Shown: positions 1-64,000 of the stretch, piece after piece
Layout: every line of letters begins with the position of its first letter
How positions within the stretch are numbered: position 1 is the first letter of the stretch
Assembly: GCA_902787555.1 (NCBI GenBank)
Contig: CADAGO010000009.1
Span: 1 to 64,000 of the forward strand
DNA: 64,000 nt
Reading direction: 5' to 3'
DNA from: an uncultured Bacteroidales bacterium
GTDB taxonomy: Bacteria; Bacteroidota; Bacteroidia; Bacteroidales; Bacteroidaceae
The notes under the pieces: model-generated
Database searches by the model: none
Seen by the model: the letters and a program-made list of their open reading frames with translations, nothing else
What the model was told of the DNA's origin: nothing
Position numbers and translations under genes: made by a program

Positions 1-72
1 TGTGTCTACAGATTCAGTACGACTTCAACAAATGTGTCTACAGATTCAGCTAATGAAGGAAAAAAGTGTCTA
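1..72. repeat. Short direct repeats at the window edge
   Basis: The 17-mer TGTGTCTACAGATTCAG occurs at 1-17 and again at 33-49, and a shortened form GTGTCTA at 66-72. Repeated motifs of this kind can mark the end of a transposable element whose body would lie left of the window, but no transposase is visible here and no inverted partner was found. The repeat is seen directly; the mobile-element reading is only a guess. Confidence 0.4.
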
Positions 73-347
73 GAAAACCAGAAAAAATGTACCTCCCCCA
101 AAACCGTGAGTTAACTCAAATCATTTACCAGACCCCCTCTGTCTTTCAGACATCTCCCCCCTCTATGGGGAGAGGCTGTCCATTTACCATTTTACATTTT
201 ACATTGCACATTTACCTTCGACCTTTGACTTTAGATACATCTTGAGCCTGTCGAAATGACCTTAGACCTATTAACCTACTAAGCAATTAAGCAACACCGC
301 AGGAATATGCAGGTAAGCCTGTTTTTCTTCTACTTTTTTCAGAAAAG
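73..347. other. Noncoding leader region with several short repeats
   Basis: No credible gene lies here. The stretch holds a GC-rich REP-like palindrome (131-181, with CTCCCC/GGGGAG arms), about eight 7-bp units of the type ATTTTAC/ATTTACC (182-237), a copy of the dispersed element TTCGACAGGCTCAAGATGTA in reverse orientation (233-257) and 8-bp units of the type CCTATTAA (about 263-292). Confidence 0.6.
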
Positions 348-379
348 TTTTGTATATTAAAGGAATTGTTGTATCTTTG
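348..379 (+). promoter_or_regulatory. Bacteroidetes-type promoter for the TPR/HTH regulator
   Basis: TTTTG at 348-352 and TATCTTTG at 372-379 are 19 bp apart, matching the -33/-7 promoter pattern of Bacteroidetes. The predicted transcript starts about 15 bp before the ATG at 399. An upstream in-frame ATG at 366 lies ahead of the -7 box and would not be transcribed. Confidence 0.65.
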
Positions 380-398
380 CACTTTAAAGAGTTCATCT

Positions 399-2120
399 AT
401 GAAGCAACTGACATACATATTGGGACTTCTTCTGTTCCTTGCCTCCTGCACGGGTGACAAGGAGGTGATGTCCCTGTTGGAGCGAGCAGAGGCATATCTG
501 CCTGAGTACCCTGATAGTACGGGTATGTTGATGGATTCTATTAACTCTCGCCCTTTAAGGGAGAGCGGGGAGAGGGTCCTCTCTCTTTATGGCTTGCTGC
601 GTACCATGACCGATGCGATGCAGGGGAAGGGTGTGACCACGGATAGTTTGATCCGTCCCGCTTATGAATATTATAGGGAGCAGGGAGAGTCGGATGAGAA
701 CATCCGTCGTTTGGGTCGCAGTGCATTCTATTTGGCTCAGTTCGAGGCTTCCCGTGATAGCACGAAACGGGCTGAGGACCTCTTCCGTGAGGCGATTCGC
801 TGTACGGAACAGGTGGAGGATTGGCGTACATGCTATATGGCGTATGACCATTTTGCAAGTACAATCACATGGAGCAATACAGAGTTGGCTATTCAGTTGA
901 GGAAGACAGCGATTGATATATATAATAGGTGTAAGGATAAACCAGCGAACTACATATCAATTCTTAATTCTCTAAGTAACGACTACCTTTCTGTGGGCTT
1001 TGCTGATTCCGCATTCGATTGTGCCAATGATGCATATCAGATAGCCTGTGATGAACAATTGGAGCAGAAAAAATATGCATCCTTAAGGGTTTTGTCTAAT
1101 TTGTATTTTGAAACAGGCAACTATCCAACGGCTCTTGAATTAGCGAAGCAAGGCATGTATGGGCTAAACGACAAAACACGTGATGCATCCCTTTTCTCTT
1201 TAGCAGATTGCTATCTTGCTTGTGATTCCATAGAGCAAGCAAAAACAACACTGTTAAATATTCATTCTTCTAATCCAAAGATGCAATATGCCGTTTACCG
1301 CAAGTTATCACAAATTGCAATACAACTTCACGATGCTCCCTCAGCCATTGCCTACTCTGATTCATTAGAGACTGCAACTGTTGGCATGTTCACCAACATC
1401 CAACAGACAAAGGATGCATACTATCAAGCATTATTGCAGCAAGAACAGGAGAGCGAAAGACAACATATCGCATCATTAAAGCAACAAATGATATTTGGAA
1501 TATGCCTAGTAGCAATATTCATGGTTGCCGTTCTTGCATATGTTTTGTTTGAGAGATATAAGAAACGCCAGGCTATTGCAAAGGCCCAAATATTGGACAA
1601 GGCGGAAAGCCTTTCCAACTCATTAGCCGATACCCGACGGGAATATCAGTTGTTCAAAACAGACAAAGAGCAGTACGAGAAAACGCTGCAGCAGCGTATT
1701 CATGAATTGGAGGCCCATAACAATTCCATGAAGGAAAGGATTATCGAGTACAAGGAGGATGATTCGGAACTGATGAACAGTGATATTGTTCAGTTCTTTT
1801 TGGAAAAGAGTGAGGGCCGATTCGGTGAAGGAAAAGTGAAGCGTTCAGAACTGTCCGCATTGGAAAATGCTTTCAGGAAACATCTGAAATACAGCTACAG
1901 AAAATACAAACAGAGCAATCTCACCAACTTCCAGCTTCAGGTGGCGATATTAACACGATTAAACTTTACCACAAAGGAGATCGCACAGATTTTCGTTACC
2001 TCCCAACCGAGCATCAGCAAAACCAAAGCTAAGATAAACAATGGCTTATTTGGTGAGAATACCAGTGAATCGCTATACAACAATTTGCTATCTGTCAAAG
2101 CACTCAAATTGAAAGAATAA
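399..2120 (+). CDS. Membrane-anchored TPR protein with C-terminal helix-turn-helix
   Basis: The 573-residue product begins with a lipoprotein-like signal ending in LASC (Cys17). It is followed by helical tetratricopeptide-like repeats of about 330 residues, one clear membrane segment (about 364-385), a charged coiled coil, and a C-terminal LuxR/sigma-like helix-turn-helix (about 519-546, with TTKEIAQIF and SQPSISKTKAKI). This layout is common in Bacteroidetes one-component regulators, in which the periplasmic TPR part is thought to sense a signal and the cytoplasmic tail to bind DNA. The start at 399 is chosen because the promoter -7 box ends at 379. The target genes are not evident; the two secreted-protein genes just downstream are candidates only by proximity. 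The family assignment is from layout, not from a search. Confidence 0.8.
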   Translation: MKQLTYILGLLLFLASCTGDKEVMSLLERAEAYLPEYPDSTGMLMDSINSRPLRESGERVLSLYGLLRTMTDAMQGKGVTTDSLIRPAYEYYREQGESDENIRRLGRSAFYLAQFEASRDSTKRAEDLFREAIRCTEQVEDWRTCYMAYDHFASTITWSNTELAIQLRKTAIDIYNRCKDKPANYISILNSLSNDYLSVGFADSAFDCANDAYQIACDEQLEQKKYASLRVLSNLYFETGNYPTALELAKQGMYGLNDKTRDASLFSLADCYLACDSIEQAKTTLLNIHSSNPKMQYAVYRKLSQIAIQLHDAPSAIAYSDSLETATVGMFTNIQQTKDAYYQALLQQEQESERQHIASLKQQMIFGICLVAIFMVAVLAYVLFERYKKRQAIAKAQILDKAESLSNSLADTRREYQLFKTDKEQYEKTLQQRIHELEAHNNSMKERIIEYKEDDSELMNSDIVQFFLEKSEGRFGEGKVKRSELSALENAFRKHLKYSYRKYKQSNLTNFQLQVAILTRLNFTTKEIAQIFVTSQPSISKTKAKINNGLFGENTSESLYNNLLSVKALKLKE

Positions 2121-2230
2121 GTCACCAAAATGCGCTTACAGATAGTTGTAGAGCCGTTTTCGGTGAATAATCGGTGAACAAAACAGAAAACGCCAAAAAA
2201 CAGAAAAAAATATTCAATTTTTAAACGAGC

Positions 2231-2270
2231 AAAAATCATGCCTGTAGTACCTTACAAGCATGATTTTTTT
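2231..2270 (+). terminator. Rho-independent terminator after the TPR/HTH regulator
   Basis: AAAATCATGC and GCATGATTTT form a stem around a 16-base loop that itself can pair in part (TGTA/TTACA), followed by a run of T. It lies about 110 bp after the regulator stop codon. Confidence 0.7.
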
Positions 2271-2483
2271 TCATTTTTCTTGGTTTTTTGGTTAACTACT
2301 GGTTAACTCACTTTTTCATTTTTTCCCGTTTTATTCATTGTCGTTTAATTTATTTATATTATTTTTGCAGCGTCAAACCCCCAAAAAACAAAGAAAACAA
2401 GTGATGCTTTGTATAGCATTCGTAGGTGTTAATGCACAGAGTTTGAGGTAGAATCAGGTGTAACAATTGAAATTTGGTAAGTT
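2271..2483 (+). other. Promoter and long leader of the secreted protein, with a mini-ORF
   Basis: This is part of the 363-bp gap between genes. ATTG (2337-2340) and TATTTTTG (2360-2367), 19 bp apart, form a promoter. The leader of about 110 nt contains a 15-codon ORF at 2404-2451 that reads MLCIAFVGVNAQSLR, which resembles the end of a signal peptide and may be a relic of an earlier gene or a leader peptide. Confidence 0.5.
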
Positions 2484-3992
2484 ATGAGAATATTTTTTAT
2501 ATATTTATTATTGTTTGTTTCAGCATCTTGTTTTGCCCAGAATATGCTGGAAGATGGTAGTATGTGGGTATATTGGGACTATAATACTTATCAAGATGGA
2601 AGTACAGGCGAAGATGTTACCGTAAGTACTAATTCCTTATATTATGTCAACGGTGAAAGCGTGATAGAAGGTAAACGATATAAAGATATTTGGTGTTGCA
2701 AAAGGTATTATAACGCGGAAACGAGCCGTTGGGAATACCACCGCCATTATTGTGCCAGCTTTCGTGAAGAAGAGGGGCGGGTATACAGCAGGTGTGACGT
2801 ATATAGGTCTACAAATCTTTTTATGGATGATTTTTCATTTATGACAGATGACGTCATTCAGGTTGGGGACGAGTATTTGATTTACGATTTCAACCGCGAA
2901 CAGGGTACACTTAATATAGTAGACAGGAAAGGTAATGTCTTGCAAGCATACCAAACAGTGATTCCTTATGTCGGCGACAGACATTCTCTGTTGTTCCCTT
3001 TGCTCTATGAGTCTTCTTTTACTGTTAGGCGTTATATGACGAAAGAACTGCTTCTGTACTATCGGGGTGGAAAGTTGGCGTGGGAAAACTCCCAACTTGA
3101 CAAAGATCAATATGTTGTGTATTCCGATATGCAAGCAGAAATCGACCGTTATTTGACAAACTATATGAATGTTGGCGATGCGAATAACAGTTCACGTTTT
3201 CTTCATGAAGGAAACGTATGGACATATACGAACCTTTGCTATAACGAAGATGGTAAAGACGTGATGACAGCGTGGTATTACAAGTATTTTGTCAATGGGC
3301 ATTGTGAAATCAACGGAAAGCAATACGTGAATCTGTGGCGTGCCTCTTTCGGTTATATTACTGACAGGCATCCTCTTTATAAGGAGCAGGCATCCTCTCC
3401 GTACTTTGATTATATAGATGTTATGAATAAGATGCATTTCTGTGATACAGCAACCGTCTCATATCATTACGTGATGAGTATGCGCGAAGAAGACAGTAGA
3501 ATCTATGTACAAAATAGGATCTATCTTAATTCTTACAAAGTTGAAATGATTGACGGTAACATACCTTCAATGTTCAATAATTATTGGCAGGCAGATCTTT
3601 ATGATGATTTCGTCTTATATGATTTCGCTTTGGAAACTGACAGTATCATCCCATATATCGGTAATAAATACTCTTTGCTATATTTCTTTGTTGATACCGA
3701 GCATCCCATACAAGGGCCTATCGGACAACATAGAAATGAATGGACAGGAACTAAGGTGACTCAACACGAACGTCTCAACCTCTTCTATCGTGACGGTAAG
3801 TTGGAATACAAGAGTCCTGACTTCTATCCAGATCCGTTCTTCCCCGAAGAAACGGCAGATGGAATCATGGAAAATGTAAAAATTGAAAATATTAAAAATG
3901 AAAGAGCTGTCTTCAACCTCCAAGGTCAGCGCATCAATGGGTTGCAGAAAGGATTGATTATTGTGGATGGAAAGAAGATTTTTGTGAAATAG
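2484..3992 (+). CDS. Secreted protein of unknown function with conserved C-terminal tail
   Basis: The 502-residue product has a clear signal peptide (hydrophobic to about residue 18, ending SCFAQ) and is therefore exported. The mature part is rich in Tyr, Trp and Asp and contains two related halves: each has a W.Y.N/Y.YFVNG.....G..Y...W opening and an IPYVG/IGN.YSLL segment, so an internal duplication is likely. The last 30 residues (NLQGQRING.QKG through to KIFVK) match the tail seen on three other exported proteins in this window and resemble a short type IX secretion-type C-terminal domain. No enzyme motif was recognised. It has its own promoter at 2337-2367. The function is unknown. Confidence 0.75.
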   Translation: MRIFFIYLLLFVSASCFAQNMLEDGSMWVYWDYNTYQDGSTGEDVTVSTNSLYYVNGESVIEGKRYKDIWCCKRYYNAETSRWEYHRHYCASFREEEGRVYSRCDVYRSTNLFMDDFSFMTDDVIQVGDEYLIYDFNREQGTLNIVDRKGNVLQAYQTVIPYVGDRHSLLFPLLYESSFTVRRYMTKELLLYYRGGKLAWENSQLDKDQYVVYSDMQAEIDRYLTNYMNVGDANNSSRFLHEGNVWTYTNLCYNEDGKDVMTAWYYKYFVNGHCEINGKQYVNLWRASFGYITDRHPLYKEQASSPYFDYIDVMNKMHFCDTATVSYHYVMSMREEDSRIYVQNRIYLNSYKVEMIDGNIPSMFNNYWQADLYDDFVLYDFALETDSIIPYIGNKYSLLYFFVDTEHPIQGPIGQHRNEWTGTKVTQHERLNLFYRDGKLEYKSPDFYPDPFFPEETADGIMENVKIENIKNERAVFNLQGQRINGLQKGLIIVDGKKIFVK

Positions 3993-3993
3993 T

Positions 3994-4024
3994 ATTGAGG
4001 AATCAAAGAAATACATTATTTTTG
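3994..4024 (+). promoter_or_regulatory. Promoter for the 4071-6641 secreted protein
   Basis: ATTG at 3994-3997 and TATTTTTG at 4017-4024 are 19 bp apart, directly after the preceding stop codon. The gene downstream therefore has its own promoter even though it follows closely. Confidence 0.5.
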
Positions 4025-4070
4025 CAACATATTTTTAAAAGAATTATAAACTTAATTAATACGGATGCTT

Positions 4071-6641
4071 ATGAAACGGTTATATTCCTTTATGCTCAGT
4101 ATGGCGATAGCCATCTGTGCAAGTGCACAGTTCAAGAGTTCTGTGTGGATGGTACCTGATGACATGTATATGGGTCCTCAGATTGCGTTCAACTTCTCCT
4201 CAGTATGCAGGAACATGGGTGTGGACCGTGAGGAGTTCGGACCGATTCTGAAACAATGGTTGGATCCTAACAGGAATAAGAAGACGGAGTACGAGAACAT
4301 ACGTCTGATGTATGTCTCTTCGGATAACGGCCGCTTCAAGTTGGGAGACGATACCCACGGCAGCTTTAACTTTCAGACTGACGTAACCGACCCTTATTCG
4401 GGGACAGAAAGGCCTCTGAATGTGTGGGGAGGCCAGGCTGCACTCGATTTGAAGAATAATACGCTGTGTTTCAATCTCTACCTGGCTCCGGCAGCAGTCA
4501 TGGGGCTTTACGGTGGTGAACCATTGGTGAAGTCGGGCGACCAGCTACAGGCAACATTTGCCGTAGAATATGAAGGCAAGGTGGCTACGTTCGACATCAC
4601 TCTCAATCTGTCGGACAGCAGGAGGGGTAATGAGATTCCGCTCATCACACTCGACAAGGCGGGTGAGAAAGGCATTAATATGAAGTATACCGTCGGGAGG
4701 AACTGCGTCACCCACCTGAACCTCGACTCTATCGCAGCATGCTTCGGTGAGGATGTACGTGGTGGTAACCTGCAGTTGTGTGTCTATTCAGATGCAGAGA
4801 AGAAGACGCTCACCGACCGCTACACCTATGACCAGTCATCGGCGCTGTTGCTCGATGACGGCTTTGTGGAGTGGAAAGAACCATACGACAGACGTTATTT
4901 TGCCTTTTATTATTTCCCTCTTCCTCAAGAAATTGCTATAAATCCATCATCTGCAGATGCATACGCAGAGGGTGAACATGTTACAGGCTCTGTATTCCTC
5001 GTTGCTGACGGGAAGTACTTTGAACTGAAACTAGACGTGCAGTTCGGCGACTCGGAACAGGAGGAGCGGAACATGGCAGTGGTGGCTTCAGCCGAACAAT
5101 GCGGTAAGTTCACACGTGTACTGACCGTGGAGCCGACTGACATGTGGGGAGGAGTTCATGAACTGACAGCAGCGTTCAGTGTTCCTGTCATTGCCAATGC
5201 ACTGGGAGTAGGCAGCGACGAACTGCTGAAAGCCATTACCGACTGGAAAAACGGGAAGGAGAATGCCGATGGGACAGAGATGATCTACAACCTGTCGGAT
5301 CATGCATCGACCAGTTACACATCGGGAATCGGCGGCTACTGGATGAATAGAGACGGAAAGGTGGTAAGTTATAGTCACGTTGGTGACTGGGGATGTGAGC
5401 TGAATGTCAATAAGACCATGAAAGAGCTGAGGTTCGTATTGACCCAGAGACCTGATGTATTGAAGCACGGTGATGTTTGCAGTGCACAGTTAGGCATCTA
5501 CTATAAAGGCCGTATGGCAGTCCTGGAAATCATCATGAACGTAAAGGATGGCGGCAACGGTGAACAGATTGCACTGAGCAGCCTGAAGAAAGTGGGCGAG
5601 CAGGTGTTGACGGGCGCATTTTCCGATCCATCGGATAGGTTGAAAATAAACCTTGACCTCAATGAAATTGCAGCTCTGTTCAATGGAGATGTGGTAGGTA
5701 AGGCGCTGAAGCTCTATGTGATGAGTGATGCTGAGAACCAGTTGCTGACCGACCGCTATTCGTATGAGATATGTCCGACTGTGGCTCTTAATATAGAGGG
5801 AACGGAATTCAATGATTTCAGTTCGCATGAGTATTATATGCTGACCTATTCTCCATATGATAATCTGCTGCTCATCAGTATGCATCCTGAAGCATTTAAG
5901 GGCGGGCAGAAATCCTCAGGTTCCGTGTTCCTTGTTTCTGGCGACCAGTATTATGAACTGGTGATGGACATTCTGTTTGGCAGCGAGCAGGACGAGAAGA
6001 CACACTTCGACATCCTTGCTACTGAGCAGATGGATGTGAAGCTGATGCTGACAGGTGACTACTATACGTATCTGAATAGGCAGACAGGCGAGTATGCGCT
6101 TGTACAGACTCCTATTGACTGGTCGAGAACCGTAGAGTTGCTCGGAACAGAGAGTCCTGTGCTTTATGCAGAGCAGATGCAGGACGGACAGCTTATCTAC
6201 ACATGCCGCTACAATGCAGCCCCAGGACAGGGATTCTGGTTTGAAACAGAGGGTCAGAATGCATATAGAACATCATTCCTCGGGACGAGAACAAAGATAG
6301 GCATGTATTACTCTGACAGTTCGTTCAAATGGTACGAGGAGCCTTTCGCCGGCACGAAGACGGGAGAAACATACACCCTCAATCTCTATTTCACCAATCC
6401 CGACAAGGACACAGCCGTGAAATATATAGTCAATGTAGAGTTCGTCGACGAAATCAGCAACACACAACTCTGCCACGCACGACGCCTACCAGCAGGAATG
6501 GATACATCAACAGGAATTGAGGAAATCGTAAATGGTAAATGGTCAAATAGTAAATCTATCTACAACCTCCAAGGTCAGCGCATCAAAGGGTTGCAGAAGG
6601 GATTGAATATCGTGGATGGGAAGAAAATCATGTTGAAGTGA
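4071..6641 (+). CDS. Large secreted protein with internal duplication and conserved tail
   Basis: The product is 856 residues (ATG at 4071; another ATG at 4065 adds two residues). It has a signal peptide ending in CASA and two long homologous halves. Matching segments include LDSIAACFGEDVRG / LNEIAALFNGDVVG, YSDAEKKTLTDRYTY / MSDAENQLLTDRYSY, and GSVFLVADGKYFEL / GSVFLVSGDQYYEL. Parts with W....G and F.F..... strands resemble the DUF4859 family of Bacteroidetes surface proteins, a tentative assignment. The final 30 residues carry the NLQGQRIKG.QKG tail, and their DNA is nearly identical to that of the preceding gene, which suggests recent duplication or gene conversion. No catalytic motif was recognised. 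Confidence 0.75.
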   Translation: MKRLYSFMLSMAIAICASAQFKSSVWMVPDDMYMGPQIAFNFSSVCRNMGVDREEFGPILKQWLDPNRNKKTEYENIRLMYVSSDNGRFKLGDDTHGSFNFQTDVTDPYSGTERPLNVWGGQAALDLKNNTLCFNLYLAPAAVMGLYGGEPLVKSGDQLQATFAVEYEGKVATFDITLNLSDSRRGNEIPLITLDKAGEKGINMKYTVGRNCVTHLNLDSIAACFGEDVRGGNLQLCVYSDAEKKTLTDRYTYDQSSALLLDDGFVEWKEPYDRRYFAFYYFPLPQEIAINPSSADAYAEGEHVTGSVFLVADGKYFELKLDVQFGDSEQEERNMAVVASAEQCGKFTRVLTVEPTDMWGGVHELTAAFSVPVIANALGVGSDELLKAITDWKNGKENADGTEMIYNLSDHASTSYTSGIGGYWMNRDGKVVSYSHVGDWGCELNVNKTMKELRFVLTQRPDVLKHGDVCSAQLGIYYKGRMAVLEIIMNVKDGGNGEQIALSSLKKVGEQVLTGAFSDPSDRLKINLDLNEIAALFNGDVVGKALKLYVMSDAENQLLTDRYSYEICPTVALNIEGTEFNDFSSHEYYMLTYSPYDNLLLISMHPEAFKGGQKSSGSVFLVSGDQYYELVMDILFGSEQDEKTHFDILATEQMDVKLMLTGDYYTYLNRQTGEYALVQTPIDWSRTVELLGTESPVLYAEQMQDGQLIYTCRYNAAPGQGFWFETEGQNAYRTSFLGTRTKIGMYYSDSSFKWYEEPFAGTKTGETYTLNLYFTNPDKDTAVKYIVNVEFVDEISNTQLCHARRLPAGMDTSTGIEEIVNGKWSNSKSIYNLQGQRIKGLQKGLNIVDGKKIMLK

Positions 6642-6679
6642 GAGAAACCTTCGTCGTGAGTTCAGACCGAACGGAAAAA

Positions 6680-6720
6680 ACAATCAGCGCATGGGAAATC
6701 CGTGCGCTGATTGTGTTGTG
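6680..6720 (-). terminator. Terminator between convergent genes
   Basis: ACAATCAGCGCA (6680-6691) and TGCGCTGATTGT (6703-6714) form a perfect 12-bp stem with an 11-nt loop. On the minus strand it is followed by a T run, so it fits best as the asd terminator, but it may also serve the plus-strand gene. Confidence 0.75.
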
Positions 6721-6730
6721 ATATAAGCGT

Positions 6731-7795
6731 TTATTTTGCCTCAAACTCTCCTTGCTGTACGAGGAATTCTGCTATCTGTACGGCATTGAGTGCTGCACCT
6801 TTCTTAATCTGGTCGCCTGACAGCCAGAAGGTAAGACCGTTTTCGTTTGCCAGGTCTTTGCGAACACGACCTACGTACACATCGTCCTTGCCGGCTGTGA
6901 ATAGCGGCATGGGGTAGGGAAGTCCTTCCATCGTCTCTTTCGATGGGTCTGGATTTGCTTTTGCACCTACCAATGCAGGGTTGTCGATCAGGGTGACTCC
7001 TTTGGCTGCAGCAATGGCACGTTGAGCATCTTCCACAGAGATAGGCTTCTCGGTCTCTACCCATACTGCCTCGCTATGGGCACGGAGTGAAGAGATACGT
7101 ACGCACATCGCTGAGCAGTTGGCATCGGTGTGCATGATTTTCTTTGTCTCGTTGAACATCTTCATCTCTTCCTTCGTATAGCCATTATCTTGGAACACAT
7201 CGATTTGGGGAATTACGTTGTATGCCAGCTGATAAGCAAACTTGCTGACAACTGGGTCTTTGGATTCTGCGAGTGCCTTGTATTGCTCTTGCAGTTCTGC
7301 CATAGCTGCTGCTCCTGCACCTGATGCACTCTGGTATGATGCTACGTGGATTCGCTTGATGTGTGAGAGGGTTTCGATGGGTTTCAGTACAACGACCATC
7401 ATAATGGTGGTACAATTGGGGTTGGCAATGATACCGCGCGGGCGGTTCAGTGCATCTTCTGCATTGCACTCTGGAACAACGAGAGGTACATCATCGCACA
7501 TACGGAATGCACTTGAGTTGTCGATCATCACTGTGCCAAACTTGGTGATGTCGTCGGCAAATTCCTTCGAAGTGCCTGCACCAGCTGATGTGAATGCAAT
7601 GTCCACTCCCTTAAAGTCATCACCGTGTTTCAGCAGTTGAACTTCGTATTCCTTACCACGGAATGTGTACTTTCTGCCAGCACTGCGAGTTGAACCAAAC
7701 AATACCAATTCATCGATTGGGAAATTTCTCTCATCGAGGACCTTTAGAAACTCTTGTCCTACTGCGCCACTTGCGCCTACAATTGCTACTTTCAT
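6731..7795 (-). CDS. asd: Aspartate-semialdehyde dehydrogenase
   Basis: This 354-residue cytoplasmic enzyme reduces aspartyl phosphate to aspartate semialdehyde with NADPH, the branch point to lysine/diaminopimelate, threonine and methionine. The N-terminal [10 protein letters not shown] loop binds NADP. The active-site cysteine lies in NPNCTT (Cys128), and length and order match the family. The start at 7795 is chosen because it opens directly with MKVAIVG; a longer reading to 7822 would begin inside the -7 promoter box (7820-7827). It is a single gene, convergent with the secreted-protein gene and divergent from the antiporter. Confidence 0.95.
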
Positions 7796-7819
7796 GTGAT
7801 CTGTTTTAATTTGTGCGTG

Positions 7820-7827
7820 CAAAGGTA
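7820..7827 (-). promoter_or_regulatory. -7 promoter box of asd
   Basis: TACCTTTG on the minus strand, 24 bp upstream of the asd ATG. The -33 element is weak. Upstream on the plus strand lie imperfect 14-bp direct repeats of AATTAAGAGTTACG. Confidence 0.5.
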
Positions 7828-7952
7828 CGAAGAAATTAAGAGTTACGAATTAAGAGTTACGAAAAAATGGGAAAAAGGGTGAAAAAAGGGTATAGAATAG
7901 TGGAAAATAGCAGAAAAAGTCCAATGTTAAATGTTAAGTGTTCATTTTTTTG

Positions 7953-7960
7953 TACTTTTG
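7953..7960 (+). promoter_or_regulatory. -7 promoter box of the antiporter-lolD-cvfB run
   Basis: TACTTTTG at 7953-7960, about 37 bp before the ATG at 7998. No convincing -33 element is seen. Confidence 0.45.
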
Positions 7961-7997
7961 CAGTGCGAAACCATTTTAAGGTAAAAATGAACTCAAC

Positions 7998-10133
7998 ATG
8001 GACTCAGTGACCTCATATTTGCACCTACCAATCCAAGACCCTACTTGGGTGTTTTTTCTGGTGCTCCTCATTATCTTGTTTGCTCCTCTGTTGTTTGCCA
8101 GATTGAGGATTCCGCATATCATCGGCCTGATACTGGCTGGTGTGCTGATTGGTGAACATGGGTTCAATATTCTGGAACGGGATACGAGTTTCAAGTTGTT
8201 CGGACAGGTGGGTATCTACTACATCATGTTTCTGGCAGGATTGGAGATGGACTTGATGGGTTTCAGGCGAAATCTGTCGAAAGGCATTCAGTTTGGCATC
8301 CTGACGTCTGTCATTCCGTTTATAGTAGGTTATGTAACGGGGTATTATATCTTGCATTATTCGATTTCGGCTTCTTTGCTGCTGGCATGTATCTTTGCTT
8401 CGCATACGATTGTGTCGTACCCTATTGTGGCACGTTATGGTCTGACGAAACATCCTGCTGTGACGATTGCCATCTCTGCGACGATGATTGCACTCCTTTT
8501 CGCCTTGTTGGTGCTGGCTGTGATAGCTGGTCAGTATAGAGGTGAGGCGAATGCCTGGTTCTGGATTCTCTTTGCAGTGAAGTGTATCGGTTATTTCGCA
8601 GCGGTGATTTTCTTCTTCCCGATTATCATCCGTTGGTTTTTCAAGCGATATACGGAGCGTGTGGTGCAATACATCTTTGTGATGATGATGGTATTCCTGG
8701 CAGCTGCGCTGGCTGATGTGTGTGGTATTGAGGGGCTGTTGGGAGCGTTTATCTCTGGTTTGATATTCAATCGTTTCATTCCTCATAGCTCATCGCTGAT
8801 GAATCGCATCGAGTTTGTGGGAAACGCCCTCTTTATTCCTTATTTCCTGGTGGGAGTGGGTATGATGGTCAACCTTAAGCCGATGTTCAACGATGCGAGT
8901 GCTATTGGTGTTGTGCTGATTATTGTGGTGACCAGTACGCTGTCAAAACTGCTTGCCTCGACGATATCGCGTAAGATGTTCCGATTCAACCATGCACAGG
9001 GATTGGTGATGTTTGGTCTTTCAGAGGCTCATGCTGCAGGTGCCATTGCGATGGTGATGGTGGGTACGTCGCTGGAGGTAAGTCCAGGTGTGCCGCTGAT
9101 GAGCAACGCTGTGCTGGATGGTGTCGTGATGATGATTCTGATATCGTGTATTATCAGTTCGATGGCAACCGATCAAGGAGCACGTAAGCTGAGGTTGCGG
9201 ATCGAGAGTAATGAGGAAACAACCGAAAACCGTCCGAATGACGATGAGAAGATGATGGTGCTGGTAAAAGACAAGACGAAGTTGCAACCGATGTTGCAGA
9301 CTGCTATTATGATGCGAAACACAGCCTTGAACCGTGGGTTGATATGCCTGAATGTGGTAAACGATGCTGATTTTACCGAACAGTCTCAGGCAAAAAGTCG
9401 TGAGACACTCAGTATGGCGGAGAGCATTTGTGCGGCAGCTGATGTCAGAGTGCAGACGCAAAGTCGATTGGCTGTCAACATTGTGAACGGAGTGGTGCAT
9501 AGCATGCGTGAAAACGATGCGTCGGAGATTCTTATTGGTATTCATGATCAGCAAAACGGCGACAAGTCGTACTATGGTCAGTTTGCTAACACGCTGATTC
9601 AGAGCATGGACCGTCAGCTGATCATTGTAGATTACAATACACCAGTCAATACCATCCGTAAAATCGTTGTGGCGGTACCTGAGCGGGCTGAATACGAAGT
9701 GGGGTTCTACCGGTGGGTATGTCGATTGGCACGCCTGGCGGGCGAAATAGGCTGTCGCATTGAATTCCGTACGACTGAAGCAACAGGAGGCCAGATACAT
9801 CATTATATGCAGCAGTATTTCAAGAATGTGAGGGCTGAATATAAGATGCTGGATTCATTGAGGGAGCTGCTGGCGTTGAAGGACGAATTGAATCCTGATC
9901 ATCTGTTTGTCATCGTGACAGCGCGTCAAGGAGGAATCAGTTACCAGAAGTCATTCAATAAGATTCCGGAATTGCTGCAGGCGAATTTCAGCCATTGTAG
10001 TGTGATGATGATTTTCCCCGATCAATTCGGCGAAAATAACGAAGTGTATTCATTTTCTGCTCCTTTGAATAAACGATATGAAATGACACGTGTCTCTGCA
10101 TGGATGTCAAAATGGATTAGTAAAGTAGGATAA
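7998..10133 (+). CDS. Kef/CPA2-type cation:proton antiporter with cytoplasmic tail
   Basis: The product has 711 residues. The first 390 or so are strongly hydrophobic with about 12 membrane segments and the CPA2 opening [30 protein letters not shown] is the family's conserved mid-membrane motif. The remaining 320 residues are soluble and look like two universal-stress-protein-like units (for example [17 protein letters not shown] and [17 protein letters not shown]), a fusion seen in other Bacteroidetes antiporters. It is expected in the inner membrane, exchanging Na+ or K+ for protons; the ion cannot be read from the sequence. The lolD-like gene follows after one base, so the two are probably co-transcribed. 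Confidence 0.88.
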
Positions 10134-10134
10134 T

Positions 10135-10863
10135 ATGATAGATATTAAGAACATCACAAAGAGTTTTGGCTCGCTACAAGTACTGAAGGGTATCAGCCTT
10201 CATATCAATCAAGGTGAGGTGGTGAGTATTGTAGGTCCCAGTGGTGCGGGTAAGACCACGCTGCTGCAAATCATCGGCACTTTGGAAGGAGCCGATGGTG
10301 GTGAAATCATTATCAATGGCAAACGCATCGATAAGATGGGGAGTGTGGAGCAAGCCAGATTCAGGAACCAACAGATAGGATTTGTATTCCAATTCCATCA
10401 ATTATTGCCTGAATTCACCGCTTTGGAGAATGTGATGATACCTGCCTTGATTGCTAAGAAGTCGAAGAAAGAAGCCCAGCAACGCGCATTGGAGCTGTTG
10501 GATTATCTCGGTTTGAAAGAGCGTGCCAACCACAAGCCCAATGAACTGTCGGGTGGAGAAAAGCAAAGGGTTGCTGTTGCACGTGCGTTAATCAATAACC
10601 CCGCTGTTATATTGGCGGATGAGCCATCAGGTAGCTTGGATAGTAAGAATAAAGCAGAGCTGCATCAGTTGTTCTTTGACCTTCGTGACAAGTTCGGACA
10701 GACCTTCGTCATCGTAACGCATGACGAAGAACTGGCGCTGCTGACTGATAGAACGATTCATCTGAAAGACGGAGAAGTTATTAACGAAACAACAGATAAC
10801 AATGAAAATTCCAGAACAGACCATACGATTGGGCAAGAGGAACCAACTGACAGTATTGCGTGA
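10135..10863 (+). CDS. lolD: ABC transporter ATP-binding protein, LolD type
   Basis: This 242-residue ATPase carries Walker A GPSGAGKT (34-41), a Q-loop ([17 protein letters not shown]), signature LSGGE (about 138) and Walker B VILADEPS (about 158). The [11 protein letters not shown] segment and the length are typical of LolD/MacB-type ATPases, which power lipoprotein release or related exporters; the permease is not in this window. The last 20 or so residues, from ETTDNN on, are unusual for the family and are read from DNA that overlaps the start of the next gene by 62 bp. A TAA in another frame sits 2 bp before the next ATG, where a normal LolD would be expected to end. Confidence 0.85.
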
Positions 10864-11686
10864 AGTTGATTTCGGAGTCTATCTTGATGGTGGAGATATA
10901 GGTGATATATTGCTACCAAAGCGCTATGTACCTGCTAATTGTAAAGTAGGTGATATCGTTGATGTGTTTCTCTATCTCGATAGCGAGGAGCGCCTTATAG
11001 CGACGACACAGCATCCGCTGGTGGAAGTAGGGCAATTTGCTTTTCTTGAGGTGAAATGGACAAACCAGTTTGGTGCTTTTTTGGATTGGGGACTGATGAA
11101 GGACTTGTTCTGCCCGTTTAAAGAACAAAAGATGAGAATGCAACAAGGTAAGCGTTATGTTGTTTACTGTTATATCGATACCTTGACTTCGCGCATCGTT
11201 GCTTCTGCCAAAATTGAAAAGTTCCTGTCGAAGGATATGCCTCCATACCAAATCGGTGATATGGTGAATGTGATGATTCAACAGAAGACAGATTTAGGCT
11301 TCAAGGCAATAGTAGATGGTCGCTATAGTGGATTGCTGTATGAGAATGAACTGTTTTGTGACATACATACTGGTGAACGATTATCAGCATACGTTAAAAC
11401 AATCCGTCCGGACGGAAAGTTAGACATAGCTCTTCAAAACAACGGTATGCAACATGTCGCTGTTTTTTCCGAACAACTCTACCAATATCTTCTGAATAGC
11501 GAAGACGGATTCTGCCCGTTCCACGACAAGAGTCCTGCGGAAGACATCTATGCAACGTTCAAAGTAAGCAAGAAAACTTTTAAGAAAGCAGTGGGCGATT
11601 TATACAAAAAACATATCATTTCAATAGAAAATGATGGTTTGAGGCTCACAAATGAAGGAAAAATCACAGGATTGTCTGAAGACTAA
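10802..11686 (+). CDS. cvfB: S1-domain RNA-binding protein, CvfB/YitL family
   Basis: The 294-residue product starts with S1-like OB folds ([55 protein letters not shown]) and ends with a winged-helix region ([19 protein letters not shown]). This is the order of CvfB (YitL), a conserved RNA-binding protein linked to virulence-factor control in Staphylococcus. It is expected to be cytoplasmic. The start overlaps the end of the LolD gene by 62 bp, much longer than the usual 4-bp overlap; translation of the two may be coupled. The start is kept because the first OB strand ([13 protein letters not shown]) begins only eight residues in. Confidence 0.85.
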
Positions 11687-11786
11687 ATGTCGATGAAATG
11701 GGCGATTTTTGAACCTTTTCGTTAAAAGACCAAAATACCCACATACAATGACGAGTTTACCGATGATACTTTTTTTGTAGAATTCG

Positions 11787-12070
11787 TAACTTTGCAGCGT
11801 CAAAAGTAAAATAGACATTGTTTGTAAGACATTAAGTAAAAAGTTTTCATAATAATTAAGTTAGACTGGTTAATAGTTAAGTATGGATAATTATGACGCT
11901 TAGCCGGTGTCCGTGAGGATACCGGCAGGCAAAAATCCAAAAGCCCTCTAAAGAATGATAACAAAAGAATAACTACCATATACATGTAACTCTCTTACTA
12001 TCTATTACACTACTGAACTATGATGAATCCGATAGAAAGACCGACTCGTTGAGCCGGTCTTTTGCTTTAG
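11787..12070 (+). ncRNA. Candidate structured intergenic RNA
   Basis: A 392-bp gap between cvfB and ybeY contains a -7 box TAACTTTG (11787-11794) with no gene behind it. A strong hairpin, GCCGGTGTCC / GGATACCGGC, closes on a GTGA tetraloop of the GNRA type (11903-11926). The stretch ends in a terminator-like hairpin AAAGACCGACTC-GTT-GAGCCGGTCTTT followed by TTGCTTT (12036-12070). A transcript of about 270 nt would fit. No -33 box is obvious and the terminator could instead serve the ybeY operon from the other side. It was not recognised as a known RNA family. Confidence 0.4.
12036..12070. terminator. Terminator between cvfB region and the ybeY operon
   Basis: A 12-bp stem with one mismatch and a 3-nt loop, followed on the plus strand by TTTTGCTTT. 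It lies just beyond the ybeY stop and may work in both directions. Confidence 0.65.
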
Positions 12071-12078
12071 TTGTTAGC

Positions 12079-12501
12079 TTATAGTTGGGATAGTAGTGTC
12101 AAGGCTTTGTTTTCCGCTTCTTCCATGATAGCGCGTTCGCCTGGTCCTTTGTCATTGATACCGCAAAGGTGCAGCACGCCGTGAATAATGACGCGGTTCA
12201 GCTCGTCTTGGTAGTCGGTTTGTTGTAGTTCTGCATTCGATGCCACAGTGTCCAGACTAATATAGATGTCACCTTGAATGGTATGCCCAATGGTATCATC
12301 GAAGGTAATGATATCGGTGTAGTAGTCGTGCTGCAGAAACTGACGGTTTACTTGTAGAATCTTTTCGTCATTGCAGAAGATGTACGTGATGGCACCCACA
12401 CGATACCCGTATGATTTCGCCACAGCTGCAATCCATTGCTGGAGCTTGGCGCTATCGATGAAGGGCATACTGATATTGTCACTTTGAAAGCCGATCGTCA
12501 T
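12079..12501 (-). CDS. ybeY: rRNA maturation endoribonuclease YbeY
   Basis: This 140-residue metal-dependent endoribonuclease acts in 16S rRNA 3'-end maturation and ribosome quality control. The signature is HGVLHLCG (His107 and His111 as zinc ligands). The third histidine of the classical HxxxHxxxxxH motif is not present at the expected place (NDKGPGE follows), as is usual for Bacteroidetes relatives as far as I recall. It is the last gene of a minus-strand operon and overlaps the S41 peptidase gene by 23 bp. Confidence 0.9.
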   Translation of the reverse strand: MTIGFQSDNISMPFIDSAKLQQWIAAVAKSYGYRVGAITYIFCNDEKILQVNRQFLQHDYYTDIITFDDTIGHTIQGDIYISLDTVASNAELQQTDYQDELNRVIIHGVLHLCGINDKGPGERAIMEEAENKALTLLSQL

Positions 12502-14077
12502 AGTGCTCGTCTTTTAGGGCTGCAAGTCCACGTACGTAAATATTGTTAATTTCATTCATTATCTGATAGTACTCGTTCATTTCCCAAAGGTCGCGTGCAA
12601 TTAATGCTTTCAACTGTAGTTTCAGCATGGGGAGTGTCTTCTCCAGAATGGAGTCGTTGTACTCGATTTTTTCTTTCTTTGCGCTTTCGAGCACCATGTC
12701 AATCAATTCTTGTGGTACATCATACGAACTCTTGAAACTATCGAAGGTCTTGTATTTTTTCTGGAGCTTTTTCCTGTTTTGGTCCACAAATTTCAAGCAG
12801 GATTGTGCGATGCTGCTCTTTGCCATCAATTCACGGTGGAATCGTGTATATTGCATGGTATCGAGGGCTACATACACATCGGGCATGATGCCTCCGCCGC
12901 CATATACCGTACGATGGTTTTTCAGTGTTGTGAACTTCAAGGAATCAGCGAAATGGATGCTGTCGGGATTTGTTAACTCACCGCTGTTCAGACGGGTCAG
13001 CATATCTCGGTTGTATTCATCACCCTTGCCTTTCTCATAGGGTTTCTGGATGCAACGTCCTGATGGGCTGTAATAATGTGCTGTAGTCAGTCGTATCATA
13101 GAGCCGTCGGGCATGTTGATGGCACGCTGTACCAATCCCTTTCCAAATGAGCGGCGACCTATAATCAGTCCACGGTCGTGATCCTGAATGGCACCCGACA
13201 CAATCTCAGAGGCTGAGGCGGTGTAGCTGTCAATCAGCACGACGACTTTTCCTTTGGTGAATGAGCCGTTTCCATCTGACAAGTAGTTTTGACGTGGCAT
13301 AACTCTTCCTTCAGTAAACACGATTAAATCGTTCTTTTCGAGGAATTCGTTGCTGATTTTCACGGCTGCTTCCAGATAACCGCCACCATTGCCTTGCAGG
13401 TCGAGAATAAGGTCTTGCATTCCTTGGTCTTGTAACATACGAACGGCACTCTTGAATTCTTCGTAGGTTGTCGCTCCGAAGTTGTTGATGCGGATATAGC
13501 CTGTTGTGGCGTCAACCATGTATTTCGCATCGATGGAGAATACTGGAATCTTGTCGCGTGTGACTGTGAAATAACTGAGGCCCTTGACTCCTTGGCGCAT
13601 GATGCCCAGACGGACTTTCGAGCCCTTGGGACCTCGCAGTACCCGCTTGATATCTTCCGTTGTCATTTTCTTTCCAGCAATTGAGGTGTCGTTCACAGTG
13701 ATGATACGGTCGCCTGCCATGATTCCCACTTTTTCGGAAGGACCATCGCTGACAGGTTGAACGATCACCAAGGTGTCATCTACCATATTGTATTGTACAC
13801 CAATACCTTCGAAGTTTCCTTCGAGTGGCTCTGTCAGAGCTTTTACGTCTTTTGCTGGTGTGTATGATGAATGGGGATCGAGTTGGCTCAGCATATTCTT
13901 GATGGCTTCTTCTACCATCTTTTCTTCATCGACCTCTTCAACATACAGTTGTTTGATATTTGCTTCGGCTACAATCAGCTTTTGAAGTGCAGTTGTAGCT
14001 AACGGGTTTTCATTACGGTTCTGTGCGTTAGTAGTAACGGCTATCAGCCATGCGGCTAATATGAGAAATTGTTTCAT
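12479..14077 (-). CDS. S41 family C-terminal processing peptidase
   Basis: The 532-residue exported protease has a signal peptide ending in TNAQ. A PDZ domain (about 88-165, EGIGVQY...VGIMAGDRIITVND) is followed by the S41 catalytic domain with Ser290 in TASASE and Lys313 in FGKGLVQ. Enzymes of this family (CtpA/Prc) cut proteins near the C-terminus in the periplasm. It sits between coaD (9-bp gap) and ybeY (23-bp overlap) in an operon. Confidence 0.92.
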   Translation of the reverse strand: MKQFLILAAWLIAVTTNAQNRNENPLATTALQKLIVAEANIKQLYVEEVDEEKMVEEAIKNMLSQLDPHSSYTPAKDVKALTEPLEGNFEGIGVQYNMVDDTLVIVQPVSDGPSEKVGIMAGDRIITVNDTSIAGKKMTTEDIKRVLRGPKGSKVRLGIMRQGVKGLSYFTVTRDKIPVFSIDAKYMVDATTGYIRINNFGATTYEEFKSAVRMLQDQGMQDLILDLQGNGGGYLEAAVKISNEFLEKNDLIVFTEGRVMPRQNYLSDGNGSFTKGKVVVLIDSYTASASEIVSGAIQDHDRGLIIGRRSFGKGLVQRAINMPDGSMIRLTTAHYYSPSGRCIQKPYEKGKGDEYNRDMLTRLNSGELTNPDSIHFADSLKFTTLKNHRTVYGGGGIMPDVYVALDTMQYTRFHRELMAKSSIAQSCLKFVDQNRKKLQKKYKTFDSFKSSYDVPQELIDMVLESAKKEKIEYNDSILEKTLPMLKLQLKALIARDLWEMNEYYQIMNEINNIYVRGLAALKDEHYDDRLSK

Positions 14078-14086
14078 TGTAGTAGC

Positions 14087-14542
14087 TTATTGATGGGTTA
14101 TAGGGATTGGAACAAACTGACTGACATCTTTTCCGTAGCTCATCAGTTCACGTATGATGCTCGAACTGATGTTGGCATACTGCTCTTCGGTAAACAGCAA
14201 AATGGTTTCGATGCCTGACAGCTGGCGATTGACATCGGCTATCTGACGTTCGTATTCAAAGTCTTTTACGTATCGTACACCCCTTACCAGGAAGTCAGCT
14301 CCGATGGTTTTGGCAAAGTCGGTTGTCAGTCCTTCGTAATAGGTCACACTGATTCTTGGATTATCGGCAAACACCTGATTGATGTATTGCAGTCGCTGTT
14401 CCAAAGTGAACATGGTTTGCTTGTCGGGGTTTACACCAATGGCTATCACAATTTCATCGGCGACAGAAAGTGTACGTTCGACGATGGACTGATGCCCCAA
14501 GGTAAAGGGGTCGAATGTTCCTGCGAAAAGTGCTTTACTCAT
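14087..14542 (-). CDS. coaD: Pantetheine-phosphate adenylyltransferase
   Basis: This 151-residue enzyme transfers AMP from ATP to 4'-phosphopantetheine, the penultimate step of coenzyme A synthesis. The nucleotidyltransferase motif GTFDPFTLGH is at 8-17, and ISSSIIRE near the C-terminus is the second conserved signature. It starts 3 bp after parE ends, so co-transcription is likely. Confidence 0.95.
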   Translation of the reverse strand: MSKALFAGTFDPFTLGHQSIVERTLSVADEIVIAIGVNPDKQTMFTLEQRLQYINQVFADNPRISVTYYEGLTTDFAKTIGADFLVRGVRYVKDFEYERQIADVNRQLSGIETILLFTEEQYANISSSIIRELMSYGKDVSQFVPIPITHQ

Positions 14543-14545
14543 AGG

Positions 14546-16510
14546 CTATTCCTCCTCTGACAGTTCTACGTCGGCTTCGGGTTTGTCTTCTTCAAACACG
14601 AGGTTGTTGATGATAAAGCTCTGACGTTCCATAGTATTCTTGCCCATATAATACTCCAACAGCTCTTGTACTTTGTCGGTTTTCTTCAAAGTGACTTGCT
14701 CCAGACGCATATCAGGGCCGATAAAATTCTTGAATTCATCGGGTGAAATCTCTCCCAAACCTTTGAATCGTGTGATCTCTGGCTCTGGACTTAACTTCTC
14801 GATGGCATTGATACGTTCTTCTTCTGAATAGCAATAGACGGTGACGAAATCACCTCGGTCAGTCGGTTTCTCTTTCTGATATTCCTCCAGTACTGCTTTC
14901 TTCAACCTTTTTTTACGGTTGCGCACTCTGAACAATGGGGTTTGCAAGATGTGTACGTGTCCTTTCTTTACCAATTCGGGGAAGAATTGCAGGAAGAATG
15001 TAATCATCAACAGTCGGATATGCATTCCGTCAACATCAGCATCGGTGGCCACAATCACTTTGTTGTAGCGCAGTCCGTCGATACCGTCTTCTATGTTGAG
15101 TGCTGCTTGCAGCAGATTAAACTCCTCGTTTTCGTACACCACTTTCTTGGTTAGCCCATAGGTGTTGAGTGGCTTACCACGCAATGAGAACACTGCCTGT
15201 GTCTCCACATCGCGGCTTTTGGTGATACTACCGCTTGCTGAGTCTCCCTCGGTGATGAAGATACAACTATCTTCCTTCTTCTCACCCTTTGTGTCGTTGA
15301 GGTGGATGCGGCAGTCGCGAAGCTTTCGGTTATGCAGGTTGGCTTTCTTAGCACGTTCTCTTGCTAATTTAGTTACACCTGCGATAGCTTTGCGGTCACG
15401 CTCGTTTTCCAACACCTTCTGCTGAATCACCTCTGCTACATCCAGGTTTTTGTGCAGGTAGTTATCGACCTCAGTCTTGATGAAATCACCGATAAACTTA
15501 TTGACACTGATACCTCCATTAGGTTCCATTGTCAGTGAGCCGAGTTTGATTTTTGTCTGACTCTCAAACTGAGGTTCCTGAATGTTGATAGCGATAGCAG
15601 CTACGATACCATTGCGGATGTCCACATATTCGTAGTTCTTGTTGAAAAACTCCTTGATAGTACGGGCGATATGCTCTTTGAACGCACTCTGATGGGTTCC
15701 ACCTTGAATGGTATGCTGACCGTTCACGAACGAATGATACTCCTCGCCGTATTGCTGATTGGTATGCGTGAAGGCGATCTCGATGTCTTCGCCTTTGAGA
15801 TGGATAATGTCATAAAGCGGCTTGGTGTCCATCGTGTCTTCCAACAGGTCTTTCAATCCGTTGCGGCTAACGATACGGCGGTTGTTATAGTAGATTTCCA
15901 GGCCAGTGTTCAGATAGGTGTAGTTACGGAGCATCGTTTCTACAAATTCCGTCTGGAACTTATAGTTCAGGAAGAGGGTTGCATCGGGTTCGAAATAGAT
16001 ATAGGTACCTGTCTCTTCATTTGAATCCTCAGTTGTGTCGCTCTGTAGTACACCACGTTGGAACTTGGCGATACGTACTTTTCCCTCGCGATAACTTCTT
16101 ACTTCAAAGTTGGCACTCAACGCATTCACTGCCTTTGTTCCCACGCCGTTCAGACCTACACTCTTCTTAAATGCCTTTGAGTCGTACTTACCTCCAGTAT
16201 TCAACATGCTGACAGCTTCAATCATCTTGCCTTGCGGAATGCCACGACCAAAATCGCGTACGCTCACAGCCAATCCATCGATGATATCTATCTCAATGCG
16301 TTTACCGGCATTCATCTTGAACTCGTCGATAGAGTTGTCGATGATTTCCTTCAGCAGCACATAGATACCGTCTTCTGCATGTGAACCGTCGCCCAATCGG
16401 CCGATGTACATACCTGGACGGGTACGTACATGGTCCATGTCGCTCAAATGGCGGATATTATCGTCGGTATATTCAACCGTTGTCAACGTCTTATCTTTAT
16501 TATCTTCCAT
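14546..16510 (-). CDS. parE: DNA topoisomerase IV subunit B (ParE)
   Basis: The 654-residue product has the GHKL ATPase domain ([29 protein letters not shown]), the transducer domain, and a TOPRIM domain with EGDSASG and DADVDGMHI. It relaxes and decatenates DNA together with ParC, whose gene is not in this window. The type could be confused with GyrB, but the short length and the [13 protein letters not shown] segment favour the ParE/type IIA branch of Bacteroidetes. It is the second gene of a minus-strand operon. Confidence 0.88.
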
Positions 16511-16540
16511 TTTCTCTCTTTGCTCTTAACGCTTCATGCA

Positions 16541-17686
16541 TCACTCTAAAGACTTTTTGTAGCACCTTCTGCGCTTGTGCTGACGGCGCTCGAAGTAAAT
16601 CCACTGTGATTGCACCTTTGAGTTTACTTCCAGCTCAGGGTTGGTCTCTACGTACTTATAGCCTTCAGAGATAAAGAGCGGTAGCAAGTCGTAGAACAAT
16701 ACTGCGTTGATGCCTTTCCCTTGGTATTCAGGTAACAGACCTACCAACATCAAGTCCAGTGTATCGGGTTTCTTCCATTTTAATGCCTTCAGCAAATGAT
16801 ACCATCCGAATGGGAATAATCGCCCATGGGCTTTCTGCAGGGCTTTGGAGAGAGAAGGCATCGATATACCGACACAAATCAGTTTGCCATTAGCATCCGT
16901 GATGAGCGACACTAATTTGAGGTCGATAAACGGAATGTATTGCTTGATGTATTGGTCAATCTGCCGTTCGGTCATTTCTGAATAACCAAACAACGGTTTG
17001 AATGCCTCGTTGATGACACGGAAGATTTCATGTCCGTATTCCTTTTTCAGTTTCGAACGTGATGTGTATTTCTTGATTTGCAATCCGTATTTCTCCATCA
17101 CAATCTTCGCAATACGTGTCAGTCGCTCCGGCACGCCTGTCTCACGGGGCACCGTCATCAGCATCTCAATCCAGTCGGCATCTTTCTCAAATCCCAAAGC
17201 CTCAATGTGCTTAGGATAATAAGCATAGTTGTATATCGTGGCATTTGTACTCAGTTCGTTGAACCCTTCAATCAGCATACCTTCAGCATCCATATCAGTA
17301 AATCCCAAAGGCCCTTGAATGGTGGTCATACCCTTCGATTTGCCCCATTCGGCAACAGCATCAATCAGTGCTTTGCTCACTGCTTTGTCATCGAAAAAAT
17401 CGATGTATCCGAAACGAACCATACGCTGCCCCCAACGCTCATTGGCACGACGGTTGATGATACCAGCCACACGCCCTACAATCTTTCCGTTCTTGTAGGC
17501 TAAGAAGTAAACGGCATCACAAAACTCCATCGCAGGATTCTTGTCCGAGAACGTGTCCATCATGTCCTCGTAGATGTCGGGTACAGAATAGGGGTTGTCT
17601 TTGTACAACTCATAATTGAACCTCACAAACTGCTTCAGTTCCTTACGAGTTTCTACTTGCTTTATCGTAACTTTATCCATATTCAT
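16541..17686 (-). CDS. GNAT-like acetyltransferase domain protein
   Basis: The 381-residue product is a soluble protein of the conserved Bacteroidetes family annotated as GNAT or hypothetical. Two GNAT-like portions are visible: an N-terminal one (VYFLAYKNGKIVGRVAGIIN) and a C-terminal one (LMLVGLLPEYQGKGINAVLFYDLLP), the latter with an acetyl-CoA-loop-like YQGKGIN. The substrate is unknown. The start is set at 17686 (MNMDKV; 17680 is also possible) because the promoter -7 box lies at 17724-17731, so a longer reading to 17746 would start upstream of transcription. It heads the operon GNAT-parE-coaD-S41-ybeY. Confidence 0.75.
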   Translation of the reverse strand: MNMDKVTIKQVETRKELKQFVRFNYELYKDNPYSVPDIYEDMMDTFSDKNPAMEFCDAVYFLAYKNGKIVGRVAGIINRRANERWGQRMVRFGYIDFFDDKAVSKALIDAVAEWGKSKGMTTIQGPLGFTDMDAEGMLIEGFNELSTNATIYNYAYYPKHIEALGFEKDADWIEMLMTVPRETGVPERLTRIAKIVMEKYGLQIKKYTSRSKLKKEYGHEIFRVINEAFKPLFGYSEMTERQIDQYIKQYIPFIDLKLVSLITDANGKLICVGISMPSLSKALQKAHGRLFPFGWYHLLKALKWKKPDTLDLMLVGLLPEYQGKGINAVLFYDLLPLFISEGYKYVETNPELEVNSKVQSQWIYFERRQHKRRRCYKKSLE

Positions 17687-17723
17687 AACACATGTATGCA
17701 CAAGGATGCGCACAAAGAATGGG

Positions 17724-17755
17724 CAAAGATACAAGTTTTTTCGCAATCTACCAAA
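17724..17755 (-). promoter_or_regulatory. Promoter of the GNAT-parE-coaD-S41-ybeY operon
   Basis: On the minus strand TTTG (17755-17752) and TATCTTTG (17731-17724) are 20 bp apart, a good match to the Bacteroidetes promoter. Confidence 0.65.
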
Positions 17756-17916
17756 TTATTTCCCAAAAAACTATTTTTACAGAGCCTCCATCCTCAAGGG
17801 TTATCGTTTTCCATGTACCTCTCTTAGCACGTATAGTCATTACATCGATTGCCTCCTTTATCAGTGACAGAGAAATACACGACTTTTCCCCGATTTTACG
17901 TTTTTCCTGCAAATAG

Positions 17917-17948
17917 TTTGGAAAACAGGGAAATATTTCGTATCTTTG
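17917..17948 (+). promoter_or_regulatory. Orphan promoter in front of a repeat array
   Basis: TTTG (17917-17920) and TATCTTTG (17941-17948) are 20 bp apart. Downstream there is only a three-codon ORF, ATG CGA GGG TAA (17989-18000), and then the 11/22-bp repeat array. The transcript would run through the repeats toward the acyltransferase gene. Confidence 0.55.
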
Positions 17949-18002
17949 CACTTGGTTAACGCTTACTAATAACAATCCCCAAAGAAACATGCGAGGGTAA
18001 TC

Positions 18003-18156
18003 GGCTAAAGGCAAACGATCATTCGCCTTTAGGCAAATGATAAAATGCCTTTAGGCAAACGGTCGTCCGCCTTTAGGCATTTTCCCTTTTCAGTTGACTC
18101 ATCTTCCCGATTGAGTCGGCTGCTTTTCCCTTTTGAGTTAGCTGACCGTCCCAGTG
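18003..18156. repeat. 11/22-bp phased repeat array with GCCTTTAGGC palindromes
   Basis: The array reads in exact 11-bp units. The palindrome GCCTTTAGGC stands at 18025, 18047 and 18069, with a variant GGCTAAAGGC at 18003, each 22 bp apart. TTTTCCCTTTT recurs at 18080 and 18124 (44 bp apart), each followed by a related unit, CAGTTGACTCA or GAGTTAGCTGA. No coding potential is seen. Confidence 0.8.
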
Positions 18157-18184
18157 CTATAAAGACCTTAGACGCTAACCTATT

Positions 18185-18290
18185 AATCTCAATAACCAAT
18201 AACCTATAACCAATAACCATTACCCCCTACTAAGCTATTAACCTATTAACCTATTAAGCTATTAACCTCAATAACTAATAACCTTCAAAA
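18185..18290. repeat. 7- and 8-bp tandem repeats (AATAACC and CTATTAAC types)
   Basis: About five 7-bp units of the AATAACC type lie at 18190-18225, followed by 8-bp units of the CTATTAAC/CTATTAAG type to 18290. A similar 7-bp run of NNTAACC occurs at 50236-50263 and an 8-bp run near 263-292. Confidence 0.65.
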
Positions 18291-18379
18291 ACGGGTGGCA
18301 TTTCTTGGTTATCTGCCTAATTTTATCGAAAAAACAAAAATAATTCATCCTGCTTAATACATAATTCATAATAAATTCG

Positions 18380-18387
18380 TATTTTTG
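18380..18387 (+). promoter_or_regulatory. -7 promoter box of the acyltransferase gene
   Basis: TATTTTTG, 27 bp before the ATG at 18415. No clear -33 element. Confidence 0.45.
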
Positions 18388-18414
18388 CAAAACAATAGCA
18401 TTGAATGAAACAAT

Positions 18415-19512
18415 ATGGACGAGAGGCAACCTGCGATTTATGCCCCGCTTGAAGCTCCCAAGGGTCGATTGGAGTGGCTTGATGCGCTGCGAGGGTTCAC
18501 GATGATTCTCGTTGTTGCCTATCACGTCAGCACAAACGGTTTTGGCGAGGTGGAAAAAAGTTCGATGGCCTTGCCGTTTCTGGTTTTGTTTCGCATGCCG
18601 CTGTTCTTCTTCATCAGTGGATTCTTGGCTTATAAGCCAGACTTCAACTGGACGGGGGGCCGTCTGGGAATGATGGTGTGGAAGAAGTTCAGAATTCAAG
18701 TGATTCCTACACTGGTGTTCATGCTCATTTCACTGATTATGTATCATCCGAAGTTCTGGAATCATTTCGACCAGTATCTGGCTACGCCTTACAAGTTGGG
18801 CTATTGGTTTACGCTGGTGCTGTTGCAGATGTTTATCATCTACTATGTGTTTGCCTTCTTTGAAAGCAAGATGAAGCAGCGTTCCTGGATTCCTATCACA
18901 GTATTGTGGGCGGTGGCATTGGTGGCTTATGCGGTGCTATATATGCCTTCGTGGTTTAAGTTCCTAAAGCCTGCAGATGAGTCGTGGCTGAACTATACGA
19001 GTTTCATTCAGACGATGCGCTATTTCCATTTCTTTGTATTTGGAAACATCGTCCATCGTTATTGGCGCGAATGGCAGCGGCTGTTCGATTCGAAGTGGTT
19101 CTTCCCTGTGCTGATCTTTATCGTCGTGATTTGCTGCTCTGATATCTTTAAGTGGCACATGCTAAAGTTTCAGTGGACGAACCTGCCTCGAACCACAGCG
19201 ATGTATGGCTTGATGCTGATTGTATTCATCGCATTCAGGTACTACCAAGAGCAGTTCACAAAGAAGCATGTCGTAGGTCGGTGCTTGCAGTTCATAGGTG
19301 TTCGTACACTTGACATCTACCTGCTTCACTTCCTGTTCTTGCCGAATCTGAAGATGGTGGGCGATTTCATCAATGTGAATAAAAAGAATTTCGTTATCGA
19401 CATCAGCGAATCAGTGGCTGTAGCCATTCTGGTCATTGGCTTCTGTCTGTTGGTTTCCAGTGTACTGCGTATCAGTCCGCTGTTCAAAAAATACCTGTTT
19501 GGAAGAAAATAA
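18415..19512 (+). CDS. Acyltransferase family 3 membrane protein
   Basis: The 365-residue inner-membrane protein has about ten hydrophobic segments. It begins with RLEWLDALRGFTMILVVAYH, the conserved opening of acyltransferase family 3 with its key histidine, followed by RMPLFFFISGFL. Family members O-acetylate or succinylate surface polysaccharides and lipids. A glycosyltransferase gene follows after 9 bp, suggesting joint action on a glycan. The acceptor is unknown. Confidence 0.88.
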   Translation: MDERQPAIYAPLEAPKGRLEWLDALRGFTMILVVAYHVSTNGFGEVEKSSMALPFLVLFRMPLFFFISGFLAYKPDFNWTGGRLGMMVWKKFRIQVIPTLVFMLISLIMYHPKFWNHFDQYLATPYKLGYWFTLVLLQMFIIYYVFAFFESKMKQRSWIPITVLWAVALVAYAVLYMPSWFKFLKPADESWLNYTSFIQTMRYFHFFVFGNIVHRYWREWQRLFDSKWFFPVLIFIVVICCSDIFKWHMLKFQWTNLPRTTAMYGLMLIVFIAFRYYQEQFTKKHVVGRCLQFIGVRTLDIYLLHFLFLPNLKMVGDFINVNKKNFVIDISESVAVAILVIGFCLLVSSVLRISPLFKKYLFGRK

Positions 19513-19521
19513 AAAAAAGAT

Positions 19522-21087
19522 ATGAAAGTATATTTTTATCATACACAGGATCTGAATATGATTCATAAGAAGTGGAAAGAGGGACGTTTCCCTGGCCACT
19601 TCCTCTATGGTGCCACTCATCTGCCGGAAGAGGGTGTCGAAGTGGTACTGCATAAGTACAAGTCAATCTCAAGCCGTTTCCGCCTGATGTGTTACGTGGC
19701 TTGGAGCGTGCTGACTTGCCGAGAGCACTTCGATGCCATTTACGCAACCCATTGGGATGGTCTGGAACTGATTATTTTCCTAAGGGCTTTACACCTCTAT
19801 CGCCGTCCCATCATCATCTGGCATCATCAGCCAATCATGGAGGCGGATAGCAAGATGCGTGAAATGATGGCTCGTTTGTTCTATAAAGGAATAGACCACA
19901 TGTTCTTCTTTAGCGAACGCCTCATCCAAGAGTCGCTAAAGAGTCCAAAAGCCAACCCAGACCGTATGCAGGTATGTCCTTGGGGTGCAGACTTGGTCAG
20001 CTATGACCGTCTGATGAAGGAATATCCAGTGGAGGAGCATGTAGGATTCGTATCGACAGGTAAAGAGAAACGCGATATGCCAACCCTGATTCGTGCCTTT
20101 AGTGCTACAGGTCAGGAACTAAATATCTACATTGCCTATAATGCCTGTGGCGATAACTATGTGGAGATTCTGAATGACTTGCGTCCTTCTGCTAATGTGC
20201 ATATCAACTTCATCAAGGGCTTTATCCCTAACGAACTGGCACAAAAGGTTTGGACTGCACAGTTTGTCGTGATTTGCTGTCAGGAAACAAACTATACCGT
20301 GGGTCTGACCACCCTTGTGGAGGCCCTTGCTTTTGGACTCCCTGTCATCTCCACCCGCAATGAGACGTATCCATTCGACATCGAAGCCGAAGGTGTGGGC
20401 ATCACAGTGCCTTATTATGACTCTGTAGCATGGGAGAAAGCCATCCGATTCCTTGTCAACAATCCAGAGGAAGCTGAGAAGATGGGTCACAAAGCCCGTG
20501 AATTGGCTGAGCGCACCTACAATCTTGAAAACTGCACCCATGTAGTAGCTGAGGCACTCAAGAAGTTTGAAAAAAAGACCCACCACGCCCAAAAGGGCAC
20601 CCCTCCCTTTATGGAGGGGAAGAATGAGGGGGAAGAGCAGAAAGAGGTTCAAGCTGTTCCAGAAGTGCCAGTTGTTCCGGAACAAAGAGCAGTTCAGGAA
20701 CCTACCATCTTTGAAGTGCCTGCAGAGCCTCAAAAACCAGAACCAACTCCCGAACCTGTTGCTCCTAAGATACCTGAGTTCCGTGTGTCGAAAGAGATAG
20801 AGGATTTCTATGCAGATATGCCCAAGACTTCTCAACCTAAGACTCAATCTTCTCCTTATGTAAGAGAGCAGAAAGGGGAGTCTCCTTCCATCATCAGCAT
20901 CAACACGGACGCTTTGAAGGCAAAGATGCATCAGGCGCAGGAATTACTGGTGAAGTGGGGCAGAATCATTCAGGAACAATTGCCAGAGAAAGAGCAGGTT
21001 GTGCGATTTGGCAACAACCTGAAAAGGTGGACGGTGAAACAATACGAAATAATCAAAGAAAAAATAAAAAGTAAAAGTAACCCCTAA
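19522..21087 (+). CDS. Glycosyltransferase, GT4-like, with low-complexity C-terminal extension
   Basis: The product has 521 residues. The first 350 or so form a GT-B glycosyltransferase: HWDGLELIIFLR and WHHQPIMEAD in the N-domain, then FVSTGKEKRDMPTLIRAF and GLTTLVEALAFGLPVISTRNE, the usual nucleotide-sugar-binding E..A.G.PV region. Residues from about 353 on are a Pro/Glu-rich linker and a helical tail. The linker begins where a GC-rich palindrome of the intergenic REP-like type (20578-20632) is read in frame, and the stop codon lies in another such element (21081-21133). The C-terminal extension may therefore have been gained by repeat insertion. The sugar is unknown. Confidence 0.82.
   Translation: MKVYFYHTQDLNMIHKKWKEGRFPGHFLYGATHLPEEGVEVVLHKYKSISSRFRLMCYVAWSVLTCREHFDAIYATHWDGLELIIFLRALHLYRRPIIIWHHQPIMEADSKMREMMARLFYKGIDHMFFFSERLIQESLKSPKANPDRMQVCPWGADLVSYDRLMKEYPVEEHVGFVSTGKEKRDMPTLIRAFSATGQELNIYIAYNACGDNYVEILNDLRPSANVHINFIKGFIPNELAQKVWTAQFVVICCQETNYTVGLTTLVEALAFGLPVISTRNETYPFDIEAEGVGITVPYYDSVAWEKAIRFLVNNPEEAEKMGHKARELAERTYNLENCTHVVAEALKKFEKKTHHAQKGTPPFMEGKNEGEEQKEVQAVPEVPVVPEQRAVQEPTIFEVPAEPQKPEPTPEPVAPKIPEFRVSKEIEDFYADMPKTSQPKTQSSPYVREQKGESPSIISINTDALKAKMHQAQELLVKWGRIIQEQLPEKEQVVRFGNNLKRWTVKQYEIIKEKIKSKSNP
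20578..20632. repeat. REP-like GC palindrome inside the glycosyltransferase gene
   Basis: CGCCCAAAAGGGC and CCCCTCCCTTTATGGAGGGG followed by AGGGGG form hairpins like those found between genes at 131-181, 21081-21133, 27321-27365 and 56157-56190. It is translated in frame. Confidence 0.65.
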
Positions 21088-21133
21088 TCCCTCCTAAGGA
21101 GGCGACTCTTCCTATGGGGAGTTAAGAGAGGGA
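21081..21133. repeat. REP-like element over the end of the glycosyltransferase gene
   Basis: CTCCTAAGGAG and ACTCTTCC-TAT-GGGGAGT hairpins, overlapping the stop codon at 21085-21087. Confidence 0.55.
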
Positions 21134-21189
21134 CCAATAATGAGTTTTTTTAACAATCATTTTTTATTAACAATCAAAACCAAACGATT

Positions 21190-21597
21190 ATGGATTACAA
21201 GATTATCGACATCGAAGGCGTAGGTGATGTTTACGCTGAGAAGCTGATTGCAGCAGGTATTAATAAAGTAAGTGAATTGCTCGAGAAGTGTGCAGCACCA
21301 AAGGGCCGTAAGGAATTGGCAGACGCAACAGGAATCAGCGAGAAATTGATTCTTCGCTGGACAAACCACGCAGACCTCTTCCGCATCAATGGCGTAGGTC
21401 CTCAGTTTGCAGAATTACTTGAGAAGGCAGGCGTGGATACCGTAAAGGAATTCCGTCATCGTGTAGCAGAGAATCTGCAACCAAAGCTTGAAGAAATCAA
21501 CACTCAGTTCCACATCTGTGGACGTGTTCCTGCAGTGAGCGAAGTGCAGAAGATGATTGACCAAGCTAAGGAACTTGAGCCAAAGATGACTTACTAA
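21190..21597 (+). CDS. DUF4332 helix-hairpin-helix protein
   Basis: The small soluble protein (135 residues) has two helix-hairpin-helix units, IEGVGDVYAEKLIAAGI near the start and INGVGPQFAELLEKAGV at about 75-91. This is the arrangement of DUF4332, related to DNA-binding HhH folds of the RadA/topoisomerase type. Its function is not known. It is followed by a strong terminator shared with the convergent DUF2752 gene. Confidence 0.85.
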   Translation: MDYKIIDIEGVGDVYAEKLIAAGINKVSELLEKCAAPKGRKELADATGISEKLILRWTNHADLFRINGVGPQFAELLEKAGVDTVKEFRHRVAENLQPKLEEINTQFHICGRVPAVSEVQKMIDQAKELEPKMTY

Positions 21598-21610
21598 TCC
21601 AAAAAACGAA

Positions 21611-21640
21611 GAAAGGCTGCGTTTGCAGCCTTCTTCATTT
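21611..21640. terminator. Bidirectional terminator between convergent genes
   Basis: AAGGCTGC-GTTT-GCAGCCTT, with flanking GAA/TTC pairs and T-rich sequence on the plus side and A-rich on the other. Confidence 0.8.
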
Positions 21641-22045
21641 TTAGATACCTACGATATTTCTTACAACCCACCATACAAATGTTAGCACAATGATGATAAT
21701 CATTGCTGTACGATTGTTTAGCAAGCGACTCGCCCAGTCGAACCAGTGGTGGTAGTTGTACCATTCGCCTAAAACCATCATCAATAGTACTGGCAGGATG
21801 ACAATGATATAGGCATTGAAGGACAAGGCTCCCATCACATCGCCATGAAGCAGACAATGCAAAGCTCGTTGAAGACCGCAGCCAGGACATTGTAGGCCTG
21901 TGAATAGATGAAAGGGACACTTGAAAAACCAGTTCTCAGTTGAGGGATTGAACACGTAATACAAGATTCCTGCTATCACCAGGATAACAGGAAACAAGAT
22001 CGGCATGATGCGACGTTGCTGGTTTTCCTTCTTCTCCACTTTCAA
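21641..22045 (-). CDS. DUF2752 membrane protein
   Basis: The 134-residue membrane protein has three hydrophobic segments and the family motif CPGCGLQRAL after FKCPFHLFTGLQ. DUF2752 proteins are small inner-membrane proteins of unknown function, common in Bacteroidetes. It follows the S46 peptidase gene by 10 bp on the same strand and is probably co-transcribed with it. Confidence 0.85.
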   Translation of the reverse strand: MKVEKKENQQRRIMPILFPVILVIAGILYYVFNPSTENWFFKCPFHLFTGLQCPGCGLQRALHCLLHGDVMGALSFNAYIIVILPVLLMMVLGEWYNYHHWFDWASRLLNNRTAMIIIIVLTFVWWVVRNIVGI

Positions 22046-22055
22046 TAATGATTGG

Positions 22056-24161
22056 TCAATCCTCCAACGTCAACTCATTAATTAGCCGCTTCCCTTTGCT
22101 ATATGTATCGATGACAGAGAGCACATAGCGGATATCCACACCGATACAACGCTGTAAGTTCGTATCGAACTTCAAGTCGCTACTCATTGCTTCCCAGTTA
22201 CCATCGAATGCCAGACCTATTAAGCGTCCTTTCCCGTCGAACATACCGCTTCCGCTATTTCCGCCTGTGATATCATTATTGGTGAGGAAGCAAAGTGGCA
22301 TCTGTCCCAATGACTTGTCGATATATCGCTTGCCAAACTTGCCTTTCTTCAGCCATTTATACACCGAAGGGATAAGCTGGTAATCGTAGTTGTCTGGGTT
22401 CTTTTCGTACTTGTCAATCAATGACTGGGGCAGGGTGTAGTGCACATAGTTCAGGTCGGAAGAAGGAGAATAGCCTTCCACGATTCCAAAACTCATACGC
22501 ATCGTGAAGTTGGCATCAGGGTAGTATTCCTTCTCACGATTCATCTCGCGCAGGGCATCTCCCAGCAGGCGTTCAAACTCTGTGATTCCACTCGCCTTGT
22601 AAGACTGATACAACTTCGTCAGAACACTGACTGCCATATAATAGATGGGGTCTTGGTGCAGTTCTTCGCTCGACTCCAGTTTGTTCACCTTTTCAAGATC
22701 AGTCAGCACAGATGTGGCATAGAGGTGATTGGTATAGGCATCGATGTCACCTCCAAACTTCTCGTCTATCTCCTCATAGAAATCAGGCAGATAGTCTTTG
22801 CTGAGTGCTTGCTGCTTGTAGTTCTTTATCATCGCAGCAAACACTTTCTTGTCCAAGTCAATGTTGATATCGCGATAAGTCTTCTTTACATCGTCCTTGA
22901 ATCCATCGTCTTTTGCATCAGGACGCATATAGCTAATCATGCTCTTCATCGCAAACTGCATGATGTCGCTTCCGCTATAGAACGACTCTTCAAGAAGTGT
23001 GACAGTATAGTCGCCTGGGAAGTTTGCCTTATAGAGCGCTTGCAGCGAGTCGAGGATTCCAACGTATTGGGTCTTGTGGTTCTTGGCAGCCCATTCTTTG
23101 ATTTCCTTTTCCAGTGCCTGCTTCTCCTCAATCACTTTCAAGTCCTTCAGGGCTTTGTTCTGCCCAAGGGAGAACTTCCAATAGTTCGAACTTGATGCAT
23201 ATTTTGAGGCGTACATGATACGGATGGCATCATCGCGTTTCATTGCCTCGTCGAGGATAGCCAGTTTCACGCCACGCACCTGATAGCGCAAATCGTTGGA
23301 GGTGCGCATGGTATTCTCAATACCATAACTGCTGAGGTAGCGGTCTGTACTGCCTGGATAGCCAAAAGTCATACAGAACGAGCCAGGCTGATAGCCCTGT
23401 GTAGATACATGTGCATAGCTGACAGGGTGATAAGGCACGTTATCCTTGCTGTATTCAGCTGGTTTGTTGTTCTTGTTGGCGTAGATGCGGAACACACTGA
23501 AGTCGCAGGTCTGACGAGGCCACATCCAGTTGTCGGTATCGCCTCCAAACTTACCCAGACTCTGGGGTGGGGCAAATACTAATCGCACATCGTCGAAGCG
23601 CTGATAGACAGACAGATAGTACTTACTACCTTTATAATAAGGTGTAATCTCGCCATAGATGCAATTCACAGTATCGAGCACAGCTTCCTCCAAACTAGTA
23701 GCTACGCTATCCATATAGAGCGCTTTTGCCATTTCATCCATTCCCGGTTTCACACCAGCCAACAACTTGTCTGTCACATCTACTGTGCTCAAGTGGAAGG
23801 CTACATACAGCTCCGGATTGGGTAACTCGTCCTTCAGACGCTTGGCAAAGAAGCCGTTTTTCAAGTAGTCGTACTTTACGGTTGAGTGGTCTTGAATGGC
23901 ATCAAAGCCGCAATGGTGATTGGTGAATACCAGTCCTTCATTGCTGACAACCACACCTGAACAGAAACCGCCAAACATCACGATAGCATTGTTGAGCGAC
24001 GGCCCATTGGGATTGTAAATCTGTTCGGGTGTAAGTTCCAATCCCATCTCCTTCAACACTTTCTGTGTCTTCTCCGACATGTTTCCAACCATCCACATAC
24101 CCTCATCGGCCTTGACCGTCAAGGCCACGAGGCACAGTAGTATAAATGCAATTCTTTTCAT
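22056..24161 (-). CDS. S46 dipeptidyl peptidase, DPP7-like
   Basis: This 701-residue exported serine peptidase has a signal peptide ending in VKA, the TNHHCGFDAI motif with the catalytic His (about 82-83) and the nucleophile in GGNSGSG. The segment after it reads GLAFDGNWEAMSSDL. A Gly at this place (Arg in DPP11) is the feature of DPP7, which removes dipeptides with hydrophobic P1 residues from peptide N-termini. Such enzymes feed asaccharolytic or peptide-using Bacteroidetes from the periplasm. Three genes (flippase, S46, DUF2752) follow each other closely on this strand. Confidence 0.92.
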   Translation of the reverse strand: MKRIAFILLCLVALTVKADEGMWMVGNMSEKTQKVLKEMGLELTPEQIYNPNGPSLNNAIVMFGGFCSGVVVSNEGLVFTNHHCGFDAIQDHSTVKYDYLKNGFFAKRLKDELPNPELYVAFHLSTVDVTDKLLAGVKPGMDEMAKALYMDSVATSLEEAVLDTVNCIYGEITPYYKGSKYYLSVYQRFDDVRLVFAPPQSLGKFGGDTDNWMWPRQTCDFSVFRIYANKNNKPAEYSKDNVPYHPVSYAHVSTQGYQPGSFCMTFGYPGSTDRYLSSYGIENTMRTSNDLRYQVRGVKLAILDEAMKRDDAIRIMYASKYASSSNYWKFSLGQNKALKDLKVIEEKQALEKEIKEWAAKNHKTQYVGILDSLQALYKANFPGDYTVTLLEESFYSGSDIMQFAMKSMISYMRPDAKDDGFKDDVKKTYRDINIDLDKKVFAAMIKNYKQQALSKDYLPDFYEEIDEKFGGDIDAYTNHLYATSVLTDLEKVNKLESSEELHQDPIYYMAVSVLTKLYQSYKASGITEFERLLGDALREMNREKEYYPDANFTMRMSFGIVEGYSPSSDLNYVHYTLPQSLIDKYEKNPDNYDYQLIPSVYKWLKKGKFGKRYIDKSLGQMPLCFLTNNDITGGNSGSGMFDGKGRLIGLAFDGNWEAMSSDLKFDTNLQRCIGVDIRYVLSVIDTYSKGKRLINELTLED

Positions 24162-24164
24162 TTT

Positions 24165-25622
24165 TTATCTTTTTATTTTAATCGTTTTCAATTTACTCAA
24201 AGGCAGGTCACGATATATGATATATGCTACAAACAGCAGTACCAATACTGTATTGATAACCATCCTCAAGATGTCGGAGCTGATGGCTGAGGCTACATAC
24301 TGCATTGCTGCAAAGAGCACCACAGTAATCAGGATATAGACGAAGATGCTCTTCAGATCGTAGTCGATACGATTCTTCTGTTGTCCTACGAAATAGGAGA
24401 ACAGCATCGCTACACCATACCCTGCAAAGCCAGCCCATGCACAGGCTGTAAAGCCAAACTGAGGGATGAAGAAATAGTTCACCAACAGCAGCACGGCGCA
24501 GCCTGTCAGCGAGAACACAGCTCCCCATAAGGTCTTATCAATCAACTTGTACCAGAACGACAGGTTGAAGTAGATGCCCATCATGATTTCTGCTGCCATC
24601 ACGATTGGAATAATGCCCAGGCCCTCGCGATACTTATCGTCGATAATAAACTGGAGCACATCCATGTAAGCCACTACACAGAGGAAGGCAAGCAGGGTGA
24701 ATATGACGAAGAATTTCATCGCCTGTGCATACAGTTCCTTGCTGTTCTTGTCTTTTGCGGAACCAAACACGATTGGTTCGTATGCAAAGCGGAACGCTTG
24801 GGTGATGAGTGCCATAATCATAGCAATCTTGATGCAGGCACCATAGATACCCAGTTGTCTGCGTCCTTCTTCTGGGTCGAGAATACGAGGAAGCATCATC
24901 TGTCCTGCCACTTGGTTCAGGATACCTGCTATGCCCAGTACCAGCAAAGGCCATGAGTAGCGCAGCATTTCCTTGCATTTCTGCCCATCGAACCGCCACT
25001 TGAAGCCCACCAGTTCGCTGATGAGACATAGTGAGATGATGGTTGTGCAGATAAGGTTGATAGCGAAAGCATAGCCGATATGGATTTCCCACGAAGGATC
25101 TATCTTAGGCATCAGCCAGTAAGCTGCTAAGTTCAGTCCGATGCTGAGGAAAATGAACAGTAGTTTCAGTCCTGCAAACTTATAGGGACGATGCTTGTAG
25201 CGCAGATATGCAAAGGGAATTGCCTGGAATGCATCTTGGGCTACAACAAGGAACATCATACCCACATACCACTTGTGGTTGGGATAGTCGAGCAGGGTGG
25301 CGATTGGATTGATGAATGCAAGCACCAGCACAGCGAATGTGAGACACACGCCTCCTACCATTATCAGCGCCGTACTGTAAATGCGCATCTTGTCGCCCTC
25401 TTCCTTATTCATAAAACGGAAGAAGGTGGTCTCCATGCCGAAGGTCAGGATGACCAGCAACAATGCTGTCTGGGCATAGATGTCGTTATAAATACCGTAG
25501 TCGGAACACGATTTCAGCGTATAGGTGTAGAGGGGCACCATCAGGTAGTTTAGAAACCTGCCGATGATGCTGCTCATCCCATACACTGCTGTGTCCTTTA
25601 CTAATCCTTTTATACTTGCCAT
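24165..25622 (-). CDS. Polysaccharide flippase (Wzx-like, MOP superfamily)
   Basis: The product has 485 residues with about 14 membrane segments. Its opening (KDTAVYGMSSIIGRFLNYLMVPLYT) is typical of the oligosaccharide flippases of the MATE/MOP superfamily. It would flip lipid-linked oligosaccharides across the inner membrane. It is separated from the downstream S46 gene by only 3 bp. No polymerase or ligase is next to it; the glycan it serves is unknown. Confidence 0.85.
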   Translation of the reverse strand: MASIKGLVKDTAVYGMSSIIGRFLNYLMVPLYTYTLKSCSDYGIYNDIYAQTALLLVILTFGMETTFFRFMNKEEGDKMRIYSTALIMVGGVCLTFAVLVLAFINPIATLLDYPNHKWYVGMMFLVVAQDAFQAIPFAYLRYKHRPYKFAGLKLLFIFLSIGLNLAAYWLMPKIDPSWEIHIGYAFAINLICTTIISLCLISELVGFKWRFDGQKCKEMLRYSWPLLVLGIAGILNQVAGQMMLPRILDPEEGRRQLGIYGACIKIAMIMALITQAFRFAYEPIVFGSAKDKNSKELYAQAMKFFVIFTLLAFLCVVAYMDVLQFIIDDKYREGLGIIPIVMAAEIMMGIYFNLSFWYKLIDKTLWGAVFSLTGCAVLLLVNYFFIPQFGFTACAWAGFAGYGVAMLFSYFVGQQKNRIDYDLKSIFVYILITVVLFAAMQYVASAISSDILRMVINTVLVLLFVAYIIYRDLPLSKLKTIKIKR

Positions 25623-25639
25623 AATACTTTATTTTGAGG

Positions 25640-25694
25640 AGATAATATGTAGATAATATGTAGATAGTAGGGAGATAATGGGAAGATAATTGGG
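25640..25694 (+). repeat. Array of five 11-bp units, left of the four-helix-bundle gene
   Basis: Units AGATAATATGT (twice), AGATAGTAGGG, AGATAATGGGA and AGATAATTGGG follow each other without gaps. The consensus GGGAGATAAT is the same as that of the right-hand array when that one is read on the minus strand. Confidence 0.8.
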
Positions 25695-25709
25695 GGATAT
25701 CCATATTAC

Positions 25710-26072
25710 CTACTTACTATCAACAATGCCTTTAATGTACCCATTCAAAAAAGAACTGGTTTGATAAACGGCATTGTTTAAGAAATCAAAAGTTTCAATA
25801 TCAACATATCCAATATCTCTTGACAGTATGCAATAGTATCTACATTCTTCCAAACTGCCTTGAGCAATATTCAAGAAACGTAGCTTATCAGCCTTGCTCA
25901 CCTTTTTATAACCTTCTGCAATATTTGCAGCTATCGACACTGCTGCTCTTTGAAACTGAGAACTCAGCCCAAACTTCTCATATTCAGGGAACATACGTGT
26001 CGTTTTATAGACCATTATAACAAAAGCATGAGCCTTTTGCCAAGCTATGATGTCTTCAAATCTTTGTGTCAT
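25710..26072 (-). CDS. Four-helix-bundle protein (23S rRNA intervening-sequence type)
   Basis: The 120-residue, all-helical protein has the family signature: FEDIIAWQKAH at the start, SSQFQRAAVSIAANIAEGY in the middle and LEECRYYCILSRDIGY after it. Relatives are encoded in intervening sequences of 23S rRNA in some bacteria but are also common as free-standing genes in Bacteroidetes; their function is unclear. The gene lies between arrays of related 11-bp units in opposite orientation, so it may travel as a cassette. Confidence 0.88.
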   Translation of the reverse strand: MTQRFEDIIAWQKAHAFVIMVYKTTRMFPEYEKFGLSSQFQRAAVSIAANIAEGYKKVSKADKLRFLNIAQGSLEECRYYCILSRDIGYVDIETFDFLNNAVYQTSSFLNGYIKGIVDSK

Positions 26073-26089
26073 TATCTTTTCTTTTTCCT

Positions 26090-26144
26090 TATCATCTCCT
26101 TATTACCTCCCTATTACCTCCCTATTACCTTCCTATTACCTCCC
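26090..26144 (-). repeat. Array of five 11-bp units, right of the four-helix-bundle gene
   Basis: Plus-strand units TATCATCTCCT, TATTACCTCCC (three copies) and TATTACCTTCC. Read on the minus strand the consensus is GGGAGGTAATA, matching the left-hand array at 25640-25694 in inverted orientation. Confidence 0.8.
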
Positions 26145-26149
26145 TATTC

Positions 26150-27193
26150 TCAGTCAAACAGGTTGTTCATGCCCCCGTTATTCGATGCATAGATGTTGCG
26201 TCCCAGATGCTTGTATGCCAGTTCTGTGACTTCACGTCCTCGAGGTGTACGCTTCAGGAAGCCTTCCTTGATGAGGAATGGTTCGTAAACCTCTTCCACC
26301 GTACCTGCTTCCTCGCCCACCGCTGTGGCGATTGTATTGATACCCACTGGACCACCCTTGAACTTGTCGATGATGGTTGTGAGAATCTTATTGTCGATTT
26401 CATCGAGACCATACTTGTCGATATTGAGCGCCTCGAGCGCCACTTTTGCAATCGCTGTGTCGATGCTGCCGTTTCCCTTCACCTGGGCAAAGTCGCGCAC
26501 ACGGCGGAGCAGCGCATTAGCGATACGTGGCGTACCACGACTGCGGCTTGCTATCTCGTAGGCCGACTCCTCATTGCAAGGAATCTGTAGCAGACGGGCA
26601 GAGCGCATGATAATCTTTGCCAGCACATCAGCATCATAGTATTCCAAGTGGAGGTTGATACCGAAGCGAGCACGCAGAGGGGCTGTGAGCAGTCCGCTGC
26701 GAGTCGTAGCTCCTACCAGCGTGAAAGGACTCAGGTCAATCTGAATGCTACGCGCAGAGGGACCTTTGTCAATCATGATGTCGATACGATAGTCCTCCAT
26801 TGCTGAATAGAGGTATTCCTCCACGATGGGGCTGAGACGATGGATTTCATCAATAAACAGTACATCGTTTTCCTCCAAAGAGGTAAGGATTCCAGCCAAG
26901 TCGCCTGGCTTGTCGAGCACAGGTCCGGAGGTAATCTTGAATCCCACCCCCAACTCGTTGGCAATGATTTGCGACAGCGTCGTCTTACCCAATCCAGGAG
27001 GGCCGTGCAGCAGGGTATGGTCGAGCGGCTCTCCTCGATACTTTGCTGCCTCGACAAAGATTTTCAGGTTCTCCACAATCTTTGTCTGACCGCTGAAGTC
27101 CTCGAAATGGAGCGGACGCAGTGCGTTCTCGAAATCTTTCTCCTTGTTGCCTGCTACGTATTGCTCTTCGTGTATGTCAAAATCCGAATTCAT
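26150..27193 (-). CDS. ruvB: Holliday junction branch migration helicase RuvB
   Basis: The 347-residue AAA+ helicase has Walker A GPPGLGKT (64-71), Walker B DEIHRL, the arginine-finger region [18 protein letters not shown] and a C-terminal winged helix ([16 protein letters not shown]). With RuvA it drives branch migration of Holliday junctions during recombination repair. ruvA and ruvC are not in this window. A -7 box lies at 27220-27227 on the minus strand. Confidence 0.97.
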
Positions 27194-27219
27194 TACACCT
27201 TATTAATTATTATCATCTG

Positions 27220-27248
27220 CAAAGTTACGAAATATATTTCATATACAA
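27220..27248 (-). promoter_or_regulatory. Promoter of ruvB
   Basis: On the minus strand TAACTTTG (27227-27220) with TTG (27248-27246) 18 bp upstream. Confidence 0.5.
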
Positions 27249-27270
27249 CTTATAAATTAAGTATTATTAT

Positions 27271-27309
27271 CAAAAAAACAAAGTGCCCGGACCATTGTCC
27301 GAGCACCTT
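27271..27309 (-). terminator. Terminator of the 1283-residue secreted protein gene
   Basis: A stem of AAGTGCCCGGAC with GTCCGAGCACCTT, 4-nt loop, one mismatch, followed on the minus strand by TTTGTTTTTTTG. Confidence 0.75.
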
Positions 27310-27320
27310 TGCATTATTCT

Positions 27321-27365
27321 CCTCATATCCTCTCCCCCTCGGGGGAGTAGGAGAGGGGCTGTGGG
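27321..27365. repeat. REP-like GC palindrome
   Basis: CTCTCCCCCTCGGGGGAG followed by GGAGAGGGG; same type as the elements at 131-181 and 56157-56190. Confidence 0.6.
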
Positions 27366-27369
27366 TCTG

Positions 27370-30300
27370 TTACTTCACGAAGAACTTCTGACCATTGATG
27401 ATGTTGAAGCCCTTCACTGGAGCAGCCAGCTTCTGACCTGCGAGGTTGTAGATACCCTTAGCAGCTGCTGTAGTGTTGTCGATTTCAACACCCTTGATTG
27501 CGCTGTCGATAGCTGGGTCTGGACCTTCTGTACCGATGTAGTAGAGACGGAAGTTATCGCAGATGAACCAGTCAGAACCAATGTTTCCATCCTTCTTCAC
27601 ACCGATACGGACCTTACCGTCGTCGCCCAACTGGAATGGGAGGAGGTGGTTATAGTAAGCAGCACCGAATTCGCTATCCTCGCTCTTCTTCGTGTACTTG
27701 TCAAGTGGAGTTGCTTCTGTTGCTTCCTGCTGGCTCCACACATCGAATGAAAGCATTGAGTTAGGTATTACATAGCCGCTACCTACTGATGAAGTATTAC
27801 CAGATACCCAATCTGTTCCACTTGGAACGGCACCTGAACTTGTGTAAGCGATTGGCATTTCTTCAGTTCCATTGCTTGTCGTTACATAGAAGTAAGCTTC
27901 CTTAGTGCTCTCCTGCTCGCCAGTGAACTTAGCGTAGTCATCAGTTGAGTTGCCATGACGATAGAATGCCTGAACGTATGCTACATAGTAACCTGCCGGC
28001 AGACCTGCGATATCCTGATAAGTATCGAAGCCCATCTGGTAGCGCTCTGCACCATTTGCTGTTTGACCGCCTCTGCCGAAGCCAGAACCAGACCATCCTT
28101 CTGAAACGTGGCTGTCATCTGTCTCGAAGTCAGCGTTCACAATCATCTCTGTGAGGTCGATTGGGTTGTCAACAGATGCACCTTCAGTGTCAGGAACCAA
28201 GAATGCTGCAGCATAATATTTAGCTCTGTCGATCATGTATTCAACTTCTGCGTTGGTCTTGTCTTGAGCACTCAGAGCCTTTTCGATTGAGTCGAAGAGT
28301 TCGTTAGCCTTCGCCAATATAGAAGCAGGAGCTGTCTCGCTGTATTCCTCGATGCTTGCACCAAGATTAGAGTATGCTTCGTCCAAAGCATTGTAGTCAT
28401 TGATTGATGTCTTAGCATATTCGAGAGCCTCGTAGCCCTGGTCGAGTGCAGCAGCACATACGTCGCCGTCGTTGCTTGCTACAGCTGCGTTGAGCGCTTC
28501 CTTAGCTGCATTGACCTTAGCCTCAGCATCCTTACCATACATCACTACGTTGTCGCCAGTGAATACTGCGTTCAGTTCAGCCAGCAGCTTATCGATAGCG
28601 TCTTTGTATGCAGATGCGTCGTTACCGTTGTAGAACAGACGGAAGTTATCGAAGATAACCCAGCTGCGGTTTGTCGCAATCTTCAAACCTACGCGGATGC
28701 TGTCGCCGTCTTCCTTCACACTGAAGTTTACTTCTGCGAGGTAAGCATCAGGACTTGAAGTAAAGTGGAAGTTAGCACCATCCATTGAGTTTGGAACGAA
28801 GCCGCCATTTGTTACTGCTGACTGGTCGGAGTCAGAATACCATTCTTTAGCTTCTGTGCCGTCATCGTTAATCTTAATGTTGCCCTCTTCATCATACTGA
28901 TAACGTGTGTAGAGAGGTTCTGGAGTAGCGTATGCCAAGATGTTTGGCAACTTCTTCTCATAAGTGTTTGCATACAATACAGCATTGTGACCGAGATCAT
29001 TACTCTTCACGGGGTTCTGCTCCCAATAGTCAACGAAATTAGGATGACGAGCATCACCATCGTTGGCTCCATCGAAGCGTTCAAATGCCTGAGCTGTCAG
29101 TTTGAATGAACCCTTAGGCATGTTGCGTACAATCTGGAACATATCGAATGCTGCATGGTATACTTCTGCGCAACCACTTTCTGTAATGGTCTTTACATCG
29201 CCGAGGTCATTTGGACCTTGACCACCCTTTCCACCGAATGCAGGACGTGCGCCTGTAGTGCTCCAGCTGTCGAAGTTTGTATCGAATGCTGGGTTGAAGA
29301 TCAGCGGAGTCAGCTCAACGCCTGGTCTCAGGTTTTCTGTGATTTCGTCAACGATAATTTTACTAATGGTTGCTTGAACAGAGTCAATCAATGCTTCATC
29401 TGCAGTACGATCATCATAGTATTCTAACAAATTCATGTGGTAGTCAGCAAGCTTTCCGAACAGTTTTGGGAAGTCGTTATTGTCCTCGAATGCCTCAGCA
29501 CGAGCCAACAGGTCGTCCAGCATAGACTCTAAGCGCTTGTAGTCAGCTACTGACTTAGCAAGGGCGTCAACCTTTGTTGCGAGCAGAGAATCCATTTCGG
29601 TGAAGTTCTCTTCGCACTCCTTAGCTGCTTCCAATGTAGCAGCATAGTCGTCCTTAATAGCCTGGTTTGCTGCTACGTCCTCAATGTCAGGATATTGACG
29701 CTCATATTGAGCAATCTTACCGTCGAGGATTACCTTATATGGGTCGTCTTCGATTTCGCCATAGAACCACAGCACGAAGTTGTCGGCTGCCATCCAGTTA
29801 GCATTAGCATTCTGAGTCATCAGACCGAGGGTGATGTCGCCACCACCGCTCACGAATTGAAGCTCGAAGTGCTCTGGCTGGCCATCGCCTGTAGAGATTG
29901 ACTGCTTGGCGCTTACACCACCACCTTCGGCGAAGAGGTAAACACCAACGCTTTCCTGCTTACCTTGACCCTGACGAACGGCGATTGCATCACACTCGAA
30001 GCTGTACTTACCTGCTGGCAGACCCGTAATTACCTGGCTGATAGAACCATTTCCAAGCGCATTGCCTGGACGCCAAGCCTCGATAAATCCGCTGATCCAT
30101 GAGTCAGCTTCTGCATTGTAGTAACCACGGATTCCAGTTCCATCTGGTAATGTGATGTCGGAGGTTCCGTCATTTAACTGGTACTTGAGGTTGTCACCGA
30201 TACCTGGGGTAATTGTCCAACCATTGATATTGCCCTGATCGAAGTTTGAGTTCTGCATCAATACAGTAGCATCAGCTGGTTCTTCCTCAGAAGCACCTGC

Positions 30301-31221
30301 AAGGATGATAGCAACTTCGTATGAACGTACATCGTTGAAGATTTTCTGACGAGCTGCTTTCACGTCAGCCTCAGAGAATTTGCCTGATTTCAGCAAATCT
30401 TTGCCTGCCTGTGTGTCAACCTCTGGCCACTCTGATTCAATTTCCCAGATATACTGCACAAAGTCGATAGCTGCTGTCAGGGCAGCACGTACTGAGTCAA
30501 GCTCTGCGGCTGTAGAATTGGTGTTGTTGTAAACAGCCTTGATACCATCAAGATTGATTTCCATGAAGTCTTCACCTTCTTCAATGACTGGCTCAAGTGC
30601 CTTAGCTGCATCGTAAGCAAGGAGCTTTGGCTCCATAGCTTTGTAGTCAGCCTCTGAAATCAGCCACCAGTCTACATAGTAGGCTTCACCGTCGAGATCC
30701 CCTACCTCAGACATATCCAAGTGTGCGTTCAAAGCAGTTGACTCGTTTGCATCAGAGAAGTAATAACCCATGTAACAATTCGGATAGCTTGTGAAATTGT
30801 ACTGTGGGTTTGCATCGGCGCCATGGAAACGATAGACCTTATCGCCCATGTCAACGATATCCCAGAAGTAGTTTGCCTGCTGATTGCGGTCAACGAACAT
30901 TGAAGACTCGCTGTCGATAAACAGCAATAACCACTTGTTCTCTCTGCGTGACCAGTCATGGAACAGATATGATCCGTCCTCGTTCTGGGTGAACCATACA
31001 GGAATACCGATCGTACCGATACTTGCCTGAGTTTCCCACGAATTGCCATCTACGAAGTAGGCATCCATGTCTTTGTTGTAGAGATAGAAGATCGTCGTGT
31101 CTTCATTGACGACAGACACCTTCAACTCCTCACGAGACGTAGGCACGGGTTTTTCCCATTGTGCGAATGCAGCTACACTAAGTAGTAAGGTGCTGCATAA
31201 CAAAAGTAATTTTTTGTTCAT
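27370..31221 (-). CDS. Large secreted multidomain protein with three jelly-roll-like modules
   Basis: The 1283-residue exported protein has a signal peptide ending in AAFAQ. After an N-terminal region of about 300 residues come three modules that each begin with a similar motif: NSNFDQGNINGW (about 327), NPAFDTNFDSW (about 640) and NADFETDDSHVSEGW (about 1033). This is the pattern of galactose-binding or CBM4/9-like jelly rolls. They are separated by long charged helical spacers of the FIVAR-like kind. The C-terminus (IYNLAGQKLAAPVKGFNIINGQKFFVK-like, last 27 residues) is the tail shared by other exported proteins here. The whole suggests a cell-surface adhesin or glycan-binding protein. No catalytic motif was recognised. 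Confidence 0.75.
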   Translation of the reverse strand: MNKKLLLLCSTLLLSVAAFAQWEKPVPTSREELKVSVVNEDTTIFYLYNKDMDAYFVDGNSWETQASIGTIGIPVWFTQNEDGSYLFHDWSRRENKWLLLFIDSESSMFVDRNQQANYFWDIVDMGDKVYRFHGADANPQYNFTSYPNCYMGYYFSDANESTALNAHLDMSEVGDLDGEAYYVDWWLISEADYKAMEPKLLAYDAAKALEPVIEEGEDFMEINLDGIKAVYNNTNSTAAELDSVRAALTAAIDFVQYIWEIESEWPEVDTQAGKDLLKSGKFSEADVKAARQKIFNDVRSYEVAIILAGASEEEPADATVLMQNSNFDQGNINGWTITPGIGDNLKYQLNDGTSDITLPDGTGIRGYYNAEADSWISGFIEAWRPGNALGNGSISQVITGLPAGKYSFECDAIAVRQGQGKQESVGVYLFAEGGGVSAKQSISTGDGQPEHFELQFVSGGGDITLGLMTQNANANWMAADNFVLWFYGEIEDDPYKVILDGKIAQYERQYPDIEDVAANQAIKDDYAATLEAAKECEENFTEMDSLLATKVDALAKSVADYKRLESMLDDLLARAEAFEDNNDFPKLFGKLADYHMNLLEYYDDRTADEALIDSVQATISKIIVDEITENLRPGVELTPLIFNPAFDTNFDSWSTTGARPAFGGKGGQGPNDLGDVKTITESGCAEVYHAAFDMFQIVRNMPKGSFKLTAQAFERFDGANDGDARHPNFVDYWEQNPVKSNDLGHNAVLYANTYEKKLPNILAYATPEPLYTRYQYDEEGNIKINDDGTEAKEWYSDSDQSAVTNGGFVPNSMDGANFHFTSSPDAYLAEVNFSVKEDGDSIRVGLKIATNRSWVIFDNFRLFYNGNDASAYKDAIDKLLAELNAVFTGDNVVMYGKDAEAKVNAAKEALNAAVASNDGDVCAAALDQGYEALEYAKTSINDYNALDEAYSNLGASIEEYSETAPASILAKANELFDSIEKALSAQDKTNAEVEYMIDRAKYYAAAFLVPDTEGASVDNPIDLTEMIVNADFETDDSHVSEGWSGSGFGRGGQTANGAERYQMGFDTYQDIAGLPAGYYVAYVQAFYRHGNSTDDYAKFTGEQESTKEAYFYVTTSNGTEEMPIAYTSSGAVPSGTDWVSGNTSSVGSGYVIPNSMLSFDVWSQQEATEATPLDKYTKKSEDSEFGAAYYNHLLPFQLGDDGKVRIGVKKDGNIGSDWFICDNFRLYYIGTEGPDPAIDSAIKGVEIDNTTAAAKGIYNLAGQKLAAPVKGFNIINGQKFFVK

Positions 31222-31304
31222 ACGTTTTGGTTTTAATTAGTTAATACAAAAAAATTTATTTATCACATTGTTTTCTTGTTGGTTGCCAACTAGCATTTAA
31301 CGTG

Positions 31305-31336
31305 CAAAGAAAAGCATTTTATTTTATTCAACCAAA
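31305..31336 (-). promoter_or_regulatory. Promoter of the 1283-residue secreted protein gene
   Basis: On the minus strand TTTG (31336-31333) and TTTCTTTG (31312-31305) are 20 bp apart. The 5' leader of about 80 nt contains the hairpin GTTGGTTGCCAAC (31278-31290). Confidence 0.5.
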
Positions 31337-31485
31337 TTTTTTTACCAAAACTTTTACTTTTGAGGCCCAAAAACACACTTTTTAGTAGAATTAGGCTGTA
31401 ATCGCTCTGTTTTGCACGTGCGAGCACGCGTTCCTTAATCTTACCTCATGCCAACAGATATGAAAGTGATTAGAGCGAGAAGAGT

Positions 31486-31716
31486 GAAACCTTAACGAAA
31501 CCTTAACGAAACCTTAACGAAATCTTAGCGAAACCTTAGCGCAGCATTACCGCAGCATTACCGCAGCATTACCGCAGGGTTTGTTATTATTATTACGTAT
31601 GTGTTAGACCCTCGTTAGACCCTCGTTAGACCCTCGTTAACCCTGCGGTACCCCTTCGGTAACATAGCGTTAACATAGAGTTGGTATAGCGTTGTCATAG
31701 TGTTGACATAGACTTC
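31486..31716. repeat. Mosaic array of twenty-one 11-bp units in exact register
   Basis: Units in order: GAAACCTTAAC (three), GAAATCTTAGC, GAAACCTTAGC, GCAGCATTACC (three), three transition units, GACCCTCGTTA (three), ACCCTGCGGTA, CCCCTTCGGTA, ACATAGCGTTA, ACATAGAGTTG, GTATAGCGTTG, TCATAGTGTTG and ACATAGACTTC. The consensus changes along the array but the 11-bp phase never slips over 231 bp, and most units carry TTA or GTT at the same position. Confidence 0.9.
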
Positions 31717-31763
31717 GTTCCCACTTGTGTGATTGGAAATGCCTTCATGGTAATGATTGTCCC

Positions 31764-31809
31764 CTCGGCAGGCTCAAGATGTATCATTTCGGCAGGCTCA
31801 AGATGTAAT
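31764..31809. repeat. Dispersed element CGGCAGGCTCAAGATGTA, two copies
   Basis: Two direct copies 24 bp apart. A third, inverted copy (TTTCGACAGGCTCAAGATGTAT) is at 233-257. Confidence 0.7.
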
Positions 31810-32048
31810 TGGGGGCATTGTTTTTCGTTGCAAAGTTACGAAATATTTTCTGATTATCCAAATTTTTTGAAGAAAAAATGGGGTCACTAACAGAAACCGG
31901 TGTTTGGTATTTCATGAATAAAAAAACCTGCGGACAAAAAAGACAAAAAAATAAAAAGGGGGTGTTCTCGTTTAGCGGTCAGCGAGTCTTTTTGCATTTT
32001 ACATTCTACATTTCACATCATAGGGACGAAAAAGTTTGGCAAAAAGAG

Positions 32049-32077
32049 TTGCGTTACAAAAAAAAGCAGTAACTTTG
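32049..32077 (+). promoter_or_regulatory. Possible promoter of the radical SAM gene
   Basis: TTG (32049-32051) and TAACTTTG (32070-32077), 18 bp apart. The -7 box is the left arm of a 12-bp perfect inverted repeat TAACTTTGCACC / GGTGCAAAGTTA (32070-32101). Transcription would run through the 43-bp repeats. Confidence 0.45.
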
Positions 32078-32206
32078 CACCCGAAATCAGGTGCAAAGTT
32101 ACATAACGTGTTTTCTTGGGCACCCGTAATCAGGTGCAAAGTTACATAACGTGTTTTCTTGGGCACCCGTAATCAGGTACAAAGTTACATAACATGTTTC
32201 TTTGGG
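32075..32206. repeat. 43-bp tandem repeats carrying -7 boxes on the minus strand
   Basis: Units begin at 32075, 32118 and 32161 with a partial one at 32204, exactly 43 bp apart. Each contains ACCCG.AATCAGGT.CAAAGTTACATAAC. CAAAGTTA (TAACTTTG on the minus strand) is at 32094, 32137 and 32180. Confidence 0.85.
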
Positions 32207-32234
32207 CGCCCGATTACGACAAATCGATGAAGCG

Positions 32235-33011
32235 ATGACAGTATTATACGATTCTCCGATCTTTGGCCCCATCCACAGCCGTAGGCTGGGAGTGTCATTG
32301 GGCATCAATCTCCTGCCTCACGACGGGAAGTGCTGCACGTTCGACTGCATCTATTGCGAATGTGGGTTCAACCACGACTTTGTGGCTCACGACCGTATGC
32401 CAAGCCGACAGCAAGTCAGCGATGCTCTGCGCCAGCAACTGCAGAAGATGCAGCAGGAAGGTCCACAACCCGATGTGCTGACCTTCGCAGGTAATGGAGA
32501 GCCTACGATGCATCCACACTTTCCTGAGATTGTGGACGATGTGATTGCTTTGCGCAACGAATACTTCCCCAAAGCCAAAGTAAGCGTGCTGAGCAACGCA
32601 ACCCAAATACTGCGTCAACCTGTGTTCGAAGCATTGAAGAAAGTCGATAATAATATATTGAAACTTGATACAGTATCGAATGCATATATCCACAGATTGG
32701 ACCGTCCGGTCAGCTGTAGCTACGACGTAGAAAAACTGGTTGCAAAAATGGCAGAATTTGATGGGCATTGCATCGTGCAGACGATGTTCCTGAACGGAGA
32801 ATTTGAGGGGAAGGACATCTCGAATGTGGCGGATGAATACATCAATCCTTGGCTCGAAGCGCTTACTACCATCCAGCCTGAGGAAGTGATGGTCTATACC
32901 ATCGACCGTGAGACACCTGCCCACCATTTGCAGAAAGCTACCCATGAGCAGCTCGATGCAATCGCACGGCGAGTGGAGGCACTTGGCATCAAGTGCCAGG
33001 TATCGTATTAA
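32235..33011 (+). CDS. Radical SAM protein
   Basis: This 258-residue enzyme has the iron-sulfur motif Cys34-x3-Cys38-x2-Cys41 (CTFDCIYC), followed by the SAM-binding region LTFAGNGEPTMHPHF. The opening FGPIHSRRLGVSLGINLLP is characteristic of a conserved radical SAM family of unknown reaction found in many anaerobes. The start at 32235 is preferred over 32202, since the first extra residues would come from the repeat edge. It stands alone between the repeat array and a lipoprotein gene. The substrate is unknown. Confidence 0.85.
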   Translation: MTVLYDSPIFGPIHSRRLGVSLGINLLPHDGKCCTFDCIYCECGFNHDFVAHDRMPSRQQVSDALRQQLQKMQQEGPQPDVLTFAGNGEPTMHPHFPEIVDDVIALRNEYFPKAKVSVLSNATQILRQPVFEALKKVDNNILKLDTVSNAYIHRLDRPVSCSYDVEKLVAKMAEFDGHCIVQTMFLNGEFEGKDISNVADEYINPWLEALTTIQPEEVMVYTIDRETPAHHLQKATHEQLDAIARRVEALGIKCQVSY

Positions 33012-33117
33012 ATCGTGTTAAAAAGACCGTTTTTGGGGAACGATTGTTTTCTATTGAACAATTGGAGATGTGATTTGTGTCATTTTTAGAAAAAAATGTA
33101 AAAAAACAATCGTTGTA

Positions 33118-33149
33118 TTTGGTCATCTTAAAATAAGGTGTTACCTTTG
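33118..33149 (+). promoter_or_regulatory. Promoter of the lipoprotein gene
   Basis: TTTG (33118-33121) and TACCTTTG (33142-33149), 20 bp apart; the leader to the ATG at 33270 is about 115 nt. Confidence 0.6.
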
Positions 33150-33269
33150 CACCCCGAATGCTGAATGTGTGGCAGATTTACCACAAAAAGTGCTGTTGAA
33201 ATAGGGGATGAAATGAAAAAGACTTAATAACAAATATCAAATCATCAAATTATTAAAAAAGATTTACAC

Positions 33270-35006
33270 ATGAAGAAAATTTATGTTTTGTGGAGTTTAG
33301 CGTTGGCGACACTCATGGCAAATGTGTTCTTCGCTTGTAAGAGCGACGACACCATCGAAGATTTCTTTCGCCAGCATGGCTTCACATTAAATCCTGCTCA
33401 AAATCCAGACTTTGTGATTTACTCTAATGGAAAAGTGTTAGCAACTACTCTTGGGACAAGAGGTGAATCAGGCACAGATGTTACGGTGAATGGTAATTAC
33501 TATAAGGTACAGGATTGGGAGAATACTACTCCAGAGCACATGCCAGCAGAATATGCTCCATATGCAGACAATGCACCAGCTAAGACTGATCGTGATGAAA
33601 GCGTTTCTACGGATGAGTACAATTTCGTGATGAAGTATCTTGCTGAGCACCCAGACGAGGGTGGTACAGAATGCGACCTCACGACTTATTTCATTCAGAA
33701 TGTCGGTAGTAGCTACTACGAATACAAATATGAAGACTTCCCTACCTTGAAGGACCACAATGGAGCTCCCTATAATCTTATTGGTGGAAACCAAATGGAT
33801 TTTGTGAGTTTCTCAAAACACAGAAACGATTATAACGCTGTTGGAGGTCCACGCGCACTTTGTGTGAACATTCCTATTGAGGACCCAACCTATCATGATT
33901 CCTGGGGCGATGTTGACAATACGAAGCACGATGCTTACAGATTCTATGTCATCGATTACAATGGTGAAAAGAACCTTTATCTCTGCTATGACTATCAAAT
34001 GACAAAGAACTCTGAGGAGTATTTGGAAGGTGACAAAGTATTCAATGACTGGGTCATTAAGATTATCCCTGCTGATGGTTCGCCAATCACAACTCCAGAT
34101 GAGCCAGATGAGCCAGACGACCCAGACGACCCAGATGAGCCAGACGACCCAATTATCGACCCAATTGAGCCTGTAGTACCTGTTATCACTGACGAAGTAG
34201 AGGTGAACCTCTCAGTAAATGACGAGAAAGAAGAAGGTGACTATATCGCTACAAAACTGTCAATCCACATCCGTGCACTGACTGATGTTGAGGTATTCAT
34301 CCCTGTAAAGCAGGAATACTATTGCGATGTTGACGATATGGCTATCGTAATGAGCCATCAGTTAGATCCTAACTACCAGTACTCAAATCCTGGCCAGACA
34401 TCAATTACAAATGGTTACACATATACTTACACGATAGCAGGACAGCCTCTCAATGTTACAGTAACATACGAAGCTAACGGTATTCGCGTAAAGACTAATG
34501 GTGTGAACCAGGCAATGCTCGACTATCTGCAGGAAACTTACCAAGATGGTGTTACTGTAGAGGTTTGGAACTACTTCAACGATGCAATTCCACAAAAGGA
34601 AGATGACCATATTGTAAGGACGCCGATTGACCGAGACAACCTCAAGCCAATGCTCGACCAGTCAACAGTGACCTTTACATCAACAGAGCATCCAGCATAT
34701 TATGTGAATGCATTTGCAATGCTGTATGACTACCAGAAGAACGACCTCCATGTTTACATGAAGGATGGCAAGCCTTACTTGATGGATGTGATTTATGATG
34801 CTGCTGGTCATATCATCAACCAGACAGAGAGCAACACTCCTCTTGACAGCAGATACTGGGTGGCTAACGCAGATGGTACGTTCAAAGAGTTCAAGGGTGC
34901 CAAGAACGCATGGGATTGCACAGTGACTCCTCCTGCTGCATACTCAGTGGAAGCTACTCACACTGGTGTGAATCCAGAAGATTTCAATGTGGTGTATAAG
35001 AAGTAA
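33270..35006 (+). CDS. Surface lipoprotein of unknown function with Asp/Pro linker
   Basis: The 578-residue product has a lipoprotein signal (VFFAC, Cys23 followed by Lys-Ser-Asp-Asp). Residues up to about 270 form an N-terminal domain. Then comes an acidic linker of repeated PDEP/PDDP units (about 275-298, encoded by 9-bp repeats at 34095-34150) and a C-terminal domain of about 270 residues with a DVEVFIPVKQEYYCDVDDM opening. The Cys +2 region and the linker are usual for exposed Bacteroidetes lipoproteins. No family was recognised. The gene has its own promoter and terminator. Confidence 0.75.
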   Translation: MKKIYVLWSLALATLMANVFFACKSDDTIEDFFRQHGFTLNPAQNPDFVIYSNGKVLATTLGTRGESGTDVTVNGNYYKVQDWENTTPEHMPAEYAPYADNAPAKTDRDESVSTDEYNFVMKYLAEHPDEGGTECDLTTYFIQNVGSSYYEYKYEDFPTLKDHNGAPYNLIGGNQMDFVSFSKHRNDYNAVGGPRALCVNIPIEDPTYHDSWGDVDNTKHDAYRFYVIDYNGEKNLYLCYDYQMTKNSEEYLEGDKVFNDWVIKIIPADGSPITTPDEPDEPDDPDDPDEPDDPIIDPIEPVVPVITDEVEVNLSVNDEKEEGDYIATKLSIHIRALTDVEVFIPVKQEYYCDVDDMAIVMSHQLDPNYQYSNPGQTSITNGYTYTYTIAGQPLNVTVTYEANGIRVKTNGVNQAMLDYLQETYQDGVTVEVWNYFNDAIPQKEDDHIVRTPIDRDNLKPMLDQSTVTFTSTEHPAYYVNAFAMLYDYQKNDLHVYMKDGKPYLMDVIYDAAGHIINQTESNTPLDSRYWVANADGTFKEFKGAKNAWDCTVTPPAAYSVEATHTGVNPEDFNVVYKK

Positions 35007-35036
35007 TTCGTAACACCTTATTTATATATAAGAACG

Positions 35037-35066
35037 GCAGGTAGCAAGGAGCTACCTGCTGTTTTT
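35037..35066 (+). terminator. Terminator of the lipoprotein gene
   Basis: GCAGGTAGC-AAGGA-GCTACCTGC stem followed by TGTTTTT. Confidence 0.85.
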
Positions 35067-35100
35067 CCTTAGAAAATGATAGCGATTGAAGTTTTTTTTG

Positions 35101-35108
35101 TATCTTTG
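35101..35108 (+). promoter_or_regulatory. -7 promoter box of the CotH gene
   Basis: TATCTTTG ends only 8 bp before the ATG at 35117, which would give an almost leaderless mRNA. No -33 element at the usual spacing. Confidence 0.5.
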
Positions 35109-35116
35109 CACCCAAT

Positions 35117-36595
35117 ATGGCTGGACATAACACATATCAGACGATAGGAATAAAACGACTTTGTTGTTTGCAGTTGATAATGATTGCGATATCTGCGTAT
35201 GCACAGGAAGTGAAGATGCCTGTGCTGGATATCCATTTCGATGCAGAGATTGTTATGAATATGCCCTATGCCAATGGGAGCATGAAGTTGACTGATGAAG
35301 AGGGCAAGGTGGTAGAGTTGCCAGCCAAGTTCAAGACTCGTGGTGCTACCGCTCAGCAGTATTTGATGAAACCTTCGCTCAATATGAAGCTCCGCACTGC
35401 CGACTATGCAGAAGAAGCTGACAGTGCTCTGCTGGGTATGCGCTCATGTTCATCTTGGATTCTCGATGCGATGGCTATCGACCGTATATGTATGCGCAAC
35501 AGAGTGGCATTTGATATATGGAACGAGTTTTCAAAACTGCCATACGAGACAAACTTCGGCAGCCGTAATGGAACGGAGGGACGATTCGTGGAGGTGTATA
35601 TCAACGATAAGTACTACGGCATCTACTGCCTGTCTGACCGCATCAATCGCAAACTGCTCGACTTGAAGAAGGTGAAGGAGTTAGACGACGGAACGATGCA
35701 GGTGCGAGGTGTACTCTACAAGAGTGGTACACAGAGCATTTTAAATCAGAATGAGTTTGCCTATAACGAGGACTACACTGCTTGTGTCGTAGAATGGCAC
35801 AATGCATGGGAACTTTCTTTCCCTGAGGACTACGCCAGCCCAGAAGTGTGGAAACCCCTACAAGACGCTATCCTGAAAGGGAGTACAAGAGAATATGTCA
35901 AGAAGTATTTCTTCCTTGAAAATCTTGCTGACTACGAATTGCATGTGACAGCTTTGTCAATCGAAGATAATATGGGACACAAGAACCACTATTTCTCCAT
36001 ACGCAATATCAATAAGGACATCAATGCAGAAGACCCCGATGATGCCAATCGCAGACGCATCGTTGTCACTCCTTGGGATCTCGACACGAGCCTTGGAGGC
36101 AATTACAGAGGAGACAATTATAATGGTAATTATACTGTATGGAACATTATAGAGGTTGCCAAAAACGCATTCTATCCAATTTCTGTCATACATGATGATG
36201 TTACTTATCAAGCCATCTTGAAGCAACGATGGATAGAAGGGCGAAAAGGTGCCTTCTCGATAAAGAGCGTGAATCAGAAACTGGAGAAATATCGCGACCT
36301 ATTCATCAAGAGCGGAGCTTGGCAGCGAATGATTGACAGGTTTGGTGTTACCAGTAGTGGTCCTATGCTGGTAGAAGACCTTACGAAGGAAATCAGCCTT
36401 GTTGAGAAGTGGTATGAAGCACGCTTCCACGAGATGGACCAATATTTCGGTATCACAGACGGTATTGAGAATATAGGGTGTGCTCCATTAGAAATAGAGC
36501 ATGTTGTTTACGACCTTAACGGTCGCAAGGTAGTCAATGGGCAATATGGCAAGGGTATTGTGATTCGGAACGGTAAAAAGTATTTTGTGAAATAA
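35117..36595 (+). CDS. CotH kinase family secreted protein
   Basis: The 492-residue product has a signal-like N-terminus (basic KR at 14-15, hydrophobic LCCLQLIMIAISAYA, then Q). It shows CotH features: FKTRGATAQQYLMKPSLNMKL (the substrate/ATP-binding region), FVEVYINDKYYGIYCLSDRI, and VTPWDLDTSLGG with the conserved W-D-D. CotH proteins are atypical protein kinases known from spore coats; bacterial surface forms are common in Bacteroidetes. The C-terminal tail (VYDLNGRKV...KG...NGKKYFVK) marks it as exported like its neighbours. The SNF transporter gene starts one base after its stop codon. Confidence 0.85.
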   Translation: MAGHNTYQTIGIKRLCCLQLIMIAISAYAQEVKMPVLDIHFDAEIVMNMPYANGSMKLTDEEGKVVELPAKFKTRGATAQQYLMKPSLNMKLRTADYAEEADSALLGMRSCSSWILDAMAIDRICMRNRVAFDIWNEFSKLPYETNFGSRNGTEGRFVEVYINDKYYGIYCLSDRINRKLLDLKKVKELDDGTMQVRGVLYKSGTQSILNQNEFAYNEDYTACVVEWHNAWELSFPEDYASPEVWKPLQDAILKGSTREYVKKYFFLENLADYELHVTALSIEDNMGHKNHYFSIRNINKDINAEDPDDANRRRIVVTPWDLDTSLGGNYRGDNYNGNYTVWNIIEVAKNAFYPISVIHDDVTYQAILKQRWIEGRKGAFSIKSVNQKLEKYRDLFIKSGAWQRMIDRFGVTSSGPMLVEDLTKEISLVEKWYEARFHEMDQYFGITDGIENIGCAPLEIEHVVYDLNGRKVVNGQYGKGIVIRNGKKYFVK

Positions 36596-36596
36596 G

Positions 36597-37985
36597 ATGA
36601 CAGACAATCGTAATTCATTTAGCACCTCATTAGGGTTCGTGCTTGCAGCAGCAGGTAGCGCAGTAGGATTAGGCAATATTTGGCGTTTTCCCTATCTGGC
36701 AGCTCGTGATGGGGGCGGATTGTTCCTCTTGATTTATGTAGTGCTGGCACTAACGTTTGGCTTCACCTTGCTGATTACGGAGATTGCCATAGGGCGACGT
36801 TCGCAGCAAGGACCACTTACGGCTTACAAGTTTTTCAATAAGAAGTGGGGCTTTATTGGTCACTTGTCGTTCATCGTGCCTTGCATCATCTATCCCTACT
36901 ACTGCGTAATAGGCGGTTGGGTGTTGAAATACTTCTGCACATACGTCACGTTCCAGGGACAGGAAGCTGTGAAGGACGGCTTCTTTACCCAGTTCATCAC
37001 TTCAGAATGGGCGCCTGTTCTCTTCATGCTGGTGTTCGCAGCTCTTTGTTTCCATATTGTCTATCGAGGAGTGGAGAAAGGTATTGAGAAATACTCGCGC
37101 ATTCTGATGCCTGCACTTCTGATTATCATCGTGTTTATCAGTGTTTATTCTCTCTTCATCTCACATACGGATGAAGACGGAACCACCCGTACAGGTCTGC
37201 AGGGAGCAGCGATCTATTTCATTCCCAACTTTGAGGGTGTTACCCTGAAAAGATTCCTGATGATTGCAATGGATGCGGCTGGGCAGCTGTTCTATTCGCT
37301 TTCGATTGCGATGGGCATCATGGTGGCATACGGCTCGTATATGAAGAAAGATGTGAACTTGGGTAAAGCGGTTGATAATATCGAGGTTTGTGATACCTTG
37401 ATTGCTGTTCTTGCAGGACTGATGATTATCCCAAGCGTCTTTGTGTTTATGGGTACTGAAGGAATGTCCGCAGGTCCTGGCCTGATGTTTGTTGCCCTTC
37501 CAAAGGTGTTCGACTCTTTAGGGATATTTGGGCCTTTCCTGGGCATCCTGTTCTTTTTGATGGTACTCTTTGCTGCTCTAACAAGTGCAGTATCTATTTT
37601 GGAAGCCTGTGTAACAAGCGTGATAGACCGTTTTCACTGGTCACGCAGACGTTCTGTCTGCATTCTCGCAGCATTGGGAGCCTTGTTCTCATTCCTCGTA
37701 TGCCGAGGCTACAACGACCTTTATTTCGAATATACCTTGCCCAATGGTGCAGTAGGTCAGATTCTGGATATCTTCGACTATGTCAGCAATAACGTACTGA
37801 TGCCGTTCCTGTCCATTTGTACTTGTCTGCTTATTGGATGGGTCGTAACACCAAGGTTGCTGGTAGGCGAGATGCGCCTCAATGGTTATAGTTTCTATCG
37901 CAAAACCATGTATGTCATCATGCTCAAGTATGTAGTGCCTGTCATCATGGCTATCCTCCTCCTTGGTGCATTCGGGCTTTATTAA
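36597..37985 (+). CDS. Sodium-dependent transporter, SNF/NSS family
   Basis: The 462-residue inner-membrane protein has about 11 segments. The opening SLGFVLAAAGSAVGLGNIWRFPYL is the conserved first membrane helix of the LeuT/NSS family with its sodium- and substrate-binding GNIWRFP. It imports amino acids or related amines with Na+. The substrate cannot be read. It is translationally close to the CotH gene and lies just before the AEP transaminase gene; a link to amine or phosphonate transport would be speculation. Confidence 0.9.
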   Translation: MTDNRNSFSTSLGFVLAAAGSAVGLGNIWRFPYLAARDGGGLFLLIYVVLALTFGFTLLITEIAIGRRSQQGPLTAYKFFNKKWGFIGHLSFIVPCIIYPYYCVIGGWVLKYFCTYVTFQGQEAVKDGFFTQFITSEWAPVLFMLVFAALCFHIVYRGVEKGIEKYSRILMPALLIIIVFISVYSLFISHTDEDGTTRTGLQGAAIYFIPNFEGVTLKRFLMIAMDAAGQLFYSLSIAMGIMVAYGSYMKKDVNLGKAVDNIEVCDTLIAVLAGLMIIPSVFVFMGTEGMSAGPGLMFVALPKVFDSLGIFGPFLGILFFLMVLFAALTSAVSILEACVTSVIDRFHWSRRRSVCILAALGALFSFLVCRGYNDLYFEYTLPNGAVGQILDIFDYVSNNVLMPFLSICTCLLIGWVVTPRLLVGEMRLNGYSFYRKTMYVIMLKYVVPVIMAILLLGAFGLY

Positions 37986-38021
37986 TTCTTTTCATAATGT
38001 AATAACGAAATAATAATAACA

Positions 38022-39137
38022 ATGATCAAACGAAACGTTTTACTCAATCCAGGTCCTGCTACCACAACAGACACGGTGAAGATGGCGCAAGTAGTACCAG
38101 ATATTTGTCCTCGTGAGAAAGAGTTTGCAGGACTGATGAAAGGCCTGCGTGCCGACTTACTGAAAGTGGTACATGCTCCTGCAGACCAATACACATCTGT
38201 ACTCTTCTGTGGGTCGGGTACAATCAATATTGATGTCTGCATCAATTCTCTCGTACCTGAAGGAAAGAAAATACTTGTAGTCAACAACGGAGCCTACAAC
38301 ACTCGTGCTGTTGAGGTATGTCAGATGTACCACATCCCACATATCGACCTCAAGTTCTCAGTTTATGAGCAACCTGACTTAGCACAGGTGGAGCAGACAC
38401 TGAGGGAGAACCCAGATGTTGCAGTAGTGTATTGCTGTCATCACGAGACGGGTACAGGCATCCTGAATCCTATTCGTGAGATAGGTGCTTTAGCTCACCA
38501 GCATGGAGCTATATTCGTCACAGATACAACTGCATCTTTGGGCATGATTCCTCTTGATGTCGTGAAAGATAATGTGGATTTCTGTATGGCTTCCGCTCAG
38601 AAGGGTTTGATGGCAATGTCTGGCTTGAGTTTTATCATAGGTAAGACGGATATCATCAAGGCAAGTAAGAACTATCCCACTCGCTCATACTACTGCAATC
38701 TCTATCTACAGTATGAGTACTTCGAAAAGACAGGCGAGATGCATTTCACACCTCCAGTGCAGACCATCTATGCCACGATTCAGGCATTAAAAGAGTACTT
38801 TGAAGAAGGGGAAGAAGCTAAGTTTGCACGCCACAGAGCTGTGTACGAAGCTATCCACGAAGGATTGGACAAACTGGGATTGGAAACGGCCATCGATCGT
38901 AATATCGAGTCAGGATTAGTGGTATCTGTAAAATACCCAGATAATCCAAACTGGAGTTTTGAAAAGGTACACGACTACTGCTACGAGCGAGGGTTCACGA
39001 TCTATCCGGGTAAGATAAGTACTACCAATACCTTCCGACTCTGTGCCTTAGGAAAGATTTACCCACAAGACATCGAGGACTTCTTTGTAGTATTCAAAGA
39101 GGCCCTTGAGAAATACGGAATCCCAGTACGGCAGTAA
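38022..39137 (+). CDS. phnW: 2-Aminoethylphosphonate transaminase (PhnW/AepZ-like)
   Basis: This 371-residue PLP enzyme of the class V aminotransferase fold opens with LLNPGPATTT, the signature of this subfamily. Asp168 (VTDTTAS) and Lys194 (SAQKGLMAMSG) are the PLP partners. It interconverts phosphonoacetaldehyde and AEP with alanine/pyruvate. Because PEP mutase and phosphonopyruvate decarboxylase genes are 10-13 kb away and no phosphonatase is visible, it probably works in the biosynthetic direction here. A related alanine:glyoxylate transaminase cannot be excluded from sequence alone. Confidence 0.82.
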   Translation: MIKRNVLLNPGPATTTDTVKMAQVVPDICPREKEFAGLMKGLRADLLKVVHAPADQYTSVLFCGSGTINIDVCINSLVPEGKKILVVNNGAYNTRAVEVCQMYHIPHIDLKFSVYEQPDLAQVEQTLRENPDVAVVYCCHHETGTGILNPIREIGALAHQHGAIFVTDTTASLGMIPLDVVKDNVDFCMASAQKGLMAMSGLSFIIGKTDIIKASKNYPTRSYYCNLYLQYEYFEKTGEMHFTPPVQTIYATIQALKEYFEEGEEAKFARHRAVYEAIHEGLDKLGLETAIDRNIESGLVVSVKYPDNPNWSFEKVHDYCYERGFTIYPGKISTTNTFRLCALGKIYPQDIEDFFVVFKEALEKYGIPVRQ

Positions 39138-39170
39138 GGCAATTAGAGCGAGTGCCAATATGGGATTCCG
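39116..39170. other. Inverted repeat over the end of phnW
   Basis: CGGAATCCCA (39116-39125) and TGGGATTCCG (39161-39170) are perfect arms around the stop codon, with a small nested GGCA/TGCC pair. No T run follows; it may still end transcription between the convergent phnW and ugd genes. Confidence 0.35.
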
Positions 39171-39185
39171 GTATAATGATAGGAG

Positions 39186-40445
39186 TTATAACATGTAACG
39201 ACAATCTACGACAGGCTTCTGAGTAATCTGTTTGATGTTCGAAAACTCAGGCCATGCAGTAGTGATGACCAACACATCTGCTTTACGAACTAAATCGTCA
39301 TAACTGTTGATATAGCTAATCGCTAAGTTGGCATAATAACGCTCGAACTCAGCATTGGCCACAGGGTCATATCCGACGATGTTGGTATAGCCCAACAGTC
39401 GTAGTTGCTCAATGATTTTTGCTGATGGAGTATCACGTACGTCATCGCTTCCTGGTTTAAATGACAGACCCAAAATACCAATGTTTCGCTGTTTGTCCGT
39501 TCCAACGATACGTGCTATTTTCTTAGCAATCTGAGCCGGCATCTGGTTGTTAATGCTTATGACATTCTTCAGTATCTGAGCATCAAACCCTGCTGTATTT
39601 GCTACAGCATACAAAGCATTGGTGTCTTTTGGCAGACAGTAGCCACCATATCCACAACCAGGATAAACATAGCTTGCCATCGTGGCACCACCCCACCTTT
39701 TATCCTCATGAAGGATACGGAAAGCTGCAGCAACATCGATACCTCCAATAGTATCGGCTACAAGGCTCATCTCGTTGCTGTAGCTGATCAGTGTGGCAAG
39801 AAGTGTATTCGACAGGTACTTGATAAACTCACCTGTATTCAATGATACACAATGAATAGGTTCTTTGATGGTGGAATAGACCTTACGAAGCACCTCTGCA
39901 GAGCGTTCGTCGCTAACACCAAGGACGATACGATCTGCTTTGATGAAGTCATCCCAACAATGTCCTTCACGCAGGAACTCAGGGTTGTTTGCAACACCTA
40001 AGTCTTGTCCTACGTTGAGGCTCTTCGCTTCCAAATAGGGAATGACCTTTTGCGAAGTAGTTGATGGGGGAATGGTAGACTTGACAACCAGGACTTGATA
40101 TTTATTCTCAGGTCGCACACTCAGTGTCTGGTCAAGGGCGCTGAAGAGATAGGTAAGGTCAGCTTGTCCATCCTTGCCGTAAGGCGTTCCAACGCAGTAA
40201 TAGATACAGTCACTCTGCTTGACTGCCTCTTCTAGCCTATTGATACCAATGGGATGGAACCGTTTACCCAGATGACGTACTAATGCCTCGTCAAGACCTG
40301 GCTCCAGAAAAGGCAATTTTCCACCTTTAATGGTGTCCAACCGTTCGCCATTTATTTCTACGCCATAGACGGTATGTCCGTATTCTGCGAAGCCCAACGA
40401 TGTGGTCAGACCTACAAAACCCAATCCAAATACAGTGATTGTCAT
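39186..40445 (-). CDS. ugd: UDP-glucose 6-dehydrogenase family protein
   Basis: The 419-residue NAD-dependent enzyme opens with TVFGLGFVGLTTSLGFAEYG (nucleotide binding). VVKSTIPPSTT and NNPEFLREGHCWDDF follow, and the catalytic Cys270 is in GYGGYCLPKD. The family oxidises UDP-glucose to UDP-glucuronate, or related sugars such as GDP-mannose and UDP-ManNAc. A UXS-like epimerase gene directly upstream in the same operon supports UDP-glucuronate as product. It is the last gene of the operon degT-rfbF-epimerase-ugd. Confidence 0.88.
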   Translation of the reverse strand: MTITVFGLGFVGLTTSLGFAEYGHTVYGVEINGERLDTIKGGKLPFLEPGLDEALVRHLGKRFHPIGINRLEEAVKQSDCIYYCVGTPYGKDGQADLTYLFSALDQTLSVRPENKYQVLVVKSTIPPSTTSQKVIPYLEAKSLNVGQDLGVANNPEFLREGHCWDDFIKADRIVLGVSDERSAEVLRKVYSTIKEPIHCVSLNTGEFIKYLSNTLLATLISYSNEMSLVADTIGGIDVAAAFRILHEDKRWGGATMASYVYPGCGYGGYCLPKDTNALYAVANTAGFDAQILKNVISINNQMPAQIAKKIARIVGTDKQRNIGILGLSFKPGSDDVRDTPSAKIIEQLRLLGYTNIVGYDPVANAEFERYYANLAISYINSYDDLVRKADVLVITTAWPEFSNIKQITQKPVVDCRYML

Positions 40446-40474
40446 ATTGCTGATGATTTGTTTTTCCTATTTCT

Positions 40475-41563
40475 CTACCATTTATATTCTTCCTCATTAC
40501 TCTCCTTGAGGTATTTCAGGAAACGTGAAACACCCTCTTCGACTGAGATGGTGGGATTATAGCCCAACAGCTTGCGAGCCTTGTCAATACAAGGACATCT
40601 ACGCTGTGGATTATTCGTGAGATACTCCTTGTCTTCTGACACAGCATAACGTACCTCTCCTTTGTATCCGAATAATTCACGTCCTGCTTCAACATATATC
40701 TGAGCCAATTGTGCGATAGTAATCTCTGGCTTTTCGATACCAATATTAAAGAAGTCATATTGCCCATGCAGCAGAATCTTGAAATATCCACAAACACTAT
40801 CTGCGATGTAACAGAATGTACGTGTTGGTGTTCCGTTGCTCAGAATCTCGATGTCTCTGTTCTCCATGATTGCCAAAGCAAAATCTGCAGGCACTCGTTT
40901 GTCGCCGATACGCATACCAGGACCATAGTTGTTGAAAGGACGTGCTACACCAATGGGCATATTGTATTTTTGTGCGAAGAGCATGCACATCGTCTCCCCA
41001 AAGCGTTTAGACTCGTCATAGCAAGCTCGAGGACCTGTTGCACAAACATTTCCATGATAGTCTTCAGATGTTGGTACGTGTGCTGGGTCAGGGTCTCCAT
41101 ACAATTCGCTGGAAGAGAAAAACAAGAACCCTTTGACGTTTCGTGTGGAGTAGTAGTCGAGCAGTGAGCGCAGTCCCCAGATGTTAGCATCTAAGGTTTC
41201 GATAGGATATTTACGGTAAAACATTGGTGAAGCAATGGAGGCCATATGGATGATGAAGTCTGCCTCTGATGCTCCTTCTATATCTGCAATGTTGTCCTTG
41301 ATAATGTCGAACTTACGAAGGGCAACTTTAGGATTCTGCTCCAACTCCTTAATCCAACCAGGTTGACCTAACATAAAGTTATCAAGGCCGATTATCTTCT
41401 TGATACCCAATTCTTCGCTTTCTGCAGCAAAGAACTGCATCATATAACAACCTAAAAAGCCGGCACATCCAGTGATAAGTACAGTAGAGCCGTTGAATTT
41501 AGCACGCTCTGCAGCTGTGAGACCATTGAGCGTGTGTTTGATGTCATTTTGTAAGATATTCAT
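40475..41563 (-). CDS. NAD-dependent epimerase/dehydratase, UDP-glucuronate decarboxylase-like
   Basis: The 362-residue SDR enzyme has the NAD motif TGCAGFLG (31-38) and the active pair Tyr182-x3-Lys186 in GPRACYDESKRFGET. The phrase around it and FSSSELYGDP are close to UDP-xylose synthase (UXS), which converts UDP-glucuronate to UDP-xylose. A longer N-terminus (about 25 residues) precedes the fold. With ugd behind it, a UDP-GlcA to UDP-Xyl route is possible, but the neighbouring rfbF and DegT genes would equally allow a role on a CDP-sugar. Confidence 0.8.
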   Translation of the reverse strand: MNILQNDIKHTLNGLTAAERAKFNGSTVLITGCAGFLGCYMMQFFAAESEELGIKKIIGLDNFMLGQPGWIKELEQNPKVALRKFDIIKDNIADIEGASEADFIIHMASIASPMFYRKYPIETLDANIWGLRSLLDYYSTRNVKGFLFFSSSELYGDPDPAHVPTSEDYHGNVCATGPRACYDESKRFGETMCMLFAQKYNMPIGVARPFNNYGPGMRIGDKRVPADFALAIMENRDIEILSNGTPTRTFCYIADSVCGYFKILLHGQYDFFNIGIEKPEITIAQLAQIYVEAGRELFGYKGEVRYAVSEDKEYLTNNPQRRCPCIDKARKLLGYNPTISVEEGVSRFLKYLKESNEEEYKW

Positions 41564-41595
41564 TTCTTTAATTTATTGTATATTCAATTGAAGTC

Positions 41596-42369
41596 TTATT
41601 CCGTGAGTCGCCAAGGAGCCCGATTCTCGTCCCATAGCTTATTCAATAGTTCGCGGTCACGAACTGTGTCCATGCACTGCCAGAAACCTTCATGACGGTA
41701 TGTTACCAGTTGTCCCTCAGCAGCTAAGCGTTCCAGGGGTTCTGCCTCGAACGTTGTCAGATCATTATCTATATAGTCAAACACTTTAGGACTAAGGACG
41801 AAGAACCCACCGTTAATCCATCCTTGATTGACCTGAGGTTTCTCCTTGAAGGAGCGGACATAGTCCTCTGAATCAATTTGTAGCTCGCCGAAACGTGCGG
41901 TAGGGTGTACAGCGGTCACCATGGCCAAACAGTTTGATTGGCGATAGCGACTGACTAACTCATCTATATTTACATCACTAACAGCATCACCATAGGTCAG
42001 CATGAAGTCCTCTTGACCAATGAAGTCTTTGAGCCTGAGCACGCGTCCACCAGTCATCGAAGCTGCGCCTGTATCAACAAGTGTCACTCGCCAGTCGCGA
42101 GCATGCTCATTAATATACTGAATAGAACCACTACTTAAGTCAATCGTAAAATCGTTGTTACGGGCATAATACTGGAGGAAATAGTCCTTAATAACCTCAC
42201 CCTTATAGCCTAATGCCACAATAAAATCCTTGTAGCCATAATGGGCGTAGTGGTTCATGATATGCCATAAGATTGGCTTACCTCCAATCTCTACCATAGG
42301 CTTGGGAATCTGTTTTGTGTACTCGGATAGACGAGTGCCGAAGCCTCCTGCTAATATGATGGTTTTCAT
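41596..42369 (-). CDS. rfbF: Glucose-1-phosphate cytidylyltransferase
   Basis: The 257-residue nucleotidyltransferase has the signature GGFGTRLSEYTKQIPKPMVEIGGKP and the family's YGDAVSDVNIDELV and WINGGFFVLSPKVFDYI. It joins CTP and glucose-1-phosphate to CDP-glucose, the entry to CDP-3,6-dideoxyhexoses and related sugars. The usual next enzyme, CDP-glucose 4,6-dehydratase (RfbG), is not seen in the window. It overlaps the DegT gene by 4 bp. Confidence 0.92.
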   Translation of the reverse strand: MKTIILAGGFGTRLSEYTKQIPKPMVEIGGKPILWHIMNHYAHYGYKDFIVALGYKGEVIKDYFLQYYARNNDFTIDLSSGSIQYINEHARDWRVTLVDTGAASMTGGRVLRLKDFIGQEDFMLTYGDAVSDVNIDELVSRYRQSNCLAMVTAVHPTARFGELQIDSEDYVRSFKEKPQVNQGWINGGFFVLSPKVFDYIDNDLTTFEAEPLERLAAEGQLVTYRHEGFWQCMDTVRDRELLNKLWDENRAPWRLTE

Positions 42370-43475
42370 AGGCTGTTGATAAGTTTACAAATCAATTGAA
42401 TGTCGTCCTCGCTCAATTCGGGATGCATTGGTAATGAAATGATACGTGCATATACTTCGTCGGTAATAGGCAGTTCTACGTCCTCATGGAAGAGAGTGAG
42501 ATGGTGGTTTGGTGCATATTGAATTCCGTATTGGATGTCATGCTCCTTTAATTTCTGCTCTAATTGCGGACGCTTGCCTTCAAGTATTTGCAAGGCAAAG
42601 ATATGCGGCACAATATCATGCTCGTAATCCATTTGTGTCAACTTGACATAAGGAGTATCCTTTAGTAACTCACAGTAACGCTTCGCAATAGAACGGCGAC
42701 GTGGTGCAAATTCCTTTTCAAATCGAGAAAGCTGAACCTGACCGATAGCGGCAAAAATATTACTCATGTGATAACGGTAGCCTTGCTCTACCACATCGAA
42801 ATTCCAGCTACGCTTGCCGGCATACCGTTTCTCTGAATCTTTCTGCACACCTAACAAACGGGCATCACTGACCTTTTGGATGACCTCTTCGTCAGCCGTG
42901 AAAATAGCTCCTCCTTCACCAGTTGTAATATTCTTAATGCCATCGAATGAGAAGCATACGATGTCTCCCATAGAGCCGATTTTCTCTCCTTGACAAGTGC
43001 AACCAAAACTATGCGCAGCATCTTCTACTATACGCAGACCATGCTCAGCAGCAAAGGCTTGATAGTCTTTGGCCATACAACAATTACTGGCATAATAGAC
43101 TGGCATGATGGCTGTGGTACGAGGGGTGATACGGCGTTCTGCATCTTTTAAGTCGAGCGTCAAGGTATCAGGTCGTATGTCACAACTGACGGGTTTGCAT
43201 CCGGCTGCTCTAATCGCTTGGTATGTGGCAACGAAGGTGAACGATGGTACCAACACCTCATCACCAGGTTTGGTAACGGCTTGAATAGACAGATGCAATG
43301 CAGCAGTTCCGCTGTTGACGCAGATGGCTCGACGTCCTCCACCTATGTACTCTTCCAATTGGTGTTCAAACTCGCCTACGGTGGCTCCCATACCTAAATA
43401 ACCAATGTCTTCAATAACATGGGCTACAGCCTCTGATTCTGCCTTTCCAACTACCGATTTTGATAATCTAATCAT
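42366..43475 (-). CDS. DegT/DnrJ/EryC1/StrS sugar aminotransferase
   Basis: The 369-residue PLP enzyme has the family motifs CVNSGTAALHLSIQA, FVATYQAI, EDAAHSFG and the PLP lysine Lys181 in SFDGIKNITTGEGG. It would transfer an amino group from glutamate to a keto-sugar nucleotide. It is the first gene of the operon with rfbF, an epimerase and ugd. The exact sugar is unknown. Confidence 0.92.
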   Translation of the reverse strand: MIRLSKSVVGKAESEAVAHVIEDIGYLGMGATVGEFEHQLEEYIGGGRRAICVNSGTAALHLSIQAVTKPGDEVLVPSFTFVATYQAIRAAGCKPVSCDIRPDTLTLDLKDAERRITPRTTAIMPVYYASNCCMAKDYQAFAAEHGLRIVEDAAHSFGCTCQGEKIGSMGDIVCFSFDGIKNITTGEGGAIFTADEEVIQKVSDARLLGVQKDSEKRYAGKRSWNFDVVEQGYRYHMSNIFAAIGQVQLSRFEKEFAPRRRSIAKRYCELLKDTPYVKLTQMDYEHDIVPHIFALQILEGKRPQLEQKLKEHDIQYGIQYAPNHHLTLFHEDVELPITDEVYARIISLPMHPELSEDDIQLICKLINSL

Positions 43476-43495
43476 AGATGTGCGATTTAACGTTA

Positions 43496-43503
43496 CAAAG
43501 TTA
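43496..43503 (-). promoter_or_regulatory. -7 promoter box of the degT-rfbF operon
   Basis: TAACTTTG on the minus strand, 20 bp upstream of the ATG. A T-rich stretch precedes it. Confidence 0.5.
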
Positions 43504-43597
43504 CAAAAAAAAAGTAAAAGGTAATAGTGAAAAGTGAAAAAATGAAGAAAATAGGTAAAATAGTAAATAGTAAATGAATAATTGGCAATTTATTTTG

Positions 43598-43605
43598 TAT
43601 CTTTG
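43598..43605 (+). promoter_or_regulatory. -7 promoter box of the licD gene
   Basis: TATCTTTG ending 21 bp before the ATG at 43627. It rules out the longer reading from 43582. Confidence 0.5.
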
Positions 43606-43626
43606 CACTCAAAATATCATAGAACA

Positions 43627-44454
43627 ATGGCTAATTATAAAATAGAAGATATACACCAGCGTATATTAAACATTTTGGTTGTAGTTGATAAGGTGTGCCG
43701 CGAACATGGCATACGCTATTGGCTTTCTGATGGCACAATGTTAGGCGCTGTGCGTCATGGGGGGTTCATCCCTTGGGATGATGATGCCGATATCGCCATG
43801 CCTCGCCCTGACTTTCAACGGTTCATTGAACATGGTTCGGAATGGTTGCCAAAGCCTTTTGAACTGCAGACATTTGAATTAGACGAAAACAGTAGCTGTG
43901 CACTTCTTAAGGTGATTGATGGTAGCACCACACTCATTGAGCGATGGTCACTCAATCAAATTGGTGGTGTATATATCGATGTATGTCCCATCGACGGCAT
44001 TCCTGCACAACGATGGCGTCGTAAACTTCGCATCGGACTGCTTCATATGGTGAAGACCTGGGTGTATCTGCGTAATCGAGACCCTTACAAACGTGGGCAT
44101 GGCTACACCTCATGGCTACCCAGACTATTGCAGGCCACCGTGAAGAATATTACTCTACAGCGGTTGCAGAAACGTATCCAGACAGCTTACGACTATGAAA
44201 CAGCACCACTGATTGCCGACTATGACAGCGGCGACCGCAGTACTATGCCACGTGAGGTGATGGGCACTCCTACTCCAATCATGTTCGAAGGCCACGAATT
44301 GTTGGGAGTAGAACATCCTGACACCTACCTTAAGTGTCTGTTTGGCGACTACATGAAGCTGCCACCCGAGAACCATCGTCGTATTCATGGATTCGACTAT
44401 GTAGATTTCGATCATTCGTATCATGACTATCATGATACTCGGGTTTTCAAATAG
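43627..44454 (+). CDS. LicD family phosphotransferase
   Basis: The 275-residue product has the LicD signature at 36-58 (GTMLGAVRHGG, then PWDDDADIAM), a nucleotidyltransferase-fold active site with the acidic DDD-D group. LicD proteins move phosphocholine from CDP-choline to surface sugars; relatives use other CDP-alcohols or phosphosugars. With a LicC/PntC-like cytidylyltransferase and AEP synthesis genes nearby and no choline uptake or kinase genes in the window, AEP is an attractive donor head group. That is inference. A glycosyltransferase gene follows after 12 bp. Confidence 0.88.
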   Translation: MANYKIEDIHQRILNILVVVDKVCREHGIRYWLSDGTMLGAVRHGGFIPWDDDADIAMPRPDFQRFIEHGSEWLPKPFELQTFELDENSSCALLKVIDGSTTLIERWSLNQIGGVYIDVCPIDGIPAQRWRRKLRIGLLHMVKTWVYLRNRDPYKRGHGYTSWLPRLLQATVKNITLQRLQKRIQTAYDYETAPLIADYDSGDRSTMPREVMGTPTPIMFEGHELLGVEHPDTYLKCLFGDYMKLPPENHRRIHGFDYVDFDHSYHDYHDTRVFK

Positions 44455-44466
44455 TTAGCGCATTTC

Positions 44467-45171
44467 ATGCTCATATCTGTCATCACAGTTACATATAATG
44501 CCCTGCCTGCCCTCAAGCAGACGCTGCAAAGCGTTTGGGCACAGACGTACCCTGAGGTGGAGTGTATCGTAGTGGATGGAGCATCCACAGATGGAACACC
44601 TCAATATCTGGCAGGCCTCAAGCCAACAATTCCGTTGATATATACATCTGCTCCTGATCATGGCATTTACGATGCTATGAACAAAGGGATTGCAATGGCT
44701 CATGGAGAGTATTGCATCTTTATGAATGCTGCTGATACCTTCGTTGGACCTCAAGCACTAGAAGAGGTCGTTGCTCAAGGAATGGCGGATGATGTTGTAT
44801 ATGGCGACATTCTCAAAGAGGGTAACATCAAACATGCAGCCAACCCCCGAAATAGCCACAAGATGTATTATTGTCATCAGGCGGTCTTCACTCGCACACA
44901 ATGTCTGCGCGATTACCCCTTCGACATCAGCCATACGATGTCGGCCGATTTCAAGCAAGCAAAACAACTGTTTTTGGCTGGTAAATCATTTAAACATATC
45001 CCCGTCGTAATCACAGCTTACGACACTACAGGAATCTCAAACACACGACGCTCCAAGGGACTGCTGGATAATATTAAAGTGATTCACGAGACAGACTCTT
45101 GGAAGGATCAGTTGAGATTTCTTCCACGATTGCTGTTTACCTATATCAGTTGCAAACTACGTGGACGTTAA
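44467..45171 (+). CDS. Glycosyltransferase family 2
   Basis: The 234-residue GT-A enzyme starts with ISVITVTYNALPALKQTLQSV. VDGASTDGT and YDAMNKGIAMAHGEYCIFMNAAD follow, the last being the metal-binding region, with AAD in place of the more usual AGD. It resembles the GT2 at 60631-61380. It is transcribed with the LicD gene and could build the acceptor sugar. The acceptor is unknown. Confidence 0.9.
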   Translation: MLISVITVTYNALPALKQTLQSVWAQTYPEVECIVVDGASTDGTPQYLAGLKPTIPLIYTSAPDHGIYDAMNKGIAMAHGEYCIFMNAADTFVGPQALEEVVAQGMADDVVYGDILKEGNIKHAANPRNSHKMYYCHQAVFTRTQCLRDYPFDISHTMSADFKQAKQLFLAGKSFKHIPVVITAYDTTGISNTRRSKGLLDNIKVIHETDSWKDQLRFLPRLLFTYISCKLRGR

Positions 45172-45185
45172 GTTAAGGCGTGTTT

Positions 45186-47396
45186 TTATAGTTTCCATTT
45201 CAGCTGCAACTGCAGATCTTCCTTGTGTGAGGCATTTATCATCTCCAATCCTGTACCTATCGTATTCCGATTGAAGTACTTTGTCGTCGTGAACTTACAA
45301 GTGAAAGACAAGCGACTGCTGATGTTTGTGGAATATAATGCTATCACTTTTATGCCCTGATAGAATAAAGAGGTCATACCTAACGTGTACAAAAGAGATG
45401 GTTCGTTGGTGTAAACCCGAGAGGCATAAGACTCTGTATTGAAGTATGTCAAAGAGAGATCCGCACGCTGTTTGCCTCGGAAAGCCTTTATCTGACGTTC
45501 CCATCGTAAATGTTGTGTCCATAAATAGCCTATTTCATTTGATGAAGAGGGGGTGATATAATAGACGCCTGTTGCTGTTGTCTTCAACATAAACTGTTCA
45601 TTGAGCCTGTAATTCCATTGAATTCTTAGGTTATGCCGAGTTGCATCATACAATTGTGTTTCGTTATTTCCAATTTTCACATCCTGCTGCTTGGATTTTA
45701 ATCGATAACGTATCTGCCATGTAGAACGTTCTGACGGGTTATACGTCATCTTGAGTTGACTCTCAATCCCTTTCGCTCCTGCTGCAGCACGATAACTTAG
45801 CTCAGGTAATTGAAAGCAGTCAATGTAAGCTTCCAGTTGAACCTTTGTCCAGGGTTCTGCAGTGATACCCACAAAGGCTCCTAGTTCATTTTGAGGACGT
45901 GAGTTCTCACCAAATGCTTTGCTGTAAATTGTGGCATAGCGTGCATCATAGTATCTCAGCAAAGCAGACAAATAGGTATAGCTATTGATGCTGTATCGCA
46001 TACTATTGACTGCGGCAATACCTGTATTGGGGTTGGAATGATTTGCTTGTGTAGGTGTGACACTATTATCATCCACTCCGTTGGAGGTACTGATGGCATA
46101 TTCTCCCTGTATGACCCATTTATTGCGTCTGTAACTATAAGAGGCTCCAACGGCTGAGAACAAGGTTCCTTGTGGATAAAACTGACGATATAAAGAGGAT
46201 GGTGTGTTAAACTTTGGAGCAAGTGGCTTAGAAAAATGGGTGACGATGCCTGTTAGCCCCAATAACCAACCTTTATGGAAATAACTGAAGTGGCCTCCGG
46301 CTGATAATTCATGAATAATTCCCTTCTTGCTTCGTTCTAATAATGTACGATGTAAGCCATCTGTTTTCAACGATGAAATAGCATTCTTATTGTCGCTCCT
46401 TAGTGTTCCGTCTACATTCTGATATGACAGAAAAGCGGTTAAATGGGTGTTTTCGCCTATCGTATAATCAATAGCAGCTCCTCGAAAGTGGTTTGCTTCT
46501 GACATGGATGAGTGTTTGCGGATTCCATGCGTGACGGAAGTATTAGAGAACAGCCCCCATCCTACTGATTTGCCAAAACTCATACAATTATTAATGACTA
46601 ACCCTTGTCCAAAACTCAACTTGTAATCTCCCACAAGCAGGGTGCGGATATTTCCTATATGGTTCAACATGGCATAACCAGAGAAATAATCGAAATAATC
46701 CTCGCCTGCGTCTTTCTCAATTTGGAAGCCTGCTGTGACACGATGCATCGACTTCAACTGATAACGGATAGAATGATAATTGCTATTGCCTCTGTAGATT
46801 TTATTAGGTGACTTTTCAATGACACTTTGGGGTTTATCTTGATACCCTTCTTTCGTATATAAAGGGATATCAGTTCGCATCGTCAACTCATGCTGGGCAA
46901 AATGCCATAAGCGACGTAGTGTGTAGTTACCTTCTGTAGATGGCTCGCCCGCATAGCAAAAAAGCATCAGTCGAAAACGTGTCAAATAGTCAAGTTCGCG
47001 TATCATCATTAGTTCGCCCAACGTGCGAACAGGATAGTTGACGTTAACATAATAGACAATAGCTTCTATTTGCTGTCGAGTAAGAAAAGGTAGTTTGGCC
47101 AATTGGTCTGTAGTTTCCGTCAGTAGTTTGTTAGCACCTTCTTTTGATTTTAAGTCATTCAGATTGATGGGTGAAAGATGTATCTCGTAGAGTTCGTCGA
47201 GCAGGGCATCCAGGCTGCCGTCAGTCCATTCCTGTTGTTCGTCGTCGAGGTCCTGATAGGTGTATTGTTCGTACATGTCTTGTACGAAATCATCCCATTC
47301 CATCGTGGATTGCGCATTCAGCAGGCTTGTTTTACAGGTGATAAGGAGCAATAGGAGAAGGTGGTGAACGAAACGTGGTTTCATGTGATGGCACAT
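45186..47396 (-). CDS. Outer-membrane beta-barrel protein with helix-hairpin-helix domain
   Basis: The 736-residue exported product has a signal peptide ending in LNAQ. An N-terminal region with ComEA-like helix-hairpin-helix features (SPINLNDLKS, LPFLTRQQIEAIVYYV, VRTLGELMMIREL) precedes about 550 residues of alternating beta strands like a porin or TonB-independent barrel. This arrangement is a conserved Bacteroidetes family of unknown function. The ATG at 47396 overlaps the stop of the prenyl synthase gene by one base (TAATG); a second ATG at 47384 is also a possible start. It is last in the minus-strand operon with the AEP genes. Confidence 0.75.
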   Translation of the reverse strand: MCHHMKPRFVHHLLLLLLITCKTSLLNAQSTMEWDDFVQDMYEQYTYQDLDDEQQEWTDGSLDALLDELYEIHLSPINLNDLKSKEGANKLLTETTDQLAKLPFLTRQQIEAIVYYVNVNYPVRTLGELMMIRELDYLTRFRLMLFCYAGEPSTEGNYTLRRLWHFAQHELTMRTDIPLYTKEGYQDKPQSVIEKSPNKIYRGNSNYHSIRYQLKSMHRVTAGFQIEKDAGEDYFDYFSGYAMLNHIGNIRTLLVGDYKLSFGQGLVINNCMSFGKSVGWGLFSNTSVTHGIRKHSSMSEANHFRGAAIDYTIGENTHLTAFLSYQNVDGTLRSDNKNAISSLKTDGLHRTLLERSKKGIIHELSAGGHFSYFHKGWLLGLTGIVTHFSKPLAPKFNTPSSLYRQFYPQGTLFSAVGASYSYRRNKWVIQGEYAISTSNGVDDNSVTPTQANHSNPNTGIAAVNSMRYSINSYTYLSALLRYYDARYATIYSKAFGENSRPQNELGAFVGITAEPWTKVQLEAYIDCFQLPELSYRAAAGAKGIESQLKMTYNPSERSTWQIRYRLKSKQQDVKIGNNETQLYDATRHNLRIQWNYRLNEQFMLKTTATGVYYITPSSSNEIGYLWTQHLRWERQIKAFRGKQRADLSLTYFNTESYASRVYTNEPSLLYTLGMTSLFYQGIKVIALYSTNISSRLSFTCKFTTTKYFNRNTIGTGLEMINASHKEDLQLQLKWKL

Positions 47397-48349
47397 TAGT
47401 AGTTGCGCTGTATCGCATAGTTGACATAGTCCGTCAGGGCTGCCTTGACAGGACTATCCTCATAACGTTCTAAGAGTTGGCGTGCCTGTGCTGCAATCTG
47501 CTCCATCTTTGATGTTGCATATTCAATGCCGCCATATTGTTTAGTTAACACGATCAACTGATGGATTTCTTCTGTTGTGACTTGCCCTAGCTTGGTTTTC
47601 TGAATTAAGGGCAACAATTCCTGTTTATGACCTTGTAGGGTATATAGTAGTGGCAGGGTTATTTTACCTTCTTTGAGGTCATTCCCTTTGGGTTTGCCTA
47701 TATTACATCCTTCATAGTCGAGGATGTCGTCCTTGATCTGGAAACACTGACCTACGAGCAAGGCAAACTGATAGAGTGTGTCGATGTCGTCCTGACAGGC
47801 ACCTGCAAGGGTGGCTCCAGAAGCTGCGCATGCTGCAAAGAGTGCTGCAGTCTTGCCGGTAATGATGCGCAAGTAGGTTGATTCAGAGAAGTCTGACGAC
47901 TGAATGGTGTGTAGTTGCAGAAGCTCTCCTTCAGCCAATGCTTTTGATGCTTTCGATATCAGCAGCACGATTTGCGGATTATTGATGGAGGCAATCAGGT
48001 GGAGCGCCTCGCCTAAGATGTAGTCGCCACAGAGAATAGCCACACGATTGGTTTGGGCATGATTGATGGACTCATGGCCTCTGCGTTCATCACTCTCGTC
48101 CACTACATCGTCGTGAATCAGGCTGGCTGTATGGAGGGTTTCGAAAGCTGCTGCTACAGACAGGATGGCAGGAGTAACGGGGCCGAAAAGCTTTGCAGAC
48201 AGAAGTACCATCTGGGGACGCATCATTTTCCCTGTACGCATCTTCACGAGGTCGAGCACCTGGGCAAGGAGTGGGTTGCCTTCGTGGGTGAGCGACTGGA
48301 GCATGATTTCTTTACAAGCCGTGAGTTCTTTGTCGATGAGTGTGGTCAT
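47396..48349 (-). CDS. Polyprenyl diphosphate synthase
   Basis: The 317-residue all-helical enzyme has both aspartate-rich motifs, DDVVD (80-84) with following ERRG and DDILD (207-211), and GKTAALFAACAASGA between them. It extends allylic diphosphates with IPP, for the menaquinone side chain or another long isoprenoid; the chain length is not clear. It overlaps the upstream nucleotidyltransferase gene by 4 bp (ATGA), so the AEP-cluster genes and this one are likely co-translated. Confidence 0.9.
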   Translation of the reverse strand: MTTLIDKELTACKEIMLQSLTHEGNPLLAQVLDLVKMRTGKMMRPQMVLLSAKLFGPVTPAILSVAAAFETLHTASLIHDDVVDESDERRGHESINHAQTNRVAILCGDYILGEALHLIASINNPQIVLLISKASKALAEGELLQLHTIQSSDFSESTYLRIITGKTAALFAACAASGATLAGACQDDIDTLYQFALLVGQCFQIKDDILDYEGCNIGKPKGNDLKEGKITLPLLYTLQGHKQELLPLIQKTKLGQVTTEEIHQLIVLTKQYGGIEYATSKMEQIAAQARQLLERYEDSPVKAALTDYVNYAIQRNY

Positions 48350-49062
48350 AAGTCGATTCTGATGTTTTGCTCTGCATATCGCAGATCGTTGATGTCATCT
48401 ATCTCGTACCATTGCAGTTGGTCGAGTTTGAGTACGTGCATAGGTGTAATATGCTGGGAGACATGTAGTAATTGATATTCATAGCCTAACTTCGGCTTTT
48501 CGTCAACAATCTGTGCATAATCCTCGATACATGTGGTGTAGAAACGGTTGCTGAGTTTATGAATACCGACCAGTTCGCCTGAAGGGTGGATAGCCATCTT
48601 GTCGGTCGAGCAGTTGATGAGTTCGCACTTGTCGTTCATCTCGACATAATACTGGTCTTGAAACTTGGTGACAGGTGTGATAAGCATAGCCGAGGGGAAG
48701 GGGCAGTCTATCAGTTCGCGGATGGCACGCTGTTCAAATACCAAATCGGACTCCAGTAACAGGAAATCATCGTTGCCAATCGCTTCCCTGCAGTTGTAGA
48801 GGGTGTACATGCTGTTGGTTTCGGCATATTGGGGTGAATAGACACATGCTATCTGCGGAAACTGATTGCACAGGGATTCATAGGCTTCTCGTTTGTAGCC
48901 TGTACCGATGATGATGCGTTCGACACCACAGGCAATGAGTGTCTCAATGCTACGTACCACCATTGGTTTCCCCTTGAAAGGAATGAAACCCTTTGGAATG
49001 TTCTCGGTCATGTTACCAAAGCGGGTACCCATGCCTGCTGCCATGATGACTGCTGTCTTCAT
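48346..49062 (-). CDS. Nucleotidyltransferase, LicC/PntC-like (candidate CTP:AEP cytidylyltransferase)
   Basis: The 238-residue enzyme has the fold signature GMGTRFGNMTENIPK (10-24), then KPMVVRSIETLIACGVERI and LLLESDLVFE with the metal-binding Asp. The sequence is of the LicC type that makes CDP-choline; the same family includes PntC of Treponema, which makes CMP-AEP for surface glycans or lipids. The gene sits between phosphonopyruvate decarboxylase (17-bp gap) and prenyl synthase (4-bp overlap), a setting that favours AEP as substrate. The substrate is inference; the enzyme class is clear. Confidence 0.8.
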   Translation of the reverse strand: MKTAVIMAAGMGTRFGNMTENIPKGFIPFKGKPMVVRSIETLIACGVERIIIGTGYKREAYESLCNQFPQIACVYSPQYAETNSMYTLYNCREAIGNDDFLLLESDLVFEQRAIRELIDCPFPSAMLITPVTKFQDQYYVEMNDKCELINCSTDKMAIHPSGELVGIHKLSNRFYTTCIEDYAQIVDEKPKLGYEYQLLHVSQHITPMHVLKLDQLQWYEIDDINDLRYAEQNIRIDL

Positions 49063-49078
49063 CTGATTCTGCTTTGTT

Positions 49079-50218
49079 TTATTGATTTAGGAAATCCATC
49101 AATGCCTCTTTATTCTGTATGGGTGTAGTCGTAGGACGTCCCAGGTCTTTACGATTGCCTTTCTTCACTCTCACCTCAAGGAAGACGGGACCTTGGAGCA
49201 TGGAGCGCAAGTCATGAAAGGTGGAGAGTTGCTGTTGCAGCTCGCTTTTATCGTCAACGGAGTATATATGTTTGTATCCTACAGCCTTGGCAATTGCGGG
49301 CAAATCGATGGAAAGGCCTACGGTCGGCTGTCCGCCTACAGAGTCGTGAGCACCATTGTTGAATACTACATGAATATAGTTTTTGGGGGATTTACTGCCT
49401 ACAATCGCCATACTGCCCATATGCATGATGCTGGCTCCATCACCGTCGAAACACCATACAGCGCGGTCGGACTTCTCCAAAGCGATACCTAAGGCAATCT
49501 GTGAAGCATGACCCATTGAACCAACAGTGAGGAAATCACGCTCGTGTCCTTGGTTAATTGCCACACGATACTCGAACAGTTCGCGAGAAATCATTCCTGT
49601 CGTGGAAACGATGACGTCCTTGTCACCAAGTACAGCAGCTACGGTTTGGATGGCTTCCTCACGGCTCATGGTCAGGTCGTTATGCTCTATGTTCTGCAAT
49701 TTGTAGTCCTCGAACGTGTCCTTTTCGATTACTAAAGCATAGCACTCATTGGTTTGTAGCATGTATGCAATGGCTTTGTCAATCTGTGCCGCTGCCTTAT
49801 TTTCTTCTTTAGATAGTACAGTATAGTCAATCCCCATCACGTTGAGTAATCCTGTCGTCACCTTTCCTTGCTTCACATGTTGCGGTTCGTCGTGAACGCC
49901 TGGTTTACCTCGCCAGCCAATCACCAGCAGTACAGGGATATTATACACCTCTTTATCCGTAAGTGAGGCGAGCGGATTGATGATATTACCCTCACCGGAG
50001 TTTTGCATATAAACAACAGGTATCTTGCCTGTAGCCAAGTAATGCCCTGCAGCCAATCCCATTGCACCGCCTTCGTTGGCCGCAATGATGTTATGAGCAG
50101 CATCAGCATGGTCGGTGATATATGCACATAAGTTCTTCAACAGTGAATCAGGAACTCCTGCATAGAAATCGACACCCTTTGATGCCAGTGTGTCGTAGAA
50201 AAACTTTGGACTAATCAT
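49079..50218 (-). CDS. aepY: Phosphonopyruvate decarboxylase
   Basis: The 379-residue thiamine-diphosphate enzyme carries the activating Glu49 (AANEGGAMG), the TPP/Mg motif GDGASIMHMG starting at 259 and ending NN at 287-288, and HDSVGGQPT, typical of this family. It turns phosphonopyruvate into phosphonoacetaldehyde and so pulls the unfavourable PEP mutase reaction forward. It directly follows the PEP mutase gene. Confidence 0.93.
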   Translation of the reverse strand: MISPKFFYDTLASKGVDFYAGVPDSLLKNLCAYITDHADAAHNIIAANEGGAMGLAAGHYLATGKIPVVYMQNSGEGNIINPLASLTDKEVYNIPVLLVIGWRGKPGVHDEPQHVKQGKVTTGLLNVMGIDYTVLSKEENKAAAQIDKAIAYMLQTNECYALVIEKDTFEDYKLQNIEHNDLTMSREEAIQTVAAVLGDKDVIVSTTGMISRELFEYRVAINQGHERDFLTVGSMGHASQIALGIALEKSDRAVWCFDGDGASIMHMGSMAIVGSKSPKNYIHVVFNNGAHDSVGGQPTVGLSIDLPAIAKAVGYKHIYSVDDKSELQQQLSTFHDLRSMLQGPVFLEVRVKKGNRKDLGRPTTTPIQNKEALMDFLNQ

Positions 50219-50235
50219 CTTATTCTATTCAATTC

Positions 50236-50263
50236 AATAACCTTTAACCAATAACCATTAACC
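50236..50263. repeat. 7-bp tandem run (NNTAACC) between pepM and aepY
   Basis: AATAACC, TTTAACC, AATAACC and ATTAACC are adjacent 7-bp units, of the same type as at 18190-18225. Confidence 0.7.
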
Positions 50264-50271
50264 TTTATATA

Positions 50272-51582
50272 TCATTTCTTCTTCGTGCCTGGAATCAGGT
50301 TCAGAATCTGCTTAATAGGCATACAGTACTCTTCTGATGCTTCCATACTACGGCTATGCTGCAGGATGCTCTCTGCACACTTCACCATCGCAGGATAGGC
50401 TGCACGAAGCATGTGGTTAGCATAGATTACGATGTTGATGCCCCATGATGCAAGTTCTTCTTCTGTAAACTGGTTGTAGGTTGTAGGAACGGCTACAATC
50501 GGTGTGTTGGGGTCTTTCTCACGGAAACGCAGGCAAAACTCCTTGATATCTTCCCCGCTTTTATCCTTTGAGTGAATCATGATACCATCAGCACCTGCTG
50601 CTACGTAGGCGTGACAGCGCTCCAGCGCGTCTTCGACGGACTTGCCTGCTATGAGCGACTCACAACGTGAGATAATCATAAAATCGTTGGTAATCTGCGA
50701 TTCTTTCCCTGCTCGTATTTTGTGGCAGAAACCCTCTATCGTGTCCTGGGTCTGGACGGCATCTGTGCCAAAGAGCGAATTCTGTTTCAGTCCCACCTTG
50801 TCTTCAATAATTACAGCAGAGATGCCTAAACGCTCCAATGTGCGAACAGTGAAGCCGAAGTGTTCGACTTTTCCTCCTGTATCACCGTCGAAGATAAAGG
50901 GTTTGGTCGTGACTTCCAGTGTATCGTTCAAGTCGTGCAGACGGGTTGTCAGGTCTACCGCCTCGATATCGGGCTTGCCTTTCGAGGTGGAATCTGTAAG
51001 CGAAGAAGCCCACATACCATCAAACTCACGATGTTCTCCATTTACTTCCACGCTGGTATGCTCGGCAATCAAACCCGTCAGACCGTTATGCGACTCAAGA
51101 ATACGAACGATGGGCTTGGCAGAAATCAGTCTGCGGAGTGAGGACAGGCGTGCTTGCGGGGTGACGCCCAATGAATCGATCTCTTCTTTCAAACTGGAGT
51201 CTGAGATGCCTTTCGTATAAGGGATTTCGATGACTTGTCCGCCCAACTGTTTCATCACCTTGAACACCTCATCACGAATATACTTGTCGGGACCATAAAG
51301 CCAATCATCACCGTGAATGATATAGTCGGGTTTGTATTTCTTCAGATTCTCAATATAGCTCCACTCTTCCTGAGGCACTACTGAGGCAACACCCTTGATG
51401 TGCTCTATCACATTCTTGCGCTGCTCCCAAGTCAGGTATGGTAATCTGCGATGGTTGGCAATCGCTTTGTCAGTGAATAGCCCAATCATCACGTCGCCAT
51501 ACTTCGCTCCTTCATTGATGATGTTGATAAGTCCTGGGTGCATGATGTCGCCAATCATGCCCAAATAAACTTTTTTTGCCAT
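50272..51582 (-). CDS. pepM: Phosphoenolpyruvate mutase with N-terminal nucleotidyltransferase-like domain
   Basis: The product has 436 residues. Residues about 140-436 form the PEP mutase (isocitrate-lyase fold) with the signature EDKVGLKQNS (260-269), i.e. EDKx5NS, which distinguishes PEP mutases from other family members; FDGDTGGKVEHF and PTTYNQFTEEEL are also family features. It makes phosphonopyruvate, the first C-P bond step. The first 130 or so residues look like a cytidylyltransferase domain (GLFTDKAIANHRRLPYLTWEQRK), but the HxGH motif reads HPGL (His15 to Leu18), so this domain may be inactive. aepX is the name used in Bacteroides. Confidence 0.93.
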   Translation of the reverse strand: MAKKVYLGMIGDIMHPGLINIINEGAKYGDVMIGLFTDKAIANHRRLPYLTWEQRKNVIEHIKGVASVVPQEEWSYIENLKKYKPDYIIHGDDWLYGPDKYIRDEVFKVMKQLGGQVIEIPYTKGISDSSLKEEIDSLGVTPQARLSSLRRLISAKPIVRILESHNGLTGLIAEHTSVEVNGEHREFDGMWASSLTDSTSKGKPDIEAVDLTTRLHDLNDTLEVTTKPFIFDGDTGGKVEHFGFTVRTLERLGISAVIIEDKVGLKQNSLFGTDAVQTQDTIEGFCHKIRAGKESQITNDFMIISRCESLIAGKSVEDALERCHAYVAAGADGIMIHSKDKSGEDIKEFCLRFREKDPNTPIVAVPTTYNQFTEEELASWGINIVIYANHMLRAAYPAMVKCAESILQHSRSMEASEEYCMPIKQILNLIPGTKKK

Positions 51583-51642
51583 ATATTAATAAAAAACAAT
51601 CGGTGCCTATTCTCCTCTCAAAGGAGAGAAAGATGGGCTTTC

Positions 51643-52821
51643 CTATTTAACTTTGTTATATATTTCTTCCACTTTCCTTGCCAACGTTTCAGGATGGAAT
51701 GTTTTTATTGCGTACTGACGTCCTTTTTCGATCATCTGATTGCGCAAAGCGTCATTCGTCAAGATTGTGACAATTCCATCACGGATTTCCTCCACATTTT
51801 TAGGATCTACTTTCAGTGAACTGGGACCTCCGGCTTCTGGCAGGCTGCTCGTATTGCTGGTAAGCACAGGGCATCCGGAAAGTAATGCCTCCACTACAGG
51901 AAGTCCAAACCCTTCATAAAAAGAAGGATAGAGAAACAGCGTTGCATTGGCGTACAACCGTTTCAAACTGGTGCTGTCAATCGCTGTTGTCCACTGAAAC
52001 AGATGCTCCAAGTGGTGCTCAGCGATATATTGCTCTACCTCGTGTTTATACTCTTTTCCCTCACCGACGATGGTTAAGGGAATTTGCAAATCAGCAGGTA
52101 GCAATTCCATTGCTTTAACGATACCCATGAGGTTTTTCCGCGAATTAATAGAGCCGACATACAGCATATAAGGCTTACCGTCTGCTGGCTTTAACTCATT
52201 CGGACATCGCTCACCAACTCCCTTCATGCCTTGCTGACTTGTCATGAGTTTATCGAATTGGCTTAACTCCGCTTTCGACTCATAATAAGCTCTATTGACT
52301 GGCTGATACACCACACTTATTTTTTCTTCAGGAACTTTGTAGAATCTGAGGATATCCGCCTTGGTGCTCTCGCTGATAGCGATGATATGATTGGCATGCC
52401 GACAGGCATATTTCCATTTACGGTCATAAATCATTCTGTCGTGCCATCGATACATATCAGGAAAGGTATGAAATGCTACATCGTGTATCGTAACCACAGA
52501 AGGAATGTGTTGGCGTTCCAATCCTACTGGTATTTCGTTGCTCAATCCGTGGAAAAGGTCGACCTCATCGTGCGATAATGCGCTTGCCATCCCATAAGTG
52601 CGCCATAGACTTCCTCTCATCATTCCTGATGGGATGATGGTGCGGCAACTGGTATTCCCAAGATAAGGCATCGTCACATGGTTCTCAATGATTTTAGGAC
52701 TATATAACAGGTACTGATGCTCAGGGACATACGTTGTCAGTATGTCTATCATTGTTCGGCTATAATTCCCCAACCCTGTGAAGTTGTTGAACAGTCTTTT
52801 TGCATCAAATCCTATTTTCAT
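51643..52821 (-). CDS. Glycosyltransferase family 4
   Basis: The 392-residue GT-B enzyme opens with KIGFDAKRLFNNFTGLGNYSRTMI, and the C-domain has YVGSINSRKNLMGIVKAMELL and FYEGFGLPVVEALLSGCPVLTSNTSSLPEAGG. These are GT4 features. The start at 52821 is chosen since the reading to 52875 would begin upstream of the -7 box (52841-52848). PEP mutase follows after 60 bp on the same strand, so this may be the first gene of the phosphonate operon. Confidence 0.9.
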   Translation of the reverse strand: MKIGFDAKRLFNNFTGLGNYSRTMIDILTTYVPEHQYLLYSPKIIENHVTMPYLGNTSCRTIIPSGMMRGSLWRTYGMASALSHDEVDLFHGLSNEIPVGLERQHIPSVVTIHDVAFHTFPDMYRWHDRMIYDRKWKYACRHANHIIAISESTKADILRFYKVPEEKISVVYQPVNRAYYESKAELSQFDKLMTSQQGMKGVGERCPNELKPADGKPYMLYVGSINSRKNLMGIVKAMELLPADLQIPLTIVGEGKEYKHEVEQYIAEHHLEHLFQWTTAIDSTSLKRLYANATLFLYPSFYEGFGLPVVEALLSGCPVLTSNTSSLPEAGGPSSLKVDPKNVEEIRDGIVTILTNDALRNQMIEKGRQYAIKTFHPETLARKVEEIYNKVK

Positions 52822-52840
52822 GTTCCCCTCAATTAGGCTG

Positions 52841-52848
52841 CAAATATA
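52841..52848 (-). promoter_or_regulatory. -7 promoter box upstream of the GT4 gene
   Basis: TATATTTG on the minus strand, 19 bp before the ATG; the -33 element is weak. Confidence 0.45.
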
Positions 52849-53254
52849 CGCTTTTTTTGACGAACCTCCAAACATTTTATATTTTTTTCTGGACGAACCC
52901 CTGTTTTTCCTGCTTTCTAGCCATGAGTTTATCGAATTGGTTCACTACGCATAGAGTGGGGGGAGCTTCCGTCAGAGGCAAACTGCGTGCCCGCAACTAG
53001 AGAACTGATTGCCCTGAATGATAGGCAAAGATGTAGAAGTAGACGCAAACACAAGTTCATTTGGTGTCGAATGGCTTCACATTTTCATGATTTTGTTCCC
53101 ACTAATGGGAATTATTGCAACCCTTAAGGGTAACAATTTTTTCCCTTAAGGGTAATTTTATTCCGTAACAGGAAATTGAGATTGCCTAATTATAAATAAG
53201 GTGTCAGTTTCCCATAAAATGTGCCATTGAAGGCTGAAAAATGATGATTGAAGA
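52849..53254. other. Noncoding region between divergent GT4 and tyrS genes
   Basis: No gene seen. A 19-bp copy of CATGAGTTTATCGAATTGG (52922-52940) also occurs inside the GT4 gene at 52243-52261. At 53098-53152 three short palindromes (CCCACTAATGGG and CCCTTAAGGG twice) stand 22-23 bp apart. Confidence 0.6.
53098..53152. repeat. Palindromes spaced about 22 bp apart
   Basis: CCCTTAAGGG at 53121-53130 and 53143-53152 are exactly 22 bp apart and preceded by CCCACTAATGGG at 53098-53109. Confidence 0.7.
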
Positions 53255-53284
53255 TTGAGAATTGAAAATCTTTTACTAACTTTG
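53255..53284 (+). promoter_or_regulatory. Promoter of tyrS-gpmI
   Basis: TTG (53255-53257) and TAACTTTG (53277-53284), 19 bp apart; the ATG of tyrS at 53324 is 39 bp on. Confidence 0.6.
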
Positions 53285-53323
53285 CAGGCTGAAAGAAAAA
53301 GATTGAATCAAAAACATACATCA

Positions 53324-54622
53324 ATGGCAAAAAATTTTGTAAAAGAACTTGAGTGGCGTGGCATGATCCATCAGATGATGCCAGGCACTGAGGAACTGCT
53401 TGAGAAGGAGCAGGTGACGGCTTATCTGGGTATCGACCCGACAGCCGACTCATTACACATCGGACACCTCTGCGGTGTGATGATGTTGCGTCATTTCCAG
53501 CGTTGTGGACACAAGCCGTTAGCACTGATCGGTGGTGCTACAGGTATGATCGGCGACCCATCAGGTAAGAGCCAAGAGCGCAACTTGCTTGACGAAGCTA
53601 CCTTGCGTCACAATGTGGAGTGCATCAAGGCGCAGTTGAGTAAGTTCCTCGACTTTGAAAGCGATGCCCCCAATAAGGCTGAATTGGTGAATAACTACGA
53701 CTGGATGAAGAATTTCACGTTCCTCGATTTTGCGCGTGATATTGGTAAGCACATCACTGTCAACTATATGATGGCAAAGGAGAGCGTGCAGAAGCGACTG
53801 AATGGTGAGGCTCGCGATGGCCTTTCATTCACAGAGTTTACTTACCAGTTGCTGCAAGGCTACGATTTCCTCTATCTCAATGAGCATAAGAACTGCAAGC
53901 TGCAGTTGGGAGGAGCAGATCAATGGGGCAATATCACTACGGGTTCGGAACTGATTCGCCGCATCAATGGCAACGAGTGTTTTGCATTGACTTGTCCGCT
54001 GGTTACGAAGGCAGACGGCACCAAGTTTGGCAAGACTGAGAAAGGTAACATCTGGCTCAACCGCAACTATACCTCGCCATACGTATTCTACCAGTTCTGG
54101 ATGAATACCAGTGATGAGGATGCAAAGCGCTATATCAAGATTTTCACTTCGTTGGAGAAAGAGGAAATCGATGCGCTCATTGCAGAGCAGGATCAGGATC
54201 CAGGTATGCGTGTGCTGCAGAAGCGTTTGGCAAAGGAACTGACCATCATGGTTCACTCAGAAGAAGACTATAACATGGCTGTCGAGGCATCCAATATCCT
54301 GTTTGGCAAGTCTACGAAGGAAGCCCTGCTGAAACTTGACGAGCAGACATTGCTTGATGTATTCGACGGTGTGCCTCACTACACAATATCGAAGGATGAG
54401 TTAGCAGCTGGTATCAAGGCTGTAGACCTCTGTGCTGAGAAGACTGACATCTTCCCTTCGAAGGGTGAGATGCGCAAGATGACCCAAGGAGGTGGTGTAA
54501 GCATCAACAAGGAGAAATTGGCACAGTTTGACCAAGTACTGACTACTGACGACCTGCTCGACGGCAAGTATCTGTTGGTGCAGAAAGGAAAGAAGAATTA
54601 TTATCTACTGATTGCAGAATAA
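53324..54622 (+). CDS. tyrS: Tyrosyl-tRNA synthetase
   Basis: The 432-residue class I synthetase has LHIGHL (HIGH at 45-48), [22 protein letters not shown] for tyrosine and tRNA binding, the KMSKS-like TKFGKTEKG, and an S4-type C-terminal domain ending KNYYLLIAE. It charges tRNA-Tyr. The start is placed at 53324 ([13 protein letters not shown]) because the longer reading from 53255 begins inside the promoter. gpmI follows after 7 bp. Confidence 0.96.
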
Positions 54623-54629
54623 GAAAACT

Positions 54630-56147
54630 ATGGCAAAGAAAGCATTACTCATGATTCTCGATGGATGGGGAATCGGCGATAAGACTAAGGGAGACGTAAT
54701 CTATTCCACTCCAACTCCATATATGGACTATCTGAATGCAAACTATCCGCATTCACAGTTACAGGCATCAGGCGAGAACGTAGGTCTGCCTGACGGCCAA
54801 ATGGGCAACTCAGAGGTTGGTCACCTCAATATCGGTGCCGGACGTATTGTGTATCAGGACCTCGTAAAGATTAACCGTGCCTGCAAAGACGGTTCCATCA
54901 TGAAGAACCCTGAAATCATCAGTGCATACGAATATGCTCAGAAGACAGGGAAGAGCATTCACTTGATGGGTCTGACCTCGAACGGTGGTGTACACAGTTC
55001 ACTCGACCACGTGTTCACGTTGTGTGACATCAGTAAAGCATACGGCATCAAGAATACCTACATCCACTGCTTCATGGACGGACGTGATACTGACCCCAAG
55101 AGTGGTAAGGGCTTCATAGAACAGCTCACTGCAAAGGGTAAGGAGACTGGTTGCGAAATTGCCAGCATCATAGGACGTTTCTATGCAATGGACCGTGACA
55201 AGCGTTGGGAGCGCATCAAGATTGCTTACGACTTGCTTATTAAGGGCGAGGGAAAGCAGGCTACTGATATGGTTCAGGCTATGCAGGAAAGCTATGATGA
55301 AGGAGTGACAGACGAGTTCATCCTTCCAATCAACAATGCAAACGTGGATGGAACTATCAAGGAAGGCGATGTCATCATCTTCTATAACTACCGTAACGAT
55401 CGTGCAAAGGAATTGACAATCGTTCTGACTCAGCAGGATATGCCTGAGCAGGGGATGAATACGATTCCTGGCCTTCAGTATTATTGTATGACTCCTTACG
55501 ATGCTTCGTTCACAGGTGTTCATATCCTCTTCCCAAAGGAGAATGTGGAAAACACGCTTGGCGAATACATCTCATCGAAAGGTCTGAAGCAGCTCCACAC
55601 CGCCGAGACAGAGAAGTATGCACATGTCACCTTCTTCTTTAATGGCGGACGTGAAGCCCCATATGAGGGTGAAGAGCGTATTTTGGTTGCCTCACCAAAA
55701 GTTGCAACCTATGACCTGAAGCCTGAGATGAGCGCTTACGAAGTAAAGGACAAGTTGGTGGCAGCACTCAAAGAAGATAAGTACGACTTCGTGGTTGTGA
55801 ACTTTGCTAACGGCGATATGGTAGGTCATACCGGCATCTACGAAGCAGTTGAGAAAGCTGTAGTGGCTGTCGACCAATGTGTGAAAGAAGTCGTAGAGAC
55901 TGCTAAGGCAGTAGGATACGAAACCATCATCATTGCCGATCACGGTAATGCTGATAACGAAATCAATAGCGACGGTACACCCAACACAGCTCACTCACTC
56001 AACCCTGTACCATTCATCTATGTTACAGAGAATAAGAATGCGAAGGTTGCAAACGGTGTTCTCGCCGATGTGGCTCCTTCTATATTGCACATCATGGGCT
56101 TGCCTCAGCCAGCTGAGATGACAGGTAATGATTTGATTAAGGATTAA
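54630..56147 (+). CDS. gpmI: 2,3-bisphosphoglycerate-independent phosphoglycerate mutase
   Basis: This 505-residue metalloenzyme of glycolysis has [10 protein letters not shown] at the start with a metal-binding Asp, the phosphoserine site MGNSEVGH (Ser61) and the C-terminal metal sites IIADHGNAD and [11 protein letters not shown]. It interconverts 3- and 2-phosphoglycerate. The start at 54630 leaves 7 bp after tyrS; the reading from 54612 would overlap its stop. Confidence 0.96.
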
Positions 56148-56156
56148 ATAGTTGAC

Positions 56157-56190
56157 CCACTCCCTCCCCTTTTTGGGGAAGGGTAGTGGT
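56157..56190. repeat. REP-like palindrome between gpmI and the DUF5686 gene
   Basis: CCACTCCCTCCCC-TTTTT-GGGGAAGGGTAGTGG, a long imperfect hairpin. It lies upstream of the chosen start at 56203. Confidence 0.65.
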
Positions 56191-56202
56191 CGCCATGATA
56201 GC

Positions 56203-58746
56203 ATGAAACACTTCATTTTTCTTCTCCTATCGTTGTTAGGCTTCTTTTTTGCAGTACCCACACACGCTCAGTTCTATGGAACAGTGGTTGATGCCGGTAC
56301 TGGTGAGCCTGTACCTTATGCTACAGCGAAGTATGTCGGAACCTCCATTGGGCAGCAGTCTGATATGGACGGTAAGTTCCATGTTAATATCTACAAGGAC
56401 CATAATAAGTTAGAAGTGACTTGCTTGGGCTATAAGCCGGTCATTGTAACTGTGAATGCCTCGCAAAAGGAAATCCATAGTACCATCAAACTCTACTCAA
56501 ATGAGATTCTGCTCAGCGAAGTAGTGGTGAAGAAAGAAAAGGTGAAATATAGTCGCAAGAACAACCCTGCTGTAGAGCTGATGCGAAAAGTGATTGCTAA
56601 CAAGCGCAGGAGCGACATCAAAGAGAAGGACTTCTACCATTTCGACAAGTACGAAAAACATACGTTCTCTTACAATGATGTAGAAAAGAGTTCGTTGGCT
56701 GAAGTATGTCCTGAGACAGGTAAACTGATTATCCCTATCATGGTGGACGAAACCACTTCATCAGAAAACTATCGCAAAAATCCTAAGGCTACTAAGACCA
56801 CGATCACAGGTAAGCGTAGCGATGGTTTCAACTCCATGCTGACCTCAGGTGATATGATTACCGAGTGGGTTAAGGATATCTTTACTGAGGTGGATATCTA
56901 CAAAGACAACGTGCGTTTACTCCAGCATCCGTTCATCAGTCCTATTTCTACAGCCGAGGCAATAGGCTTCTATCATTACTACATTCAGGATACAACAGAG
57001 GTAAATGGTGAACGTTGCATTGATGTAGTATTTGTGCCAAACAATAAGCAGGATTTCGGCTTTTCTGGTCACCTGTTTGTTACTGATGATGCGGAGAACC
57101 AAGTGAAGCGATGTGTGCTGAATATCCCTTACAAGTCGGGTGTGAACTTCGTGGATAATCTGCTAGTCATCCAGGACTTCATGACTTTGCCTACAGGCGA
57201 GCGAGTGCTTGAGAACGACAACATGATCGTGGAAATGAGTGGTGTTTATGGCTTGTTGAATATGGCATGCCAGCGTTACACTCACTATAGCAACTATAGT
57301 TTCGATCCTATTACTGACAAGAAAGCTTTCCGCTATACGCAGGTGGAAGACGTCCTGCCTGATGCAGAATTTCAGGATACTGCTTATTGGGCAGCAGTTC
57401 GTCCCGTTAAGTTGTCTAATACTGAGAGCAATTTGGGCCGCTCCGTTGAGAAAATTAACCAGGATATCGGTAGCTTCTGGAAATATCTGCTCACAGCTGT
57501 TGTGGAGAATTCTATAGAGTTGACTCCTCGGCCAAACAAGATTGATTTTATGCCTCTGAACGCCATTGTGTCGCATAACGACATTGATGGAATGCGCTTT
57601 CAGGGAAGTTTGCAAACTACAGGAAATCTCAATCGTCATCTCTTTGCTCGTGGCTATTATGCCTATGGCTTGAAGGACAAGAAAGCGAAATACAAGGCGG
57701 AACTCGAATATACATTAGATAAGAAAAAATACATGGCTCACGAGTTCCCACATCGTTCACTTACTGTGTCGTATATGTACGATGATATGTCGCCAGTCGA
57801 TAAGTTTTCAGGTACAGACAAGAACAATGTCTTCAGTTCATTCAACACCAGCAAGATTGACCAGATGATGTATGTCAACGATTTCAAGGCAACCTTTAGA
57901 TACGAAACAAAGAACTTTTTGACATATACGGTTACACTCGACAATTCCAAATTCACTCCAGCCGGGAAATTGATATATCAGCGAAACACTGACGGTGTAA
58001 ACCTGCCTAACCTGAAGACGACAGACATCAGGCTTGGTATACGATATGCTCCACGCGAGAAATTCATTCTTACGAAGCAGCAGCGTTTGAAGATCAACCG
58101 CGATGGAATCGTTATGACTCTTGACCACACGATAGGTCTCGATGGGTTTATGGGTGGACAATATCACTATAACACTACTGAAGCTACCATCTTCAAGAAA
58201 TTTTGGATGCCTGGTGCATGCGGCTATATCGAGACTTTCTTAAAGGGAGGAATCCAGTGGGACCAAGTGCCATTCCCCATGCTCTTCACTCCTTCGTCCA
58301 ACCTGTCATACTTTACTCAGTTCGACCGTTGGTCATTCAATATGCTCCGTAATATGGAGTTCCTCAACGACCGCTACGTCTCACTGAGTCTCTATTGGAA
58401 TCTCGATGGAAAGCTGTTCAACCGCATCCCACTACTCAAGAAACTTAAGTGGCGTGAGAATCTCGGATTTAAGATGATATACGGTCACCTCTCCGATAAG
58501 AACAATCCATATATCAACACTACTGATGATGTCTTGTTCCGCTTCCCAACCCGCGATGGCTTACCTACCAGTTTTGTTATGGGCGACACCCCTTACATGG
58601 AATTCTCTGTTGGTATCAGTAACATCTTCAAGTTGTTGAAAATACAATACGTTCGCCGTCTCAACTATCTTGACCTTCCAGAAGTTCCTGGAGGTGATAA
58701 GATTAAGAAAAATGGTGTCCGCTTTGCTGTAGAGTTTAAGTTCTAA
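56203..58746 (+). CDS. DUF5686 outer-membrane protein with carboxypeptidase-like regulatory domain
   Basis: The 847-residue product has a signal peptide ending in PTHAQ, then a carboxypeptidase-D-regulatory-like domain (YGTVVDAGTGEPVPYATAKYVGT...GQQSDMDGKF), and then the DUF5686 region (VVVKKEKVKYSRKNNPAVELMRKVIANK, FYHFDKYEKHTFS). A beta-rich C-terminal half of barrel type ends in VRFAVEFKF, as typical of outer-membrane proteins. Function is unknown. The start at 56203 is used because the longer reading to 56152 passes through the REP-like palindrome. Confidence 0.85.
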   Translation: MKHFIFLLLSLLGFFFAVPTHAQFYGTVVDAGTGEPVPYATAKYVGTSIGQQSDMDGKFHVNIYKDHNKLEVTCLGYKPVIVTVNASQKEIHSTIKLYSNEILLSEVVVKKEKVKYSRKNNPAVELMRKVIANKRRSDIKEKDFYHFDKYEKHTFSYNDVEKSSLAEVCPETGKLIIPIMVDETTSSENYRKNPKATKTTITGKRSDGFNSMLTSGDMITEWVKDIFTEVDIYKDNVRLLQHPFISPISTAEAIGFYHYYIQDTTEVNGERCIDVVFVPNNKQDFGFSGHLFVTDDAENQVKRCVLNIPYKSGVNFVDNLLVIQDFMTLPTGERVLENDNMIVEMSGVYGLLNMACQRYTHYSNYSFDPITDKKAFRYTQVEDVLPDAEFQDTAYWAAVRPVKLSNTESNLGRSVEKINQDIGSFWKYLLTAVVENSIELTPRPNKIDFMPLNAIVSHNDIDGMRFQGSLQTTGNLNRHLFARGYYAYGLKDKKAKYKAELEYTLDKKKYMAHEFPHRSLTVSYMYDDMSPVDKFSGTDKNNVFSSFNTSKIDQMMYVNDFKATFRYETKNFLTYTVTLDNSKFTPAGKLIYQRNTDGVNLPNLKTTDIRLGIRYAPREKFILTKQQRLKINRDGIVMTLDHTIGLDGFMGGQYHYNTTEATIFKKFWMPGACGYIETFLKGGIQWDQVPFPMLFTPSSNLSYFTQFDRWSFNMLRNMEFLNDRYVSLSLYWNLDGKLFNRIPLLKKLKWRENLGFKMIYGHLSDKNNPYINTTDDVLFRFPTRDGLPTSFVMGDTPYMEFSVGISNIFKLLKIQYVRRLNYLDLPEVPGGDKIKKNGVRFAVEFKF

Positions 58747-58771
58747 GCGCTCCAAACTAGTTGAATTGAAT

Positions 58772-58811
58772 GCAACATAAAAGCCTCTCAAACGAGAGGC
58801 TTTTATGTTGC
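58772..58811. terminator. Perfect 18-bp bidirectional terminator
   Basis: The arms 58772-58789 and 58794-58811 are an exact inverted repeat around the loop AAAC, with AAAAG/CTTTT near the ends. It lies between two convergent genes. Confidence 0.88.
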
Positions 58812-58816
58812 TTATG

Positions 58817-60484
58817 TTACTTATATAAGAATCGTTTGATATTCTTCTTTGGTGTCTTTTGGAACTCTTCCTCGCGAACTTCAAAACCAGTGAGTTGTAC
58901 AAACTTTGGCAGCAGTTCGTTGATGGCAGGACGAGAGCTTTCGAAGACGTAGGCAAGCTGCTCACGTTGTAGTTTCACCTTCTCGAGGGTTGTCTCGTTA
59001 ACATAGACAAGTGCTACAAACTTCTGGTCTCTCTGTACAAGAACGCATTCGTCAGCGAGTGAGTTGCTGAGGATGACATCCTCCACTTCTTCTGGATATA
59101 CATTCTGCCCATTGGCGCCAAGCAACATGTTTTTCTTGCGACCGCGAATGAAAATATCGCCATCCTTGTCAACTGTCACTAAGTCGCCTGTATGTAGCCA
59201 TCCGTCTTCTGTGATGGCTTCGGCAGTAGCTTCTGGGTTCTTGTAGTAGCCTGTCATCATATTGGTACCACGTACCAGCAGTTCTCCTGGTTTGTTCTCA
59301 GGGTCTGTGCTGTCCACTTTCAGTTCCATACGGCTCACAATCCGTCCGCATGAACCTACTTTACTATGAATATAATCCACATAGCTGATGAGAGGAGCAC
59401 ATTCAGTCATACCGTAGCCCGTAGTACATGGGAATTTGATTTGATGGAGGAACTTATCGACCTCTCGATTAACAGCAGCACCGCCAAAGATAACTTCGAT
59501 GAAACGTCCGCCAAAGACTTCAATGAGTTGTTTGCGAATCTTGTTGTAAACAATCTGTCGAATGCCTGGAATAGCCAACAGAAACTTCATCTTTGGAGTT
59601 TTCAGAGCTGGGAAAACCTTGTTCTGGATGATCTTCTCAACGATAAGTGGTACAGTAACTACCAAGAACGGACGTATGTCTGCAAATGCTTTGAGGAGCA
59701 CCTGTGGACTTGGAATGCGTGTCAGTAGATAAATGGGACGTCCTGTCGTCATTGGGTAGAGGAACTCAATGGAGAAACCATACATATGTGCCATCGGTAA
59801 GATAGACATGAACTGGTCATCCTGAGTAGGATGGGGAAGGTATTCATGACAGAACACCACGTTCGACCAGAATGTGCGATAAGGGAGCATCACACCCTTG
59901 GGATTTCCTGTAGAACCCGAGGTGTAGCTAATGAGAGCCAGGTCTTCCATGTTGATATCGGCAAACTTTATATCGTCTGCTTTCACTCCCTCAGGGAATC
60001 GCTTTGCGAACTGCTCATCGGCCTGCTTGAAAAGTTTAACAAGCTCAGTGTCACGTCCTTCTTTCTCTGCAAAAGGACGGAATGTGGTAACATCAATGAG
60101 CATGTCTTTATTGATAACCGATGCAGCGTCATATACTTTTTGGCTGGTAATCAGTAATTTAGCCTCTGAATGCTTTGTCAGGTTCTCGATTTGATCAATA
60201 TGGAAATCAGCAAGAAGTGGAACTGCTACAGCTCCATACGTAAAGATACTCAAAAACGAAATGGCCCAGTTAGAACTGTTCTTGTCGCATAGTGCTATTT
60301 TGTCACCTGCCTTAATACCATATAATTCGTATATGATTTGTAAGCGTTGAATATGTTCAAATACCTCTTTGTGAGAATAGGCAATATCCGTCCCATAGTC
60401 TGCGAAAGCCAATGAGTCCCACTCGCGTTTAAACATTGCGTTGATGTAGCCCATCATTGGCGTTTCCATCAGATTTGTCGTCAT
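58817..60484 (-). CDS. Long-chain fatty acid-CoA ligase (AMP-forming)
   Basis: The 555-residue acyl-adenylate enzyme has the P-loop YTSGSTGNPKG (187-197), TGYGMTECAPLIS, and W.HTGDLVTVDKDGDIFIRGRKKNM near the C-domain. It activates fatty acids with ATP and CoA. The start at 60484 (MTTNLMETPMMG) is chosen because the -7 box (60515-60522) lies upstream and a longer reading would begin before it. Confidence 0.92.
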   Translation of the reverse strand: MTTNLMETPMMGYINAMFKREWDSLAFADYGTDIAYSHKEVFEHIQRLQIIYELYGIKAGDKIALCDKNSSNWAISFLSIFTYGAVAVPLLADFHIDQIENLTKHSEAKLLITSQKVYDAASVINKDMLIDVTTFRPFAEKEGRDTELVKLFKQADEQFAKRFPEGVKADDIKFADINMEDLALISYTSGSTGNPKGVMLPYRTFWSNVVFCHEYLPHPTQDDQFMSILPMAHMYGFSIEFLYPMTTGRPIYLLTRIPSPQVLLKAFADIRPFLVVTVPLIVEKIIQNKVFPALKTPKMKFLLAIPGIRQIVYNKIRKQLIEVFGGRFIEVIFGGAAVNREVDKFLHQIKFPCTTGYGMTECAPLISYVDYIHSKVGSCGRIVSRMELKVDSTDPENKPGELLVRGTNMMTGYYKNPEATAEAITEDGWLHTGDLVTVDKDGDIFIRGRKKNMLLGANGQNVYPEEVEDVILSNSLADECVLVQRDQKFVALVYVNETTLEKVKLQREQLAYVFESSRPAINELLPKFVQLTGFEVREEEFQKTPKKNIKRFLYK

Positions 60485-60514
60485 AAATTCTTTTGTTTTA
60501 TTGTAAATCGGCGG

Positions 60515-60522
60515 CAAAATTA
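60515..60522 (-). promoter_or_regulatory. -7 promoter box of the acyl-CoA ligase gene
   Basis: TAATTTTG on the minus strand, 30 bp before the ATG; -33 unclear. Confidence 0.4.
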
Positions 60523-60630
60523 CTACTTTTTTCTTATTCAGATGAGCCATGATAGCTAAAATAAGCCATTTCAATGCTCATTTTTTCTCAAAATGCTTCG
60601 TTTTGCGCACCTTGGATTGCAGCAGAGTTG

Positions 60631-61380
60631 TTATCTAAATAGAAATAGGAAATGATTCCAGATGGTTGTCATCAGACCATAATAATGAGCCATAATGCGG
60701 AATCGTTCGATGAGTGAGGCACGATGGTTCTTCCCTGTCATACCGCCATCAAGATAGTCAGTCAGTACAGAGTGCATATTCAGGTTCGTCAGCCCCTGTT
60801 CGGCGCCTGCTTTCATAACTCTAATGCACCAATCCACATCGGCAGAGAATCGGTATCGAGTGTCATACATCGGACAGAGCGTGCGGCGTGCATAGAACGA
60901 TTGGTGACAAACCAGCATTCCCTTTTGGAACGATGCCCATGTCAGTTGTTCAGGTGCACTCAGATGACGTTGGCGCAGAAAGTTGCCATGATGATCCACA
61001 ATATTGGTATCACCATAGATTATTCCAATCTTTTCAGGGTGTTCGGCATTGTCGAAGATATCTTCGAGTGTCATATTGTCATGCAGACGGTCACCTGCAT
61101 TCAGAAAACACACAAACTCACCCTTTGCCAGTTTCAGTCCTTTGTTCATTGCATCATAGAGTCCCTTGTCAGGTTCGCTTATGATTGTCACTTCTATCTC
61201 AGGATGTTCCTGCTTGTAAGTTCTGGCCAAGTCCATTGTACGGTCTTTTGAAGCTCCGTCAATGATTATATGCTCCACAAATCCACGAAAGGTCTGCGAT
61301 GCTACACTATCAAGAGTTGGGCCTAGTACTAACTCGGCGTTATAAGTAACCGTTATAATAGATAAATAAGGTGTATTCAT
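60631..61380 (-). CDS. Glycosyltransferase family 2
   Basis: The 249-residue GT-A enzyme begins LSIITVTYNAELVLGPTLDSVASQ. IIDGASKDRT and YDAMNKGLKLAKGEFVCFLNAGD follow, with the AGD metal site intact. It resembles the shorter GT2 at 44467-45171. It overlaps the upstream GT4 gene by 4 bp (ATGA), so both are made together. The acceptor is unknown. Confidence 0.9.
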   Translation of the reverse strand: MNTPYLSIITVTYNAELVLGPTLDSVASQTFRGFVEHIIIDGASKDRTMDLARTYKQEHPEIEVTIISEPDKGLYDAMNKGLKLAKGEFVCFLNAGDRLHDNMTLEDIFDNAEHPEKIGIIYGDTNIVDHHGNFLRQRHLSAPEQLTWASFQKGMLVCHQSFYARRTLCPMYDTRYRFSADVDWCIRVMKAGAEQGLTNLNMHSVLTDYLDGGMTGKNHRASLIERFRIMAHYYGLMTTIWNHFLFLFR

Positions 61381-62636
61381 TGTTCTAACAACATTTCATA
61401 GACATCCGTATAGCGACGTGCAATGCGATCCTCGCTATATGTGTTCATCGCTTTCTTATGGGCATTCTCACATAAGGTGTCATAGTTCTTTTCGTCCAGA
61501 CACCACTGAATGCCTTTCGCAAAGTCTTGCGCGTTCTTATAGGTAGCCACATAGCCATTCTCCTTGTGGTCAATCATCTCAGGAATACCGCCCACATTGA
61601 AACCCACACAAGGTGTTCCGCAAGCCATTGCCTCCACAATGGTGTTAGGCAGGTTGTCTTGCAGCGATGGGGTGACAAACAAGTTGACAGCATTATACAT
61701 TTCCATCACTTCGTTCTCGTTGCTGAGATAGTTGATAGGATAAACGTCGAAAGGAATAAGGCTCTCTACCTTATCGGAATGACTGCCAAGAACCACAATG
61801 CCCAACTTGTCTGCCAAATCGGGAGCCGTTTCCTTGATGATGTTACAAGCCTCGGCTAAGTATCTGAATCCCTTGCGCTCGTCAGTGATTCGTTGCGAAC
61901 CAAAGAGGATTAGCAATTTGTCCTCCGGAAGTTTCCATTTGCGGCGTACCTCAGCCATATTTGTGGGGTGGAACACATGCGTGTTGATGGTATTTGGGAT
62001 ATTGATGACAAACTGTCCTTGTGTCAGGCTGCTTTTGCGTGCCAGATTTGTAATCCACTGGCTACATCCCACGAACGACACTTTCACGTCGCCGAACATC
62101 CGGCGTTTCTGCTCAAACACCGATGCGGCCCAGTCTTTTCCCCATCCGCCTTTCGTCAGCAGGGGACACTTGTAACAGCTGGTCTCGTAGCGAGTGCAGT
62201 TGCCTGCATAGTGACAGATGCCTGTGAAATACCACATATCGTGCATCGTAATCACGACAGGCTTTCCTGCATGCAAAATCTTGTTCAGATCAGCCATCGA
62301 AAGGAATCCTTGATTCACCCAATGCAGATGGATAACATCGGCTTGCTCAAATTCGTACAGGTGTACGATATCTGTACCCGTATTTGCAAAATCTATCTGG
62401 AACAGGTTCTTTTTGCTAAAGCAGTTTGCTATAAAGATGCAACCACGTTCCCATACGAACTTTAGCGGCAGCAGCCACGACGAAGGGATGGCAGAAACCG
62501 TCATCTGGTCCGTCTGTTTGTCGCGCACCAGCATCTTCGCTTTCACACCATTTTTCTTCAGCGCCTCCATCAGGCGGTTCGCTGCAATGGCAGCACCACC
62601 CACTCGTTCCGATGTATTGATGATAAGTACTCGCAT
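61377..62636 (-). CDS. Glycosyltransferase family 4
   Basis: The 419-residue GT-B enzyme opens with INTSERVGGAAIAANRLMEAL; IHLHWVNQGFLSM and ITMHDMWYFTGICHY follow. In the C-domain are ILFGSQRITDERKGFRYL and NLPNTIVEAMACGTPCVGFNVGGIPEMI. It is the first gene of a two-gene glycosyltransferase operon. The ATG lies only 8 bp after the -7 box, suggesting a leaderless mRNA. Confidence 0.9.
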   Translation of the reverse strand: MRVLIINTSERVGGAAIAANRLMEALKKNGVKAKMLVRDKQTDQMTVSAIPSSWLLPLKFVWERGCIFIANCFSKKNLFQIDFANTGTDIVHLYEFEQADVIHLHWVNQGFLSMADLNKILHAGKPVVITMHDMWYFTGICHYAGNCTRYETSCYKCPLLTKGGWGKDWAASVFEQKRRMFGDVKVSFVGCSQWITNLARKSSLTQGQFVINIPNTINTHVFHPTNMAEVRRKWKLPEDKLLILFGSQRITDERKGFRYLAEACNIIKETAPDLADKLGIVVLGSHSDKVESLIPFDVYPINYLSNENEVMEMYNAVNLFVTPSLQDNLPNTIVEAMACGTPCVGFNVGGIPEMIDHKENGYVATYKNAQDFAKGIQWCLDEKNYDTLCENAHKKAMNTYSEDRIARRYTDVYEMLLEQ

Positions 62637-62644
62637 TTCAAGTG

Positions 62645-62652
62645 CAAAGGTA
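62645..62652 (-). promoter_or_regulatory. -7 promoter box of the GT4-GT2 operon
   Basis: TACCTTTG on the minus strand, 8 bp before the ATG at 62636. Confidence 0.5.
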
Positions 62653-62800
62653 CGATTTTTAATTAAGAATGAAGAATGATGAAATAAGAAAAATACAATT
62701 AATCAGCATTTATAAAGCTAAAAAAGGCGGAAATTGCACGAAAAAACAGCGAAAAACAAAAAAAAAGTAAATAGCAAATGGTTAAATGGTAAATAATTTG

Positions 62801-62808
62801 TACCTTTG
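62801..62808 (+). promoter_or_regulatory. -7 promoter box of the tRNA pair
   Basis: TACCTTTG 47 bp upstream of tRNA-Asn. Confidence 0.5.
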
Positions 62809-62855
62809 CATCCGCTAACGAAAATCGGAGAGCCGATACGTATTTATTAGCACCT

Positions 62856-62929
62856 GCTTCAGTAGCTCAGTTGGTTAGAGCACATGACTGTTAATCATGG
62901 GGTCGTTGGTTCAAGCCCATCCTGAAGCG
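62856..62929 (+). tRNA. tRNA-Asn (anticodon GTT)
   Basis: The 74-nt cloverleaf has acceptor arms GCTTCAG/CTGAAGC, a D arm GCTC/GAGC, an anticodon arm CATGA-CTGTTAA-TCATG with anticodon GTT, and a T arm GTTGG/CCATC with one T-T mismatch. CCA is not encoded. Confidence 0.93.
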
Positions 62930-62959
62930 CGATGTTCCATAGTGACATCATTGTTACAG

Positions 62960-63041
62960 GCCCAGATGGCGGAATCGGTAGACGCGCTGGTCTCAAACAC
63001 CAGTGGGGCAACCCGTGCCGGTTCGACCCCGGCTCTGGGTA
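62960..63041 (+). tRNA. tRNA-Leu (anticodon CAA)
   Basis: This 82-nt tRNA has a long variable arm, acceptor arms GCCCAGA/TCTGGGT, an anticodon arm CTGGT-CTCAAAC-ACCAG with anticodon CAA, and a T arm GCCGG/CCGGC. It follows tRNA-Asn by 30 bp and is probably in the same transcript. Confidence 0.93.
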
Positions 63042-63047
63042 CAGGTT

Positions 63048-63088
63048 AACAGGCTGACGGTTATAGAATCGCCAGCCTGTTCCTTTTA
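63048..63088 (+). terminator. Terminator after the tRNA pair
   Basis: AACAGGCTGACG and CGCCAGCCTGTT form a 12-bp stem with one mismatch, followed by CCTTTT. Confidence 0.75.
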
Positions 63089-63241
63089 TAGTAGTTTTAT
63101 GTAATCTTTGTATTTTATGCTATAATGCTCCGAAGGATAGAGTGTGATATGAATTGTATTTCTGCATCTGTGTCTTTTTCTTGATGTGGTTGTCTCTATT
63201 TCGTTATTTTGGTTTTGAAAAGTTATTTTATTCCTTAAATG

Positions 63242-63273
63242 TTTGGCTATCTTGCAGATTTTTCGTAATTTTG
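63242..63273 (+). promoter_or_regulatory. Promoter of glyS
   Basis: TTTG (63242-63245) and TAATTTTG (63266-63273), 20 bp apart; the ATG of glyS is at 63311. Confidence 0.6.
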
Positions 63274-63310
63274 CGCCATATTTTGTAATGGTATAAACTA
63301 TAATGACAAT

Positions 63311-64000
63311 ATGGCACAGGAAGATGTATTTAAAAAAGTAGTATCTCATTGTAAGGAGTACGGATTTGTTTTTCCATCGAGCGACATCTACGATGGACTG
63401 GGAGCAGTGTATGACTATGGTCAGAACGGTGTAGAGATGAAGAACAACATCAAGCAGTATTGGTGGCAGAGCATGGTGCTGATGCACGAGAATATCGTGG
63501 GTATCGACTCCGCAATCTTCATGCACCCAACTATCTGGAAGGCTTCTGGTCATGTGGATGCATTCAATGACCCATTGATAGATAACCGTGACTCCAAGAA
63601 ACGCTATCGTGCCGACGTACTGATTGAAGAACAGATTGCTAAATACGAGGAGAAGGTCGAGAAGGAAGTAGCCAAGGCTCGTAAGCGCTTTGGTGATGCG
63701 TTCGACGAGCAGAAGTATCGTGAGACTAGTCCGAAGGTTGCCGAGGATTTGGCAAAGCGCGATGCCCTGCACGAGCGTTACAGCAAGGCGATGAACGCAA
63801 TGGACTTAGACGAACTCCGTCAGATTATCCTCGACGAAGAGATTGTTTGTCCTATCAGTGGTACAAGAAACTGGACAGAGGTGCGCCAGTTCAACCTGAT
63901 GTTCAAGACTGAAATGGGTAGTACTGCTGACGGTGCATCTACCATTTATCTGCGTCCTGAAACGGCTCAGGGTATTTTTGTCAACTACCTCAATGTGCAG
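63311..64000 (+). CDS. glyS: Glycyl-tRNA synthetase, class II single-chain type (5' part)
   Basis: The first 230 residues are present and the gene runs off the window edge. It reads AQEDVFKKVVSHCKEYGFVFPSSDIY, then YDYGQNGVEMKNNIKQYWW (motif 1 region), GHVDAFNDPLIDN, VCPISGTRNWTEVRQFNLMF (metal-binding-like Cys) and YLRPETAQGIF, typical of the alpha-2 type glycyl-tRNA synthetase. The enzyme charges tRNA-Gly. Confidence 0.95.
   Translation, partial: MAQEDVFKKVVSHCKEYGFVFPSSDIYDGLGAVYDYGQNGVEMKNNIKQYWWQSMVLMHENIVGIDSAIFMHPTIWKASGHVDAFNDPLIDNRDSKKRYRADVLIEEQIAKYEEKVEKEVAKARKRFGDAFDEQKYRETSPKVAEDLAKRDALHERYSKAMNAMDLDELRQIILDEEIVCPISGTRNWTEVRQFNLMFKTEMGSTADGASTIYLRPETAQGIFVNYLNVQ

Follow-up and report, generated by a model that had tools for sequence, protein, structure and literature searches.

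A candidate Bacteroidota locus for making, activating and transferring 2-aminoethylphosphonate, with an altered cytidylyltransferase domain fused to PepM

Cell surfaces are the presumed destination of most bacterial phosphonate capacity. How a single locus might carry 2-aminoethylphosphonate (AEP) from synthesis to a surface glycan, and which of its nucleotidyltransferases would activate it, is the question raised by the window, a stretch of 64,000 nucleotides (contig CADAGO010000009.1) from a Bacteroidota genome whose closest relatives are ruminant-gut bacteria. The general Pnt (phosphonyl tailoring) scheme goes back to a proposal in Rice et al. 2019 (PMC6697681), where what follows the making of the C-P bond is described as enigmatic. 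No tested transferase for AEP decoration was found in the literature surveyed, and a literature search, mostly screened at listing level, brought up no paper other than Rice et al. 2019 that was recognised as describing such a locus. New here are the HPGL motif in the domain fused to PepM, the enrichment of LicD near PepM and the presence of window-type LicD in PepM genomes only. The first-pass annotation had read the locus as a gene set for making, activating and transferring AEP. Its account of synthesis, activation and co-occurrence stands, but the LicD step is weakened, the fused domain had been missed and the idea was already published.

The genes named in that annotation are present, as confirmed by an open reading frame check and strong family matches. 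They are given here with their neighbours:

38022..39137 (+), 2-aminoethylphosphonate transaminase (AEPT), PhnW/AepZ type; TIGR03301, 472 bits, cut-off 360.8
39186..40445 (-), UDP-glucose/GDP-mannose dehydrogenase family (UGD), sugar cassette; TIGR03026, 364.4 bits, cut-off 189.8
40475..41563 (-), UXS-like NDP-glucuronate decarboxylase (SDR), sugar cassette; top PDB match 2b69 (UDP-glucuronate decarboxylase 1), E 6.8e-48
41596..42369 (-), glucose-1-phosphate cytidylyltransferase (RfbF), sugar cassette; TIGR02623, 370 bits, cut-off 300.25
42366..43475 (-), ArnB-like sugar aminotransferase (DegT family), sugar cassette; PF01041, 320.2 bits; top PDB match UDP-4-amino-4-deoxy-L-arabinose aminotransferase 8sng, E 3.7e-55
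43582..44454 (+), LicD-family phosphotransferase, proposed AEP transferase; PF04991, 139.1 bits, cut-off 22.6
44467..45171 (+), family 2 glycosyltransferase (GT2); PF00535, 82.3 bits
45186..47396 (-), 736-aa protein of unknown function, last in the pepM operon; zero Pfam matches at E 0.001
47396..48349 (-), polyprenyl diphosphate synthase; PF00348, 210.9 bits
48346..49062 (-), PntC, predicted AEP cytidylyltransferase; PF12804, 57.1 bits, cut-off 27; PDB 6pd1
49079..50218 (-), phosphonopyruvate decarboxylase; TIGR03297, 516.3 bits, cut-off 312.5
50272..51138 (-), PEP mutase domain of PepM; TIGR02320, 408.8 bits, cut-off 319.55, residues 149-433
51163..51582 (-), Fom1-like cytidylyltransferase domain at the PepM N-terminus, motif HPGL; PF01467, 42.6 bits, cut-off 21
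51643..52875 (-), family 4 glycosyltransferase (GT4), first in the pepM operon; PF00534, 110.6 bits

Four strand blocks were seen rather than the three transcription units proposed earlier: AEPT (+); UGD, SDR, RfbF and DegT (-); LicD and GT2 (+); and GT4, PepM, decarboxylase, PntC, polyprenyl synthase and the 736-aa protein (-). The GT4 gene lies beyond the end (51582) of the region annotated at first, and a GT4-type gene precedes PepM in many relatives. A scan for promoters and terminators gave counts close to those of shuffled sequences (34 vs 31.5 and 9 vs 10.7). The start of LicD is TTG as listed; a shorter ATG start is possible at residue 16.

PepM, phosphonopyruvate decarboxylase and AEP transaminase each score above the NCBI equivalog cut-off. 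The PEP mutase motif EDKx5NS reported earlier was recovered as EDKVGLKQNS in PepM (50272-51582, -), and together with the decarboxylase and the transaminase it completes the Pnt AEP pathway set in the window. PepM would convert phosphoenolpyruvate to phosphonopyruvate, from which the decarboxylase would yield phosphonoacetaldehyde and the transaminase AEP. Families, residues and gene neighbourhoods together give good support to the proposal that AEP is made and activated as CMP-AEP, with the predicted chemistry taken from published relatives of these families. TIGR03301 spans PhnW and AepZ alike, so the family match is undecided between synthesis and breakdown, and the transaminase gene lies on the opposite strand, about 9 kb from pntC. 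A catabolic transaminase brought next to the sugar cassette by chance is nevertheless scarcely credible: an AEPT-type gene directly follows PntC, ahead of LicD, in the genus relatives G014 and G015 (L239, L240), and the assembly search found no phosphonoacetaldehyde hydrolase PhnX above cut-off (TIGR01422, best 35.5 bits vs 220), which makes a role in breakdown via the PhnX route unlikely. A structure model of PepM was set aside as too poor (mean pLDDT 66). Among the best 80 of 146 confirmed relatives, which form the related set used here, non-Bacteroidota PEP mutases are 82-90% identical to that of the window. This suggests that bacteria of several phyla in ruminant guts share closely similar PEP mutases, and surface phosphonates may therefore be common there.

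The nucleotidyltransferase gene had been described as overlapping the AEP operon. In the sequence pntC starts 16 bp past the decarboxylase gene, and its stop shares 4 bp with the start of the polyprenyl synthase gene (47396-48349). The top PDB match of its product is 6pd1, the Treponema Tde1415 PntC (E 1.3e-39). Residues R15, K25, E104 and E196 of Tde-PntC correspond to R14, K24, E104 and E195 of the window protein, and R14, K24, E104, D106 and E195 are found in 60/60 rows of the PntC alignment. Glutamates thereby occupy the two AEP-contact positions of PntC, at which LicC has aspartates (Rice et al. 2019, PMC6697681). K153 of Tde-PntC is unmatched, with T153 in the window, T in 49/60 rows and V in 11/60; K155 is present in 38/60. 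The K153 alanine mutant has <10% activity, but given its merely partial conservation according to Rice et al. 2019 (PMC6697681), the residue was not treated as defining. Within the genus, PntC of at least 77% identity occurs in 7/7 PepM genomes and in 0/10 of the others. On these sequence comparisons the identification of the protein (48346-49062) as an AEP cytidylyltransferase, predicted to form CMP-AEP from AEP and CTP, is well supported.

PepM had rightly been called a PEP mutase, but the call overlooked a fusion: residues 12-106 form an N-terminal PF01467 CTP_transf_like domain. It matches the Fom1 domain 5x3d (E 2.8e-44), and the HxGH catalytic motif of Fom1-type domains, HPGH in 5x3d, reads HPGL in the window. 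HPGL occurs in the fused domain of 38/60 family PepM, and the second histidine is L or Y in 80/80 related loci (best 80 of 146 confirmed relatives). An alignment-based motif count in the family sample gave HPGL in 23/23 full-flank transaminase loci and HxGH in 18/18 reductase loci, and of the 30 full-flank loci with HPGL, 28 also contain a separate nucleotidyltransferase gene; neighbours (PntC, transaminase, reductase, DUF6564) were identified from their resemblance to a single query per type, with Pfam applied to selected proteins only. Full flank here means at least 2.5 kb upstream and at least 5 kb downstream, as in 51/60 family and 55/80 related loci. Three loci of another family combine an intact HHGH with a transaminase, and no PntC was seen in the 8.5-9 kb fetched, so the fused domain probably still activates AEP in some lineages.

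With the second histidine of HxGH lost, the fused domain of the window would be out of use and would no longer make CMP-AEP; it looks retired, its role probably taken by PntC. TagD and CCT show much reduced activity when this histidine is lost, which counts against an HPGL domain that is still an active cytidylyltransferase beside a PntC of different specificity. Such a division of labour is unlikely, as L or Y at this position is nearly always paired with a separate nucleotidyltransferase gene, even though the domain is well conserved: residues 1-135 share 79% identity on average between pairs, vs 84% for the mutase domain, and H15, R55, D92, D93 and W94 are invariant (27 rows). A plasmid search with the fused domain returned 33 records, of which one is a PepM fusion (Segatella copri), 30 are annotated as TagD or adenylyl/cytidylyltransferase family protein and two have no listed gene. 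For a large Bacteroidota (and Fibrobacter) branch our reading, offered with moderate confidence, is that the domain was switched off once its work had passed to PntC or, at a second type of locus, to DUF6564, that the silent domain was kept for binding or scaffolding, and that the residue together with the gene after the decarboxylase tells the product. If so, within the family a reductase with HxGH would indicate hydroxyethylphosphonate and a transaminase with HPGL would indicate AEP. Published PepM-fusion counts would in that case put the tally of active fused enzymes too high, and at this locus a single residue would indicate which of the nucleotidyltransferases is at work.

The step after activation was assigned earlier to LicD. 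The LicD model (pLDDT 88.2) gave a fold search in which the 13 best matches, alone at E 0.001 or better, are all FKRP, a CDP-ribitol phosphotransferase (TMq 0.37-0.47); FKRP structure entries include complexes with CMP and CDP-ribitol. D66, D68 and D70 are among the invariant columns of alignment A2. The mere presence of LicD was dropped as a marker of AEP: the genus has 38 LicD places (fetched in part), with LicD in 17/17 genomes and PepM above cut-off in 7, and the analysis was therefore shifted to position, controls and subclades. The co-occurrence check called for in the first-pass annotation was run, and LicD is enriched beside PepM: it lies within 10 kb in 33/43 full-flank PepM loci vs 4/34 full-flank control loci (at least 7 kb on both sides; 43/60 PepM and 34/40 control loci), three of these four controls being cassette loci. 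At any flank length the counts are 43/60 and 5/40. The 60 PepM loci derive from 62 family places, leaving out the window itself (G000) and G387 (unfetched); the 40 control loci were hand-picked, mostly for long contigs, from 66 RfbF places, of which 61 were read. In 10/60 PepM loci LicD follows the AEP transaminase by at most 62 bp. A LicD tree was built from 77 rows after score and length filters and removal of near-duplicates. Window-type LicD (at least 55% identity) is found only in PepM genomes, 10/10, with the threshold set after the data were seen and the relatives non-independent; 49 of the 70 genomes with more distant LicD (<55%) have no PepM. Of the earlier proposal, AEP activation and the nearness of LicD to PepM hold, but LicD as a family is not tied to PepM. 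Neighbourhood and descent make it likely that the window LicD transfers aminoethylphosphonate from CMP-AEP.

The sugar cassette bears on this assignment. Family and PDB matches give a complete NDP-4-amino-4-deoxypentose pathway set (UGD, UXS/ArnA-like decarboxylase, ArnB-like aminotransferase), with CDP as the presumed carrier judging from RfbF only. RfbF could make CDP-glucose, UGD and the UXS-like enzyme could lead to CDP-4-keto-pentose, and the ArnB-like enzyme could aminate it; LicD would then serve the adjacent cassette by moving 4-amino-4-deoxypentose 1-phosphate, and AEP would be attached by another enzyme. RfbF of the window kind (at least 444 bits; others at most 331) was found in 12/61 places read, window included, with LicD beside the cassette in 12/12, and in a 13th genome (G016) LicD adjoins DegT on one contig with RfbF on another. 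Six of these 13 genomes have LicD genes and no PepM match, which makes the CDP-sugar donor a live rival. No LicD occurs in the 15 kb of G049, where SDR and UGD accompany a more distant RfbF (270 bits). The LicD and DegT genes of the window diverge, as they do in G187 (L291). LicD lies between the RfbF and SDR genes in the g13 and g15 cassettes, but there it belongs to another subclade of the tree. UGD and UXS enzymes usually act on UDP-sugars, so the CDP-sugar chain is itself unproven. In favour of this route, LicD proteins move phosphate along with the group and use CDP conjugates (PMC4873967). With window-type LicD confined to PepM genomes, the cassette as the client of LicD is rather unlikely, though it deserves serious attention.

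AEP could also be made and activated but placed on a lipid or another glycan, with LicD using another CDP donor such as CDP-choline. A CDP-alcohol phosphotransferase resembling that of L059 (PF01066) occurs in seven loci among the best 80 of 146 relatives. The six of these with full flank also encode an AEP transaminase and a membrane protein similar to LPG synthase, and one of the six, L105, has LicD as well. This suggests a phosphonolipid form. The overlap of the polyprenyl synthase gene with pntC fits such a destination. The PF01066 family is, however, absent from the genes scanned near the AEP genes of the window, where LicD and glycosyltransferases stand instead, and the earlier statement that choline kinase is lacking was borne out across the assembly (82% complete; PF01633, 17.7 bits vs cut-off 29). 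Such a fate for AEP in the window, with LicD using another donor, is quite improbable.

On balance we favour the scheme in which AEP is made, PntC activates it, the fused domain is inactive and LicD (43582-44454) passes aminoethylphosphonate from CMP-AEP to a surface glycan. The acceptor would be built by the neighbouring glycosyltransferases and would probably contain a 4-amino-4-deoxypentose from the DegT/RfbF/SDR/UGD cassette; the loss of activity in the fused domain, LicD as transferase, the identity of the sugar and the glycan as acceptor are what we infer. The locus names a testable transferase and provides a controlled neighbourhood test for it.

Several known systems resemble the locus in part. 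The lic phosphocholine operon likewise has LicC-like and LicD-like enzymes, whereas the window has AEP genes in place of a choline kinase above cut-off, and its nucleotidyltransferase has E where LicC has D at two substrate-contact positions. FKRP and FKTN share the LicD fold and a CDP-linked donor, but they are animal proteins with a ribitol phosphate donor, and the fold match is partial (TMq 0.37-0.47). Fom1 of fosfomycin synthesis also has a cytidylyltransferase domain N-terminal to PEP mutase; it has HPGH and acts on hydroxyethylphosphonate, whereas the window combines HPGL with a transaminase. Capsular polysaccharide B of Bacteroides fragilis is an AEP-decorated Bacteroidota capsule, with AEP on O-4 of a GlcN residue (PMC12413058), but the sugar genes of the window point to other sugars. 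In the Pnt pathway (PMC6697681), as in the window, a single locus combines PepM, decarboxylase and transaminase with a PntC of family PF12804, and genes for LicD-like proteins or glycosyltransferases lie close by. PntC is stand-alone in the window and fused to the transaminase in T. denticola. Rice et al. count PF01467 fusions as nucleotidyltransferase fusions, whereas the window domain lacks the second HxGH histidine; all three Pnt clusters of their Fig. 3c have a fused and a separate nucleotidyltransferase, like the window.

The gene set that the first-pass annotation had described as making, activating and transferring 2-aminoethylphosphonate (AEP) to a glycan is present in the window with every named gene. 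The features discussed here are as follows.

51643-52875: family 4 glycosyltransferase (GT4) gene, opening the pepM block
48346-49062: nucleotidyltransferase gene, pntC
47396-48349: polyprenyl synthase gene, following pntC with a 4-bp overlap
43582-44454, + strand: LicD-family phosphotransferase gene, licD
39186-43475, - strand: sugar cassette with the genes for UGD, an SDR, RfbF and a DegT protein

In the profile search PEP mutase (PepM), decarboxylase and transaminase all exceeded their own NCBI equivalog cut-offs. The observation was confirmed and the AEP reading supported in part; a fused domain of PepM had been overlooked. Genome G004 contains two polyprenyl synthases; the copy in its pepM operon is 81% identical to that of the window and the copy elsewhere 46% (entries: window 47396-48349; G004:C38:12134-13042). 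The one in the operon may be a supplementary enzyme for a glycan lipid carrier.

The window PepM is a fusion whose N-terminal ~135 residues form a Fom1-like cytidylyltransferase domain (PF01467; 5x3d, E 2.8e-44). The cytidylyltransferase motif HxGH reads HPGH in Fom1, whereas the window domain has HPGL. The residues aligned with this motif were read in 60 PepM proteins from a sample of 399 family genomes (family set) and at 80 related loci, the best 80 of 146 (related set); the two sets overlap, and the related set was chosen by similarity to the window PepM. The family set contained HPGL (38), HSGH (17), HGGH (3), HTGH (1) and HFGH (1). All 18 proteins with HSGH or HFGH, and no others, are fusions of more than 600 aa, with an extra N-terminal nucleotidyltransferase-like stretch (assigned by motif, and by Pfam for the protein of locus L369 only). 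In the related set (best 80 of 146) the motifs were HPGL (75), HPGY (4) and HHGY (1).

The motif goes with the neighbouring genes. Among the 51 family loci with full flanks (at least 2.5 kb upstream and 5 kb downstream), a phosphonoacetaldehyde-reductase-like gene is paired with HxGH in 18/18 cases and occurs at none of the 30 HPGL loci, and a transaminase gene is paired with HPGL in 23/23. A separate gene for PntC or a DUF6564 protein is present at 28 of the 30 HPGL loci; a separate PntC gene is present at three of the 21 HxGH loci. The two exceptions among the HPGL loci, L214 and L215, also lack a decarboxylase beside PepM. Within the related set (best 80 of 146), 53 of the 55 full-flank loci carry PntC or DUF6564, and the other two (L059 and L060) carry a CDP-alcohol phosphotransferase. 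Beyond the family, seven further PepM genomes were found in a sample of 345 phylum genomes; five retain HxGH and two are without the domain. Four of the seven were read further: one HPGH locus has the reductase, and three HHGH loci have the transaminase and, over the 8.5-9 kb fetched, neither a PntC nor a DUF6564 gene. These three loci run counter to a simple rule that a transaminase means HPGL, and are consistent with a fused domain that remains intact in the absence of PntC. Conservation of the HPGL domain is still high, and it is therefore retained for some purpose.

Among solved structures, PntC from Treponema denticola, a two-domain protein (6pd1, E 1.3e-39), is nearest to the 48346-49062 protein, with pneumococcal LicC a weaker match (E 1.2e-15). 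In our reading of the alignment, the window protein has R14, K24, E104 and E195 where T. denticola PntC has R15, K25, E104 and E196. An alignment of 60 distinct PntC proteins, that of the window among them, has these four residues and D106 in every row; at the position of K153, 49 rows have T and 11 have V. PntC at no less than 77% identity occurs in all seven PepM genomes of the window's genus and in none of the ten without PepM, where the best matches reach at most 33%.

The LicD protein has FKRP as its one PDB sequence relative at E 1 or better, and FKRP structures are the sole matches of its structure model (pLDDT 88.2) at E 0.001 or better. LicD is common in the genus (38 matches across 17/17 genomes), and the 60 PepM loci were therefore compared with 40 control loci, drawn from the same sample of genomes and surrounding RfbF, likewise a gene for surface sugars; full flanks here mean at least 7 kb on each side. 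The proposed co-occurrence of licD with pepM was borne out: LicD is present in 33/43 full-flank PepM loci versus 4/34 control loci (Fisher p 1e-8, a guide only because related genomes are not independent), and lies on the same strand within 7 kb downstream in 25/43 versus 2/34. In ten loci (L201-L204, L208, L211, L234, L235, L239 and L244) it follows the transaminase within 62 bp. Among full-flank loci with a transaminase, LicD occurs in 21/23 in the family set and in 18/32 in the related set (best 80 of 146). Of the seven PepM genomes in the genus, six have LicD on the contig that carries PepM; in the seventh, G013, the PepM contig ends first, and a different contig carries a window-type LicD alongside the transaminase and the sugar cassette. 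G013 also has the start of a second PepM, including the HPGL domain (L315, G013:C22, 5148-6415), directly after a LicD gene from a different subclade and cut by the contig end; it was not reported by the PEP mutase search because only the N-terminal domain is present.

In a tree of 77 LicD proteins, the window LicD groups with those of G004, G012, G013, G016, G182 and G187, then G033, all of them PepM genomes. Across the 399 genomes, all ten with a LicD at least 55% identical to the window's have PepM (base rate 60/399), as do 21/70 with a more distant match and 29/319 of the remainder; the 55% line was set after the gap was seen (next match 53%), and the ten genomes represent four genera, five being from the window's own genus. 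Four PepM-less genomes of the genus (G003, G005, G010 and G011; L306, L307, L309 and L310) have a window-kind GT4 adjacent or close to a wider-clade LicD, and that LicD must use another donor because PepM is absent. G009 has a LicD of the same wider clade, but without a window-kind GT4 nearby. No PntC-like protein was found at E 1e-8 in G003, G005, G011 or G009.

Counting against the AEP role of LicD, it also occurs in five control loci, of which L289, L291, L292 and L296 carry the window's DegT/RfbF/SDR/UGD cassette, unlike L279; flanks are full at four of the five, and the cassette is present at three of those four. Of the 66 RfbF places in the sample 61 were read, and window-kind RfbF (at least 444 bits; others at most 331) was found at 12, window included, with LicD beside the cassette in 12/12. 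In a thirteenth genome, G016, LicD and DegT share one contig and RfbF is on a separate, unread contig. Six of these 13 genomes (G019, G108, G148, G200, G226 and G331) have no PepM match, and most of the six have a LicD of a different subclade between the RfbF and SDR genes; G187 has both LicD kinds. Two LicD kinds, one with PepM and one without, thus share the cassette. The SDR is nearest to UDP-glucuronate decarboxylase and the DegT protein to ArnB-type aminotransferases, which together with UGD predict an NDP-4-amino-4-deoxypentose; the presence of RfbF among these genes suggests CDP as its carrier. No route via CDP-xylose, CDP-glucuronic acid or CDP-4-amino sugars appeared in the titles and abstract openings of the literature matches. 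The window cassette is adjoined only by the LicD kind that goes with PepM, but a CDP-sugar may still be the donor of this LicD, a rival less likely than CMP-AEP.

Relatives of the window PepM are also found outside Bacteroidota. Sixteen Fibrobacter loci (all MAGs; within L043-L122) have a PepM with 88-90% identity to that of the window; nested within the Bacteroidota tree, these proteins make up a single supported group. Further relatives come from one MAG each with the label Deltaproteobacteria (87%), Thermoguttaceae (86%) and Akkermansia (82%). This suggests transfer of PepM between phyla, mis-binning of MAGs being an alternative. AEP has been reported from the surface glycolipids of Fibrobacter succinogenes.

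Three other locus types were observed. In the first (e.g., L119:12496-15820), an HPGL PepM and the decarboxylase are followed by a metallophosphoesterase, an SDR, a DUF6564 protein and often LicD, and an AEP transaminase is absent. The DUF6564-like gene occurs in 20/55 full-flank related loci and 23/80 overall (best 80 of 146). Its product (PF20202, weak NTP_transf_3; Pfam run solely on the proteins of L119 and L199) could represent a so far uncharacterised nucleotidyltransferase for phosphonates. The second type has a CDP-alcohol phosphotransferase (L049, L059, L060, L062, L066, L068 and L105); the six with full flanks also have the AEP transaminase and an LPG-synthase-like membrane protein, and L059 a PAP2 protein too, a possible phosphonolipid pathway. 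The third, L369, on a plasmid record of Segatella copri DSM 18205 (NZ_CP085933.1), has a triple-fusion aepX with NSAH, not HxGH, followed by a decarboxylase, a phosphonoacetaldehyde reductase and a CDP-glycerol glycerophosphotransferase family gene, and is likely a hydroxyethylphosphonate locus.

Rice et al. 2019 (PMC6697681) found that roughly two-thirds of PepM clusters have nucleotidyltransferases, showed a preference of two PntC enzymes for AEP over phosphocholine, and mention LicD-like phosphotransferases or glycosyltransferases as cluster members. AEP synthesis, activation and attachment is therefore an already published proposal; the term HXGH is absent from the main text of that paper. 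Relative to the published Pnt pathway, the window locus is a variant; new are the probable retirement of the fused cytidylyltransferase domain, together with the neighbourhood rule for its motif, and the LicD evidence from the comparison with control loci, together with the rival CDP-sugar reading.
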